Assembly (NCBI GenBank): GCA_946699065.1
Contig: CAMPDV010001223.1
Coordinates: forward strand, 62,001 to 126,000
Source: Loxodes magnus
Lineage: Eukaryota > Ciliophora > Karyorelictea > Loxodida > Loxodidae
Direction of reading: 5' to 3'
DNA: 64,000 nucleotides
Shown here: positions 1 to 64,000 of the stretch, piece by piece
Layout: each line of letters starts with the position of its first letter
How positions within the stretch are numbered: the first letter of the stretch is position 1
Program-made: the position numbers and the translations under genes
The notes under the pieces: generated by a model
Databases searched by the model: none
Told to the model about the DNA's origin: nothing
The model's input: the letters and a program-made list of their open reading frames with translations, nothing else

Positions 1-730
1 ACTTCTATATTGCTTTACCTAATGTAATTCTATAAAAATGGAAGTCTTTTTAAGCTTATACTAATATAACTAAACCTGCTTTATATTTATAAGGAAGTTC
101 ATTAAATCAAGTCTTCTAGAATCCATAAATTACTAAACTTCATCTTTTCTTGTTCATTTCTACTCCTAATAACATACTCTTATAATCATTATTCATAAAT
201 AATGATTGCCATATAAAGGAATGCGGTTAAATAATGTAACTGCTGAGATTATCTTTAATCTACTTTTTCAACGACACCAATGAATTAAGAAAGTTTCTCC
301 TTTTTGATAAATAAGATCTATTTTATCAACTCACTTTTATCTTTCAAACGAAAATAATTATTAGCATAACTTCCTTAAATCTCCTTGTCTAAATTGCTTT
401 AGATATTATCTCAAGCAATTGTTAACTTATTTCACTCTTAATTTAGCTTCCTTCCTTCCTATAAATTAACAGCCTTTCAAATTGCTTAGCTCTATTGATT
501 TAACATAATAACTATCCTTATAATTAAGCATCTAACCAAGCGATTCTGGATTCAAGAAGATAAATTATCTACCATCTCTGTTTAGCAGCATCTTTCTGAA
601 CTAGTCATAGCTAAATCCTTCTTACTTCTTTATCTATGAATCCAAATAAGCAAATCTTAACTTTTCTCCTTCCGTTTGCAGGCAATAAGCACTAAATAAT
701 TTAAAGTACTTTGGTCGTATTTTTCAGGTT
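1..730 (-). pseudogene. Unknown protein gene, left copy, partial and probably broken
   Basis: This is the minus-strand counterpart of the better reading frame at 59300-60560, read with TAA/TAG as Gln and TGA as Trp. It is cut by the left edge of the window. Near position 231 this copy lacks one base that the right copy has, which shifts the frame between stretches that are otherwise nearly identical, so at least one copy is not intact. I do not recognise the family. Matching short motifs in both copies include LIHW and, nearer the window edge, FNELPYKYKAG. Upstream, at about 730-1290, the homology continues but the frame is unclear. Confidence 0.45.
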
Positions 731-3654
731 CTGTTATATTACAATCCTAAAGTATTATTTATATAAGACAGACTTTTACCTCTTTCTATCTAGTTTGTAA
801 GATAAAAGAAAATGCTTAATATAGCTGATAGAAGAACACATTTCAAACTTTCTCAACAAGAATAGGAAATTTTCCTAGAATTTCTAAATTAGCAAATTTA
901 ACTTTAATTCTTCAGCCTTAAGCTGATATTCAGAAAACTAACTTCTTAAGCTCCTTAAGCTTTTAAATAATTATCTGTATTTTCAAGCTGCTAAACTTAC
1001 TTCAGTTTGCTTAATTACTCTGCTCTTGCTTAGTTACCTTAAATGGATTTTTTAGGAGATTTACTAACAAGGCAGCTGACTTTAAGTACCAAATTTAGAT
1101 TTTTAAGTCTTTTCTTTAAGTTTAGCCATTGATTCTCTATAGATTTAAGGCTAAAGCTTAATTATAATATAAGCCTCATACTGATAATCTAGTATTGAGT
1201 AGCTTTGCTGACTAGTAGATATTTAGTATCTTGATGTGAATGTTTTTAGATCTCTAGATCTTAGTTGAACTAGAAAAGCAAGGGAAGAGAGTATTATAGA
1301 AGAAATATGGAAAAATCTAATTCTAGTAACATAAAGGAACAAGCTTAAGCTTCAGGCTTTTTGGTTTCTTTATTAACTAAAAGGAATTTTAAATAAAACA
1401 CAGAGTAAAGAGTAATAACTTGAAATGTGGGAATAAATGTAAGATACAAAAGAACTTAAAAGTTTAATAAAAGAGCTTTCTAAGTAAATTCAAATGATTA
1501 AATATAAGCTAGGAAAATAGAAAAAATATACGAAGTTAAAAGGCCTAAATCTACATTTCCAATAATATAGTAAACGGAACTTGAAGGACTGAGTATTCAA
1601 AAGTAAATTAAAGAAATTTAATTGCAAAATAAGAAATATAAAATAGGCAGAAACCTATTTCAAGTAATTTTAAAATGATAAGATAAAGCAGGACAAGATT
1701 AATAATTAGCATGCTTTCTTCTTTAATCTTTTAATAATATTAAGCTTTTAACTGTCATCTTTAAGAACCAGAGCTGGTATTAAATATTAGTGAAATATCT
1801 CATTGGTCCTGTTTTCAATTCATCAGTAGAAACGAACTACAAGAAAGATTCTAAAATAGACATTAAAATTGATAAGGTACAGAAGTATTTCAAATAAGAA
1901 AGCATAGCTTAGAGAAAGCCAAGTTAATTATTATGCTTAATCACCGAAAAATATTTAAAACAGATTCATAGTTGGAATTCAAGAAGATTAACTTCCATTT
2001 TTAAGAAAATTAAGAAACACAATTGCTTTAGAAGAAATTGACTTTGGCCTTAGAGAAAATCTTTCTACGAAGTATCAGATCTAAATAGCAAATTTACATT
2101 CCTACATTATTTTATTGCTAGATACTATGAAAAAGCTTGAAGCATAAAAAGAACAATATTAATATAAGACTTTAATAAAAATAAAGGCTAATGATCAACA
2201 AGAATACATAAGAATGAAATTATATTGACGGTATCTGAATAAAATATGTAGTAAGTTTGGAAAAGTCTTATGTATCACATAAGCAAAATTTATTATCACT
2301 TAGTGTGACTTCCTAAGTCTTACACACTTACTAAGCATAGAGAAATTAAATAAAGATTTATTGGTATAAATCGTAATAATTATTCAATTTTGTAAAGTTA
2401 TCAAGTAGCAAGTAGCATAATGTAGTATCAAGTAAAGATTATTAGTATATAACACCAGTAGTCTGCAATAATAAAACTTACTTCTCTCTGGTAAATTTTG
2501 ATTGACAGTCTTTCTATATAATCCAGACTCATAGTAACTTATTTAATTAAATAAACTTTTTGATTTAATAAATATATTAATAAAAAATGGTTATTTGCTT
2601 GTTTTATTTTAAGTTACAAAAACTTAAACTAGCTTAGTATTTTACTAACGATAGCTCCTTTTTAGATATACCTAGTTCAATATTTATTATAGTCTTCTAT
2701 CTCCTTCACTTCTTGCCGCTATCATTTTTCACTTGATCTTGAAATAAGCTTTTGTATAGTTGGTGCATTTATTACCCTTCATGACTTGTTTGAGTTTATT
2801 CATTTACATAGACTAAATGTATCTTCATTCATTCTACAACTAAGCTTCTTTAATCTCAAGTATATTCTTAAGTCCCGATTTTGTTAAATTTTCAAAAGCT
2901 TCTAAAATACCTCCAGTATTACTAACTCTCAACAGATTTGCTTTGCTTTACATTTATGAAATAAATAACTCCTTGCTTGAGCTACCAGTTTTCAGACTTA
3001 TTTCTCTTTTAGCTAAACTTATAATTTCTAAGCTTTTATATCTTAGACATTTCTTCTTAAATAATCTAATATTGAGCATTTCAGTTAATTTTAAAGAATT
3101 TAGTAGATGCTTAAGCTTTTGAACTTAGTTCAGAAACTTGAATACTTCCAGCTAAATCTAAGAAATTAAATAGCTGATGTAGCTTTATCAATTAGACTGC
3201 GTTTATGGATAAGTTTTTACTTAGTTTTTTGATATTAACTTATTTCTTGCATCATAAAAAAACTTAAATTTAAAGAGTAAGGCACTCACCTACCTATCAT
3301 AACTGTAGCTTTAGAAATTGTCATGCTGATATATACCAAAAAGATTTATCTCCAATAACAGACTATTAGAAGGATTTTTCCTATATAAATAACTTCTTAC
3401 ACATCAACTAAACTGTAAAAAATATCTTAGTCTAACCTTTTAATTGCAATTCCTACTATCCATTCTAGAATTACTTAGCTACTTTTCCATATAAAAGTTA
3501 TATAATTTTTGCTTTAACTAGCTTAAAAGATCATACTCTTAACCATATACTCAACTTTTAAAAGAATTGAATAGAAATAAATTGTCTAGAAACCGAGAAA
3601 GAGAGTAAGTAAATTAATGGAGTTAAAGCTTAAGCCATTAAAGGATTAGACACT

Positions 3655-3692
3655 GTTTAAACGGTTAAACAGGTTAAACAGGTTAAACGTTT
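3655..3692. promoter_or_regulatory. Tandem GTTTAAAC/GGTTAAAC motifs upstream of protease
   Basis: Four near-copies of a GGTTAAAC-like octamer follow one another 81 bases before the protease start codon; the first is the palindrome GTTTAAAC. The decayed protease copies at 10497 and 63502 do not have this tandem block at the matching place, although the surrounding sequence aligns. A promoter role is inference from position only. Confidence 0.35.
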
Positions 3693-3772
3693 AGTTTATT
3701 AAATTTGAATATTTAATTTAACTTTAAAATCAGTCTATTTAAGCAAAAAATGGCCTAAGTTATTAAATAAAA

Positions 3773-4804
3773 ATGGCCTCAACCAAGACAATAATTGCGC
3801 TATTCGCTGTTGTATGCGGCTTAGTTGCTTTGGTGATGTTTGCAGCACCAAACAACGGAAGAGCTTTGATGGGAAAATTGAAGTTCTATGATAGTGCTGA
3901 AGAATCATGGTTTGAATTCCAAGCCTTCAGCAAGAAATTCAACAAGACTTATAACTCCTTCGAAGAAATGTAGCAAAGATACAACATTTTCCATGACAAC
4001 TATTACTGGATTAAAGTCTAGAACTAGAGAAACATGATCACAAGATTCTCAGTTAACCACTTCGCTGATTTGACTAACGAAGAATTCAGAAAGACTTACT
4101 TAGGATACAAGGATAACTCAAACAGAACAAAGAACTATGTATATGAATATGTATAAAATGTTGCTGACTCTCTTGATTGGTAATAGAAGGGAGCTGTAAC
4201 ACCTATCAAAGATTAAGGCTAATGCGGAAGCTGCTGGGCTTTCAGTGCTGTAGGAAGTTTGGAAGGAGCTTACTTCCAAAAGACGGGACAATTGGTATCC
4301 TTCTCGGAATAAGAACTAGTTGACTGCTCTAATTCATTTGGCAACCAAGGATGCAATGGTGGATGGATGGACTCTGCTTTCTAATATTGGCAAAAGAATA
4401 GTGAAGAAGCTGAATCTGATTATCCATATACTGGTTAAGATGGATCTTGTAAATAGATCTCAACCAAGGGTATTACCGTTGTAGCAAACTTTGTAGATGT
4501 TCCCACTAATGAAGCTGCTTTGAAAAATGCAGTCAATGGACGTGTTGTCTCAGTTGCAGTCGATGCTTCAAGTTGGTCTTATTACTCTGGTGGCATTTAT
4601 GACGGATATTGCTCAACTTCACTTGACCACGGTGTAACACTTGTTGGTTATGGAAATGAAAATGGACAAGACTACTGGAGAATCAAGAACTCATGGAATA
4701 CATGGTGGGGAGAGAATGGTTACATTAGATTGAAGAGAACTGACTCTAGCTCTTCAGGTGGACAATGTGGAGTTGCCACTGCTGCATCATACCCAGTTCT
4801 TTGA
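3773..4804 (+). CDS. Cathepsin L-like cysteine protease precursor (pap. family C1A)
   Basis: Encodes a 343-residue papain-family (C1A) cysteine endopeptidase precursor, likely secreted or lysosomal. Residues 1-25 form a hydrophobic signal segment. The inhibitory propeptide includes NHFADLTNEEF at 95-105. The mature enzyme starts near 131. The catalytic triad is visible: Cys154 in CGSCWAF, His286 in LDHGV and Asn306 in NSW. The oxyanion Gln148 sits at the expected spacing of six residues before Cys154. That Gln is encoded by TAA, and about a dozen TAA/TAG codons in total fall at plausible Gln positions. All eleven Trp codons are TGG. The frame ends at TGA right after ASYPVL, the usual C1A end. 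No intron is needed. The length is normal for the family. This is the only intact copy of three in the window. Confidence 0.95.
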
Positions 4805-4854
4805 TCCGGCTAATTAGTATAAAAACTAAATTATTGATTTCTTGAATTAATTAT

Positions 4855-4860
4855 AATAAA
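4855..4860 (+). terminator. AATAAA 3'-end signal candidate
   Basis: An AATAAA hexamer lies about 50 bases after the protease stop codon. It is kept in the same context (AATAAATACAGTGG) after the decayed copy near 11565. Use as a polyadenylation signal is inference. Confidence 0.3.
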
Positions 4861-5072
4861 TACAGTGGTGAACCAAACTTAGGTATAACCTCTTATATCA
4901 ATTACTATAAATACTATATTTCCACAGTTTTATGCACAGCTAGTATAATAGTTTTACATTCTTTATCTCGATTCATTCATTAAAAGGTATATCTCTAATA
5001 TTTCATCAGCTGATTTTCTTTATCTATATATTATATAAGCAAATATTCAACTTCCTATTTTATATCTTTATT

Positions 5073-5714
5073 ATGAAAGGTACCAGACACTAAGGTTTCC
5101 TAGTGTAGCATTCCGATCATGGTCCTGAAGAAGAAAAGACTCACAAGGGAATGCTAGCACTTTGGAAGAGTTTACTAAATAAGTTTTTTAACTTTAAAAA
5201 GTTTATTAAGGAGCTGTGCGCCATCGAGGCGCTAGATGCTCTATAATCTTAATTAGTTAGTTATAATATAATTATTTTTAGTGGAGGCTATGTATATACC
5301 AAATAGCTTTTGGTTAGTGAAAACCTACCTAACTATCTGTATTCGCCAATGAATGTGTAATCAGATAGGATAAACTTACGATACTAAATTTCATTAAACA
5401 AGATAACTAAAGAATGGAATGGAACGAAAAAGAGCGAGGAAAAAAATTTGATGGAAACGTCAGAAAAAGGAGAAAACACGAAAAATTATGAAGCATCGTA
5501 ACTGTATAAGATGTGTAAAATAATAAGTTTGCTATTAGTATAAAAATCAAAAGCTAGAAAATTAAATGTAAGCATAAAAGTGCTCATTATAAATGTAGGG
5601 CTGAGATAGTTATACAATATGTTAAAAGTGCTCTTATAAATTTCAATTTGTCTGTAATGCGATTAGGACAGAAAGTAAAGCACAAAAATACCTAATGGGA
5701 TATTATATTAATGA
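5073..5714 (+). CDS. Hypothetical protein, 213 codons (uncertain)
   Basis: From ATG at 5073 a frame runs to a TGA at 5712 with no earlier in-frame TGA; TAA/TAG are read as Gln. I do not recognise the product. The first 100 bases are less AT-rich than their surroundings and resemble, at DNA level, a minus-strand stretch at about 38985-39080 (shared core CACTAAGG/ACTAAGG, then GAAGA-rich sequence). A second block at about 5206-5250, reading KELCAIEAL, resembles KELRANKVA near 39957. The frame of the relatives is not consistent, so this may be a decayed family rather than an active gene. The end is uncertain because TGA can be Trp. Confidence 0.35.
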
Positions 5715-6020
5715 CTTTACTCAAGTAAACTTCGCAGCATAATTGAATCTGATTGTGCCGTATGCAATGATTAAAAATAGTGGTTGAATTGTATGTGTTA
5801 AAGAGTTTTAAATGTTGCTTGTATAAATGATTATCATGTTATTTGATAGATTAAAAGTGATTTGCTGTGAGCTAAACACATAAGTCTTAATTTACTACTA
5901 GGATATAGATGTGATGAATGTATTTATCCATTTCTTTTAATGAAAATGAATACCAAAGTGAATTCTCATAAAATTAGATAGACTCAAATGATGATTATAT
6001 CTATGAAAATGTTACAATCA
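5480..6020 (+). other. Cys-rich coding-like stretch, frames unresolved
   Basis: Several TGT/TGC codons occur in pairs with zinc-finger-like spacing, for example CIRC near 5505 and CAVC near 5753 followed by CMC. They fall in different frames, so a frameshift, an intron or a decayed gene must be assumed. No family can be named. The overlap with the end of the 5073 frame shows how weak an open frame is as evidence here. Confidence 0.2.
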
Positions 6021-6389
6021 TATTTAAATTTTTATAGATAAGAAAAGCGCATCAATTGTAATAAAATAGTCACAAGTACAAAATGCAGGGATTACATTTG
6101 ATTGATTAACTTTGCATATTTATATATCCAGAAAGTTGATATATAGTAATTCAAATTTTTATCTATGTGAGCGTTTTTTGAATAACGTGCTGAAAGCGAA
6201 CTTGTAAATAGTTAAGATTACAGTTTAGAATAAACCTAAAATAAAAAGTTATGAAGTGGATTGTGCTACAGAAATACCCTTTTTCAACTTTCGATTACAA
6301 GCATGATAATATTTGTTATTTTGCATTAACTTTTTTGAAGAATATCTTCTTTGCTTAATTGATTTAACCATTTTTATTTCTTTAAGCTG

Positions 6390-8100
6390 CTCACTAAAAA
6401 ATCCTTCAGATACATCTCAATATACTTAGCTTCATAATTTACTCCTACAACGCTAACAAATCTAAAGGCAGGAAGTAATATGAACATAACCAGATAAACG
6501 AAAAAACTGCCATAGTTTATAAGCCTTTATTAAAAGGCAATCAGGCTAGCTTTAGCATGAAGACCATAGATAGTCCTTCTATGAAAAAGACTTAAAGTTG
6601 TCTAATTCTCAGCAGATTTCTACTGTACTCTCTTTGAATAAGAATAAGCTAAATAACACCAAAAGGAAGTAAAGCAAGTGAAGATGACATCACAATCATT
6701 TATCTTATCAACGATTTATGAAGGAAATCCCAAGACAAAGTAAGAAGCAAATCATCTAGAACTCCTTTGCCATAACCAAGATTGAAAGCAGAAAAAGGAA
6801 GCGAAAGGAAATGAAAAGTAGAAGTGTGAAAAGTGTTATTGTCTAAATTGGAATGAAATAAGAAGTGGTGGATTAAAAGAACTCTTAAGATTGAAATATA
6901 ATAATATTATGATTAAATATACTGACTTAGTAAGATAAGAGTCTATACTATTGTTAATAAATCTAATTATGTAACTATGAGGATAATATGTAAAATAAGA
7001 AGACCACGGATCTACATAATGATAGAAGGAAAAGATTTGAGTGACATAGATATAAAATAGGGTACTAGATGATAATGACATGATGTAGTATAACCATAAG
7101 TATTAGTTTCTTGATTAGCTACTATAAAACAAAGTATCATAAATTAAAATCTGGCTAAATTATTTAATCTACTAACATTTATAAAGCAAATTCTTCGAAG
7201 ATTGGACTTTGCATTAATTCATATGCTAATGTAAGGATATTTAGTGTTTTAAATATCTTGCTAAGATATAAATAATTGAAGCTATAGAAAGAGTTTAAAT
7301 TGAAAAGAAGTTGTAGGGAAAAACCCATGGAGTACTTTAAATAGTTCCAGAGCTTATATACTTAAGACTAGCAAAACCATAAAACCAAATTCTATAAGGA
7401 AATACTGTAACAGAGCATAAAGTAGCTTACTCAGCTAGAAAGATTATATAAAAATTAAGAAGAAATGCTAGTAACATTATATACTTCAGCAGACAAGAAC
7501 TTATTCATCGAGAGTCTGATATAAATCACACTTAAGAGAATAGATTTAAAGTAAGAAGGCTGATTTTCAACTATTTTTAAAGGCTAGAAAAAAGAAGGAA
7601 GATTAAATGGTTCTAAATCTAGGACAGATTATCTCAAACTGAAGCAAAACCTAGAGATATTTCTCAGGCGTAATGATTAATTAAGCAACCTTCCGTAAAT
7701 AGAAATCAAAATAAACCGTAGTAAAAATAAAGAGACACAGACTTAATTAAAGCAAGACCTAAAGAAGGGAAATTAAACTAAATATATAGAGTAATACTGC
7801 TGATCAGACTAAAAAACCCTATCCATTTACTTACCATTTTAATTATAAATCTTATAATGAGTTCATAAAATAAATTTTTACTTCATAAGCAACTAAAAAA
7901 TACATAATAATCCAGCAATAAGCTACTCTATCTACTTTAGCTACTTTAGCTAGTTTGGATATATCAAGATAGAAGAGTAAAAAATTATTAATAACCTAAT
8001 CAGATTTATTCAAGTACTGAGCAACTGAACTAGTACTTTGAGCTTTACAAGAAGATTTAAGAATAAAAGATTGAAGGATGGTTTATTAAGTGTTTAGTTA
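6390..8100 (+). other. Coding-like region, no recognised gene
   Basis: The plus strand gives protein-like translations when all stops are read as sense, including a KCEKCYC Cys cluster near 6817 and a basic stretch at about 7330-7700. I found no paralogue or start-to-stop frame to anchor a gene. It may be the upstream part of the duplicated coding segment that begins near 8105. Confidence 0.2.
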
Positions 8101-8104
8101 CTAA

Positions 8105-9060
8105 TTTGTGGATTCCATAGAAAGGATAAGACTATTAAGTAAAGAAATATCTTACATATCACCTTATAGTCTAAATAAAGTCTCCATTTTAACTAGAATT
8201 GTACACTAAATGCAGTTTAATTAAGAAGCATAAAGGAATAAAGATAATGCTTAGTACATAAGCTAAAGACTATTAATTGGGCTGATTTAAAGTTAAATAT
8301 TTCTCATATTTATTAAGTCTTTAAATTTAAGGTAGAATGAAACTAAAGGATCTGTAAGTAAATATTGTAATAGCCAAATAGGTAACAAGGAATGTTTTTA
8401 AGGCGATCAGATTGAGTTTAGAAGACCTCTTAGCGAAGTAATATGAAGGTATTGATAAAAGAGAAATGAATAGTAATATAATTATAGAGAAATTGACGGA
8501 GTAGTCAGAAACTTCAAGTAGTATGGAAAGGTACAATGAAAGATATCAATGACTATTGCTTTAATATCAAAAGATTCGTTCAAAGCCAATGAAAATTTAA
8601 AGAAATTTGCTAAAAATACAGTTTAAAGAAAATGCCGCTCTTTTTGAAGATTAAGTTATAAGGAAGTTAGTAAAATAGTTGAAGAAGCAAAGAAATCGAT
8701 AAGAGCTTTAATACTGGAACTTAAACCAGATATGGACATAATTATTGTGACAAAGGAACTATTCTAGAAGTTTTGATAATCTTCTTAGAACTCTTAAGAT
8801 TTTAAATAAAGAAAATAAAACTTTTATGAGATTTTGAAAAGTTCGTCCATTTCTAAGTGATAATATTGATTGAATAGTAACAATATAACATAATTATAGT
8901 AGGCTAAGAGCTTAAATGGATCTTGGTTCTGCTGATAATTATCAGTAGAAATAACTAAAAGTAAGGATATTAAAATGAAACATTGAAATTGATCAAATAT
9001 GTAAAAGTCCTTCATCTAAGTAAAGCAGTTAAGATAAAACCGAGTATATTATCTTGTTTA
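8105..9060 (+). pseudogene. Duplicated coding segment, copy A (unknown family)
   Basis: This stretch is homologous, in the same orientation, to 15838-16800. From ATG 8337 one frame (stops read as Gln/Gln/Trp) keeps the same amino acids in both copies over about 90 residues: LVKQLK, then NLLRTLK, ENxxFMRF, NIxWI and HNYSR at matching spacing. Agreement in this frame, including a shared TGA at the Trp of NIxWI, argues for past coding. I do not recognise the family. The segment ends about 45 bases before the second cathepsin module begins. Confidence 0.4.
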
Positions 9061-9103
9061 AACATTAGTAAAATTATAAAAGACTAGAGCTTACTAGCAT
9101 TAG

Positions 9104-11741
9104 ACAAATTAAATAAAGATTTATTGGTATAAATCGTAATAATTGTCAACTTTGTAAAGTTATCAAGTAGCAAGTAGCATAATGAAGTATCAAGTAAAGA
9201 TTATTAGTATATAACATCAGTAGTCTGCAATAATAAAACTTACTTCTTTCTGGTAAATTTTGATTGACAGTCTTTCTAAATAATTCAGACTCATAGTAAC
9301 TTATTTAATTAAATAAACTTTTTGATTTAATAAATATATTAATAAAAAATGGTTATTTGCTTGCTTTATTTTAAGTTACAGAAACTTAAACTAGCTTAGT
9401 ATTTTACTAACGATAGCTCCTTTTTAGATACACCTAGTTCATTATTTATTATATTCTTCTATCTCCTTCACTTCTCGCCGCTATCATTTTTCACTTGATC
9501 TTGAAATAATCTTTTATATAGTTATTGCACTTGTTAACCTTCTTGATTTGGTTGAGTTTATTCATTTACTTAGACTAAATGTATCTTCATTCATACTACA
9601 ACTAAGCTTCTTTAAACATAAATCTAATCTCAAGTCTTAAATAGACAAATTATCAAAAACTTCTAAATTACCTCCAGTATTACTAGTTCTCAACAGATCT
9701 GCTTTGCTTTACATTTATAAACTAAATAACTCCTTGCTTGAGCTACTAGTTTTCAGACTTATTTCTCTTTTAGCTAAACTTATCATTTCTAAGCTTTTAT
9801 ATCTTAGACACTTCTTCTTAAATAATCTAATATTGAGCATTTCAGTTCATTCTAAATAATTTAGTATATGCTTAAGCTTTTGAACTTAGCTCAGAAACTT
9901 GAATATTTCTAGCTAAATCTCAGAAATTAAGTAGCTGATTTAGCTTTATCGACTAGACTCTGACTATAGATAAGTTTTACTTAGTTTTTTGATATTCACT
10001 TATTTCTTGCATCATCAAAAAACTTAAATTTAAAGAATAAGGGAATCAACTACTTATCATATCTTTAACATTCGAAATTGTCATGCTGATATATACCAGC
10101 AAGATTTATCTCCAATAACAGACTATTAGAAGAATTTTCCCATATAAATAACTTCTTATGCATCACTAAACTGTAAAAAATATCTTAGTCTAACCTTTTA
10201 ATTGCAATTCCTACTATCCATTCTAGAATTACTTAGCTACTTTTTCATATAAAAGCTATTCCATTTTTGCTTTAACTAGCTTAAAAGATTATATTATTTA
10301 CCTTTTATTTAATTCTTAGACTAGAACAAAAACTTAAAAATGAATAAAGGAAATAAGCAAGGTAAAAGGATTAAAACCTTAAACTATTAAAGTATTAGCA
10401 TCAATAAATGGATTTAATGCTTAGATTATTAAACATAACTTAATTTTACTTTCAAATTAGTCAATTAAAAGAAAAATACCTAGACTAATAAATAAAATGG
10501 CTTCTAGCAAGCTAATTATTAAACTATTAGTTTTCGTAAACAATTTAGTCGCTTTAGTGATGCTTGCAGCACCAAACAACAGAAGAGCTTTGATGAGAAA
10601 ATTGAAGTTTCATAAAAGTGCTGAAGAATCATGTATTGAATTCCAAGCCTTCGCAAAGAAATTCAACAAGACTTATAGTTCCTTCAAAAAGATAAAGCAA
10701 AGATACAATATTTTCCATGACAACAATTACTGGATTAAAATCTAGAACTAGATAAGCATTATTACTAAATTTGCCGTTATCCACTTCGCTGATTTGATTA
10801 ATGAAGAATTCAGGAAGAATTACTTTGGATTCAAAGATAACTTAATTAGGGAAATTAATTACGTATATGAATATGTATAAAATATTGCTGATTCTTTTGA
10901 TTGTTAACAGAAGAGAGCTGTAAATTCTATCAAAGGTTAAGACTAATGCGAAAACTACTGGACTTTCAGTAGTAGCAAGATGGAAGGACCTTACTTCATA
11001 AAGACTGGGTAATTGATATCCTTCCCTGATAATAATTAATTAACTGTTCTGGTCAATTTGTAATCATGGATGAAGAAGTGGATGGATAGACATTGCTTTC
11101 TAATATAGGCAATCTTATGGTGAAGATATTGAATCAGATTATCAATACACTGGTGTATATGGAAACTGCAAATAAGATTCATCCAAGGCTATTACCATTT
11201 TAACAAACTTTGTAGGAGTTCCCAATAAAGCTGCTTCGAAAAATACAGCAAATGGACGTGTTGTCTCATCTACTGCTGATACTTCAAATAGGCCTTTCTA
11301 TTTTGGGGATATTTATAATGGATAATGCTCAGCTTCAGCTAGCCATGGGGTAAATCTTGCTAGTTATGGAACTGAGTGAGAAAAAGGCTAATGGATAATC
11401 TAGAACTTATGGAATACATAATGGAGAGAAAGGATATAAAAGATGGAAGAAAACCGATTCAAGCATTTCAGCTGGACAATGTGTAGTTGCCTCAACTGAC
11501 TCACACCAATTCCCTGATAAAGTCAATTAGTATATAGACTAAATTTTTGTTTTTTCAATTAAATAATAATAAATACAGTGGTAAACCAACTTTGGTATAG
11601 CCACTTTAATAAAATAATATAACTCTTCAATTTTTTCAGTTTTAGACATAGCTATTATAATAATTTTACATTCTGTATCGCGAATAATTTTTTCGAAGTT
11701 ATATCTCTAATATTTCATCAACTGGTTTTCTTTATCTATAA
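9104..11741. repeat. Direct-repeat module, copy 2 (partial)
   Basis: Homologous to 2342-5034 and to the matching part of the right-hand copy (from about 62100). It starts with the conserved AAATTAAATAAAGA block and continues past the protease copy to a shared end near CTTTATCTATA. It lacks the minus-strand unknown gene that leads the other two copies. Confidence 0.85.
10497..11518 (+). pseudogene. Cathepsin L-like pseudogene (copy 2)
   Basis: The first 82 residues and the propeptide are clearly related to the intact protease at 3773. Within the catalytic domain the sequence breaks down. The active-site motif CGSCW has become CENYW, replacing the catalytic Cys by Tyr. Indels near 11040-11100 move the frame. 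An in-frame TGA follows the GT of the GYGNENG equivalent near 11376. The His region survives as SHGV and the Asn as NLW. It therefore cannot make an active C1A protease. The promoter-side GGTTAAAC block of the intact gene is absent. Confidence 0.9.
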
Positions 11742-11900
11742 TTAGATTTTTACTTAGATTAAAAATTCTTTCTAGCCTCTTCCGAAGTATTTAGATAGCA
11801 GATTCTATATTAGGTCTCAGTATTTTAATTTCAATAGCTGTACCTCTAGTTTCTTAATCTACTATTTGAAGAAAAATTTGCTTAGAACTACTAAACTAAA
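11741..11900 (+). pseudogene. Fragment of the unknown module gene
   Basis: Translated on the plus strand, this short piece reads YLDSRFYIRS. The minus-strand gene at the third module copy reads YVDSRFYIKS at about 59370-59400. The match lies just past the end of module copy 2, in the opposite orientation to the copy near 59.4 kb. Only a fragment of the gene is present. Confidence 0.4.
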
Positions 11901-12560
11901 GATTATTAAGGAAATATTGCTTTAACTATGAACAGATTTTCTTTTTATTATAGCATAGTTCTTAGAGTAATTCCTCATTACTTATAATCTTATTAATTTA
12001 CTCTTAGAAATGTTTTATTATCATTTACTTCAAATGATGTAATATAAGTATAAAATTCATCTTACAAATCTTGCTATACATTTATCTTTTTAATCTCCCA
12101 GATAGAAATCCTTTTTATACTTCAGATCTTTCTTCCTCTTTTATTTCTTCTCTTACTTCTTCACAGCTTTATGCTTTTTACTCCTTCTCTTAAGAAATTT
12201 TATCTATTCTATCAAGTAATTTCAAATAGACTCCTAACTTACATTTTATTTCTCTTTACTCGTTTTTTTCTATTCCTGATCTCTTTATTCAAAACTTTTG
12301 CTCCTTTCTATCAAACTTTTTATCTTTTAATCTTATCTTAGTAAATAGAGAATTTGTAAATGCATCTAAGATATTTAATGAATCTTATGTATCAGACATT
12401 TGCCAATTTAGTGATAGTTTACTTTTCAACTGCTTTGCTTATCTTACCTTTCAAATCTAGTTTAGTTTTACTTATTTCTTCTATATTAGATTATCCTTGC
12501 TTTTCTTACTCTATCTTACTTTAATTATTTTTAGCTTTCAAACTTCATAAAAATCTCTAT
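11900..12560 (-). CDS. Possible charged coiled-coil protein
   Basis: The plus strand is pyrimidine-rich, so the minus strand reads as a Lys/Glu/Gln-rich chain of coiled-coil type, for example EEVREEIKEEERSEVQ near 12130. A candidate start is the ATG near 12545, but that frame differs from the most acidic one, so frameshifts or introns are likely. No family can be named and no paralogue anchors it. Confidence 0.25.
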
Positions 12561-13640
12561 AAAAGTATATATAAAAGCATATACATCAGAATAGCAATAA
12601 GAGTGATAAAAACAAAAAATATTCCAATCTTATCATAAGAGTCACTTATCATAAGTCTCTTTTCTTTATCAACTAAAACAATTAAAATTGAAATAAATAA
12701 ATAAACAAAGAAATCAAACTTCTGCAACTAGTTTAAGAAAAGAGGAGAGCAAATAAAAGAAAAATTACTTCTAAACCATAATTAAGACTTCTTAGTAAGA
12801 TAATTTCATACAAATTTAAATTAAAGACATTGTTATTTATCTTAAGTTCGTTACATAATGAAAGGTTCTGTTATACAACTGATAGATTTCATGTTTTTCA
12901 TCAAAGAGTTTTCCTCTATTATCCTATACTTTCATTTCTTTGTCCTTTGAACAGAGTTAGTATAAATAAAAATTTAGAAAGCTAAAATAAATATCTTATA
13001 ATAGGAAATTAAAGGGAAGAACAGCAGCTTGGAAGTAAAAAATTTAATCTCCAGAATCAATATTAGGATAGTAAATCTCAAGAGCTGCTACAAAAGACAA
13101 AATTAAGTACCAAGCTAAATATTTTGAAAGTAAAGGCTTATATTTAATAAAGCTATCATAAAGAGTTTTTATAGACTTTACTATTTTTGAAATAGAGGTG
13201 AAAATTATAACAATACAATGATAAAAGAACTAAAAGATAATCAAATAACCTAAAGCATTTTCTAAGAAAGAATAGCATTTTATAAAGTTCATCTTTAAAT
13301 AAGCATCTGAAATTTATTACTTTTCATATTTAGTTCAAGGACAAAAAATGTAGATGTTAAGAAGGTGCCTTTCTTGCGTTCAACTCATTATAATATCCTT
13401 AAAGAATACAAAATTTTAAATATCTATCATCTCATTTAATTTAATAGGTTGTAATAATAAAATCAGTTAAAAAAACTTTTCAATGTCCCAGACACTTTTA
13501 TAAATTAGGTTGATTTAAATCCAAGCAGCATCATTTTCAGTACAATCTAAATAATTTGATAATATTGAGATATAAAGATAGCAAATTTTTACCCAATTTT
13601 ATCGTAATAAGCTTATGATTAGTTTAGATTTTATTTCCCT
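12561..13640. other. No supported gene
   Basis: AT-rich sequence with purine-rich runs. I see no motif, start-to-TGA frame or paralogous match that supports a feature. Confidence 0.3.
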
Positions 13641-13649
13641 GCTGATAAT

Positions 13650-14130
13650 TCCATAATCCCAAATTCATAAAAATTGCTTGCGTACTAATTAACACAATCT
13701 GGATCTATTTGCTAGCAAAATTTACCTTTATTTAGAGTATTTATACAGTATTATGAAAGGCATTTAGAATCAGTATTTAATCTATAATTTACAAGAAGAT
13801 ATCTGAAAACTTGTATTGTATGCAGCTATCTTAACTTGATGTATGGCTGGATGGAATTATGACAGACATTAATATTAATACAATTCTTTTCCATTTCACA
13901 TTATAAATCTACTTGATCGTCTAAATTAGTCTGCTATAAATTAAAACCAAGCTAACAAACATTACTTTTTAAGAAAAATTAAGGTTTATACTAAGTAAAT
14001 TGTGAGTTCTGTAGAATTACATTCAATTTTAAATTAGAAGACTTAATTACTAGAAAGTAAATGGATTGATTTTTTTAATATCTATCTTTATATGTAGATA
14101 AGCTTTTTGGATTTAAAAATTTTTAATTAT
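13650..14130 (-). repeat. Diverged inverted duplicate of 18868-19165
   Basis: The reverse complement of this segment aligns by eye with 18868-19165. Shared blocks include GCTTATCT, a TAGCAGACTA/TAGTAGACTA block, ATGTCTGTCATAATT/ATATCTGTCATAATT, and AGCTGCATACAATACAA. Identity is moderate with several indels, so the duplication is old. Whether it codes is unclear. Confidence 0.5.
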
Positions 14131-14579
14131 TAGTATTTAGTGCAAGTATTAGAATCTGAGTTTGTTTAGCAATCTAGAATTGCATGAATGTATTTTTTAC
14201 TCTCTACTGGAATTCCTTAGAAAACAAATGAATTAAGATTGCATTAGTCCTTGAATGTAAAGTTTTAATATTAATTTACTCTATACTAAGTATATCACCT
14301 TTTTCTATATTAAAATTTATCATAATTAGAATAAATGCTGTATTCCATTATTCTGATCCTTGTCTTTCTAAAATAAAAGCTAAATAATCTTTCTAATACT
14401 TCTTATGTTTCTATGTAGCCTACTTAGATAATGAATATGGAAATATAAAAGAATTAGAGGTAAATTTAAAAGTTGATTATAAATAAATATGGAAATGATA
14501 ATAATAAGAAATAAAGATTTCTAATAATAATATTTAAACCATGTAAATAATGGTATCCTATTATTTTATTTAGTTATAT

Positions 14580-15840
14580 CATTTAATTATCAAATATTTT
14601 ATTAAGTCTATCAATTGTTTCTAAGTCTTCAACTAAAATGACTAAACTAAAAATAAAATTCTTCTATATCGTTTAACTTAAAAGAGTCATATTAAATAAT
14701 TGTTTAGATTTTAGGCTTAACTTAAGGATATATTCTTCTTTTAATTTATAACAACCTTGTAAATTTAATATTTTTAAATTATTCCAAATTTAATATTAAA
14801 ATCCTTATTTATCTTATATAGGAAACGCTTCTTAGTTTATTTTGCTATTAAAATTTAAGTCTAAGTATTCAAGCTAGTTACAGTTTTTAATTATTTAAAT
14901 AGCATCTTTGTTACCTAAATTGCAAAAATGTAACTATAATTTTTTGATAGTAGGTATATTTACTATTTCAGTAATTCAATTTTTCTGGGTTATTTCACAA
15001 GCAAAAAGTACAATACTTAGTATTTTTTAGGAATAAGTACTTAGTATCTTAAAAGTATCTTTTTATAATCCTTTCATATTACTAAATTAAATTTGCTTTA
15101 GTTTCTAGCAATTTTATAATATAAAACTAATAGTTTATGGCTTAAGCTAATTAAGTTGCTCTAATTATAAATATTGAATGTTCTTATTATAAATTGCTAT
15201 TTAATGAAATGTCTAATCTTAAATATTATCTTAGCTAATAAGTATCAATTCTTTTAGATTGTCAGAGCTTATAAATATTAATTATGAAATCTCTTAAATT
15301 ATTACATTTCTAAATGCTAACAGTCTTAAGCTAAAGCAACTTTTTATTTTAACACCTTAAATCTTATTCTACTGCTTAAATTCACTAAGCTAAGCTGGAT
15401 TACTTTAGATGTTAATCATCTATAAAAGTGATATCAAAAAATGATATTGATACTAAGAAGGGAGAGTTATATAGCACTAACTTGATAAATTGATTACTTA
15501 TTTATGCAATTCCAGATAAATATAATTACTATAACTTAAATTATTCCTAAGACTAGAAGTTAATATTATTCATTAGCTGCTATTCTTTTTCTTATATTTA
15601 TACATTTTCTCATTCATTCTCTTCAAAGTCAACATTTTCTAAGCTGAGTTTTTTCAAATTTTTAGATCTACAAACTAAAAGAATAAACCAATAAGAATTA
15701 TAAAATTATAGATTATTAATGTTAATAGTTTATAAACTGCTTTGTCTATAAAAGAATTCTTAAGTTTCTTACACTGAAGTATCTTTACATTCTATATCTA
15801 AATTTTATAGTTAAGATCCCCCAAATTTATTTAATCATTT
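14580..15840 (-). pseudogene. Leucine-rich-repeat protein, 5'-truncated copy
   Basis: The minus strand is a paralogue of the LRR gene at 35575-38198, covering its region from about 36690 to 38000. Matching motifs include NLKKLSL, ENVQIQEKEQQLMN (the relative has ENAQIQEQEQQLVN), CNLGNKDAIQIIKNC and QYQIWNNLKILNL. The Trp in QIWNNL is TGG here (14784-14786) but TGA in the relative. The N-terminal membrane segment and first third are missing. Homology stops near 15840, exactly where the duplicated segment 15838-16800 begins, so a rearrangement cut it. It is probably not functional. Confidence 0.65.
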
Positions 15841-16800
15841 GAAGATTATTAAGTAAATTAATATCTTACTAATAATCTTAACTTATATAATCTATATAAA
15901 ATCTCAATTTTAACTAGAATGGTTCACTAGATACAGCTTAATTAAGAAGCATAAAGGAATTAAGATAATGCTTAGTAAATAAGCTAAAGTCTTTTAATTA
16001 AGCCGATTTAATTTATGTATTTCTCATATTATTAAGTGTTGAAATATAAGGTAAAATGGTAACTAGAGTATCTGGATATGTAGGATTATTTTAGAGATAT
16101 AGGTAAGAAATGCATTGAAGACGCTGAAAGTGAGTATAAAAGAGCAAGTCAAGTTGGTATGAAGGTATAGATTAGAGAGAAAAAAGAAAAAAATATAATA
16201 ATAGGGGAGATGAATGGAAATCAGAGATATAAAGAATTATAGAAAATTTTATGTTGCTTTAATGAAAACTAGCAATGAACTTACTCCCAAAAATAAAAAA
16301 TCCATTCAAAATAGTGAAAATAAAAAGAGGCAAATTCTGCTAAAATTAAAGCTTATAGAAAATACCACGATTGCTAAAGATTATAGTGCAAGTAATTTGG
16401 TTAAATAGCTGAAGAATGGAAGAAATCATTAAAAGTTTTAATACTGTAAATGAAGCCAGATATGGAGATTATTACTCTAACATAGGATCTATTCTAGTTG
16501 CTTTCGTAATCTCCTTAGAACTCTTAAGAGTTTCAATCAAGAAAATGAAGCTTTTATGAGATTTTAAGCATTTTGTCCATTATTAAGCGTTAACATTGGT
16601 TGAATAACGAAATTAAAGCATAATTATAGTAGAACTTAAGTGGAATATTTATTTAGTTTTTTTATTTAACCATCAGTTGAAATACTACAAGTAACAATAT
16701 AAAAATGAGATGCTGAAAATTGTTAGGTATGGGAAAAGTTCTTCAACTAAGAAAAAGTAATTTAAAGTAATACGAGTAATCTATCTTGTTTAAGCACCTA
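15838..16800 (+). pseudogene. Duplicated coding segment, copy B (unknown family)
   Basis: Counterpart of 8105-9060 in the same orientation. The frame beginning at 16214 runs on through TAA/TAG and TGA codons and matches copy A at SNLVKQLK, NLLRTLK, ENEAFMRF, NIGWI and HNYSR. The region before 16214 aligns at DNA level but not cleanly in frame. No family recognised. Confidence 0.4.
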
Positions 16801-16827
16801 AAAAATTTAAAATAAACTTAGATTTGG

Positions 16828-16975
16828 AAATCAAAAAGACAAATTTACACTTCCAGGAAAATTAAGTAGCACAATCCCTTTAGTAGAGATCACTTTACCA
16901 TTAGAGAAAATCTTTCTAATGAAGTAACAGATTTAAATAAACAATTTTATTATCTATATTATTTTATTGGAAAAA
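16828..16975 (+). repeat. Fragment of the module at 1995-2130
   Basis: This short piece aligns with about 1995-2130 and 61780-61895, through blocks such as GAAAATTAAG and TTAGAGAAAATCTTTCTA. It sits just after duplicated segment B, as module copy 2 sits just after segment A. Confidence 0.55.
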
Positions 16976-16977
16976 AA

Positions 16978-17810
16978 TGAAAAGCAAGCAAAAGAAAATT
17001 GAAGTAAAGAAAACCAGGAAGCTTGCACAAAAACAAACATTAAGTCAAATAAAAGAACTTATTGATTCTACTCTCTTCCATCTGCAAAAGGAAAATGCCT
17101 TTAAGGGAACACTGAAAGCAGGAATTCGATACAATCTAATTGTTTAATCAATTAAGTTTGACTTATGAAGAAAAATTTATAAAAGCAGGATGATGTAATA
17201 TTAAATCTCGCGGAAAAGATAAAAGAACTCCTAAATACAATTGAAGAATTTAATTAGGAACCAATTGATACAAAGCCAAGTAGTGACTAAAGAACATCTA
17301 TGACTATAATTTTAATCTAGATCAAACAAAGTTGACATAATGGATATTGAATAATATTAATAAACATAGAAAAAATAGAATTAATTAGAATAGAAATAAT
17401 AATAAAACCTAATAATTAGAATAGAAAAGATAGAGAATCACTTATACCCGGAATTCAAGCCTAAAACAATCAAATATAGAAGATACTAATTCTGCCACTC
17501 AAAGAATCATTTACTGAAAACCTTTCAAAGCTTTAAGCAACTAAAGAGAAAGGAAGACTAAATTAAGTGAAGTAACTTCAAGGCTATATGAAACTCCTAA
17601 TTGAATATTCAAGAAGAAGATTTTCAACATATCAAGGAGATTATCATAGTGGCTAACTCCCACATAAAAAACTTGATCGGGGCTTCCACCACGTTAAAAA
17701 ACTGGCAACGAGAACCTAATTTATATTCCAGGGAACGCAAATATTTTTCTCCTTTTAGTTTGCTATTATTATTATTATTGTTTATGTTTTTTTATATTAT
17801 TTATTGAATT
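16978..17810 (+). other. Coding-like region, frames unresolved
   Basis: An ATG at 16978 opens a basic stretch (KQKKIEVKKTRK). A second frame from about 17160 is Trp-rich only when TGA is Trp. No single frame spans the region convincingly and no motif was recognised. Its end is a run of TTATTATTATT from 17764 that leads into AT-rich DNA. Confidence 0.2.
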
Positions 17811-18780
17811 ATAAAATATTATATTTGTTAATGAGTTATTAATATTATTATTACTATTTTTTATATTATTATTTTTTAATTATCTCTTTATATGTTTAAA
17901 TTTTAAGATTGTTTCATGTAATTTCAATAAATATTAGTTTATTTTTTAACTTACTTTTAAATATTTTAAAATTTTCCTTATTCTTTTTAAACTAAAATTA
18001 AAGTAATAAACTACATAAATTTAGTAGATACGATAAAATTAAGTATCTTTAAATAAACTATTTTTGATAATAGGTTTTTCTACTTAAAATTATATTAAAA
18101 TATATATATAAGAATTTTAAATAAAATATATATTAAATTTTAGTATTTTTTAAATAATATTATCACTTATTTCAATAAATCTACACTTTTTGTCCATAAA
18201 AATTAATATACTTAAAAATTATCTATCTAATTTATCATATTAAAAAAGCTTTAAAATTATAATTAAAGGAATTCTTTTAAAACATTTAGTGAAAATAATA
18301 AAAAGGAGTTAAACTTATTTCTTATACATTATATTAAAATATTTTGATAAATTTCGTGTAAATAAAATATGTAATTCTTTTAAAATCAATTATACATCTT
18401 AAAAAAATTCAGAAATAAGCATCTTTTCTAGCCAAATAATTAAATTAAATTAAAGTAATATTCAAAAGGAATAATTAAAAGATAATTTATTTATAATAAA
18501 TAATAATCTAACTAAAATAAATACAGTAAAAATTGAGACAGAAATAAAGCAAATGAATGTAAAATTATATGTAATACTTAAAATTTAAAGAAAACATTTT
18601 TCAAAACAAAATTAAAAATAAAATTTTCCAAACTTTTACATCTTTGTTTTTTATTTGACTTTTTTTCATATTTTTAGAAAAATTTATAATATATTCATAT
18701 TAATAATTTCTATTTATACGAAAGATTTGGTTTTTCCTTTTATTTAGTAATAATCCAAAATTAAAGTGATCTGAGCTTTT
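17811..18780. other. AT-rich spacer
   Basis: Very AT-rich sequence with A/T homopolymer runs. I see no gene. Confidence 0.5.
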
Positions 18781-18867
18781 TAATCATGAAGTATAGATTT
18801 TAAATACTCGAAAGGAAAAGAGTATCAGCTGATGACGAATATTAAAATTTAACCCCAAATGCTTATC

Positions 18868-19165
18868 TTCATGTACAGATGGATATTAGGACAGTACCAA
18901 TCAAGTTACTTGCTAATCGTTAAATATTTTAATCTAAATTGTGATAGAATTATCTCTAATAATTCATAGTACTTATGTAAATCATAATTTTCTTACAAAA
19001 TGAAGCTTGTGTAGTTTGTACTTAACTTATAGTAGACTACATAGCAGCTTTGAATTCTATAAATGCTCTTATGTAAAAGTATTGCATAAAAATTAATATC
19101 TGTCATAATTTACATCTGATTATAAATCAAATAGAGAAAGCTGCATACAATACAAACCATATTTA
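18868..19165 (+). repeat. Diverged inverted duplicate of 13650-14130
   Basis: See the entry at 13650: the two segments align in opposite orientation through several blocks, including the AGCTGCATACAATACAA block at about 19139-19155. Confidence 0.5.
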
Positions 19166-19169
19166 AAAT

Positions 19170-19696
19170 TCTCCTTTTATTTTTATTATTTCACATAATA
19201 AAAGAAGTTAGTCAGTTTATCTTCAATAGTCTTTTTTACATCCATCAATATATTAGAAGGCTTACAAGGCATTTCTTCCGACTCCACTGTTCTCTTAGGA
19301 TGGTTCTACTGGTTTTTGGGAGATATGTGGGAATGCTGGAAAGGATAAAATTAACCAATTCCATAGTCATATCAAATTAGAGTTAGTTGGAGGAAGTCGT
19401 CATTTAGGGTCCATAAACCTCAAGATTATGTAGCCTTACTTTAAATTGCTGCATCAAGACTCAATTTTTTCATGATTATATTGAGTTTCTCCATATTTTT
19501 CGGATTTCTCTCGTCAATTCAATTTTAACAAAGGCAGTTCCAATACAAATCGGCTTATTTTCACAGCATCTTGGAGTTTTCAGACCTTAGCAACTGCACA
19601 TTTTTGCTTTAATTCATTTAATTTTATGACTAACTAGTCTTTAAATATGGAGTAGGACATTGAGACTCTCCCATAGAAGATTAATTAATTAATTAA
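19170..19696. other. Less AT-rich stretch, possible exon
   Basis: Base composition is noticeably more balanced than in the flanks between about 19260 and 19660, as in coding parts of this window. Both strands translate without a gap when stops are sense, so strand and frame cannot be chosen. It ends in a (TTAA)n run at 19681-19697. Confidence 0.2.
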
Positions 19697-20569
19697 TCAA
19701 ATGGTGCTTTTCTTTTGGCTGGGTTCTAAATTTTTTTTTAAAATTTTGTAAGGTTCTCCTTTTTCTAGGAATTTATTGTTCTCCATCCAGTAATTCTTGC
19801 TTCCTTCTTCAGATTTTCCGTCGCTCGATGGAAAGAAAGCCGTAGCCTTGTATCATATCGAGCTGTGGATTGTTCTTTCTATTTCCTATTACCGCTTATA
19901 TTTACGTCATATGCGATATCGACTTTTGCAGATGAAGCAAAGTTTTCTGCTTGTATTTTTTTGTTCTATTTATAAATCTTTTTATAATATTTACATTGGA
20001 ATTCAATCACTCTATTAGGATTCATTTCAGAATTATTCTAGTTTTCTTTCGATCTCTGCATTGAATGTTTCTCGTCTAATCCAGTTCTTTTCATCTTATT
20101 CCTGGAAAATTTAGATGTCGCTTTCCATAGTCTGGATCTATCTCTAACCATTTGCTTATCTGTTTTATTTTGAAATTTTACACAAAATTGAGGCTCTTAA
20201 TCTTATATGTGGTTTCAGCTTCTTTTCTTTGTCGTATTTGGTCCTCTTTTAATGTTCGATTCTTATTATTAGTGTTAGTGTTCGTATTAGGTCCAACATC
20301 TAAGTTGAGTCCATGCCTTTTAAAATCTGTTCATCCAATACATTCCAATCTGTTCTGACGTTAAGCGGTATATTCCTAGTTATTAAATCAGTAGGTTATT
20401 TTGGCGGAGATTCAGCACATCTCGCATAGCATTCTTTTCTCTTTTCAGGCGATGAGCAAGATGAGTGTCGCATCTATGGAGGTTTTTATAGTCTGATTCC
20501 TTTACTTTGGAACTTAACCTTCCTGCGTTTCTCCCTCTCCAAAAGAAATTTGTTTTCAAGAGCTTCCAT
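19697..20569 (-). pseudogene. Coiled-coil/zinc-knuckle family protein, 290 aa, degenerate knuckle
   Basis: One frame runs from ATG (20569) to TGA (19697), 290 residues, close to the 283 residues of the intact family member at 30143-30994. The knuckle position matches: CFICKSRYRIWRKY at 211-224 against CYFCKSQNHLNRRC at 201-214. The first two Cys are kept, but the His and last Cys are replaced, so zinc binding is probably lost. The middle part is helical and charged, like the coil of the intact copy. Four in-frame TGA codons must be read as Trp. It is either a diverged gene or a decayed copy that kept its frame. Confidence 0.5.
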
Positions 20570-22085
20570 TTTGATTATTCCCTCACGTTAGATCTAATTG
20601 AATTCTAATACTGTAATGTTCTTTTTGTTGAGGTCATTATTTTCTTAGGAATCTAGTCTATTTGATATTTCTAGATTTATATTTACTGTCTTTTCCTTCT
20701 TCGAATTATTAGGTACCCTTCAGCTGAATGAGATACTTTTCATAATGCCTGAAATTTTCTTTTATTTAGATTCTACTGTAATGCTAATATTGAAATATTT
20801 AAATTGAATGTCCTTTATAGTACTGAATAAGCACTCTAATAAGTGTAAATTTTAAGGATAAACAAATTTAGATTATGCCAATTGAGAAGTAAAAACTTTA
20901 TATGAATTCATAACTAAAATTATCAACATTAAAATGCATTCCAAATTGTTTAAAAACCTAATAAGATAAAAATATGTAAAATATTTGTTATTCTTGCAAC
21001 TCAAAATTATTAGTTGTGTTTAAATGTACCAAAAATAATATCATTGTTTATTATGCTAACAAAGTATTTCAAAAATTCCTAAAATTGATGTCAAATGTTA
21101 GCGATACTAAGCAAAATCTGCGTTTTGTTCACTAGTAAATCTATTTATAATGAATGAGATATTAAAAGAGAATCCATTGATATATATGTAAATAGCTTTA
21201 TATCTTAATAAAAGGATAGAAATAATTACAAATTTTGCTAAAGCTGCAATAGTAAATCAGATTGTATTGAATGTAAATAATCAAGTGTGATTTGCTTAAA
21301 ATACAATATTGGAATCTATTTAATTCTTGGACAAAGGTATTGACTGTAAGAAAATAAATAATGATTGTACTTAAAGCTAGATACAACCTACCTAATATTT
21401 TTTTCTTTAAATAAACTAAAATTGCTAAAGTACTTGCTTTACTACTGAATAAGATCAGATAACAGAATAAACCTGCTTTGTAACGATGAACTATCATCCT
21501 ACATTGAATATAATATGAATATAGTTTATCGAAGAAATGTAAATGCGAATCCTATTTTGATTCAGGCTATTTTAAGGCAAATTTGTCTTATAAAATCTAA
21601 ATTATAAGTTAGTCTGCGATAAAGATTTAAGCATTTATAAAATATTGTAAAACTTTGTTTGGCCTAATTTTCTAGCTATTATTAGGAGTATTCACAATAC
21701 CTTTTAGTAGCTCATGTACTATTGCTATAACTAACTGTTTTGATTATGATTAATAAAACTGAAATATATATGAAATAAATTGAACTCTCTTAAATAAATC
21801 CTAAAGCATAAATAGCATTTGTTAGATAAAAGTAAAGCTTTATATAAATAATCTTAAATAGTAAATACTATTTGCATTATTTCTTACTTAAGAGATACTT
21901 ATAAAATAAATAGCTAGTAAATACTTTAAATATTTAGATAAACTAATACAAAACATTAAGTACGGCATTTGTACTACCTCATCAAATAGGAGAGAAGAAA
22001 CATCTCTTCTCTAACATACTTCCTAACTTAAACTATCTAAGCCTTTTTAAGATTTTTAACTAACTAGAAAATAAAAAAAGATAAA
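20570..22085. other. No supported gene
   Basis: Moderately to strongly AT-rich sequence. Some pyrimidine-rich stretches near 20570-20760 may be the 5' side of the zinc-knuckle copy. No motif or anchored frame was found. Confidence 0.35.
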
Positions 22086-22823
22086 ATGGGAAATAGCTCG
22101 AATAATAAATTCTTGCATAAACTTCTACAAAACAGGTAAGCAAGTACCAACGTAATTCTACAATCTAGGCTGAAATACTTCCAGAGAGGCAGAGAATAGC
22201 GGCAAAAAGTGCAATCTTCATAATTTACTACAAATGAATCTCTTTGGAAATTGTCAAAGAGCGTAACTTTGAAATGGACTAGAATCAAGCGATTTAAATA
22301 ATTTCTCAATTTATAGGAGATACGGCTAGACTGAGAATTGCAGCCGGATAATTTTAGGTTGATATCTTAAATAGTGCAATGTGTAGGAATATATGCAAAT
22401 TCTACTTGAACTTTAAAGAAAAGTGTGAAATAAAAATAAGAAGTTAAAAAACTACTTATTAAATAGTGGCTCAATAAAGTGAAAAGCTGTTAAAAGATTT
22501 TTAAAAGCAAAAATAAATAAAAAGATAAAAGTATTCAGACATCTTTTAAATAAAAGGTACAAAAATGTCGACTCTTATAATAACTAAAATATTACAATAA
22601 ATTCCATACTTATGTAGCTCACAAAGCAAGAAAGAGGAACAAGAATCAAAAAGAGATGCAACTTTAGTAATTCGGAAAGGCCTTTAATAAGATACTGCTA
22701 CAGAATTAGAGAAAAGCAGAGAAAACAATGTAATGGGTTTTAGAAGGATCTGAAAAGACACTGACCGAGAATATTCAAAGTATGACTTACATAAAATAGA
22801 CTCTATTGAAAGATAATATTTGA
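22086..22823 (+). CDS. Hypothetical protein, 245 aa
   Basis: From ATG at 22086 a frame runs to TGA at 22821 (735 bases between, a multiple of three), with TAA/TAG as Gln; an internal TGA near 22330 and another in the middle must be Trp. The product begins MGNSSNNK, which fits the N-myristoylation pattern (Gly2, small residue at 6), and is then basic and Gln-rich with helical stretches. No transmembrane segment or known domain was seen. Sequence after 22823 becomes sharply more AT-rich, which supports this TGA as the stop. I cannot name a function; myristoylation is a guess from the first residues. Confidence 0.5.
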
Positions 22824-23347
22824 CATAATTTTAAGTAAATAATATTACTTTTTTATATATTATTTTAAGGAAACTTAATAGCTTGAAAGGATCTTAATTA
22901 ATATAAATATTTAAGGAAATAAACTTATAAGTAACTAAATAATTTAATTAAATCTAAATAAAAACATAAATAAAAACTTAAATGAAAAGTACTTAGCAAA
23001 TTATTATTTCTAACTATAAAATTTAAATATTTAGCTTATTATAAAATATATAAATTAAGCATAAAATAATAATTAATTCTATTAAAAATAATAGCAATAA
23101 AAGCTAATATTAGGAATATGATAAAAATACTTATCACTATATTTTAATTAAAAAATAAGTTAAAATAATTAATTTATTAGTATAGGAAATAATAAACTGT
23201 AAATAAAAATAGGTTTATTAAAAAGATAGTAACTTTATAAGAATTAAATATTTATAAATTAAATTAGATTATAATCAAAATATATTAATTATAAATTACA
23301 AACTAGCTAAAATTTTTAAATAAGGATTAAATTATTATATAGAAAAA
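22824..23347. other. AT-rich spacer
   Basis: Very AT-rich, with no motif or frame to support a gene. Confidence 0.5.
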
Positions 23348-24030
23348 ATGGAACATTTCTTGCAATAAGTCTCTTCTTAAAAGGATTCATCTTAGTACAA
23401 TATGATTAATAAAAAGTACTTTAAGAACTTCAAGTTATGCAATTATAAAATTTTAAACTCCTAAGAACAGTATAAGAACTAGAAAGAAGAATAGAATATC
23501 TGATGACTAACTCATAAGAGAAAAAAATTTAAAATAAACAGTCAGGAAATATCAGAATAGTAAAATTAAAAGAGAAATTCTACCAATTCGCAGAGTTAAC
23601 AGAAAGTATATTCTTATAAAAATATAAGTGAATGACCCGATGGATGTTGAGCAACAGCCCATAACAACTTTCATTCCGTGTTGGAAAATACCGAGATGAT
23701 GGTACTGCAAGGGGCCAGGGCACAAAGTAAGAAGCTGTTTCCAATTTTAGCAAAAATAAAAGAAAATAATAAAAAACTAATGGGAAAATATTTTCAGGAT
23801 CTATTGCAACTAAGTAGGTAAAAAAACTACAACTTAAGAGTGAAGTTCCTTATATCTAATAGGCGGTTAATGAATTCAAAAAAAAGTGACTGGGATTCGA
23901 CCTAACGGAAAAGATTAGAAATAACAATCTAAAGATCATCAAGACTTATGATAGACAAAATCCATACAGATTTGGTGTTGGTACTTATACCTAACTTTAA
24001 ACTTAAAAGTGGTTAGCCTAAAAATTGCAG
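23348..24030 (+). pseudogene. Zinc-knuckle family copy, frameshifted
   Basis: ATG at 23348 opens a Lys/Gln-rich N-terminal part. The knuckle lies in another frame at about 23697-23730 and reads WWYCKGPGHKVRSC, so the second Cys, the His and the last Cys are at exact CX4HX4C spacing, while the first Cys position is a TGA codon (Trp by this code). After it, CFQFQQKQ and a YCNQ motif match the family copy near 33990-33840. At least one frameshift separates start and knuckle. It is a decayed member of the family. Confidence 0.55.
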
Positions 24031-24292
24031 ACCCACTATAATCTATTATTTATTTATTAAAATAAGAAAAATTAAATATTTCTAACTTTTTAAACTATAT
24101 TTTGATAAATATAAACAAAATACTGTAACCTATATCAAAAATAATATCCATTTAATAACATCTAAGAAAATTAAAATAGTTCTGGGAATATATTAAATAA
24201 GTAAATTTTAAGCAGTATTATAGAAATTTATATTTATTAATTTAAACTATTAAGAAAATAATTGTAATATAAGAATTTATATCTTAAATTTC

Positions 24293-27259
24293 TCAAAAAT
24301 CCAAATCAACTTCTATGTCGCTTTCTTCAAATTCCTCATCTTCAAATTCCTCATCTTCAAATTCCTCATATCCATTAAATATTTTTATTTTTTTAAACTT
24401 CTCTTTTAATCTAATAAACTAGTCTTCAAATTCAAAGTCCAAAAAAGTTACCTTTAAAATTCTTAAGTTTTTATAAATAGGATAAGGCTATTCATTTTCA
24501 TCATTTATTGGAAATGTGTTATTTGTAATTTAATTTCCACTTAAATCTAATGTTTATAATCTAGTTGCTAGTTATAATATTTTAGCAATATCTTAATCAT
24601 TTAGATTTAAACTATTAAGTTATAAGCTATTTAGCTATCTTATTTATACTATTTAATCTATCCAATTTTAATTTCCTTTTATTGTTAGTTAGTTCAGTTT
24701 TAATGTTTGTAAATATAGATTATTTTAGTTTATTACTTAGAAAAGCTAGCTGTTTATTTAAGTTAGTTAAGCAAGTTCTATTTACTTTAATCTTTTACAT
24801 TGTTAGAAAATAAAACTTAAAGTTTAGTGTGTTATTTGATTTAAGTCAATTAAACTTATTTATTCATAGTTCTATCCATAATTACCTATTTACTAAAGAG
24901 AAGAATTAGTAAGTTGTACTAAGCTTTTTAGTTTAAGTGACTAGATGTTATTTGCATTTTATAAAAGAATCTACATATTTTAATCACTAAAACTCTAACT
25001 ATCTTCAATACTAACTTTATATAGTTTACTATACTTAACTCCAAAATATTATTCAAATGCTTCTCTCTCAAAATTACCTTTTACCAATAAGCTTTATATT
25101 TTTCCATTTCTAACTTAATCGAAAATTTCCTAAGAAGAATCATAAAAATCAATAGCATTTAAGTTAGGACATAAATAAGTAAATTAAGAAGTATCTTAAG
25201 GATTGTTAATACTTAGTTCTTCGATGAATTATCCTTTTTATTCTAAATAGTCTTTTATATACTCTTATTATAGTTAAGGGATTTTTATTATTAGAATTCT
25301 AACTTTATTTAAGTTCATACAATATTAAGTTAAAAACTTTCCTTTCAATTCTTAAGTAGTTTAACTAGATTCTTAATAAATGATTTCTAATTTCTCAAGA
25401 TTTATTAAATATTAAATAAAATATAAATCATCATCCTTATAGCAACCTTTAAGTACTAAATTTTTTAAGTTTTAGTAAGGTAAAAAATTAGAAATAATAA
25501 ATGATTTTGAATAACTTAAAAGAGAAAAGTCTAGTAATTAATCTTTTTTTCCTTATTTTAAGTTAGTTCATTATCTAAATAGTAGACTATAATATAACTT
25601 ATTTTATAATTAATCTATCAAATGTTGAGATAAATTATTTAAATCAACTACTAGCTTTATTACATCTACATTCTATATTTATTTTATAGTTCAATTTATC
25701 TTGCTTTTTATATAATCTTCAGTTCCATAAAATGTTTTAATCTTTAAAAGCTAGAATTTATAATTATAGGAATAGAAAAACTTATTAGTTTTTTGTAAAG
25801 TGCAAATATCTTTAATCTTGAGGAATTCAAATATTTTATTAAGAATATTTTAAGTTTACTAGATTAGTAAGTGATAGCTTTACTTTTATTTTTTTCTTAA
25901 TTAATCTTGATAATTTAAATTTAATGACTAAGTAAAGCATTTTTATTAGATGAGAGATTAATTCATATTTTTATTAACTTTAAAATAAAAAGAGTCAAAA
26001 ATTCAACCATCATTGAATAATAACTACGATTATTTTCCTAAAAATTATGATTCAAATAATAAACCTTCATATTTATCACCATATTTTCATTTATAAATTC
26101 CTTATCCATGCATTTTATCTTTCAATCACTCTCCTTCATAAACATTTCCATTAGCATAAACATTTATTCCTTTTCCTTCTCGTAATTCATTGATTCATTA
26201 TCCTTCATATTTATCACCATTTTTTCATTTATAAATTCCTTATCCATGCATTTCATCTTTTAATCACTCTCCTTCATAAGAATTTTCATTAGCATAAACC
26301 ATTATGCCTTTTCCTTCTCTTAATCCATTTACAAAATGGCCTTCATATTTATCACCCTTTTTTCATTTGTAAATTCCTTATCCATGCATTTCATCTTTTA
26401 ATCACTCTCCTTCATAAGAATTTTCATTAGCATAAACCATTATGCTTTTTCCTTCTCTTAATCCATTTACAAAATGGCCTTCATATTTATCACCCTTTTT
26501 TCATTTGTAAATTCCTTATCCATGCATTTCATCTTTTAATCACTCTCCTTCATAAGAATTTTCATTAGCATAAACCATTATACCTTTTCCTTCTCTTAAT
26601 CCATTTACAAAATGTCCTTCATATTTATCACCCTTTTTTCATTTATAAATTCCTAATCCACTTTTTTTATCTTTTAATCACTCTCCTTCATAAACATCTC
26701 CACTAACATAAACCATTATGCCTTTTCCTTCTTTTAATCCATTTATAAATTATCCTTCATATTTTTATCCTTTTTTTCATTTGTAAATTCCCTATCCATG
26801 CATTTTATCTTTTAATCACTCTCCTTCATAAACATCTCCATTTTCATAAACCATTATTCCTTTCCCTTATCTTAATCCATTTACAAAATGGCCTTCATAT
26901 TTACTTCCATCTTTTCATTTATAAATTCCTTACCCATTCATTATGTTGTTTTTTCATTCTCCTTCGTATTGTGACCCATTTATTAATTTTAATTCTCCAC
27001 TTCCTTATACTTTGTTATTTTCAAATTATCCTTCATATTTATTTCCACTTTTTCAGATATAAATTCCTAATCCTTTTTTTTTACCTTTTGATCATTCTCC
27101 TTCGTAAATATCTTAATTCTCGTAAAACATTGTTCCTCTTCCTTATCTCTATCCTTAATAAATCTATCCAACATATTTCCTTTTATTCTTTCATCTTTAA
27201 ACTCCATAAAGTGTTTTTTCTTAGTTTTGTGATCCGCTTTTAAGACTTTTCTCTTTCAT
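24293..27259 (-). CDS. MORN-repeat/leucine-rich-repeat protein, short form, 988 aa
   Basis: One unbroken frame of 989 codons runs from ATG (27259) to TGA (24293). The N-terminal part is an array of MORN motifs (YEGEW, GQGIYKW, YEGxFVNGLREGKG), six regular 46-residue double units plus weaker ones at the start. The C-terminal half is a leucine-rich-repeat region with LxxLxLxxN-type periods, ending in an acidic tail with a repeated DEEFE motif. MORN arrays usually bind membranes or act as scaffolds; LRRs bind proteins. The Trp of YEGEW is TGA in every unit, while the gene's last codon is also TGA. The copy in the right arm ends at TGA at the same place, which supports it as the stop. Confidence 0.85.
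24318..24368 (-). repeat. 15-bp tandem repeat coding for acidic tail
   Basis: TCTTCAAATTCCTCA occurs three times in a row (on the plus strand), coding for repeated DEEFE on the minus strand. The right-arm gene has only one unit, so the left protein carries about ten extra acidic residues. Confidence 0.8.
26060..27240 (-). repeat. 138-bp MORN unit array, 6 regular units
   Basis: A TCACTCTCCTTCATAA block recurs every 138 bases at about 26126, 26263, 26401, 26539, 26677 and 26815, with two more diverged units after it. Each unit codes for two 23-residue MORN repeats. Units differ mainly at positions that also vary in the right-arm array. Confidence 0.9.
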
Positions 27260-27439
27260 TTTATAATTTAGCAAAAATATTAAGAAATAATGCTTATTTG
27301 GCAGTATTAAATAGAAATTACTATTTTATTAGATTTTTAATTAAATGATTATGATTTATAATTATTGCTCTATTATTTTATTTATTACTTTATTCAATCT
27401 ATGTACTTAAATTTATATACTCCTTGTACTAATTCCAAG

Positions 27440-27910
27440 GAGTATTACAAAGCATAGATAAAAAAGTTAGACCAAGATTTTTGAATAATGCAACACAAAG
27501 AGAAGAAGATTTTATGAAGCAAGAAAAGATATACCAAGACTTGAAACAAGAGTTAATAAAAAAGAAACAGAATTAAATAAAATGGAATAAAAACAAACCT
27601 AAAATATCAGTTAAGCAATCACAAAGGAAATTAAAAATTTTAAGCAAGAGCATAAACTTTCTAGAAAAAATGCTACATCTGTAGTAACACATGACATCTC
27701 TGATGAAACTCCAAATAAAGCAATAAAACTCAATAGAAGATTTGAAAAGGCCTTACTATCTTTTATCTAATAAGGGATGGAAGATTTCGGAAGAAGAAAC
27801 TGTATCAATAAACGAAGCAAAAACCAGAGTTTAACTGCTTTTAGACTAGGAAATCTGGGGACCTTATCATTACTCAAGGAAGAGAGAAATCTTTAATTAA
27901 ACATTTTATT
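27440..27910 (+). other. Conserved stretch between arms, possibly coding
   Basis: Kept between both inverted-repeat arms (matching 45730-46200) at about 95% by eye. The plus strand translates to a Lys/Glu/Gln-rich chain in two frames, one of which ends ...LLLDQEIWGPYHYSRKREIF. A one-base indel near 27500 separates the arms, so at least one copy is frameshifted in any frame. It may be a separate small gene upstream of, and divergent from, the MORN-LRR gene. Confidence 0.3.
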
Positions 27911-27969
27911 TTCCTATTAAAACTTTTGATTTGATATAATTTTATTCAAATTATCTATATTATTTTAAA

Positions 27970-28380
27970 AATACATTTTTGATGTGGTTCCACCATTGAT
28001 AGATTCACCACGGATTAATAATTTTTCTCTTTTCTATTTTTTAAATCAAAAATTTGAATTCCTTCTTATTCTTATGTCTGACAAATCTGTCCGAAGGCTG
28101 GAGTATGAGGGTAATAAAGGAATTCCAAATTTTGTAGTAAAATACATCAAAGATTTAAGTTTTTTTAAGTTAAAAAAATTAAGAGTTTAATTCGTTTCAG
28201 CTGCCAAAGATATTTCTTTTCAGGTCTCGTGAATCAGCCAAAGCAGTGTAAAACATAGTCCGATTATGAGTACTTAACTTTGCTTAACTTCATCAACCTC
28301 CGATGAAGCTATCCTTTTCTTCATCCCTCGATTAATGGCCTAAGTTTTAGCTGAGGTTTCCAAGTTAAGAAATTATAAAT
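27970..28380. other. Less AT-rich conserved stretch between arms
   Basis: This part has more balanced base composition and is kept in the right arm at about 45270-45670. Both strands give protein-like translations, so I cannot choose a strand. A one- or two-base difference near 28130 (GTAGTAAAA here, GTAGAAAA in the other arm) breaks any shared frame at that place. Confidence 0.25.
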
Positions 28381-28872
28381 TTTAGAACTTCCATATTTTA
28401 TAATATATAATTAATTAAGTTGCTAGATACATAAAAAATATGAAAATAAGATAAAATAAGTTTTATTTTTTATTATCTGTAAATTAAATAAAAAGTTTAT
28501 AATTTTTATCTCTTATTTTCAGATTTTATCAAATTCTCTTTATGATTAGTATCTTTTTATAATGCTTATTTTCCTATAAATTTATCCTTATGCAAAGCAG
28601 TAAAATATTTTGAAATTATTCCTATTAAATCTTCAATATTAAATTAATGGTTTATATAACCTTTCTTACTTTTTTATTTCATATTTTAAAAATAATCATT
28701 TTTAACATATTTTAATAGACTTTTTTTTAATTGCTATTGAAGAGCATTTTCTTTCCCTTTTTTTAATTAAAAATTGTTGTTTTCAATTAGATTTATAACT
28801 AAGTTTAAATTAAGTTAGACAGTTCTTTTACTATTTAGCTTTTTATTATATTAATATATTTTATAAAATAAA

Positions 28873-29780
28873 ATGGCTAGCATCAAGAAGAGTTTCTTTA
28901 CCATCTCCTCAGAGTATCAGAGAAAAATAGAAGCACTTCTCTTACTATGTCTTAACTTCATAAGTTTAATCTTCTTCAGACCAACAATTAGCAAGTAAAG
29001 AAGATTTAAAGAAAAAATTCAAAGAAAAAAGTTAAAAAAGCGCTAAAAATCTCCATTGAAAACTAAAAAAGAAGACTATTCATCAGAATCACTAAAAGTA
29101 ATAAAGAAATAAAAAATAAATGAAGAAGTTAAAGTATGATAATTCAATATAGACCCTGATACCTTTGAATTAGATAATATTGAAATAGAACAAATGGACT
29201 CTTTTTAGATGATAAAGTTGATTTATACACTTATTAAAAAACTAAAAAAACTTGATGAGAATTTAAACTCATAGAAGGAAGAAATATTCGAAATAAGTTA
29301 AGAACTAATAAATCATGAAGATGATGATGAAGTCATATTATAGACAGAAGAACTAAAGCGAAATCTATAGACGAATGATAGGATTAGAGAATGATTTCGA
29401 ATAATGAGAGAGCGAGGCGAGAAAAATTGAGTAAATTAGATTCAATACTAAAATAAATTGAAGAAAATTTGAAGAAGATTTCAAAAGGAATCTTTATGAA
29501 AAAAGAAAGACAAGAAAGAATGCTTTATAGACAAAGAGAAAGATTCTACATTTACAACAGTACGTGACACTTATGTCCGAAGTTTCCAAGACAAAAAAGA
29601 ATAAGAAATAACATCTGACAAAATATTAATTTTTAGGAATCGAAAGAAAGATCTATTAAATTTTACCACTCATGAACCGGAAAAATTAGGAGAAAGAAAC
29701 AAGATTTAAGATTAAAGGCAAGATCGGAAGAATTTAGGAGAAGGCTGATTATAAAAAAACAATTTTATTTTTAAGTCAAA
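28873..29780 (+). pseudogene. Zinc-knuckle family copy, left arm, degenerate
   Basis: Starts MASIKKSFFT, alignable with MEGLKKGFYT of the intact member at 30143-30994. An acidic helical middle region follows, then a degenerate knuckle reading FYIYNSTWHLCPKF, in which the first two Cys are aromatic residues. The first ~200 bases differ from the right-arm copy by indels that shift the frame. It is a decayed member of the same family that now contains the insertion a short distance downstream. Confidence 0.5.
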
Positions 29781-30097
29781 GGCGAACTATATTAATGATT
29801 AAGGTTTTTATTGGCATTTTGTATAGAGTAAAACCGTGATGATTCTGAAAATGGATTTATTCATGTCAAATTATTATTAGTAGATAAATTTCAGATCTTA
29901 ATTTATAATTTTTATATTTAATAATATTTTATTTGAAATACAAATAGATCACACAATTAGACAAGTCGAAATTAGCAGATATAAATAATTCTAAAAATTC
30001 TTAATTATGAATGTATTACATTTCCTTGGATGTAATATCTTAATATACTATTAAGTTGATAAGTTGAATTATAAAAAGCTAGTAAGAAGAAACTTTC

Positions 30098-31022
30098 GAT
30101 TTTGAAAATTATTCAATTCAATTTAAATGTTGTGCAGTAGCTTCAAGCCTCCTAATAAAATAAAAGTTTTTCAATCTTGGTGGTTTTTCTTCTTGATTCT
30201 CTCTTGTCCCAATTCTCATCTTCTCTATTCTTGAAGTTCCTGATTGTTTTTATTTTTTCTTGTATATTTGTCCGTCTTTATTGCAATACAGTTTCTTTCA
30301 TTTCCTTTTCTTCTTTAATTCAGTATTCTTTCTTGAATTTTTAGAATTTCTTACATCTTCTGTTCAGATGATTCTGGCTTTTACAAAAGTAACATTTCTT
30401 CTTTATCTTTCTAGCCGGTTCCATCTTGATTACCTGCTCTTCTTCTATTTCCATTTTGTCGATCTTAGGAATTTCTTGTCTCTAACTTAATATTATTTCC
30501 TTATTCTAATCTTGTATCGTTTTTATTGAGGCGCTCATCTGTTTCAACTCTTCCTACTGATACTTCCAGAGAGTGTCAAGCTCCCTTTCCCAATTTGCCA
30601 TTCGAAGCTCTCTTGAGTCCTGTTGCTCAATTAAATCCATTAGCTTCGTATTTTCCTTCTTGAGCTTCTTAACCTCTTCCTATTGGTTTATGACTACCTT
30701 AATTAATTGTTCTATGCTCAACTACCCGGATGGATAGACTTTCGACACCTCCTAATGTAGAGCCGACTTAGGCTGCTTCCTTGGCTTTTCCTGCGTTAAC
30801 AGAGTGAGTTCATGGCTTGTCCTAGCAATTGGATATTCTTCCCTGGGTAAGGAAGATTAATATTACTTCACCGGAGTTTAGTCTTATTAAGAAGAAGATT
30901 AGGGTTAAGTGTAAGACGACTGATTAAGAGTGGCTTCTGGTTTCCTCTCCTATTTCTTGGAGGTGGTGTAGAAACCTTTCTTTAAGCCTTCCATTTTTTT
31001 CCTTTGATTTTTGAAAATTATT
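30098..31022. mobile_element. 0.9-kb insertion with direct repeats, left arm only
   Basis: The 14-mer TTTTGAAAATTATT occurs at 30100-30113 and again at 31009-31022, flanking a segment absent from the right arm. There the empty site has a single copy (43544-43560, reverse complement). The segment consists almost only of one intact zinc-knuckle gene with short flanks. A target-site duplication of 14 or more bases fits insertion of a retro-copied or mobile unit. Loss from the right arm by recombination between the direct repeats is the alternative. No terminal inverted repeats or poly(A) tail were seen. Confidence 0.7.
30143..30994 (-). CDS. Coiled-coil/CCHC zinc-knuckle protein, 283 aa (Gag-like)
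   Basis: One frame runs from ATG (30994) to TGA (30143), 284 codons. Residues 1-90 are Gln/Ser-rich. Residues about 93-175 are a charged helix typical of a coiled coil. Residues 201-214, CYFCKSQNHLNRRC, are a perfect CX2CX4HX4C zinc knuckle (C201, C204, H209, C214), and a basic tail follows. This order (coil, then knuckle) resembles retroelement Gag or ORF1 nucleic-acid-binding proteins, but no reverse transcriptase or protease was found beside it. An in-frame TGA at 30320-30322 falls where a paralogue has TGG. At least five degenerate relatives lie in the window; this is the only one with all four zinc ligands. Confidence 0.75.
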
Positions 31023-31505
31023 TAAACATTTTAAGTTTTATAAAAGTAAATTATAAAGATTAAAAAGTACAAATATAGGTAACCTATTTAAATATTAGCT
31101 TTAGAATAAACATTAAAAACAAAAGTTTATTTTGATGTCTATTTATATTAATTACAAATTTATTAAAAGGAACTTGATATTATTACGGAGAAATTGAGCA
31201 GTCTACAATATTATATCTTTAATGAAGATTGTTTAATTTCTTTTATTTTTTAAGAGCATAAAGATGAGAAAATATTAAAAAAGTGCTTAGAGATTTAGTA
31301 ATAATTATAAATTAAAAAGGAAAGTATTAAATGCTAGCTATTAATAAATAATTAAAAAAAGGTATATTTAAATTTTCTATTATCAGTTTTAATTTAACTT
31401 TAATTAAGAAAATATTGTTTTCGTATCATTTTAAAATATTTAGCATTGATTAAAATAGAATCTCTACTATATAATTTTTAATTTATCAATTTTCAAATTT
31501 AAGTT

Positions 31506-33690
31506 AATTAAAATTTAATATGTTTTTACCATATTATATGTATGTAATAGAATATGTTTTGCAACTTTCATCTCAATAATCTTAACTTATTTTACTTTAA
31601 TCATTTTCTTCTTCACCTGATCTCTAACCATTTGCTCCAATAACTCTTCTGATTGCTAGTTATTTTATAAATTATAGATTTTCTACGAAGAAACTTTGAA
31701 TGATATATTTAATTCTTAAATAAATGTATGAAAATAGTCTTAGAGAAGGGAAGTTATGATTTATATAATTTGGATTATAGGTTAAAAGTATAAATAATGA
31801 ATAATTCCCGCTTTCTTGAACGTATAGGTTTAATTAAGAAATATATTAATAAGTGTCTCATTGCTGGTAAATAAAAATATCATAGTGTTATATTTAATAG
31901 TGTCTTTATTTAAAATAATACTAAAAATTGTACTAAAAGTATATAAATTGTAAATTGATACTATTTCTCAATTTATTGTTTTTTTAATATAATGTAAGTA
32001 TAAATTTTGTATTTCTGTTAATCAATGTTATTGTTTAAATGTTCCAAATAAGTAAGCATTGCATTCTTACCTCTTATTGCATCTTTATAAAATGTCTATT
32101 CTATTTTATTTAAAAATGTATTTAAATATATTTGCTGTTAGCATCTTAAAGATGTATTTGAAAATGCTAAGTTAGTGATGTTAAATTCTTAAAATATTTA
32201 AGGTTAACTTTATTAGTTTTGTTAAAAAGAAATGGTACATTTTAGTTAGGATAAGCATAAGGTTTAGTGTAAAGTTGATGTAGTCTTTGAAATAAATAAT
32301 TGAAATGTAGCATAAAGAATAAGCAATTAATGTAAATATTAGATTACTTCTTATACATAATTACATTATTTTAATAATTGATAACTTATAGCCAATTAGC
32401 TAAAATTTAAATTTGAAGTGTTAAAAAGTTAGATAGGAATAAGATATTGTAACTAATATTTATTTTGAATAAATTTAAATTTTAAGCTTTTAGTTATATA
32501 TAGTTTTGTTCTTAAATAAATTACTTAAATAGAAAATACTTTAATTTCTATTAAGTTTTTAAATTTATACTTTTTATATGATTGGCAGCATTAAAATAAA
32601 TATGTTATAGAAAATATACATAACTCTATGCTTTTTATTTTTGAAACTATAAAGTGATAAAAGTAAGTTATTATACTAAAGTAATTTTAATAAATAGTCT
32701 TTAATTTTATACATTTTACTATTATACATTTAAATTAATTTTTCACAGAATAAATTACGAGTTTAAAAACTAAGACTAATATTATAATCTTATTAAAACT
32801 ATTAATTGCTTATTATTTTAAAAAGTAAAAAGATATTTAAAATAAGTTATTAAAAAGTAATTAGTTTAAATATTTTTATTTTACACCAACTTATAAGTTT
32901 TATATCAACAAATATATCAACAATATTTATTAATGCTTCTTACCCTTATTTAAAATTACTATTTCAATTCTTAAAAATTAACTTACCAAATTTAACTATA
33001 AACTATTAGAATCAATCATTAATCAAATATTTCAACATAATAACATATACCAAATATACTTATATATTAGATTTATAATCAAAAACTACATTTAAATCTT
33101 CATTTTCAATTCATATTAGATAATCATATTTTAAAACCATTTAGTTAGAACAGCTATATTAACAAAAAATCAATTAAGAATATATTTAGTTAAGTATATT
33201 TTATAATTTATTCATTATTTAAATGATACTGCAACAAAATTAATTTTTCATAGATTCATGTTTTTTATTTTTAACATATAAACATATTAAAACATTAAAT
33301 CATTATTTAAAAGAATTGCTTTACGTTAAAGTCAACTATTTAATAAGTATTATACAAAATTCTATTATTATTGTATTACAAAAATTACATCAAATCAACT
33401 TTTTACTTATTTCACCTTTACTAAAATTTGTCTTATTACTTAATCTTCTCTTTTATTTTTTTATATCTATAATACTTAAAGATATGCAACCAAATTACTA
33501 AAACTTAAAAGTTATATCACTTTTACTTTTAATCTTTTATATTTTTAAATATAATAATAAAATCTGTTTTTAAGATATCAAATAGAAATTTTATTTAATT
33601 AAATAGTTTCGTTATTTAAATTTAAAAAGAACATATTAAAGAATATTAAAACATTTATAATAAAAAATAATTTTAAGTTTTTCAGTTTTG
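31506..33690. other. AT-rich spacer, no supported gene
   Basis: Strongly AT-rich. A plus-strand stretch near 32150-32340 reads with Cys and His spaced somewhat like a small zinc finger, but no start, paralogue or family match supports it. Confidence 0.35.
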
Positions 33691-34582
33691 GGAACTTTCA
33701 AATCTTTCAGAAAGACAGCAGTTAGTGCTTCTCGTTTTTAATTAAAAAAATTTAGATCGACAAATTTTAGCAAGATTGGAAACTTGAATTTCTCCAGGTT
33801 TTCCTTCTTTTTACTTGAAATCTTAATCTTGTATATCTAACAGTTTGATTGCAATACATTCTTTTCATTTGACTTTTTCTTTTTTTTTCTTCTGTTACTT
33901 TTGGATCCAATATTTTCTTTATTTCTATTAGAATTCCAAACACTTTCGATAAAGATGTCATACTCTTCCATAGCAGAAGTATTTATTTTTGTATTTCTGT
34001 GATTTTCCTTTTCTTATTTGATTTTCTTTGCTTTCGATCTCCACTTGCACAACTTCAATTTCGCTTTACTCTGTCCTTGATGGTTTATCTTCTTATTTTT
34101 AGCTCGTACTGCCAATTAGGTAGTCTATCTGGCCTAGTTTTGCTTGAGATTCCAGAAGTTATCCATTTCCCTTTCTTAGGTTATAAATATAGACTCATTA
34201 TGTTCCTCATTTTTCTCTTTTTGCTCCAGTTTCAGAATAAACTTTTCATTCAAAATCTTCAGTTTTTTAACTTCTTCTTGGAGGTTTACGGCCATAAACG
34301 CAAGCTGTGAAGTGTTTGTTTTCTCCTTTCCAAAGTTGAATTCATGGACTGCCTGATGCATGAAAATTTATTGTTATTTCCTTAGCTTTTTAGCAATAGT
34401 TGGATTTTAAGTAGTCTGCTTGTATCTTTTCTCTGTCTTTACGAGTTATTGAGTCTATTGTTATTAAGAAGAGGGTAGTAATAAGTTGAAGATGTAAGAG
34501 AAGTAGGTTGAGGTTTAGTTTCTGCTGTGAGGTGGTAGGTGTTGTTAAAGGTAATAGTAGTTGATATTAAATTTGGGGGCAT
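33690..34582 (-). pseudogene. Zinc-knuckle family copy, frameshifted
   Basis: The minus strand keeps family landmarks: NLQEEVKKLK (intact copy INQQEEVKKLK), then EREMDNFW (intact EREL DTLW), then a degenerate knuckle YFCYGRVWHLYRKC near 33955-34000 lacking the first Cys, then KYWIQKQ (intact EYWIKEE). The Trp in KYWI is TGG (33907-33909) where the intact copy has TGA. The N-terminal part from ATG 34582 is in a different frame from the coil, so at least one frameshift is present. A decayed copy. Confidence 0.6.
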
Positions 34583-35574
34583 TATGTAATTGATAACTAA
34601 TGACTTAAATTAAAGAATTGAATAAGATATTTAATGATTAAATTTATATTTAACTAGTATTTTAACTTTTACACTTATAAAATTGCTAAATAACAATCTA
34701 TTTATTTTTTATTTTTTACAGTAGTAATTTTAAGAGAAAATCTTTATTTAGCTTAATTTGAGTTTAACTATAGTAGCCATTGCTTATTTACTTAGCAATA
34801 AGATAAATCTAATTGTTTACAAATTTTATATTAAAAAGTCAGATTAATCACTTATAGTAAATGCTTCTTATATTATGCTTCTGTTAGCAGCTAAGTTTTA
34901 ATAAAAAATATATACAATTTATTATTTTTTTTCTAGGTTTTTATTGTCTAAATGGAAGACTAAATAATTAATGAGCATAAATAGGTTGTTATTTCATATA
35001 TTCAGTTGTTCTAACTTTGAATAAATTGGAAAAAATGTTGTACGTACTAAATAAGAAAGTTTGTGTTGATTGTAGTTAAAGTAATGTATTTGAATTATAT
35101 GAAATACTAAAGTATTTGATAAAATATGAAAAAGCTTAATAATTAGGAATAAATATAAATAATTAGTTCTATATTGGTTAAATAACAATTCAAAAGTTAT
35201 TTATCTATTTATGATTATTTACACCATTTATTTATTAATCTATCTAAAGTATTATCTATCTTTGTTCAAATAAATCTATTATGTAAATAAAAAGCTGATT
35301 TTTATTAAAGTTTTCCAATTTAAAGATGCTAAAAATATTTCTAACAGGTTATTTCTTTATTTTTTTAATTAAATACATTTATTTTATACTAATAGATTCA
35401 TTTATTTTCATATCCCTTTTTTCATTAGAGCAAATAATTAATTTATAAAGATCTTATTTCTGAATACTTAAAGTACATAATAAATTAGTTTAGTATAAGA
35501 TATTGAGAGAAATAAGAAATAAACTAGAGATAGTAAAGTAGAGCAAATGTATATAGTGATAAGGAAATAAAATA
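34583..35574. other. AT-rich spacer
   Basis: AT-rich, with no motif or anchored frame. Confidence 0.5.
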
Positions 35575-38198
35575 ATGAAGAGAATAGAAATAATTAGTTT
35601 AGTAATGCTTCTAATATCAAGTATTACCATCATAACTATACTTACAATTACATCATTACAATGTAAATACCTTATTTATACTACACCTCTACATTATAAC
35701 ATATCACTTGTAGTCTCATCAAACACCACCAACTATTATCTCTTATATCCACCTCTTTGTCAGCACCATTTCAAATTACTTTCATTTACGTCTCTACCTT
35801 AAGAAGATAAACACCAACAAACAAAGGAAGAAGCTTAGCTTGAAAAGGGCCTAAATATAGAGCATTAAATTGAGAAATTGAAACTAGATTAAAATGTAGG
35901 CTACTAATAAATAAAAGAATAAGAAAAGTTAAAAGAAATGAAAATTAGGACTAAGTATATAGTTAATAAGTAAGCAATAGCTAAATTTAGATATTTTGGA
36001 AAAATACAAATATTCTCAATTACATTATTCAGTTCTTAGAAAATAAAGATATTCCTATTTTATAATTAGTCAGTAGATACTTCAATTTGTATAGATACAA
36101 ATTTAACTACCTAGAGATTCAAAAGTATTAAGAAAATTATATTATTACTAAAAATATAATCTAATTAACTTTCAAGTAAATTTTATAATCAGATACTAAG
36201 TAACTGGCAATTACAGCTTTCAAATTTTCTGATAATTGAAAAATTAAGTTTATGGTAGGATGCTTAAAAGTATCTAATAGAGACTGTAATATTTAAGAAG
36301 CAGTTAATGGCTGCAAATTTAAGAAAGTCATTTATAAAATATGAACTTGAATAATAACATACTATTTATCATCTCTTAATGCTATTAGCTAAGGTAATTA
36401 AGAACATACAAGTTATAGAAGATTAATCTTTATATTTTATGCAATAACTACCTAAACTAGAATCCAATGACTTAAAAGATGCTGAATAATTAACAGAACA
36501 TATTTTATAAGATTTTTGTAATAATTTGAACTTGAAAATTAGAAAATGAAAATGTAAAGGAATTTTTATAAGTAAAAGGACAAAAATTGTAAGGAATTTA
36601 AATATTTTCTAAAGATAATTTATAAAGTCTAGTATAATTTTGTCCAAGCTTAATTGATATACAATCTATAAAAAATTTTAAACTAATATTTTAAGAAATT
36701 TGGGGATTCTTAACTATAAACGTTACGAATATTCTGCTAATATGCTTCAGGGTAAGAAATGTAAGAGTTTTTTAGGCATAAACTATAGAGTTTATAAAAT
36801 ATAGTTATTTGCAATTTAAAACACTATAATTCTTACTTATTTACTCCTTTATTTTTAACTCTCCTAATTTGAAAAATTTCATTTATTTAATTTTATTTCT
36901 AAAAAGGATAAATGAGAAAATGCATAGATATAGGAATAAGAATAGCAATTAGTGAATATAATTAGCATCTTTAATTTAAGTTATAAAGGTTGTTAATAAT
37001 AGGAGCTGTATAAATAAGTAATAAATTTGTCACTTTAATATTACTCAATTCTCCATTCTTAAAATAATTATCATTATAGGGAGTCAGCTTTATAGATGAT
37101 TAAAATTTAAAGAAATCTAATTATACCTTTGATTTATATTTCTAAACTTTAGAGTAGGATATGAAGTCTGAAAATAAAAAGTTAGGTTACCTTACGAATT
37201 TAAAAGTTTGAGATTGTGATAAATTTAGAGATGATATTTTATAATTTATCCTAATAAACTCTCCTAATTTAAAATAATTTAAACTAAGATTCAGTTTAAA
37301 GTACTACTTTTCATTTACTAGGAATTTATAATTAGAACATTTAATATTTTATATTAGAGTAACTTAATCTACTATAACTTTAAGCTATTAATTTCATATT
37401 CTAAAATTGCTAAAAAGTAAAAGAAATTTATTTTAGTTATATAGAAGGATTTTCAAAAGAGACTTTCGAAATTCTAAATACTCAATATTAGAAAATATAA
37501 AGCATTAAGTGAATAGTTGTGTCCTCAGTCAAAAAAATTGAATTAATGGAATAGTAAAAATAACTACTTTATAAACATTATCGTTAAATGATTGCAATTT
37601 AGGTAACTAAGATGTTATTTAGATAATAAAAAGATGTAAAAATCTATAATAATTGATCTTAGGAAAGAATGATAGTATCATATAAGAAGCATTTCGTATA
37701 AATGATGAATAGGGATTCTAATATTAAATTTGAAATAATTTAAGAACTTTAGATTTATAAAATTGCTTTAAGATTAATAGCAATTAAATAATGAATTTAA
37801 GTAAAATGTTTACAAATATTCATATTAAATATAGATAATTTAATAAATACAACAATCTAGAACAACTATATTTTGATCTGAGGGATTGTCACATGAAGAA
37901 TTATTAAAGAGCAAACAATTTTAAAACTTAATAAATAAAATATCTTATTTAAAATTTGATTATATAGCTAAATAAAGTAAAACTATTACTAAATTTTAGT
38001 TTTAAGGTTTAGCAATTTTTTCTTAGATAATTTTTAATTTTATTTTTATTGTAAATGCATTTAATTTCATTAAATGAAAAATCCAAATTCAACTTTTAGA
38101 AATCTTTTACATTCTCAAGATAAAGTTTCTAAAATAATCTACTCAGAAGTATTAAAAAATTAAGACAGATTATTTAGTTTTAGTTTATAAAATAGTGA
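35575..38198 (+). CDS. Membrane-anchored leucine-rich-repeat protein (one frame change)
   Basis: ATG at 35575 begins a hydrophobic segment of about 25 residues (signal or membrane anchor), followed by a long Gln/Lys/Leu-rich region. The C-terminal part carries leucine-rich repeats: NSPFLKQLSLQG, LTNLKVWDCDKF, NSPNLKQFKL, LQTLSLNDCNLGNQD, CKNLQQLIL and NNLRTLDLQNC. The first part is in one frame to about 37000; the LRR part from about 37030 to TGA 38196 is in another. An intron or a frameshift near 36980-37055 is therefore needed, and the gene may be damaged. The Trp of QIWNNL is TGA (37731-37733). Two related copies lie at 14580-15840 (minus) and 55081-56560. The C-terminal half of the MORN-LRR proteins is the same type of repeat. 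Confidence 0.6.
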
Positions 38199-38920
38199 TA
38201 AAAAAATAGCAAAAATAAGTATTTATGCCTACTATTTATATTATTAATAAAGATATAAAAGAAAACATATTTGCTAATATTAAAAATACTAGAATAAAAT
38301 ATAATAAACAATCATTTATCTATATTCTTAAAATTTAATCATATATATTTATTTTTAATATCATATTTCCAATTAAAATAAATGTTGCTTTTGATAAAAA
38401 TAAAAGCTGGATAGAGCTTTTAGAAAGTAATAAAAACTAACAAAATTATTAAAAATAATTTTAACATTATTTTGATTTTAGAAAAATCATTATAATAGTG
38501 CATTATTTGTTATTAGTTTTTTAGATTAAAATATTTTCAATAAAGCTAGTAAAGTTTTTAAGCTTCTTAATTTTTAAATTAGTTATTTTTATAATTATTA
38601 ATAAATAAATTTTAATGTTATGCTAATTCTTAATTATAATACTCTTTTATGTAATATTTAATTTTACTTTTATTTTAATTTATTTAATATATTTAGATAA
38701 TATGCTTTTAGTTTTAGGAGCCTAATTATATTTAATTAGCATATTAAATAAATCAATATTCTAATTTATTATATTTTAAAAAATATTTGTCTTTACTTGG
38801 AAATTTTTATTACTAAAGATTTAATCCATTCTTAGCTTCTTCAGTATATAATATTAATTATTATTTTAATTTACTAAAAAACCATTCATTTAATATAATA
38901 AATAAGATTAGAGAGTTTGT
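38199..38920. other. AT-rich spacer
   Basis: Very AT-rich; no gene seen. Confidence 0.5.
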
Positions 38921-38934
38921 AACACCTTCAATGG

Positions 38935-39180
38935 TGTGCAGATCTTTAATCAAGATTTTTAAACTCAAAAAAAGTTATTTTTTGAAGTATTCCTCAGTGT
39001 TAACATCCTTTGTTGAGTTTCGTCTTCTATAGGGCCTGATTGGAGTGCTCCCTAAGAGACCTTAGTATCAGGCATCTTTCTTCAAAAAAGTTACTTGATG
39101 CCTCTTTAGTCCTTGTCTTCTTTCTTGGCTCCTACCAAGATTCTTGTTTGGTTCTTCGCCCTTGGGTATTTGGTGGTGCA
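38935..39180 (-). other. Less AT-rich island related to 5073-5180
   Basis: This island stands out in base composition. On the minus strand 38985-39080 aligns at DNA level with about 5078-5175, through ACTAAGGT, CTTAGG/CCTAGT, GAAGA and AACACT blocks. A frame from ATG 39075 to TGA 38965 codes for 36 residues, but a one-base difference makes the relatives disagree in frame. It may be a decayed short gene or part of a structured repeat. Confidence 0.35.
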
Positions 39181-39639
39181 GATTATAAGTAAATGTTGGT
39201 TGGTGGGTATTGATAATATAATAAATAAAAGTAATGTAGTTTGAATTATAGATTTGTATTATTTAGGTAAATATTTATTGTAAGTATTTATTTAGTTTTT
39301 ACTTAATTACATTTATTTTTAAGTTTTCTTATTTAAAATTATTATATTCCTTTTATATCATTTTTAAATCACTATTTATAGTTGGTTACGCTATAAGTTT
39401 AACTAAATATTAGTTATTATAATGTTAGGTATAAACAAAATTAATTATTTTAAATATCAAAATAATTATATTAATAGCCTAATCAATCTATTATAAACCA
39501 CATAGTTTAAATATATCAACTATACCATTTATAATCAACCTTTAATCAACCTATACAACTATATCCAAATATTCTTATAATCAATAAACCAAATATATCA
39601 TATTATATAACTATATGCATCTTCCACCTAAATTTATAC

Positions 39640-40020
39640 CTAATCTGGTGCAGTAAACACTCCATTGTGAGTAATCTCGCACTGGATGCCACGGGGAAGG
39701 GTGGACAAGCTCGGAAGAGATAAATCTAAGTTACCTGAGTGCTCTTGCTAGAGTATGAAAGTTTGACTGATGAGTCTATTAACGACTTAATTACTAATTC
39801 TTATTTGGATTATTCAAGAAGACTGGAGCATTTGGTTAAAGATTTTAGAATAATTTCCAATAAGCAGATTCCCCATTTGGAGAAGGTGACTCATTGGGCA
39901 ACTAGAATGACAATAAGAAGGATGACAATATTATTTTAGTAATAATATTAATATTGAAAGAGCTGCGCGCCAATAAGGTGGCATCTTTAGTAATATTTGG
40001 TAAGTTAATGATAATTGAAC
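39640..40020 (+). other. Less AT-rich island with short frame
   Basis: Base composition is more balanced than in the flanks. One frame (39739-39939) codes for an acidic helical stretch including LTDESINDLITNSYLDYSRRLEHL. A block at about 39957, reading KELRANKVA, resembles KELCAIEAL at about 5212-5240 and contains a small GCGCC...GGTGGC hairpin. The two blocks are in different frames. It is likely a decayed relative of the 5073 gene. Confidence 0.3.
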
Positions 40021-40083
40021 TAACTAAAATAGATAGTAATTTGAATTAGTTTTGGTATAAAATATATATGAATTAAAATAAAA

Positions 40084-41076
40084 ATGAGGCTATTTAGTTA
40101 TAGCTTATTAATTATATCTATTTTATTTATAATATTCCAATTAAATCTTTAAATTTTAAATATTTATATGACTCCATCATATAATATGATTCCATAGAAT
40201 ATTAACGAACTTAGTTATCAAAATATATATAAATAAGAATTAAATAATTAATATAAATATTAAATAAATAGACCACATTATAAGATAACATATATATGCT
40301 AGATAAATAGGATGTCACACTTTAATTAATAGGCATTCATTAAGATCTTCATTCTTAATATCATTTAGTAAAAAATATAAAAAGGAATATTCAAATTATT
40401 TTTAAACTATTATCAAACAGAAAATAATTGAAAACATTAATAAATAAAGAGTTATACTCAAGTAAAGGTAACTCATATCTATGATATTAATCAACTCAAA
40501 TCTTTATTCTATTAGGAATTTTCTGATATTTACATCTGGAAATTAAAATCCAGCTAGCTTATAAAGTAAAATCAAAATTGCAAAAAAAGATCAAGAGTTA
40601 AAGGGGATAAATGATAATTAATGAAATAGTTTAGCAAATAGGAAGAAATTAATCAATATATATGTCTTACGAAAGAGATTTTAATTTATTCTGAAGTTTA
40701 TATAAAAAATAGATAGTTAAACACAAATATATGAAAACAGAAGAGTAAAGCGATAAATAGAAAAATTAATTAAGTATTAAAAATGAAATTATCTAAATCT
40801 TGAATGACAATTTTAAAAATCTGATTGAATAAAAATAAAAGACAATATATTCGTAGTTAGAAAAGAGAAAGAATCATAATTATTGTTGCAATAAGTTCAA
40901 ACACCTACTCAAAGTATTTTAGCCTCTAATAGCTCAAAAATAAGGATAGAAAAAATGATAGAAGGCTTCAAGTTGTTTTTTATGTCATTTCAAAAAATTA
41001 GGAGAGGAAATCAGAAGTGATACTTCTCTTACACACTTTTGAACTTTAAAAGATTCAATCTTGTTCTGAGATTTGA
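40084..41076 (+). CDS. Hypothetical secreted or membrane protein, 330 aa
   Basis: ATG at 40084 opens a hydrophobic N-terminal segment (MRLFSYSLLIISILFIIF), then a Lys/Gln/Asn-rich chain in one frame to TGA at 41074 (990 bases, a multiple of three). Several in-frame TGA codons in the middle must be Trp. No domain is recognised. The frame could go on past 41076, since TGA may be sense; the next 170 bases also translate smoothly. The signal-like start supports this ATG. Confidence 0.45.
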
Positions 41077-41360
41077 AATTCATTGAGGGTAAAGAAAGCA
41101 AAAATTTTCAAATCTAGCAATAAATAAGAAAAATGAAAAAGAATAATAAGAATTATCGAACTTATCAAATAAAGTCCGTCAGGAATACCAACTATTTATA
41201 CTTAACTATAATCTTAAAACCTTACATTAAAGATCTCTACTTTTAATTACTTAATGTTATTTGAAATGTAAATACATAATTTAAATAAATAAACTTTACT
41301 TAATTTTAATAATTAACTTCTTAAATTGTAAAGCTTAATCTCATAAAGGTATATGCATGC

Positions 41361-42250
41361 TCATTTTGCAATTTTCCACTTTCTCACTGTACAGTCAGCG
41401 GCACTAGATACGATTCATTTATTAACTTTATTCAATGTTATAGATCATATTTCATTTGAGTGCCCATAGTGAGACTATACATTCAACTGTTTCAAAATTC
41501 CATATCTTGATTGATGTGTCTCATGAACCAGATATTATAAAACTTCAATCATTACTTATCTAAACACTTGATACAGTAATTTTAGTTTGAAGAGTTCTAA
41601 TAAGTTGACCTTATCAAATTCCGTATCTTTATCGTTCTATTTGAACTTCCCGATACGATTAATTTTTGGTAATTTGATGTAGCTACAGAGTTTAAAATAT
41701 CATAATATCCCCAATATGTACTCTTTAACAAACCTGTTGCATAATCTCATATCTTAATAGTATAATCCCTACTTCCCGATATGATTCCTTTCTAATTACT
41801 TGATATCGCTACAGATCATATTTTGCATATTTATCTATAAAGGATTTTATCTAAATATTAAGAATTACCTTGACCTTAATCATCTTTAATTAATTTGACA
41901 AGTTTTTAAAAGCACAAGTTAGGTAAGATTTCATATTAAAATTGTTATATATGCGAAAATACAAAAGATGTAATAAACTTTAACAATTTAAAAGTGTTAT
42001 AGTGATTACAGTTGATTAAACTAACAGTGATATTTAATATCAAGAAAATTGATACCTAGAAATTTAAATTCTTTATCTATATTCATATTTTTATTTAATC
42101 ATGTCCAAAATGCCAAACTATCTTAACGGCTAATAACTAAAGAAGATGTCTCATTCCTTTCTAAAATTACTTCATTAACGATTAATTTATAACTTTGCCG
42201 TACGAAATACGCAAAACTTCATCGAATGCCAATCTATTTAAATTTCTCAT
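41361..42250 (-). pseudogene. WD40-repeat protein gene, two frameshifts
   Basis: ATG at 42250 starts a frame that runs through IWSVAISSNQKGIISGSRD and YTIKIWDYATG, typical WD40 repeat ends, where the W of IKIWD is TGA (41747-41749). The next repeat (SGSWDTSIKIWN, with its first W as TGA at 41521-41523) is in a second frame, and a last repeat (GHSNEIWSI ... TVRKWKIAK) is in a third. The ATG-to-TGA distance is not a multiple of three, as this demands. WD40 proteins form beta-propeller scaffolds. Two separate one-base shifts within 300 bases point to a pseudogene, unless unrecognised introns remove them. Confidence 0.75.
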
Positions 42251-42614
42251 TACCAAAGGCAACAAAGCAAAAAGGAAGAAGACCAAAAATAAAAATAACT
42301 ATATAGAAGTAAGGATCGCTTTTAGATCCAGATTATTATAAATTTGATACTTATAACTTATAATTATACTTAGCACTACTTTATCTTAGCAGCTACATGA
42401 GCTACGTTAGGAATTTTACTAATATTACAATTAGAAAAACTATCAGTGATTTTCAATAAGAGTATTGTATTTAATTGATTAAAGGAATGCATCTTTCGTA
42501 GCATCTACAAACCTTTCCTTGAGCTTCAAATATAAATAATAATAAATTACAAAGATAACTTAAAGATGAACTTTATAAAATACTATCATTTCTTTTTTTA
42601 ATTAATTTTAACTA
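42251..42614. other. No supported gene
   Basis: AT-rich spacer between the WD40 gene start and the less AT-rich island; it may hold the WD40 gene's promoter. Nothing specific seen. Confidence 0.4.
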
Positions 42615-42910
42615 AAAGAATTTTTGGGACCGGAAACTCCTTTCCGGTTAGACGACCTGACACTCTCTTTTTAAAGAATAATTTGGATATCCTGTTGTTT
42701 TCAAGACACAGCTGCTAGGGAGCTTCATCGCTATGAACAACCAGGCTTCAATCTCCTACCAAGAGCGAATTATCAAAAAGACAGCGTTTCCTACAGAAAA
42801 TGACTCTGTTCAGGGATTTTCAGTGACAGGAAAGGAACTTGCTTCTGGTCATAAAACCAGAAAGTTTAGTCAAGAAGGCCAATCTCAGCTCCCATCATCT
42901 TTTTAATTAT
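42615..42910. other. Balanced-composition island with two perfect hairpins
   Basis: This is the least AT-rich 300 bases in the neighbourhood. ACCGGAAA-CTCC-TTTCCGGT (about 42629-42648) is a perfect 8-bp hairpin. TTCTGGT...ACCAGAA near 42843-42861 is a 7-bp hairpin. It lies 150 bases from the inner end of the right inverted-repeat arm. It may be a short gene (see 42733) or a structured RNA. Confidence 0.4.
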
Positions 42911-42969
42911 AATGTTATTCTTTCTTAGATATAAACATTCAGGTAATTGATTATCTTTTTACTATTTGA
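42733..42969 (+). CDS. Short hypothetical protein, 78 aa (uncertain)
   Basis: ATG at 42733 leads to TGA at 42967 in frame. The first 59 residues are polar and protein-like (ISYQERIIKK, TENDSVQGFSVTGKEL) and coincide with the balanced-composition island. The last residues run into AT-rich sequence. An overlapping frame is also protein-like, so the choice is weak. Confidence 0.3.
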
Positions 42970-43869
42970 TTAATGTGCTTTATAGTTTCACTTCTAGCTA
43001 AAAAATCTGAAATTGGAAAGCCTATAAAATTTATTTTGATAATTTTATTAAGTAAATTAATTTAAGCTTGAAAATTGATAAATTAAAAACTTCTCTAGTA
43101 GAGATTCTATTTTAATCAGTGTATCTATTTTCAAGCTAATATGTAAGCAATATTTTCTTAATTAAAGTTAAATTAAAACTGATAATAGAAAATTTAAATA
43201 TACCTTTTTTTAATTATTTATTAATAGCTAGCATTTAATACTTTCCTTTCTAATTTATAATTATTACTAAATCTCTAAGCACTTTTTTAATATTTTCTCA
43301 TCTTTATGCTCTTAAAAAATAAAAGAAATTAAACAATTATCATTAAAGATATAATATTGTAGACTGCTCAATTTCTCCGTAATAATATCAAGTTCCTTTT
43401 AATAAATTTGTAATTAATATAAATAGACATCAAAATAAACTTTTGTTTTTAATGTTTATTCTAAAGCTAATATTTAAATAGGTTACCTATATTTGTACTT
43501 TTTAATCTTTATAATTTACTTTTATAAAACTTAAAAATGTTTAAATAATTTTCAAAATCGAAAGTTTCTTCTTAATAGCTTTTTATAATTCAACTTATCA
43601 ACTTAATAGTATATTAAGATATTACATCCAAACAAATGTAATAAACTCATAATTAAGAATTTTTAGAATTATTTATATCTGCTAATTTCGACTTGTCTAA
43701 TTGCATGATCCATTTGTATTTCAAATAAAATTATTATAAATATAAAATTATAGATTAAGATCTTATATTTATCTACTAATAATAATTTGACATGAATAAA
43801 TCCATTTTCAGAATCATCGTGGTTTTACTCTATACAAAATGCCAATAAAAACCTTAATCATTAATATAG

Positions 43870-44769
43870 TTCGCCTTTGACTTAAAAGTAAAAGTTGTTT
43901 TTTCATAATCAGCTCTTCTCCTAAATTCTTCCGATCTTGCCTTTAATCTTAAATCTTGTTTCTTTCTCCTAATTTTTTCGGTTCATGAGTGGTAAAATTT
44001 AGTAGATCTTTATTTCGATTCCTAAAAGTTAATATTTTGTTAGATGTTATTTCTTATTCTTTTTTGTCTTGGAAACTTCGGAAATAAATGTCACGTACGT
44101 TTGTAAATAGAATCTTTCTCTTGGTCTATGAAGTATTCTTTCTTGTCATTCTATTTTCATGAAGATTCCTTTTGAAGTCTTCTTCAAATTTTCTTCAATT
44201 TATTGGAGTATTGAATCTAATTTTACTCAATTTTTCTCGTCTTGCTCTCTCATTATTCGAAATCATTCTCTAATCCTATCATTCGTTTATAAATTTCACT
44301 TTAAATCTTCTGTCTATCATATGATTTCATCATCATCTTCATGATTTACTAGTTCTTAACTTATTTCGAATATTTCTTCCTACTATGAGTTTAAATTCTC
44401 ATCAAGTTTTTTTAGTTTTTGATAAGTGTATAAATTAACTTTATCATCTAAAAAGAGTCCATTTGTTCTATTTAAATATTATCTAATTCAAAGGTATCAG
44501 GGTCTATATTGAATTATCATACTTTAACTTCTTTATTTATTTTTTATTTCTTTATTACTTTTAGTGATTCTGATGAATAGTCTTCTTTTTTAGTTTTCAA
44601 CGGAGATTTTGAGCGCTTTTTATAATTTTTTCTTTAAATCTTCTTTATTTGTTAATTGTTGGTCTGAAGATGGTTGGACTTATGAATTAAGACGTGGCAA
44701 GAGAAAGGGCTTCTAGTTTTCTCTATTGCTCTGAGAAGATGGTAAAAGACTCTTCTTGATGCTAGCCAT
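43870..44769 (-). pseudogene. Zinc-knuckle family copy, right arm, degenerate
   Basis: Starts MASIKKSLLPSS, the counterpart of 28873-29780. The early part differs from the left copy by frame-shifting indels (the right copy reads NREN where the left reads YQRK). The middle and the degenerate knuckle region are close to the left arm. Neither copy keeps a full zinc knuckle. Confidence 0.5.
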
Positions 44770-45269
44770 TTTATTTTATAAAATATATTAGTATAATAAA
44801 AAGCTAAATAGTAAAAGAACTGTCTAACTTAATTTAAACTTAGTTATAAATCTAATTGAAAACAACAATTTTTAATTAAAAAAAGGAAAGAAAATGCTCT
44901 TCAATAGCAATTAAAAAAAAGTCTATTAAAATATGTTAAAAATGATTATTTTTTAAATATGAAATAAAAAAGTAAGAAAGGTTATATAAACCATTAATTT
45001 AATATTGAAGATTTAATAGGAAAAATTTCAAAATATTTTAATGCTTTGCATAAGGATAAATTTATAGGAAAATAAGCATTATAAAAAGATACTAATCATA
45101 AAGAGAATTTGATAAAATCTGAAAATAAGAGATAAAAATTTTAAACTTTTTATTTAATTTACAGATAATAAAAAATAAAACTTATTTTATCTTATTTTAA
45201 TATTTTTTATGTATCTAGCAACTTAATTAATTATATATTATAAAATATGGAAGTTCTAAAATTTATAAT

Positions 45270-46200
45270 TGCTTAACTTGGAAACCTCAGCTAAAACTTA
45301 GGCCATTAATCGAGGGATGAAGAAAAGGATAGCTTCATCGGAGGTTGATGAAGTTAAGCAAAGTTAAGTACTCATAATCGGACTATGTTTTACACTGCTT
45401 TGGTTGATTCACGAGACCTGAAAAGAAATATCTTTGGCAGCTGAAACGAATTAAACTCTTAATTTTTTTAACTTAGAAAGACTTAAATCTTTGAAGTATT
45501 TTCTACAAAATTTGGAATTCCTTTATTACCCTCATACTCCAGCCTTCGGACAGATTTGCAAGACATAAGAATAAGAAGAAGCTTGAATTTTTGATTTAAA
45601 AAATGGAGAAGAGAAAAATTATTAATCCGTGGTGAATCTAATAATGGTGGAACCACGTCAAAAAATGTATTTTTAACACAAAATAGATAATTTGAATAAA
45701 ATTATAACAAATAAAAAATTTTTATATGAAAATAAAATGTTTAATTAAAGATTTCTCTCTTCCTTGAGTAATTATCAGGTCCCCAGATTCCCTAGTCTAA
45801 AAGCAGTTCAACTCTGGCTTTTGCTTCGTTTATTGATACAGTTTCTTCTTCCATAATTTTCCATCGCTTATTAGATAAAAGATAGTAAGGCCTTTTCAAA
45901 TCTTCTATTGAGTTTTATTGCTTTATTTGGAGTTTCATCAGAGATGTCATGTGTTACTACAGATGTAGCATTTTTTCTAGAAAGTTTATGCTCTTGCTTA
46001 AAATTTTTAATTTCCTTTGTGATTGCTTAACTGAAATTTTAGGTTTGTTACTATTCCATTTTATTTAATTCTGTTTCTTTTTTATTAACTCTTGTTTCAA
46101 GTCTTGGTTTATCTTTTCTTGCTTCATAAAATCTTTTCTCTTTGTGTTGTATTATTCAAAAATCTTGGTCTAACTTTTTTATCTATGCTTTGTAATACTC
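45270..46200. other. Conserved upstream stretch, right arm
   Basis: Counterpart of 27440-28380. It keeps the same blocks, with one-base differences that disturb any shared reading frame at two places. Base composition is more balanced at 45290-45460. No gene could be fixed. Confidence 0.3.
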
Positions 46201-46380
46201 CTTGGAATTAGTATAAGGAGTATATAAATTTAAGTACATAGATTGAATAAAGTAATAAATAAAATAATAGAGCAATAATTATAAAATATAATCATTTAAT
46301 TAAAAATCTAATAAAATAGTAATTTCTATTTAATACTGCCAAATAAGCATTATTTCTTAATATTTTTGCTAAATTATAAA

Positions 46381-49300
46381 ATGAAAGAGAAAAGTCTTAA
46401 AAGCGGATCACAAGCCTAAGAAAAAACACTTTATGGAGTTTAAAGATGAAAGAATACAAGGAAATATGTTGGATAGATTTATTAAGGATAGAGATAAGGA
46501 AGAGGAACAATGTTTTACGAGAATTAAGATATTTACGAAGGAGAATGATTAAAAGGTAAAAAAAATGGATTAGGAATTTATATCTGAAAAAGTGGAAATA
46601 AATATGAAGGATAATTTGAAAATAACAAAGTATAAGGAAGTGGAGAATTAAAATTAATAAATGGATCACAATACGAAGGAGAATGAAAAAACAACATAAT
46701 GAATGGATAAGGAATTTACAAATGTAAAGATGGAGGCAAATATGAAGGATAATTTGTAAATGGATTAAAAGAAGGAAAAGGAATAATGGTTTTTACTAAT
46801 GGAAATGTTTATGAAGGAGAGTGATTGAAAGATAAAAAACATGGATAAGGAATTTACAAATGTAAAGATGGAGGCAAATATGAAGGATAATTTGTAAATG
46901 GATTAAGAGAAGGGAAAGGAATAATGGTTTATGAAGATGGAGATGTTTATGAAGGAGAGTGATTGAAAGATAAGAGGCATGGATAAGGAATTTATAAATG
47001 AAAAAAGGGTGATAAATATGAAGGCCATTTTGTAAATGGATTAAGAGAAGGGAAAGGAATAATGGTTTATACTAGTGGAAATGTTTATGAAGGAGAGTGA
47101 TTAAAAGATGAAATGCATGGCCAAGGAATTTATAAATGAAAAAATGGAAGTAAATATGAAGGCCATTTTGTAAATGGATTAAGAGAAGGAAAAGGAATAA
47201 TGGTTAATGAAGATGGAGATGTTTATGAAGGAGAGTGATTAAAAGATGAAATGCATGGCCAAGGAATTTATAAATGTAAAGATGGGGATAAATATGAAGG
47301 ATAATGAATAAATGGATTAAGAGAAGGGAAAGGAATAATGGTTTTTACTAGTGGAGATGTTTATGAAGGAGAGTGATTGAAAGATAAGGGGCATGGATAA
47401 GGAATTTATAAATGAAAAAATGGAGATAAATATGAAGGCCATTTTGTAAATGGATTAAAAGAAGGAAAAGGAATAATGGTTAATGAAGATGGAGATGTTT
47501 ATGAAGGAGAGTGATTGAAAGATAAAATGCATGGATAAGGAATTTATAAATGTAAAGATGGAAGTAAATATGAAGGCCATTTTGTAAATGGATTAAAAGA
47601 AGGAAAAGGAATAATGGTTTTTACTAGTGGAGATGTTTATGAAGGAGAGTGATTGAAAGATAAGAGGCATGGATAAGGAATTTATAAATGAAAAGATGGA
47701 AGTAAATATGAAGGCCATTTTGTAAATGGATTAAAAGAAGGAAAAGGAATAATGGTTAATGAAGATGGAGATGTTTATGAAGGAGAGTGATTGAAAGATG
47801 AAATGCATGGCCAAGGAATTTATAAATGAAAAAATGGAAGTAAATATGAAGGATAATGAATAAATGGATTAAGAGAAGGAAAAGGAATAATGGTTAATGA
47901 AGATGGAGATGTTTATGAAGGAGAGTGATTGAAAGATAAAAAGCATGGATAAGGAATTTATAAATGAAAAGATGGAAGTAAATATGAAGGATAATGAATA
48001 AATGGATTAAGAGAAGGAAAAGGAATAATGGTTAATGAAGATGGAGATGTTTATGAAGGAGAGTGATTGAAAGATAAAATGCATGGATAAGGAATTTATA
48101 AATGAAAAGATGGAAGTAAATATGAAGGATAATTTGTAAATGGATTAAAAGAAGGAAAAGGAATAATGGTTAATGAAGATGGAGATGTTTATGAAGGAGA
48201 GTGATTGAAAGATGAAATGCATGGCCAAGGAATTTATAAATGAAAAGATGGAAGTAAATATGAAGGATAATGAATAAATGGATTAAGAGAAGGAAAAGGA
48301 ATAATGGTTAATGAAGATGGAGATGTTTATGAAGGAGAGTGATTGAAAGATAAAAAGCATGGATAAGGAATTTATAAATGAAAAGATGGAAGTAAATATG
48401 AAGGCCATTTTGTAAATGGATTAAAAGAAGGAAAAGGAATAATGGTTTTTACTAGTGGAGATGTTTATGAAGGAGAGTGATTGAAAGATAAGAGGCATGG
48501 ATAAGGAATTTATAAATGAAAAGATGGAAGTAAATATGAAGGATAATTTGTAAATGGATTAAAAGAAGGAAAAGGAATAATGGTTAATGAAGATGGAGAT
48601 GTTTATGAAGGAGAGTGATTGAAAGATGAAATGCATGGCCAAGGAATTTATAAATGAAAAGATGGAAGTAAATATGAAGGCCATTTTGTAAATGGATTAA
48701 AAGAAGGAAAAGGAATAATGGTTTATGTTAGTGGAGATGTTTATGAAGGAGAGTGATTGAAAGATAAAAAGCATGGATAAGGAATTTATAAATGAAAAGA
48801 TGGAAGTAAATATGAAGGATAATGAATAAATGGATTAAGAGAAGGAAAAGGAATAATGGTTAATGAAGATGGAGATGTTTATGAAGGAGAGTGATTGAAA
48901 GATAAAATGCATGGATAAGGAATTTATAAATGTAAAGATGGAAGTAAATATGAAGGCCATTTTGTAAATGGATTAAAAGAAGGAAAAGGAATAATGGTTT
49001 ATGTTAGTGGAGATGTTTATGAAGGAGAGTGATTGAAAGATAAAAAGCATGGATAAGGAATTTATAAATGAAAAGATGGAAGTAAATATGAAGGATAATG
49101 AATAAATGGATTAAGAGAAGGAAAAGGAATAATGGTTAATGAAGATGGAGATGTTTATGAAGGAGAGTGATTGAAAGATGAAATGCATGGCCAAGGAATT
49201 TATAAATGAAAAAATGGAAGTAAATATGAAGGATAATGAATAAATGGATTAAGAGAAGGAAAAGGAATAATGGTTAATGAAGATGGAGATGTTTATGAAG

Positions 49301-52300
49301 GAGAGTGATTGAAAGATAAAAAGCATGGATAAGGAATTTATAAATGAAAAGATGGAAGTAAATATGAAGGCCATTTTGTAAATGGATTAAAAGAAGGAAA
49401 AGGAATAATGGTTTATGTTAGTGGAGATGTTTATGAAGGAGAGTGATTGAAAGATAAAAAGCATGGATAAGGAATTTATAAATGAAAAGATGGAAGTAAA
49501 TATGAAGGCCATTTTGTAAATGGATTAAAAGAAGGAAAAGGAATAATGGTTAATGAAGATGGAGATGTTTATGAAGGAGAGTGATTGAAAGATAAAATGC
49601 ATGGATAAGGAATTTATAAATGTAAAGATGGAAGTAAATATGAAGGCCATTTTGTAAATGGATTAAAAGAAGGAAAAGGAATAATGGTTTATGTTAGTGG
49701 AGATGTTTATGAAGGAGAGTGATTGAAAGATAAAAAGCATGGATAAGGAATTTATAAATGAAAAGATGGAAGTAAATATGAAGGATAATGAATAAATGGA
49801 TTAAGAGAAGGAAAAGGAATAATGGTTAATGAAGATGGAGATGTTTATGAAGGAGAGTGATTGAAAGATGAAATGCATGGCCAAGGAATTTATAAATGAA
49901 AAAATGGAAGTAAATATGAAGGATAATGAATAAATGGATTAAGAGAAGGAAAAGGAATAATGGTTAATGAAGATGGAGATGTTTATGAAGGAGAGTGATT
50001 GAAAGATAAAAAGCATGGATAAGGAATTTATAAATGAAAAGATGGAAGTAAATATGAAGGATAATGAATAAATGGATTAAGAGAAGGAAAAGGAATAATG
50101 GTTAATGAAGATGGAGATGTTTATGAAGGAGAGTGATTGAAAGATAAAATGCATGGATAAGGAATTTATAAATGTAAAGATGGAAGTAAATATGAAGGCC
50201 ATTTTGTAAATGGATTAAAAGAAGGAAAAGGAATAATGGTTTTTACTAGTGGAGATGTTTATGAAGGAGAGTGATTGAAAGATAAGAGGCATGGATAAGG
50301 AATTTATAAATGAAAAGATGGAAGTAAATATGAAGGCCATTTTGTAAATGGATTAAAAGAAGGAAAAGGAATAATGGTTAATGAAGATGGAGATGTTTAT
50401 GAAGGAGAGTGATTGAAAGATGAAATGCATGGCCAAGGAATTTATAAATGAAAAAATGGAAGTAAATATGAAGGATAATTTGTAAATGGATTAAAAGAAG
50501 GAAAAGGAATAATGGTTTATGTTAGTGGAGATGTTTATGAAGGAGAGTGATTGAAAGATAAAAAGCATGGATAAGGAATTTATAAATGAAAAGATGGAAG
50601 TAAATATGAAGGATAATGAATAAATGGATTAAGAGAAGGAAAAGGAATAATGGTTAATGAAGATGGAGATGTTTATGAAGGAGAGTGATTGAAAGATAAA
50701 ATGCATGGATAAGGAATTTATAAATGTAAAGATGGAAGTAAATATGAAGGCCATTTTGTAAATGGATTAAAAGAAGGAAAAGGAATAATGGTTTATGTTA
50801 GTGGAGATGTTTATGAAGGAGAGTGATTGAAAGATAAAAAGCATGGATAAGGAATTTATAAATGAAAAGATGGAAGTAAATATGAAGGATAATGAATAAA
50901 TGGATTAAGAGAAGGAAAAGGAATAATGGTTAATGAAGATGGAGATGTTTATGAAGGAGAGTGATTGAAAGATAAAATGCATGGATAAGGAATTTATAAA
51001 TGAAAAGATGGAAGTAAATATGAAGGCCATTTTGTAAATGGATTAAAAGAAGGAAAAGGAATAATGGTTTATGTTAGTGGAAATGCTTATGAAGGAGCGT
51101 GATTAAAAGATAAGAGGCGTGGATAAGGAATTTATAAATGTAAAGATGGAAGTAAATATGAAGGCGATTTTGTAAATGGATTAAAAGAAGGAAAAGGAAT
51201 AATGGTTTATGTTAGTGGAGATGTTTATGAAGGAGAGTGATTGAAAGATAAGAGGCATGGATAAGGAATTTATAAATGAAAAAATGGAGATAAATATGAA
51301 GGCCATTTTGTAAATGGATTAAAAGAAGGAAAAGGAATAATGGTTTATGTTAGTGGAGATGTTTATGAAGGAGAGTGATTAAAAGATAAAATGCATGGAT
51401 AAGGAATTTATATCTGAAAATATGGTGATAAATATGAAGGTTTATTATTTGAATCATAATTTTTAGGAAAATAATCGTAGTTATTATTCAATGATGGTTG
51501 AATTTTTGACTCTTTTTATTTTAAAGTTAATAAAAATATGAATTAATCTCTCATCTAATAAAAATGCTTTACTTAGTCATTAAATTTAAATTATCAAGAT
51601 TAATTAAGAAAAAAATAAAAGTAAAGCTATCACTTACTAATCTAGTAAACTTAAAATATTCTTAATAAAATATTTGAATTCCTCAAGATTAAAGATATTT
51701 GCACTTTACAAAAAACTAATAAGTTTTTCTATTCCTATAATTATAAATTCTAGCTTTTAAAGATTAAAACATTTTATGGAACTGAAGATTATATAAAAAG
51801 CAAGATAAATTGAACTATAAAATAAATATAGAATGTAGATGTAATAAAGCTAGTAGTTGATTTAAATAATTTATCTCAACATTTGATAGATTAATTATAA
51901 AATAAGTTATATTATAGTCTACTATTTAGATAATGAACTAACTTAAAATAAGGAAAAAAAGATTAATTACTAGACTTTTCTCTTTTAAGTTATTCAAAAT
52001 CATTTATTATTTCTAATTTTTTACCTTACTAAAACTTAAAAAATTTAGTACTTAAAGGTTGCTATAAGGATGATGATTTATATTTTATTTAATATTTAAT
52101 AAATCTTGAGAAATTAGAAATCATTTATTAAGAATCTAGTTAAACTACTTAAGAATTGAAAGGAAAGTTTTTAACTTAATATTGTATGAACTTAAATAAA
52201 GTTAGAATTCTAATAATAAAAATCCCTTAACTATAATAAGAGTATATAAAAGACTATTTAGAATAAAAAGGATAATTCATCGAAGAGCTAAGTATTAACA

Positions 52301-53181
52301 ATCCTTAAGAAACTTCTTAATTTACTTATTTATGTCCTAACTTAAATGCTATTGATTTTTATGATTCTGCTTAGGAAATTTTTGATTAAGTTAGAAATAG
52401 AAAAATATAAAGCTTATTGCTAAAAGGTAATTTTGAGAGAGAAGCATTTGAATAATATTTTGGAGTTAAGTATAGTAAACTATATAAAGTTAGTATTGAA
52501 GATAGTTAGAGTTTTAGTGATTAAAATATGTAGATTCTTTTATAAAATGCAAATAACATCTAGTCACTTAAACTAAAAAGCTTAGTACAACTTACTAATT
52601 CTTCTCTTTAGTAAATAGGTAATTATGGATAGAACTATGAATAAATAAGTTTAATTGACTTAAATCAAATAACACACTAAACTTTAAGTTTTATTTTCTA
52701 ACAATGTAAAAGATTAAAGTAAATAGAACTTGCTTAACTAACTTAAATAAACAGCTAGCTTTTCTAAGTAATAAACTAAAATAATCTATATTTACAAACA
52801 TTAAAACTGAACTAACTAACAATAAAAGGAAATTAAAATTGGATAGATTAAATAGTATAAATAAGATAGCTAAATAGCTTATAACTTAATAGTTTAAATC
52901 TAAAAGATTAAGATATTGCTAAAATATTATAACTAGCAACTAGATTATAAACATTAGATTTAAGTGGAAATTAAATTACAAATAACACATTTCCAATAAA
53001 CGATGAAAATGAATAGCCTTATCCTATTTATAAAAACTTAAGAATTTTAAAGGTAACTTTTTAGAACTTTGAGTTTAAAAACTAGTTTATTAGATTAAAA
53101 GAGAAGTTTAGAAAAATAAAAATATTTAATGGATATGAGGAATTTGAAGAAATCAATCTAGACGTCGATTTGGATTTGTGA
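46381..53181 (+). CDS. MORN-repeat/leucine-rich-repeat protein, long form, 2266 aa
   Basis: One unbroken frame of 2267 codons runs from ATG (46381) to TGA (53179) when TAA/TAG are Gln and TGA is Trp. After about 35 residues come MORN motifs: YEGEWLKG, YEGQFENN, YEGEWKNN, then about 34 regular 46-residue double units (to about 51430). A 560-residue leucine-rich-repeat part follows (SLKLKSLVQLTN, LQTLKLNQL, LQTLDLSGNQITNN), ending LDVDLDL. The array alone holds dozens of in-frame TGA codons at the conserved Trp of YEGEW. The last sense TGA is at 51934; none occurs in the final 1.2 kb before the stop. Likely a membrane- or cytoskeleton-associated scaffold; partner unknown. Compared with the left-arm form it is 1278 residues longer, equal to 28 units of 46 minus ten acidic-tail residues. 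Confidence 0.92.
46690..51430 (+). repeat. 138-bp MORN unit array, about 34 regular units
   Basis: A GGAATAATGG block recurs every 138 bases from about 46780 to 51340, 34 times by my count. After it, units carry one of a few variants (TTAATGAAGATGG, TTTTACTAGTGG, TTTATGTTAGTGG). Neighbouring runs of variants recur in the same order, for example around 48780-49130 and 49740-50100, a sign of block duplication. Units are nearly identical, so growth is recent. Confidence 0.93.
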
Positions 53182-53235
53182 GATGAATTTTAAGATATAA
53201 CTCTTATATAAAATTTTATTTCTTAAGCATAAAAT

Positions 53236-55080
53236 TTAAATTTAAAATGCATAAATAGTATATAAAATTAGATAATGAATGTAGTTGATATTAATATATA
53301 TTGATTTAATGTAAAAATTTCTTGTATATATATAAAGTTATATTAAAAATGAGGAAATAAAAGAAGCCTATTTAATTTTTATATCTTATTTTAAATATTT
53401 TAAAATAGATATCTTATAATCAATTTAGTAACTTTTTATTTATTAATTAGTAATAAAATATTAGATAAGTATAAGATATTACTGATGAGATTTATTTAAG
53501 CTTCTGCTATATTTTAAGTTTTAATTTTGTTTAGTTCTAAAATAGAATATACAGCAATATCTATTTATATTAATTAATTTAATATAAACTTATATTACTT
53601 CATATGCCATAAGTATATTAAATAGATTATTTAGCCATCCATTATGCTATTACAGCTTATAATTTAATTGATCCTAAATATTTATAATTTCATCAAATTT
53701 ATACAATATTATTTATATTTCTTTAATATGTGCTTCATTAATTCTCTGTTTACAGTTCTATAATAAAACAAATAAGTTAAGATAGCAAAATTTATAAAAG
53801 TTAAAAAGGTAGAATTATCTCCTTTGATATGATTAAATAAAAATGTTTATGATACATAATTTAGAGTGATAATTTTATTGGTTATATGATTAAACATAAA
53901 TTTAAACTAGAAGAGTTTTTTACATCTTTAATTGTAAGTATTGCTTCCTTCAATTATAGACGTTAGTAAATGCTTTTAAATTGTTTATTAATCTTGTCTT
54001 TATCATTTTTCTACAATTACTTCTGTTTTCTACTCATATTTAACTTCTTCTTATTTCGCTTTCTCTATTTCTAGAGTGTCAAGACTTTTTTTCATTGGCT
54101 TCTTGTGAAATATTTTTGATTTATGAATCTAAATACTCCAATTTAAACCTTGAAAATTACTCTATATTTTTTTGATAAATTAGTATAAGACACACTTAAA
54201 TTATAACTTCCAATCTTTTCAGATAGTCAATCTCATATACTAGATTAATATATATATTTAAAATATGTTAAATATCTCATGCTCTCTACACATATAATGG
54301 AGATTATCAATAGGATAATGATTATCTTAAAGATCCTTCCAAAAACTATAATATTAAGCTCTAAGTCTATATATACTAATAATTTTTAATCTATACTATT
54401 TGTTTAACTTCATATAAGTAATTAATGGAAATTGCTAAAGATTAACAAATTGCTCAGTATATACTTTAGCTGTTTTCATTATCTCAAATTTTTTAGTAGC
54501 TGCATTATAGTAGAAATATCGTTATATTTTGTCTCTTATATATGTTTAGTAAAAGTTTTAAGACTGATATTATTCTAGTAACTCTGCAGATAGATATTTT
54601 AAAGGTCTGATAATTGGTACTTTTAATCATAGTATTAAAATCCTTTTTACCAGATATTAATGAAAAGAGAGGCAATTGTTGATCTTGAAAAATAAATAGT
54701 TTCTTATTTAATTTTATAGTAGAATCTAAGAATTTCAGAAGCATAATATGCTTAAAAGGCAATTAACTTAGTTGTATTTAATGTGACTGATAAATGTTGA
54801 AGTTGGTACTTAAATTTTATTTTAGTAATTCTGATGCTTGATTAAATTCTATTTAGAAGTTATTTTTTCTAGGATGTTTTGAATAGTTTTATCGTTTATC
54901 TTAGTTATTTTAATTTGTATTGTATTTAATATTAATTGGTACATTGATTATGTGAAAGGTTTGTAGATAATTTTAGTTAAGCTTAAGTGATTCTGATATT
55001 TATTGTTGTTGTTTTGTAAGAAGAGAATTGGTTAGGTTTGATTTAATGATATAGTAATAAAGGATTATATTTAGTAAGAA
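53236..55080. other. AT-rich spacer
   Basis: Strongly AT-rich. A pyrimidine-rich part near 53980-54150 could code for a basic chain on the minus strand, but nothing anchors it. Confidence 0.4.
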
Positions 55081-56560
55081 AATGAAAAATATAGAAATAA
55101 TTAGTTTAGTAATAGTTAAATATAAAGTATTAGTGTCTTTATAACTATACTTTACTTTATTATTACATTAGAATTCTCTTTATTATTATATCATTACTAT
55201 GTAAATACCTTATTTAAACCACTCTACTCTCTACTTTATAAATTAACACTATTAGTGTCTGTAGTAAAACTCTTACCAATAAGAATATTAATTTCTAATA
55301 TATTGCGAAGAACATTAAATTTAAGCATGATTTATATCTAAATCTTAAAGTAAAATAGCTTAGAAAGTAAAAAAGAAATATAATATAAAGAAAAAATATA
55401 AATAGTTCCATAAACTAAATAAACTAATTTAGATACAAATCCACTTTTAGAAAAATAAATAAAAAATACTAAAAAGTAAAATAAAAGCTTAGAGCAAATT
55501 AATAAAAGCTTTCAAAATTAAATTAGTAAATCACAACTAAATGTAGAAACTTTGGAATAATAGTAATTATTCAAATTCTTTAATACTTATAAAATCAACA
55601 CATTGCTAATATATAATAAGTTAATACTAGATATACTTTTAACTACCTACTCATTTTATATTATTAAGAACATTTAATACTAAAAACTTAATTCTATTAA
55701 CTTTAAACTTAATTTAACATTCACTATTTATTAATAAATAAATACCTATTTTCAGTTCAACTGCTAAATTAGATTTCTGAATTATTACTACAAAGTATGT
55801 AGATCAAAATTTAAGATTTAAGCAATATAAAGTAACTTTAATTTAAGAACTTCATATAATTCAAAAATATAGAAGTAGCAATATTTATAAATTATTCCTA
55901 GTTGCTATTAACTAACAAGGTTAAGAATCATTAATTGGGAGTAAGTTTATTAATAACTATACTTTTGTAATATTTACCATTACTAGAATCTATTAATATG
56001 CAAGCAGAATAATTAACAGGCTAATTTTACTAGATTTCTGTTTTAATTTTAATTTAAATATTCTTAAAATTGAGAGTGATAATTTATAAAAGAGAAAGTG
56101 AAAGAAATTTGATAAATAAAAGGTTTAATCATATAAGAAATAAAAATAAATAAAAATGATAAGTATCATAATATAATATAATTTTGCCCATATCTTAATA
56201 AATTTTATTTGAAGTTTAGTTATAATATCTTACTAAAATTTAAATTAAATTAAGCATTTTTAATTAAAGAGATATAATTGGATTTTTAAATGTATCTAGA
56301 TAAGTAATTAAAGAATTGTTTTAATGCTAGTATAATAGTTTATAATCTATTTATATTTAAAGTATCAAGCTTTATAACTTTTATTTTTAGTCTTTCTAAT
56401 TTTTTCTGCTCCAAATTTAAAGAATTTAAGCTTAGATTATGCTTTGTATATCCAAAATGAATAGAATAAGAATTAAGAATAACTATAGCTTAATAGTAGT
56501 AACTTTTAAATATAGTAGCATTTTAAGTTAGAAAGTATTTAATGATTCATATCTTAATAT
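55081..56560 (+). pseudogene. Leucine-rich-repeat protein, degenerate copy
   Basis: ATG at 55081 and the next codons (IEIISLV) match the start of the LRR gene at 35575. Further on, LPLLESINMQAEQLTG matches LPKLESNDLKDAEQLTE, and APNLKNLSLDYA near 56412 matches NLKKLSL of the 14580-15840 copy. Frames change between these blocks and many residues are lost, so this is a decayed copy of the N-terminal and middle parts. Confidence 0.5.
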
Positions 56561-58380
56561 ACTAATCTTCAGTTTGATTTTATATATGTTTATCTATATT
56601 ATATATAGTATATAAATCTCGCTTAATGATATCTATAGCAACTATAATCTTTGAAAGCTTGTATATATATGAATATAGAATTGGTCTATAAATAAATTAG
56701 CATGGCATCACCGTTAATTAGGTTTAGCATAATAAACTATACATATAATTAAAGTGTTCTTATTATCTGCATTGTCTTGGTATAGCAAACAAATAAGAGA
56801 TAAGCTTCTTCAAATGGAGAATTTTTATTCTATATTTATTCTCTAATCTAGCCGTAATCACATCATTCTTCTAAAATAAAGCTCTAAAAAGAATTAGAAG
56901 TTTAAAAAATTAAGTGGCTCATCAAACAAACCTATGTATTGCTAGCAAGAACTCGTGGGCAAGTTGGGTATGTCTCTTTTGAGTTTGTCACCCTTATTCT
57001 TGGTGGTATCTAGTTCAAAATTACTCTCAACTCAGATTATTGGAATTCTCCCAAATGTGATAAAAATAAGTATTTTTAATTGATAAATAGCTTTAATAAT
57101 CTTAATACATACATGATAGATAATTGAATATAATGGTATAAGATGTCTATAAGATATAAATGTGAAATATAAATACTAATAAGTTATGAAATAATTTGAT
57201 TAGGAATATTAGTTATATACAGTTAGGATTATCTGTTATATTATTTAAAACATTCTTAAATAATTCAAATACTTCATATCAATTAATAAGCTTCTATAAT
57301 ACAACTAATCAATTAACATTTTTTAGTAATAAAAATGCAATATCAGTACAAAAGAACTTAAGAAGCTAAGAATAGTAATTTTAAAAAATTTTAGCTATAC
57401 ATTATATGATGAGAAAATAAGTTATATTATGCAAATATTAATATTATAATTGGAGGTAATAAATAAGTGAAAAATACCCTTGACTTTGACAAAAAATCAC
57501 AAAGATTGAAGAAATTAAAGTTGAATGTTTAAATTGTTTGGCATTTTAAATATTTCTTATATTATATACTTTAAATTTGGCTATTTTTCAATCCTTAACT
57601 ATATACTAAAGTATAAAATTAAGTTATTTCTCTGTAATATGCTATGAAATAAATATTTATAATATAATGTAATGTAGTTTTATTATCTGTAATGTGAGGA
57701 AACGTGTATCCACATCTTATCTCATCAAACCTTCATTCCTTAAACATCATTTAAGATAAAAAACAATCTTGATTTTGATTGCCTTACCAAATTTTTTTAT
57801 CTCTTATATGACTTCATATTAATCTGAAATTAACTGATAAATCTTTTATATATATATGAATCTTGAATATATTGATTGATATATTGTTAGCGTGGTGGTT
57901 GTATTAATTTCATAATTGTTCGATATTGAGTTAGATATTTAGGAAGCATTTTGCTATTTTTTATACTTAAATTTATCTTAAAAATTTAGTTGATATAAGT
58001 ATAATGGATACTCGCTTTCTAAAGTTTAATCAGATTTTACAGACAAAAGCAATATTAAACTAGGCTTCAGAACTAACGTTACTTTTAATCTTTCATCATC
58101 ACTAATAGTTTTTAAGTTATTTTTAGGCTGTTATGCTATCATAATTCAGCTCTTATAAGATTAGGGGATGAAGTAAGCTAAAGTATGCTGAATATTAGAA
58201 GTTCAAATAAATTTCCTTTTTATTCGTAGCATTAATTTAGAATTTAAACTTTCAATGAGGATCTTTCAGACTTTCATTACTATATTGATAATCCCTATTA
58301 CATAACTTGGGCTTTTATATTAGAAGCATATGTTACTCTAGTAAAGAAAATGGTTATTAGAAGGATAGAGAGTTACATAA
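56561..58380. other. Mostly AT-rich, one less AT-rich island
   Basis: A (TA)-rich run lies at about 56580-56620. A less AT-rich island at 56935-57050 and pieces from 57700 on could be coding, but frame and strand are open. No motif recognised. Confidence 0.3.
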
Positions 58381-58497
58381 AAGCCTTTTATGCTGTATGG
58401 TTAAAATTATGCGAATACATCTGCTGATAACTAACTTTAATGTCTACCTGTAGATCAAAATGATTTATAGGATGCTAAATAAAGAAAATTCTAATTT

Positions 58498-59091
58498 ATG
58501 AAAATGGAGAAAAATGAAAAAAGAAGAGATGCAAACGAGAGAAAAGCAAGAATGGAAGAGTAGATATTAGGTTAAGCTACTGTTGTAAGACCAATTATTA
58601 AATATTTTATTGAAGTCAATTTTGACAGTTAAAGGCGTTAAACTCTAGAATATTAAGTGGTATATGAAGGTAATATGAAGCAATTTATATAGCTTTATAA
58701 AGATATTTTGAGAGTCTTTACTGAAGGTAATGAAAAAAGTAAATAAGTATAAGAAATGTAGATATCAATAATATAAAGAAAATAGAGTGCTATGATTATT
58801 AAATCACTTATATAGATAAAGTGATAAAGTAATTATAACTTTAGTTACCTTATAATAGAAATAAATAAATAATAACCAATTAGTTTAGTTGGCTAAGTAA
58901 ATAAATTTAGCTTATAATTATATAACGATAGCTCACTGAGATCTTAAATTGAAATAGTTTTATTGAAGAATAACAAAAACACTGATTTAAGTGATTTAAT
59001 GAAGTAAAAAATAAAGTAATTTCTAAATAAAAAAGAGTTTAAATTTATTTAGGAATTGTAATCTAATTATCTTCTGGTTTATTTGCAGTGA
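58498..59091 (+). CDS. Hypothetical charged protein, 197 aa or longer
   Basis: From ATG at 58498 one frame runs to TGA at 59089. It starts MKMEKNEKRRDANERKARMEEQ, a charged helix, and continues with a mixed region (VVRPIIKYFIEVNFDS, ISLVGQVNKFSLQLYND) of normal protein composition. Sequence before the ATG translates in the same frame back to about 58390 (NTSADNQLQCLPVDQNDL), so the start may be earlier. After the TGA the same frame goes on with a basic helix to about 59310, so the TGA may be Trp. No family recognised. Confidence 0.5.
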
Positions 59092-59299
59092 AATATAGAA
59101 ATAGATTATTTAAAATAAATATGAATTTAAAGAGGCATTATGAGTGATAGCAATATGAAAATAAAAAATGAGAGAGTGGAAGAAAGAGGATAAAGAGAAA
59201 AAATAAGAAAATGAAAGTTTATTTGGATTAAAAAAAATGTAAATGAATAAAGGAAGAAGGATAGAAAATAAATGGCATAAGAAAGAATATACAGAGGAC

Positions 59300-60560
59300 T
59301 AAAATAAAAGAGGGAAACCAGGTTTATCTGTTTTTGGAATTATTGATATTAGAATGTGGAGACTTAATATAGAATCTGCTATCCACGTACTATGGAAACT
59401 AGTAAATAAGCCTCTTTGCTAGCATCAGAGAGATGTTATTTAAATCTCCTTTAATTTTCTTCTATCTTAAGATCTGGTAAAATTAAGCTTGAAATAGGCT
59501 GAAGTAATTTCATTCTATAATTTTTACTTGGAAGTTATAACTAAAGCATTAATTTTTAATCTTCATTTTAGGCGTAGCCCTCTATAAGTTAGTTTAAATA
59601 ATAAGCATTCCTAGACAATTGGATCTTACAGCATTGCTTAATAAAATTGCCTAGGTCTTTAACTTCATTTTCTGTTTTTCCTGCTTAATATGAACTTGAA
59701 TTCTGTCTTAGGTACGCTTTGTAATTTTTATCTTCTACTACTGGAATTTTCTCACTTCAAACTTAACTAATTCTATCTCATTAAAAAGGTTATTATCCAT
59801 CTCACCATATCTGAACTTCTATATTGCTTTACCTAATGTAATTCTATAAAAATGGAAGTCTTTTTAAGCTTATACTAATATAACTAAACCTGCTTTATAT
59901 TTATAAGGAAGTTCATTAAATCAAGTCTTCTAGAATCCATAAATTACTAAACTTCATCTTTTCTTGTTCATTTTTACTCCCAATAACATACTCTTATAAT
60001 CATTATTCATAAATAATGATTGCCATATAAAGGAATGCGGTTAAACTAATGTAACTGCTGAGATTATCTTTAATCTACTTTTTCAACGACACCAATGAAT
60101 TAAGAAAGCTTCTCGTTTTTCTGATTGATAAGATTTTTTTACCAAACCTCCTTTATCTTTCAAAGGAAGATAATTATTAATATAACTTCCTTATATCTCC
60201 TTGTCTAGATTGCTTTAGATATAATTTTTATCTCAAGCAATTTTCAACTTATTTCACTCTTAATTTAGCTTTCTTCCTATAAATTATCAGCCTTTCAAAT
60301 TGCTTACCTCTATTGATTTAACATAATAACTATCCTTATAATTCAGCATATAACCAAGCGTACCTGAATTAAAGGAGATAAATTATCTACCATCGCTATT
60401 TAGTAGCTATTTTTCTGAACTAACCATAGCTAAACTCTTCTTACTTCTTTATCTATCAATTCAAATAGCAAGATCTTAACTTTTCTCCTTCCGTTTGCAG
60501 GCAATAACCACTAAATAATTTAAAGTATTTTGATCATATTTTTCAGGTTCTGTTATATTA
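59300..60560 (-). CDS. Unknown protein gene, right copy (C-terminal ~415 codons)
   Basis: On the minus strand one frame stays protein-like for about 415 codons, with many Trp encoded by TGA (for example in KGWQFIGRK, NQEWNKLKIAWDKN and NKKRWSLVIYGFQKTWFNEL). Balanced hydrophobic/charged composition and agreement with the left copy at 1-230 argue for real coding. Upstream, at about 60640-61000, another frame is coil-like (NLARAEQLSKLKQVQQLEN), so an intron or a frameshift lies near 60600. The end near 59300 is not fixed. I do not recognise the family. A C-terminal motif (YVDSRFYIKS) recurs at about 11790. Confidence 0.5.
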
Positions 60561-63500
60561 CAATCCTAAAGTATTATTTATATAAGACAGACTTTTACCT
60601 CTTTCTATCTAGTTTGTAAGATAAAAGAAAATGCTTATTATAGCTGATAGAAGAACACATTTCAACTTTCTCAGCTAGAATAGGAAATTTTTCCTAGAAT
60701 TTTTAAATTAGCAGATATAACTTTAATTCTTTAGTCTTTAGCTGACATTCAGAAAACTAACTTCTTAAGCTTCTTAAGCTTTTAAATCATTATCTGTATT
60801 CTCAAGCTGCTAAACTTACTTCAATTTGCTTAATTACTCTGCTCTTGCTAAGTTACCTTCAATGGATTTATTTAGGAGATTTACTAAAAAGGCAGCTGAC
60901 TTTAAGTACCATATTTAGATTTTCCAAGCCTTTTCGTTAAATTTAGCCAATGAGTCTCTATAGATTTAAGGTTAAAGCTTAATTATAATATTAGCCTCAC
61001 ACTGATAATCTAGTTTGAGTAGCTTTGTTAACTAGTAGATATTTTAATATCTGGATCTGAATACTTTTGAATCTTTAGATCTTTTGAACAAGAAAGCAAG
61101 GGAATAAGAGTATTGTAGAAAAAATAAGGAAGAATCCAAGTCTAGAAACATAAAAGTAAAAGCTTAATCTTCTTAGATTTTTAGGTTTCTTTATTAACTA
61201 TGAGGAGGTTTAAATAAAACGCAGAATGAAGAGTAATAACTTGAAAGCAAATTCAAGTGATTAAATATCAACCAGGAAAAAGGAAACTAATAAATTAAAT
61301 TAAAAGACCTTAGTCTACATTCCATTATTGCCTTAAACAGAATTTGAAGTGTTGAGCATTCGAAATTAAATTAAAGTAATTTAAATTGCAAAATAAGCAT
61401 TACAAACTAAGCAGAAACCTATTTCAAGTAGATTAAAAGGATAAGATAAGGCAGGAGAAGATTGACAATTAGCATACCTTCCTCTTTAATTTTTTTTACT
61501 ACAATTAAGCTTTTAACTGTCATCTTGAAGAGTCAGAGCTAGTATTAAATATTAGTGAAATATCTCATTGGTCCTGTTTTTTATTGATCAGTAGAAACTA
61601 ACTACAAGAAAGATATTAAAATGAGACATTAAAATTGATAAAGCACAGAAGTATTTCAAATAAGAAAGCATAGCTTAGAGAAAGCCAAGTTAATTATTAT
61701 GTTTAATCACCGAAAAATATTTAAAACAGATTCATAGTTGGAATTCAAGAAGATTAACTTCCATTTTTAAGAAAATTAAGTAACAAAATTCCTTTAGAAG
61801 AGATTGATTTTGATTTTAGAGTAAATCTTTCTACGAAGAAACAGCTTTAAATAACTGATTTTACTTACCTTTATTATTTTATTGCTAGAGGTTACCCAAA
61901 AGGCTTGAAAAATAAAAAGAACAATATTAATATAAGACTTAACAAAATCAAAAGTTAAAGAGTGGTAATAATAATGCTGAATTTTAGTATACTGACAGTA
62001 TTGTATAAGGTATGCAACAAGTCTGCAAAAGTGTTATGTATGAAATAAGCAAAATTTATTAATACTTTAGTGAGATTTCTTAAGGTTTAAACACTTACTA
62101 AGCATGCAGAAATTAAATAAAGACTTATTGGTATAAATCATAATAATTACTCAATTTAGTAAAGTTATCAAGTAGTAAGTAGTGTAATGTAGTATCAAGT
62201 AAAGGCTATTAGATTGCAAAACCAATAGCCTGCCTTAATAAAACTTACTTCTTTCAGGTAAATTTTGATTGACGGTCTTTCTATATAATCCAGATTCATA
62301 GTAACTTATTTAATTAAATAAACTTTTTGATTTAATAAATATATTAATAAAAAATGGTTATCTGCTTGTTTTATTTTAAGTTACAGAAACTTAAACTAGC
62401 TTAGTATTTTACTAACGATAGCTCCTTTTTAGATATACCTAGTTCAATATTTATTATAGCCTTTTATCTCCTTCTCTTCTTGAAGCTATCATTTTTCACT
62501 TGATCTTGAAATAAGCTTTTGTATAGTTATTGCACTTGTTAATTTGGCTGAGTTTATTCATTTACTTAGACTAAATGCATCTTCCTTCATTCTACAACTA
62601 AGCTTCTTTAAACATAAATCTAATCTCAAGTCTTAAATAAGAAAAATTTTCAAAAACTTCTAAAATACCTCCAGTATTACTAACTCTCAACTGATCTGCT
62701 TTATTTTACATCTATGAACTAAATAACCCCTTGCTTTAGCTACCAGTTTTCAGACTTATTTCCCTTTTAGCTAAACTTATAGAAACTAAGTTTTTATTTC
62801 TTAGACATTTCTTCTTAAATAATCTAATATTGAAAATCTCAGGCCATTCCAAGGAATTTGTTGATACTTAAGCTTTTGAACTTAGCTCAGAAACTTGAAT
62901 ACTTCTAGCTAAATCTCAAAATTAAGTAGCTGATGTAACTTTATCAATTAGACTCTGACTAAAGATAAGTTTTTACTTAGTTTTTTGATATTCACTCCTT
63001 TCTTGCATCATCAAAAAACTTAAATTTAAAGAATAAGGCACTCAACTACTTATCATATCTGTAACGTTCGAAATTGTCATGCTGATATATACCAAAAAGA
63101 TTTATCTCCAACAATATACTGATAGAAGGATTTTCCATATAAATAACTTCTTACACATCAACTAAACTGGAAAAAATATCTTAGTTTAGCCTTTTAATTG
63201 AAATTCCCACTATCCATTCTAGAATTACTTAGCACACTTTTCCATATAAAAGCTATATAATTTTTACTTTAACTAACTTAAAAGATTATATTATTTACCT
63301 TTTATTTAATTATTAGAAGAATGGACTAGAATAAAACTTAAAAATTAATAAAGGAAATAAACAAGCTAAAAGGATTAAAACTTTAAGCTAGTAAAGTATT
63401 AGACACAAACAAGTGTATTTAATGCTTAGATTATTAAACATAACTTAATTTTACTTTATAGTTAGCCAATTAAAATAAAAATCCCTAGATTAATAAATTA

Positions 63501-64000
63501 AATGGCTTCTAGCGAGCTAATAATTATTAGTTGTCCTAAACAATTCAATCGCTTTAGTGATGCTTGCAGCACCAAACAACAGAAGAGCTTTGATGTGAAG
63601 ATTGAAGTTTCATGAAAGTGCTGAAGAATCATGTATTGAATTCCAAACCCTCGCTAAGAAATTAACAAAACTTATAGATATTTCTAAGAGATAAAGCAAA
63701 GCTACAATATTTTCCATAACTATTTTTACTGGATTAAAATCTAGAACTAGATGAACATGATCATAAGATTCGCAGTTAACCACTTCGCTGTTTTGATTAA
63801 TAAATAATTTAGAAGTAATTACTTTGGATACAAGGATAACTTAAATAGGGAAAATAATTACATATATGAATATATATAAAATGTTGCTGATTCTCATGAT
63901 TGAGAATTGAAGGGAGCTGTAACACCTGTCAAAAATTAAGATTAATGCAGAATCTGCTGGGCTTTCAGTACTGTAGGAAGTTTTGAAGGAGCTTACTTAA
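59815..64000. repeat. Direct-repeat module, copy 3, cut by window end
   Basis: Begins with the same bases as position 1 and follows copy 1 to the end of the window, with the unknown gene first and the protease copy last. Identity is highest in the first 285 bases. The unknown gene extends left beyond 59815, so the repeat probably also extends past the left edge of the window in copy 1. Confidence 0.92.
63502..64000 (+). pseudogene. Cathepsin L-like pseudogene (copy 3), partial
   Basis: The ATG at 63502 is followed by a one-base deletion near 63527 that shifts the frame inside the signal segment; further small changes occur near 63660-63690. The active-site region near the window end reads CRICWAFS, so the catalytic Cys remains but the preceding Gly-Ser is changed. 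The rest lies outside the window. It is broken at its N-terminal end, unless an alternative start is used. Confidence 0.8.

Follow-up and report, generated by a model that had tools for sequence, protein, structure and literature searches.

According to the published account, karyorelict ciliates, Loxodes included, use genetic code table 27, in which UGA is the sole stop codon and can encode Trp at a sufficient distance from the poly(A) tail (PMC11441545). The same account describes the 3' UTRs of Loxodes as short (median 41 bp), its introns as short too (about 17 bases), coding UGA and UAA as depleted over ~20 codons before the stop, and the macronuclear assembly of Loxodes magnus as repeat-rich and 706 Mbp in size (PMC11441545). 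A tRNA-Trp(CCA) with a 4-bp anticodon stem has been reported for Loxodes (PMC13092985), and in a general model nearness to transcript ends overrides translation (PMC4967479). The use of all three stop codons as sense codons that we describe here is already known, since it is published for Loxodes, and it is therefore not novel; what is new is gene-level detail only. A first-pass annotation of the sequence had guessed at a karyorelict ciliate, which fits the table 27 code published for Loxodes (PMC11441545).

We analysed a stretch of 64,000 nt (the window), to which all positions below refer unless another contig is named. The genes and relics on which the comparison turns are the following.

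46381..53181, plus strand: long gene with MORN, F-box-like and LRR-like parts; 2266 residues, then a TGA stop
46534..51440, plus strand: MORN array of the long gene, with a repeat unit of 46 codons (138 bases); 35 units selected by a Trp-containing motif all have TGA and not TGG for Trp
51937..53178, plus strand: C-terminal LRR-like part of the long gene; 414 codons without TGA before the stop, holding the sole TGG (codon 2154)
53179..53181, plus strand: TGA read as the stop of the long gene; the paralogue also ends in TGA, and similarity is lost shortly downstream
24293..27259, minus strand: short, intact MORN paralogue; 988 residues plus a TGA stop, with 21 internal TGA and 1 TGG
3773..4804, plus strand: papain-family (C1A) cysteine protease with I29 propeptide, read with TAA/TAG as Gln; 11 TGG
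10756..11613, plus strand: decayed C1A copy, within a direct duplicate of 2327-5036
41200..41900, minus strand: WD40-like relic, split over reading frames, with TGA at some WD40 positions

The frame of the long gene at 46381-53181 comprises 6801 bases, or 2267 codons from ATG to TGA. Read with table 11 it is interrupted by 200 stops before its last codon, whereas table 27 yields a single 2266-residue protein. It holds 79 internal TGA codons and one TGG, 103 TAA and 18 TAG (121 codons read as Gln in total), 17 CAA and no CAG, with UGA accounting for 3.5% of its codons (79/2266). Codon counts and translation bear out what the first-pass annotation had proposed, namely a gene of exactly this position and length whose frame is open only with TAA/TAG as Gln and TGA as Trp.

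Pfam finds MORN matches in 70 stretches of the long gene (E = 0), and the window has 41 matches to a MORN DNA pattern that includes TGA (counting both gene copies), compared with none in 100 shuffles; given these two results, the open MORN frame with its TGA codons is not due to chance. The codon at the YEG-Trp site is TGA in 35/35 units and TGG in 0/35, as had been noted before, but the motif by which the units were picked itself required Trp, and the count therefore shows merely that TGG is unused at this site. In those same 35 units the Gln of HGQG is encoded by TAA in 26/35 and by CAA in 8/35, with Leu in the remaining one. Differences among the array units show no concentration at third codon positions. 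TGA also lies outside the regular array, at codons 23, 1707, 1811 and 1852, and the sole TGG is the Trp nearest to the stop. The F-box match of the long gene is weak (E = 0.023, and 15.0 bits, below the Pfam cut-off of 20.5). The role of the protein may be of a cytoskeletal or ubiquitin-adaptor type.

The single TGG of the short paralogue and that of the long copy share one alignment position. The MORN arrays of the two copies differ by whole 46-codon units, and their last parts by in-frame length changes. When compared with solved structures, the short paralogue gave sequence matches to FAP266 (E = 6.8e-42), MORN1 (E = 7.4e-41) and F-box/LRR-repeat protein 2 (E = 9.5e-9), which are here combined in one protein. 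Both genes are carried by an inverted duplication (24354-31509 versus 53150-43055; 93-96% identity in three BLAST pieces), the similarity of which stops near the MORN stop codons. An insert of ~893 bases (30117-31009), with TTTTGAAAATTATT on both flanks, is found in one copy of this duplication and is absent from the other, which is compatible with a retrotransposon-type insertion. We looked for purifying selection between the MORN copies in two stretches outside the array, one of 103 codons at the N-terminal side and the other the C-terminal part, and saw none there (19 nonsynonymous versus 6 synonymous codon differences), so that the pair shows an intact frame with no clear protein constraint. 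A codon-position bias between the duplicates was also sought, with no clear signal.

To assign meanings to the codons, residue frequencies were derived from 120 outside MORN proteins (120 listed of 3459), in which 2265 repeat units were selected by a rule blind to the Trp columns, and were used to score the window units with their stops masked. At 75 TGA sites of the long copy, Trp scored 297.9 bits, followed by Phe (183.5), Tyr (70.7) and Cys (12.3), and at 17 sites of the short copy Trp scored 64.2 and Phe 39.3 bits. Because the units of the array are copies of each other, TGA was also scored once per column, giving 7.45 bits for Trp and 4.55 for Phe. The result for TAA is more mixed: Gln leads in the long copy (88.1 bits, His 42.3), His leads in the short copy (16.6, Gln 13.7), and when each column is counted once Gln is not the top residue in either, which means that the MORN array alone fixes TAA poorly. 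For TAG, Gln is top in both copies, from 2 and 3 sites only.

The window protease was scored in the same way with 120 outside C1A proteins (120 listed of 7694). Here TAA gave 15.5 bits for Gln over 7 sites and 0.1 for the runner-up residue, TAG gave 0.4 bits for Gln over 5 sites, and TGG gave 24.2 bits for Trp over 11 sites. It had been claimed that Gln148 of the protease (numbered from the Met at 3773), which we take to be the oxyanion Gln of papain, is encoded by TAA; the codon is indeed TAA (4214-4216), and in that column Gln has a frequency of 1.00 after rounding, counting those of the 120 outside homologues without a gap there. The 3' end of the gene rests on a Pfam match that reaches the end of the profile and on the paralogues, the alignment having put 1 of the 120 homologues in the last columns. 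TGA occurs in this gene only as the stop (4802-4804), all 11 of its Trp codons being TGG, and the window protease therefore backs TAA as Gln and not TGA as Trp. It lies in the first of three direct copies (1-4275, 9090-11747 and 59815-63998; 83-91% alike by BLAST), of which the second holds the decayed protease and the third runs off the window.

As the protease of the window is without internal TGA, its relatives elsewhere in the assembly (705,730,643 bases, 7843 contigs) were used as an independent test. At least 142 C1A matches were found (117 of 593 candidates scored), many of them full length without TGA, and some carrying as many as 8. We took 20 loci from this listing, 13 with TGA and 7 without, and called undisrupted those with a single hit in one frame (13/20: L009, L011, L012, L017 and L020-L028) and disrupted those with hits in two or more frames (7/20: L010, L013-L016, L018 and L019). 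In the undisrupted loci, 16 of 21 in-frame TGA fall on the 11 Trp columns of the window protein, where 0.67 would be expected; these are distributed as 6/8 in L009, 5/7 in L011, 3/3 in L012, 1/1 each in L017 and L021, and 0/1 in L020, while the other seven undisrupted loci have no TGA. Nine of the 21 lie on the five columns where 98-100% of the outside homologues have Trp. For the disrupted loci the figure is 11 of 45, with 1.44 expected. Both groups are thus above chance, and the difference between them has a Fisher P of 9e-5; the split was chosen once the results were known, and the loci are relatives of one another, which makes the P values indicative only.

A change of TGG to TGA is expected in dead genes too, and constraint therefore matters. 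In 8 unsaturated pairs that include a TGA-bearing undisrupted gene, dN/dS was 0.08-0.20: 0.081, 0.119 and 0.169 in three pairs for L009, the locus with 8 TGA; 0.189 for L011-L012 and 0.183 for L011-L027; and, measured against the window protease, 0.154 for L012, 0.124 for L017 and 0.203 for L020. The pairs L012-L027 and L011-window were saturated, synonymous sites were near saturation in several others, and L021 was outside the dN/dS set. TGA-free pairs gave 0.161 (L022-L023) and 0.257 (L022-window), and for the disrupted L010 the values were 0.494 with the window protease and 0.229 with L017. Pairwise dN/dS averages both branches, so a recent loss of function would escape notice, and for this reason we place the weight on dN/dS together with an unbroken frame and the 5-6 Trp columns that are TGA in L009 and L011. 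The protease relatives lend independent support to TGA as a Trp codon. Taken with the outside homologues, these same-assembly paralogues support the reading put forward at first pass, in which TGA is Trp and TAA is Gln, as well as the use of TGA as a stop; TAG as Gln is consistent with the scores, weakly so when taken on its own.

The alternative that survives best, and which we still regard as very unlikely, is a ciliate with a code of the table-6 type (TAA and TAG for Gln, TGA solely for stop), whose MORN array would be a pseudogene along which TGG-to-TGA changes were spread by concerted evolution. Such a code would suit the window protease, which uses TGG 11 times and internal TGA never, and much of the window does consist of decayed duplicates; the MORN paralogues are under little constraint, and the disrupted protease loci too carry TGA on Trp columns, in an excess as simple TGG-to-TGA decay would give. 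Against this reading, each MORN copy stays in a single frame, and where the two were compared their lengths differ by whole codons only; TGA codons also lie outside the regular array; and L009 and L011 are undisrupted over 343 query residues with TGA in 6 and 5 Trp columns and low dN/dS. Where table 6 would have UGA never as a sense codon, the profile scores, the C1A columns and dN/dS all point to sense UGA.

The ends of the genes speak to a different alternative, a Condylostoma-type code (table 28) with the same sense meanings but with TAA and TAG also ending genes. All three window genes (long MORN, short MORN and protease) end in TGA, and among the undisrupted C1A loci TGA is found at the aligned C-terminal end in 10/13, one codon further on in 2/13 (L024 and L026) and eight codons further on in 1/13 (L009; C7:1317640-1319268). 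This last locus has TAA exactly at the conserved end, as table 28 would allow, and it is the exception among 16 gene ends, the other 15 being without TAA or TAG as the end. With TGA standing at the conserved end, or one codon past it, in 12 of these 13 loci, and with UGA as the only stop in the published Loxodes code (PMC11441545), we consider table 28 highly improbable here. The sense TGA nearest to the stop lies 36 codons away in L011, 40 in L009 (32 when counted to its TAA) and 415 in the long MORN gene; in these few genes there is thus a gap in sense UGA over the ~20 codons before the stop, a feature of table 27. A rule of a ~400-codon TGA-free zone before stops was also considered, and is ruled out by the sense TGA of L011. 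Finally, TGA might stand for a residue other than Trp, for instance Cys (as in Euplotes) or Phe, since at one array site it alternates with TGT (Cys) and at another with TTT (Phe), but the probability of this is negligible given how strongly the MORN profile favours Trp over both and how the TGA of the undisrupted C1A loci concentrate on Trp columns.

Several other features of the window were noted. In the WD40-like relic, TGA presumably stands at some of the positions where WD40 repeats often carry Trp. A pair of LRR-like stretches (36560-38260, plus strand, and 14290-15960, minus strand; 68.9% alike by BLAST) looks by eye like the C-terminal region of the MORN gene; it was examined as a possible case of TGG/TGA exchange between paralogues and rejected, as its length differences are not multiples of three, and is treated as a pair of relics. 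Lys/Glu-rich, coding-like stretches with in-frame TGA are present at 28978-29745 (plus strand) and at 43869-44663, 19754-20779 and 33790-34461 (minus strand), and a Pfam search (E up to 0.1) gave no match for those spanning 28978-29745, 19754-20779 and 33790-34461. A gene search based on codon usage converged on the MORN arrays or on AT-rich runs, and served solely to choose stretches. No tRNA genes were found in the window, nor any Rfam match, and in a search of the assembly with RF00005 (63 of 42786 candidates scored) the 30 loci read all contained tRNA-Lys(TTT), and some tRNA-Ala(TGC) as well. The TGA-MORN pattern had no match in viral contigs, in a collection that may omit records of this genome.

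The window is, then, very probably macronuclear DNA of Loxodes magnus or of something extremely close to it, read with table 27, and the MORN-LRR gene very probably a normal gene of this code with TGA as its Trp codon, multiplied by its array. The nuclear code would have UAA and UAG as Gln, and UGA as Trp inside genes and as the sole stop codon close to the 3' end of the mRNA; the long gene would be unremarkable under this code, its Trp codon merely happening to be TGA; and unit duplication together with gene conversion would have multiplied TGA along the array, leading to the extreme UGA count. Homogenisation of the array by copying of one unit is perhaps the simplest reason for this UGA density. 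What the analysis establishes are the sense meanings of TGA and TAA, TGA as a stop, and the low dN/dS of the TGA-bearing proteases. The table 27 features found here are UGA as Trp inside genes, UAA as Gln, and UGA also as stop, and a published code without a dedicated stop codon is in this way confirmed from raw sequence.

A further idea, which we think unlikely, is that under an ambiguous code 5'-ward tandem arrays, being far from the poly(A) tail, act as a refuge where UGA could become fixed for Trp at no cost; arrays rich in Trp would then be saturated with UGA, while 3'-proximal domains and short genes keep UGG. The Trp codons are TGA in 79/80 cases in the long MORN gene versus 0/11 in the neighbouring short protease, and, if the idea were true, there would be a gradient on the scale of whole genes, well beyond the published ~20-codon depletion zone. 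Running counter to it, the short genes L009 and L011 have TGA less than 50 codons from the stop. The interest that remains is small, and lies in a gene with 3.5% UGA and in a family of paralogues trading TGG for TGA; protease paralogues that keep or swap the two codons at the same Trp positions amount to a natural experiment. There is also a warning for annotation, as standard ORF callers shred these genes, and decayed copies gain TGA as well.

Among known systems, Parduczia sp. and Condylostoma magnum resemble what we see here in that all 64 codons have a sense meaning and termination depends on context near transcript ends (PMC4967479). Overall UGA usage is 0.120% in Parduczia and 0.042% in Condylostoma (PMC4967479), compared with 3.5% in the long MORN gene alone, and in Condylostoma, unlike in table 27, the other two codons serve as stops too. 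Blastocrithidia has also reassigned all three stops, with UGA as Trp as here, but with UAR as Glu and UAA as the stop (PMC12153298), and all three are likewise reassigned in Amoebophrya ex Karlodinium (PMC6394959), which, like Blastocrithidia, belongs to another lineage. Among the literature matches listed, none links MORN repeats to the table 27 code. The closest counterpart is table 27 as described in the published account of Loxodes magnus itself (PMC11441545), with the same UAA as Gln, probably the same UAG as Gln, the same UGA as both Trp and stop, probably the only stop here too, and a genome likewise rich in repeats; no tested feature of this locus differed from it.
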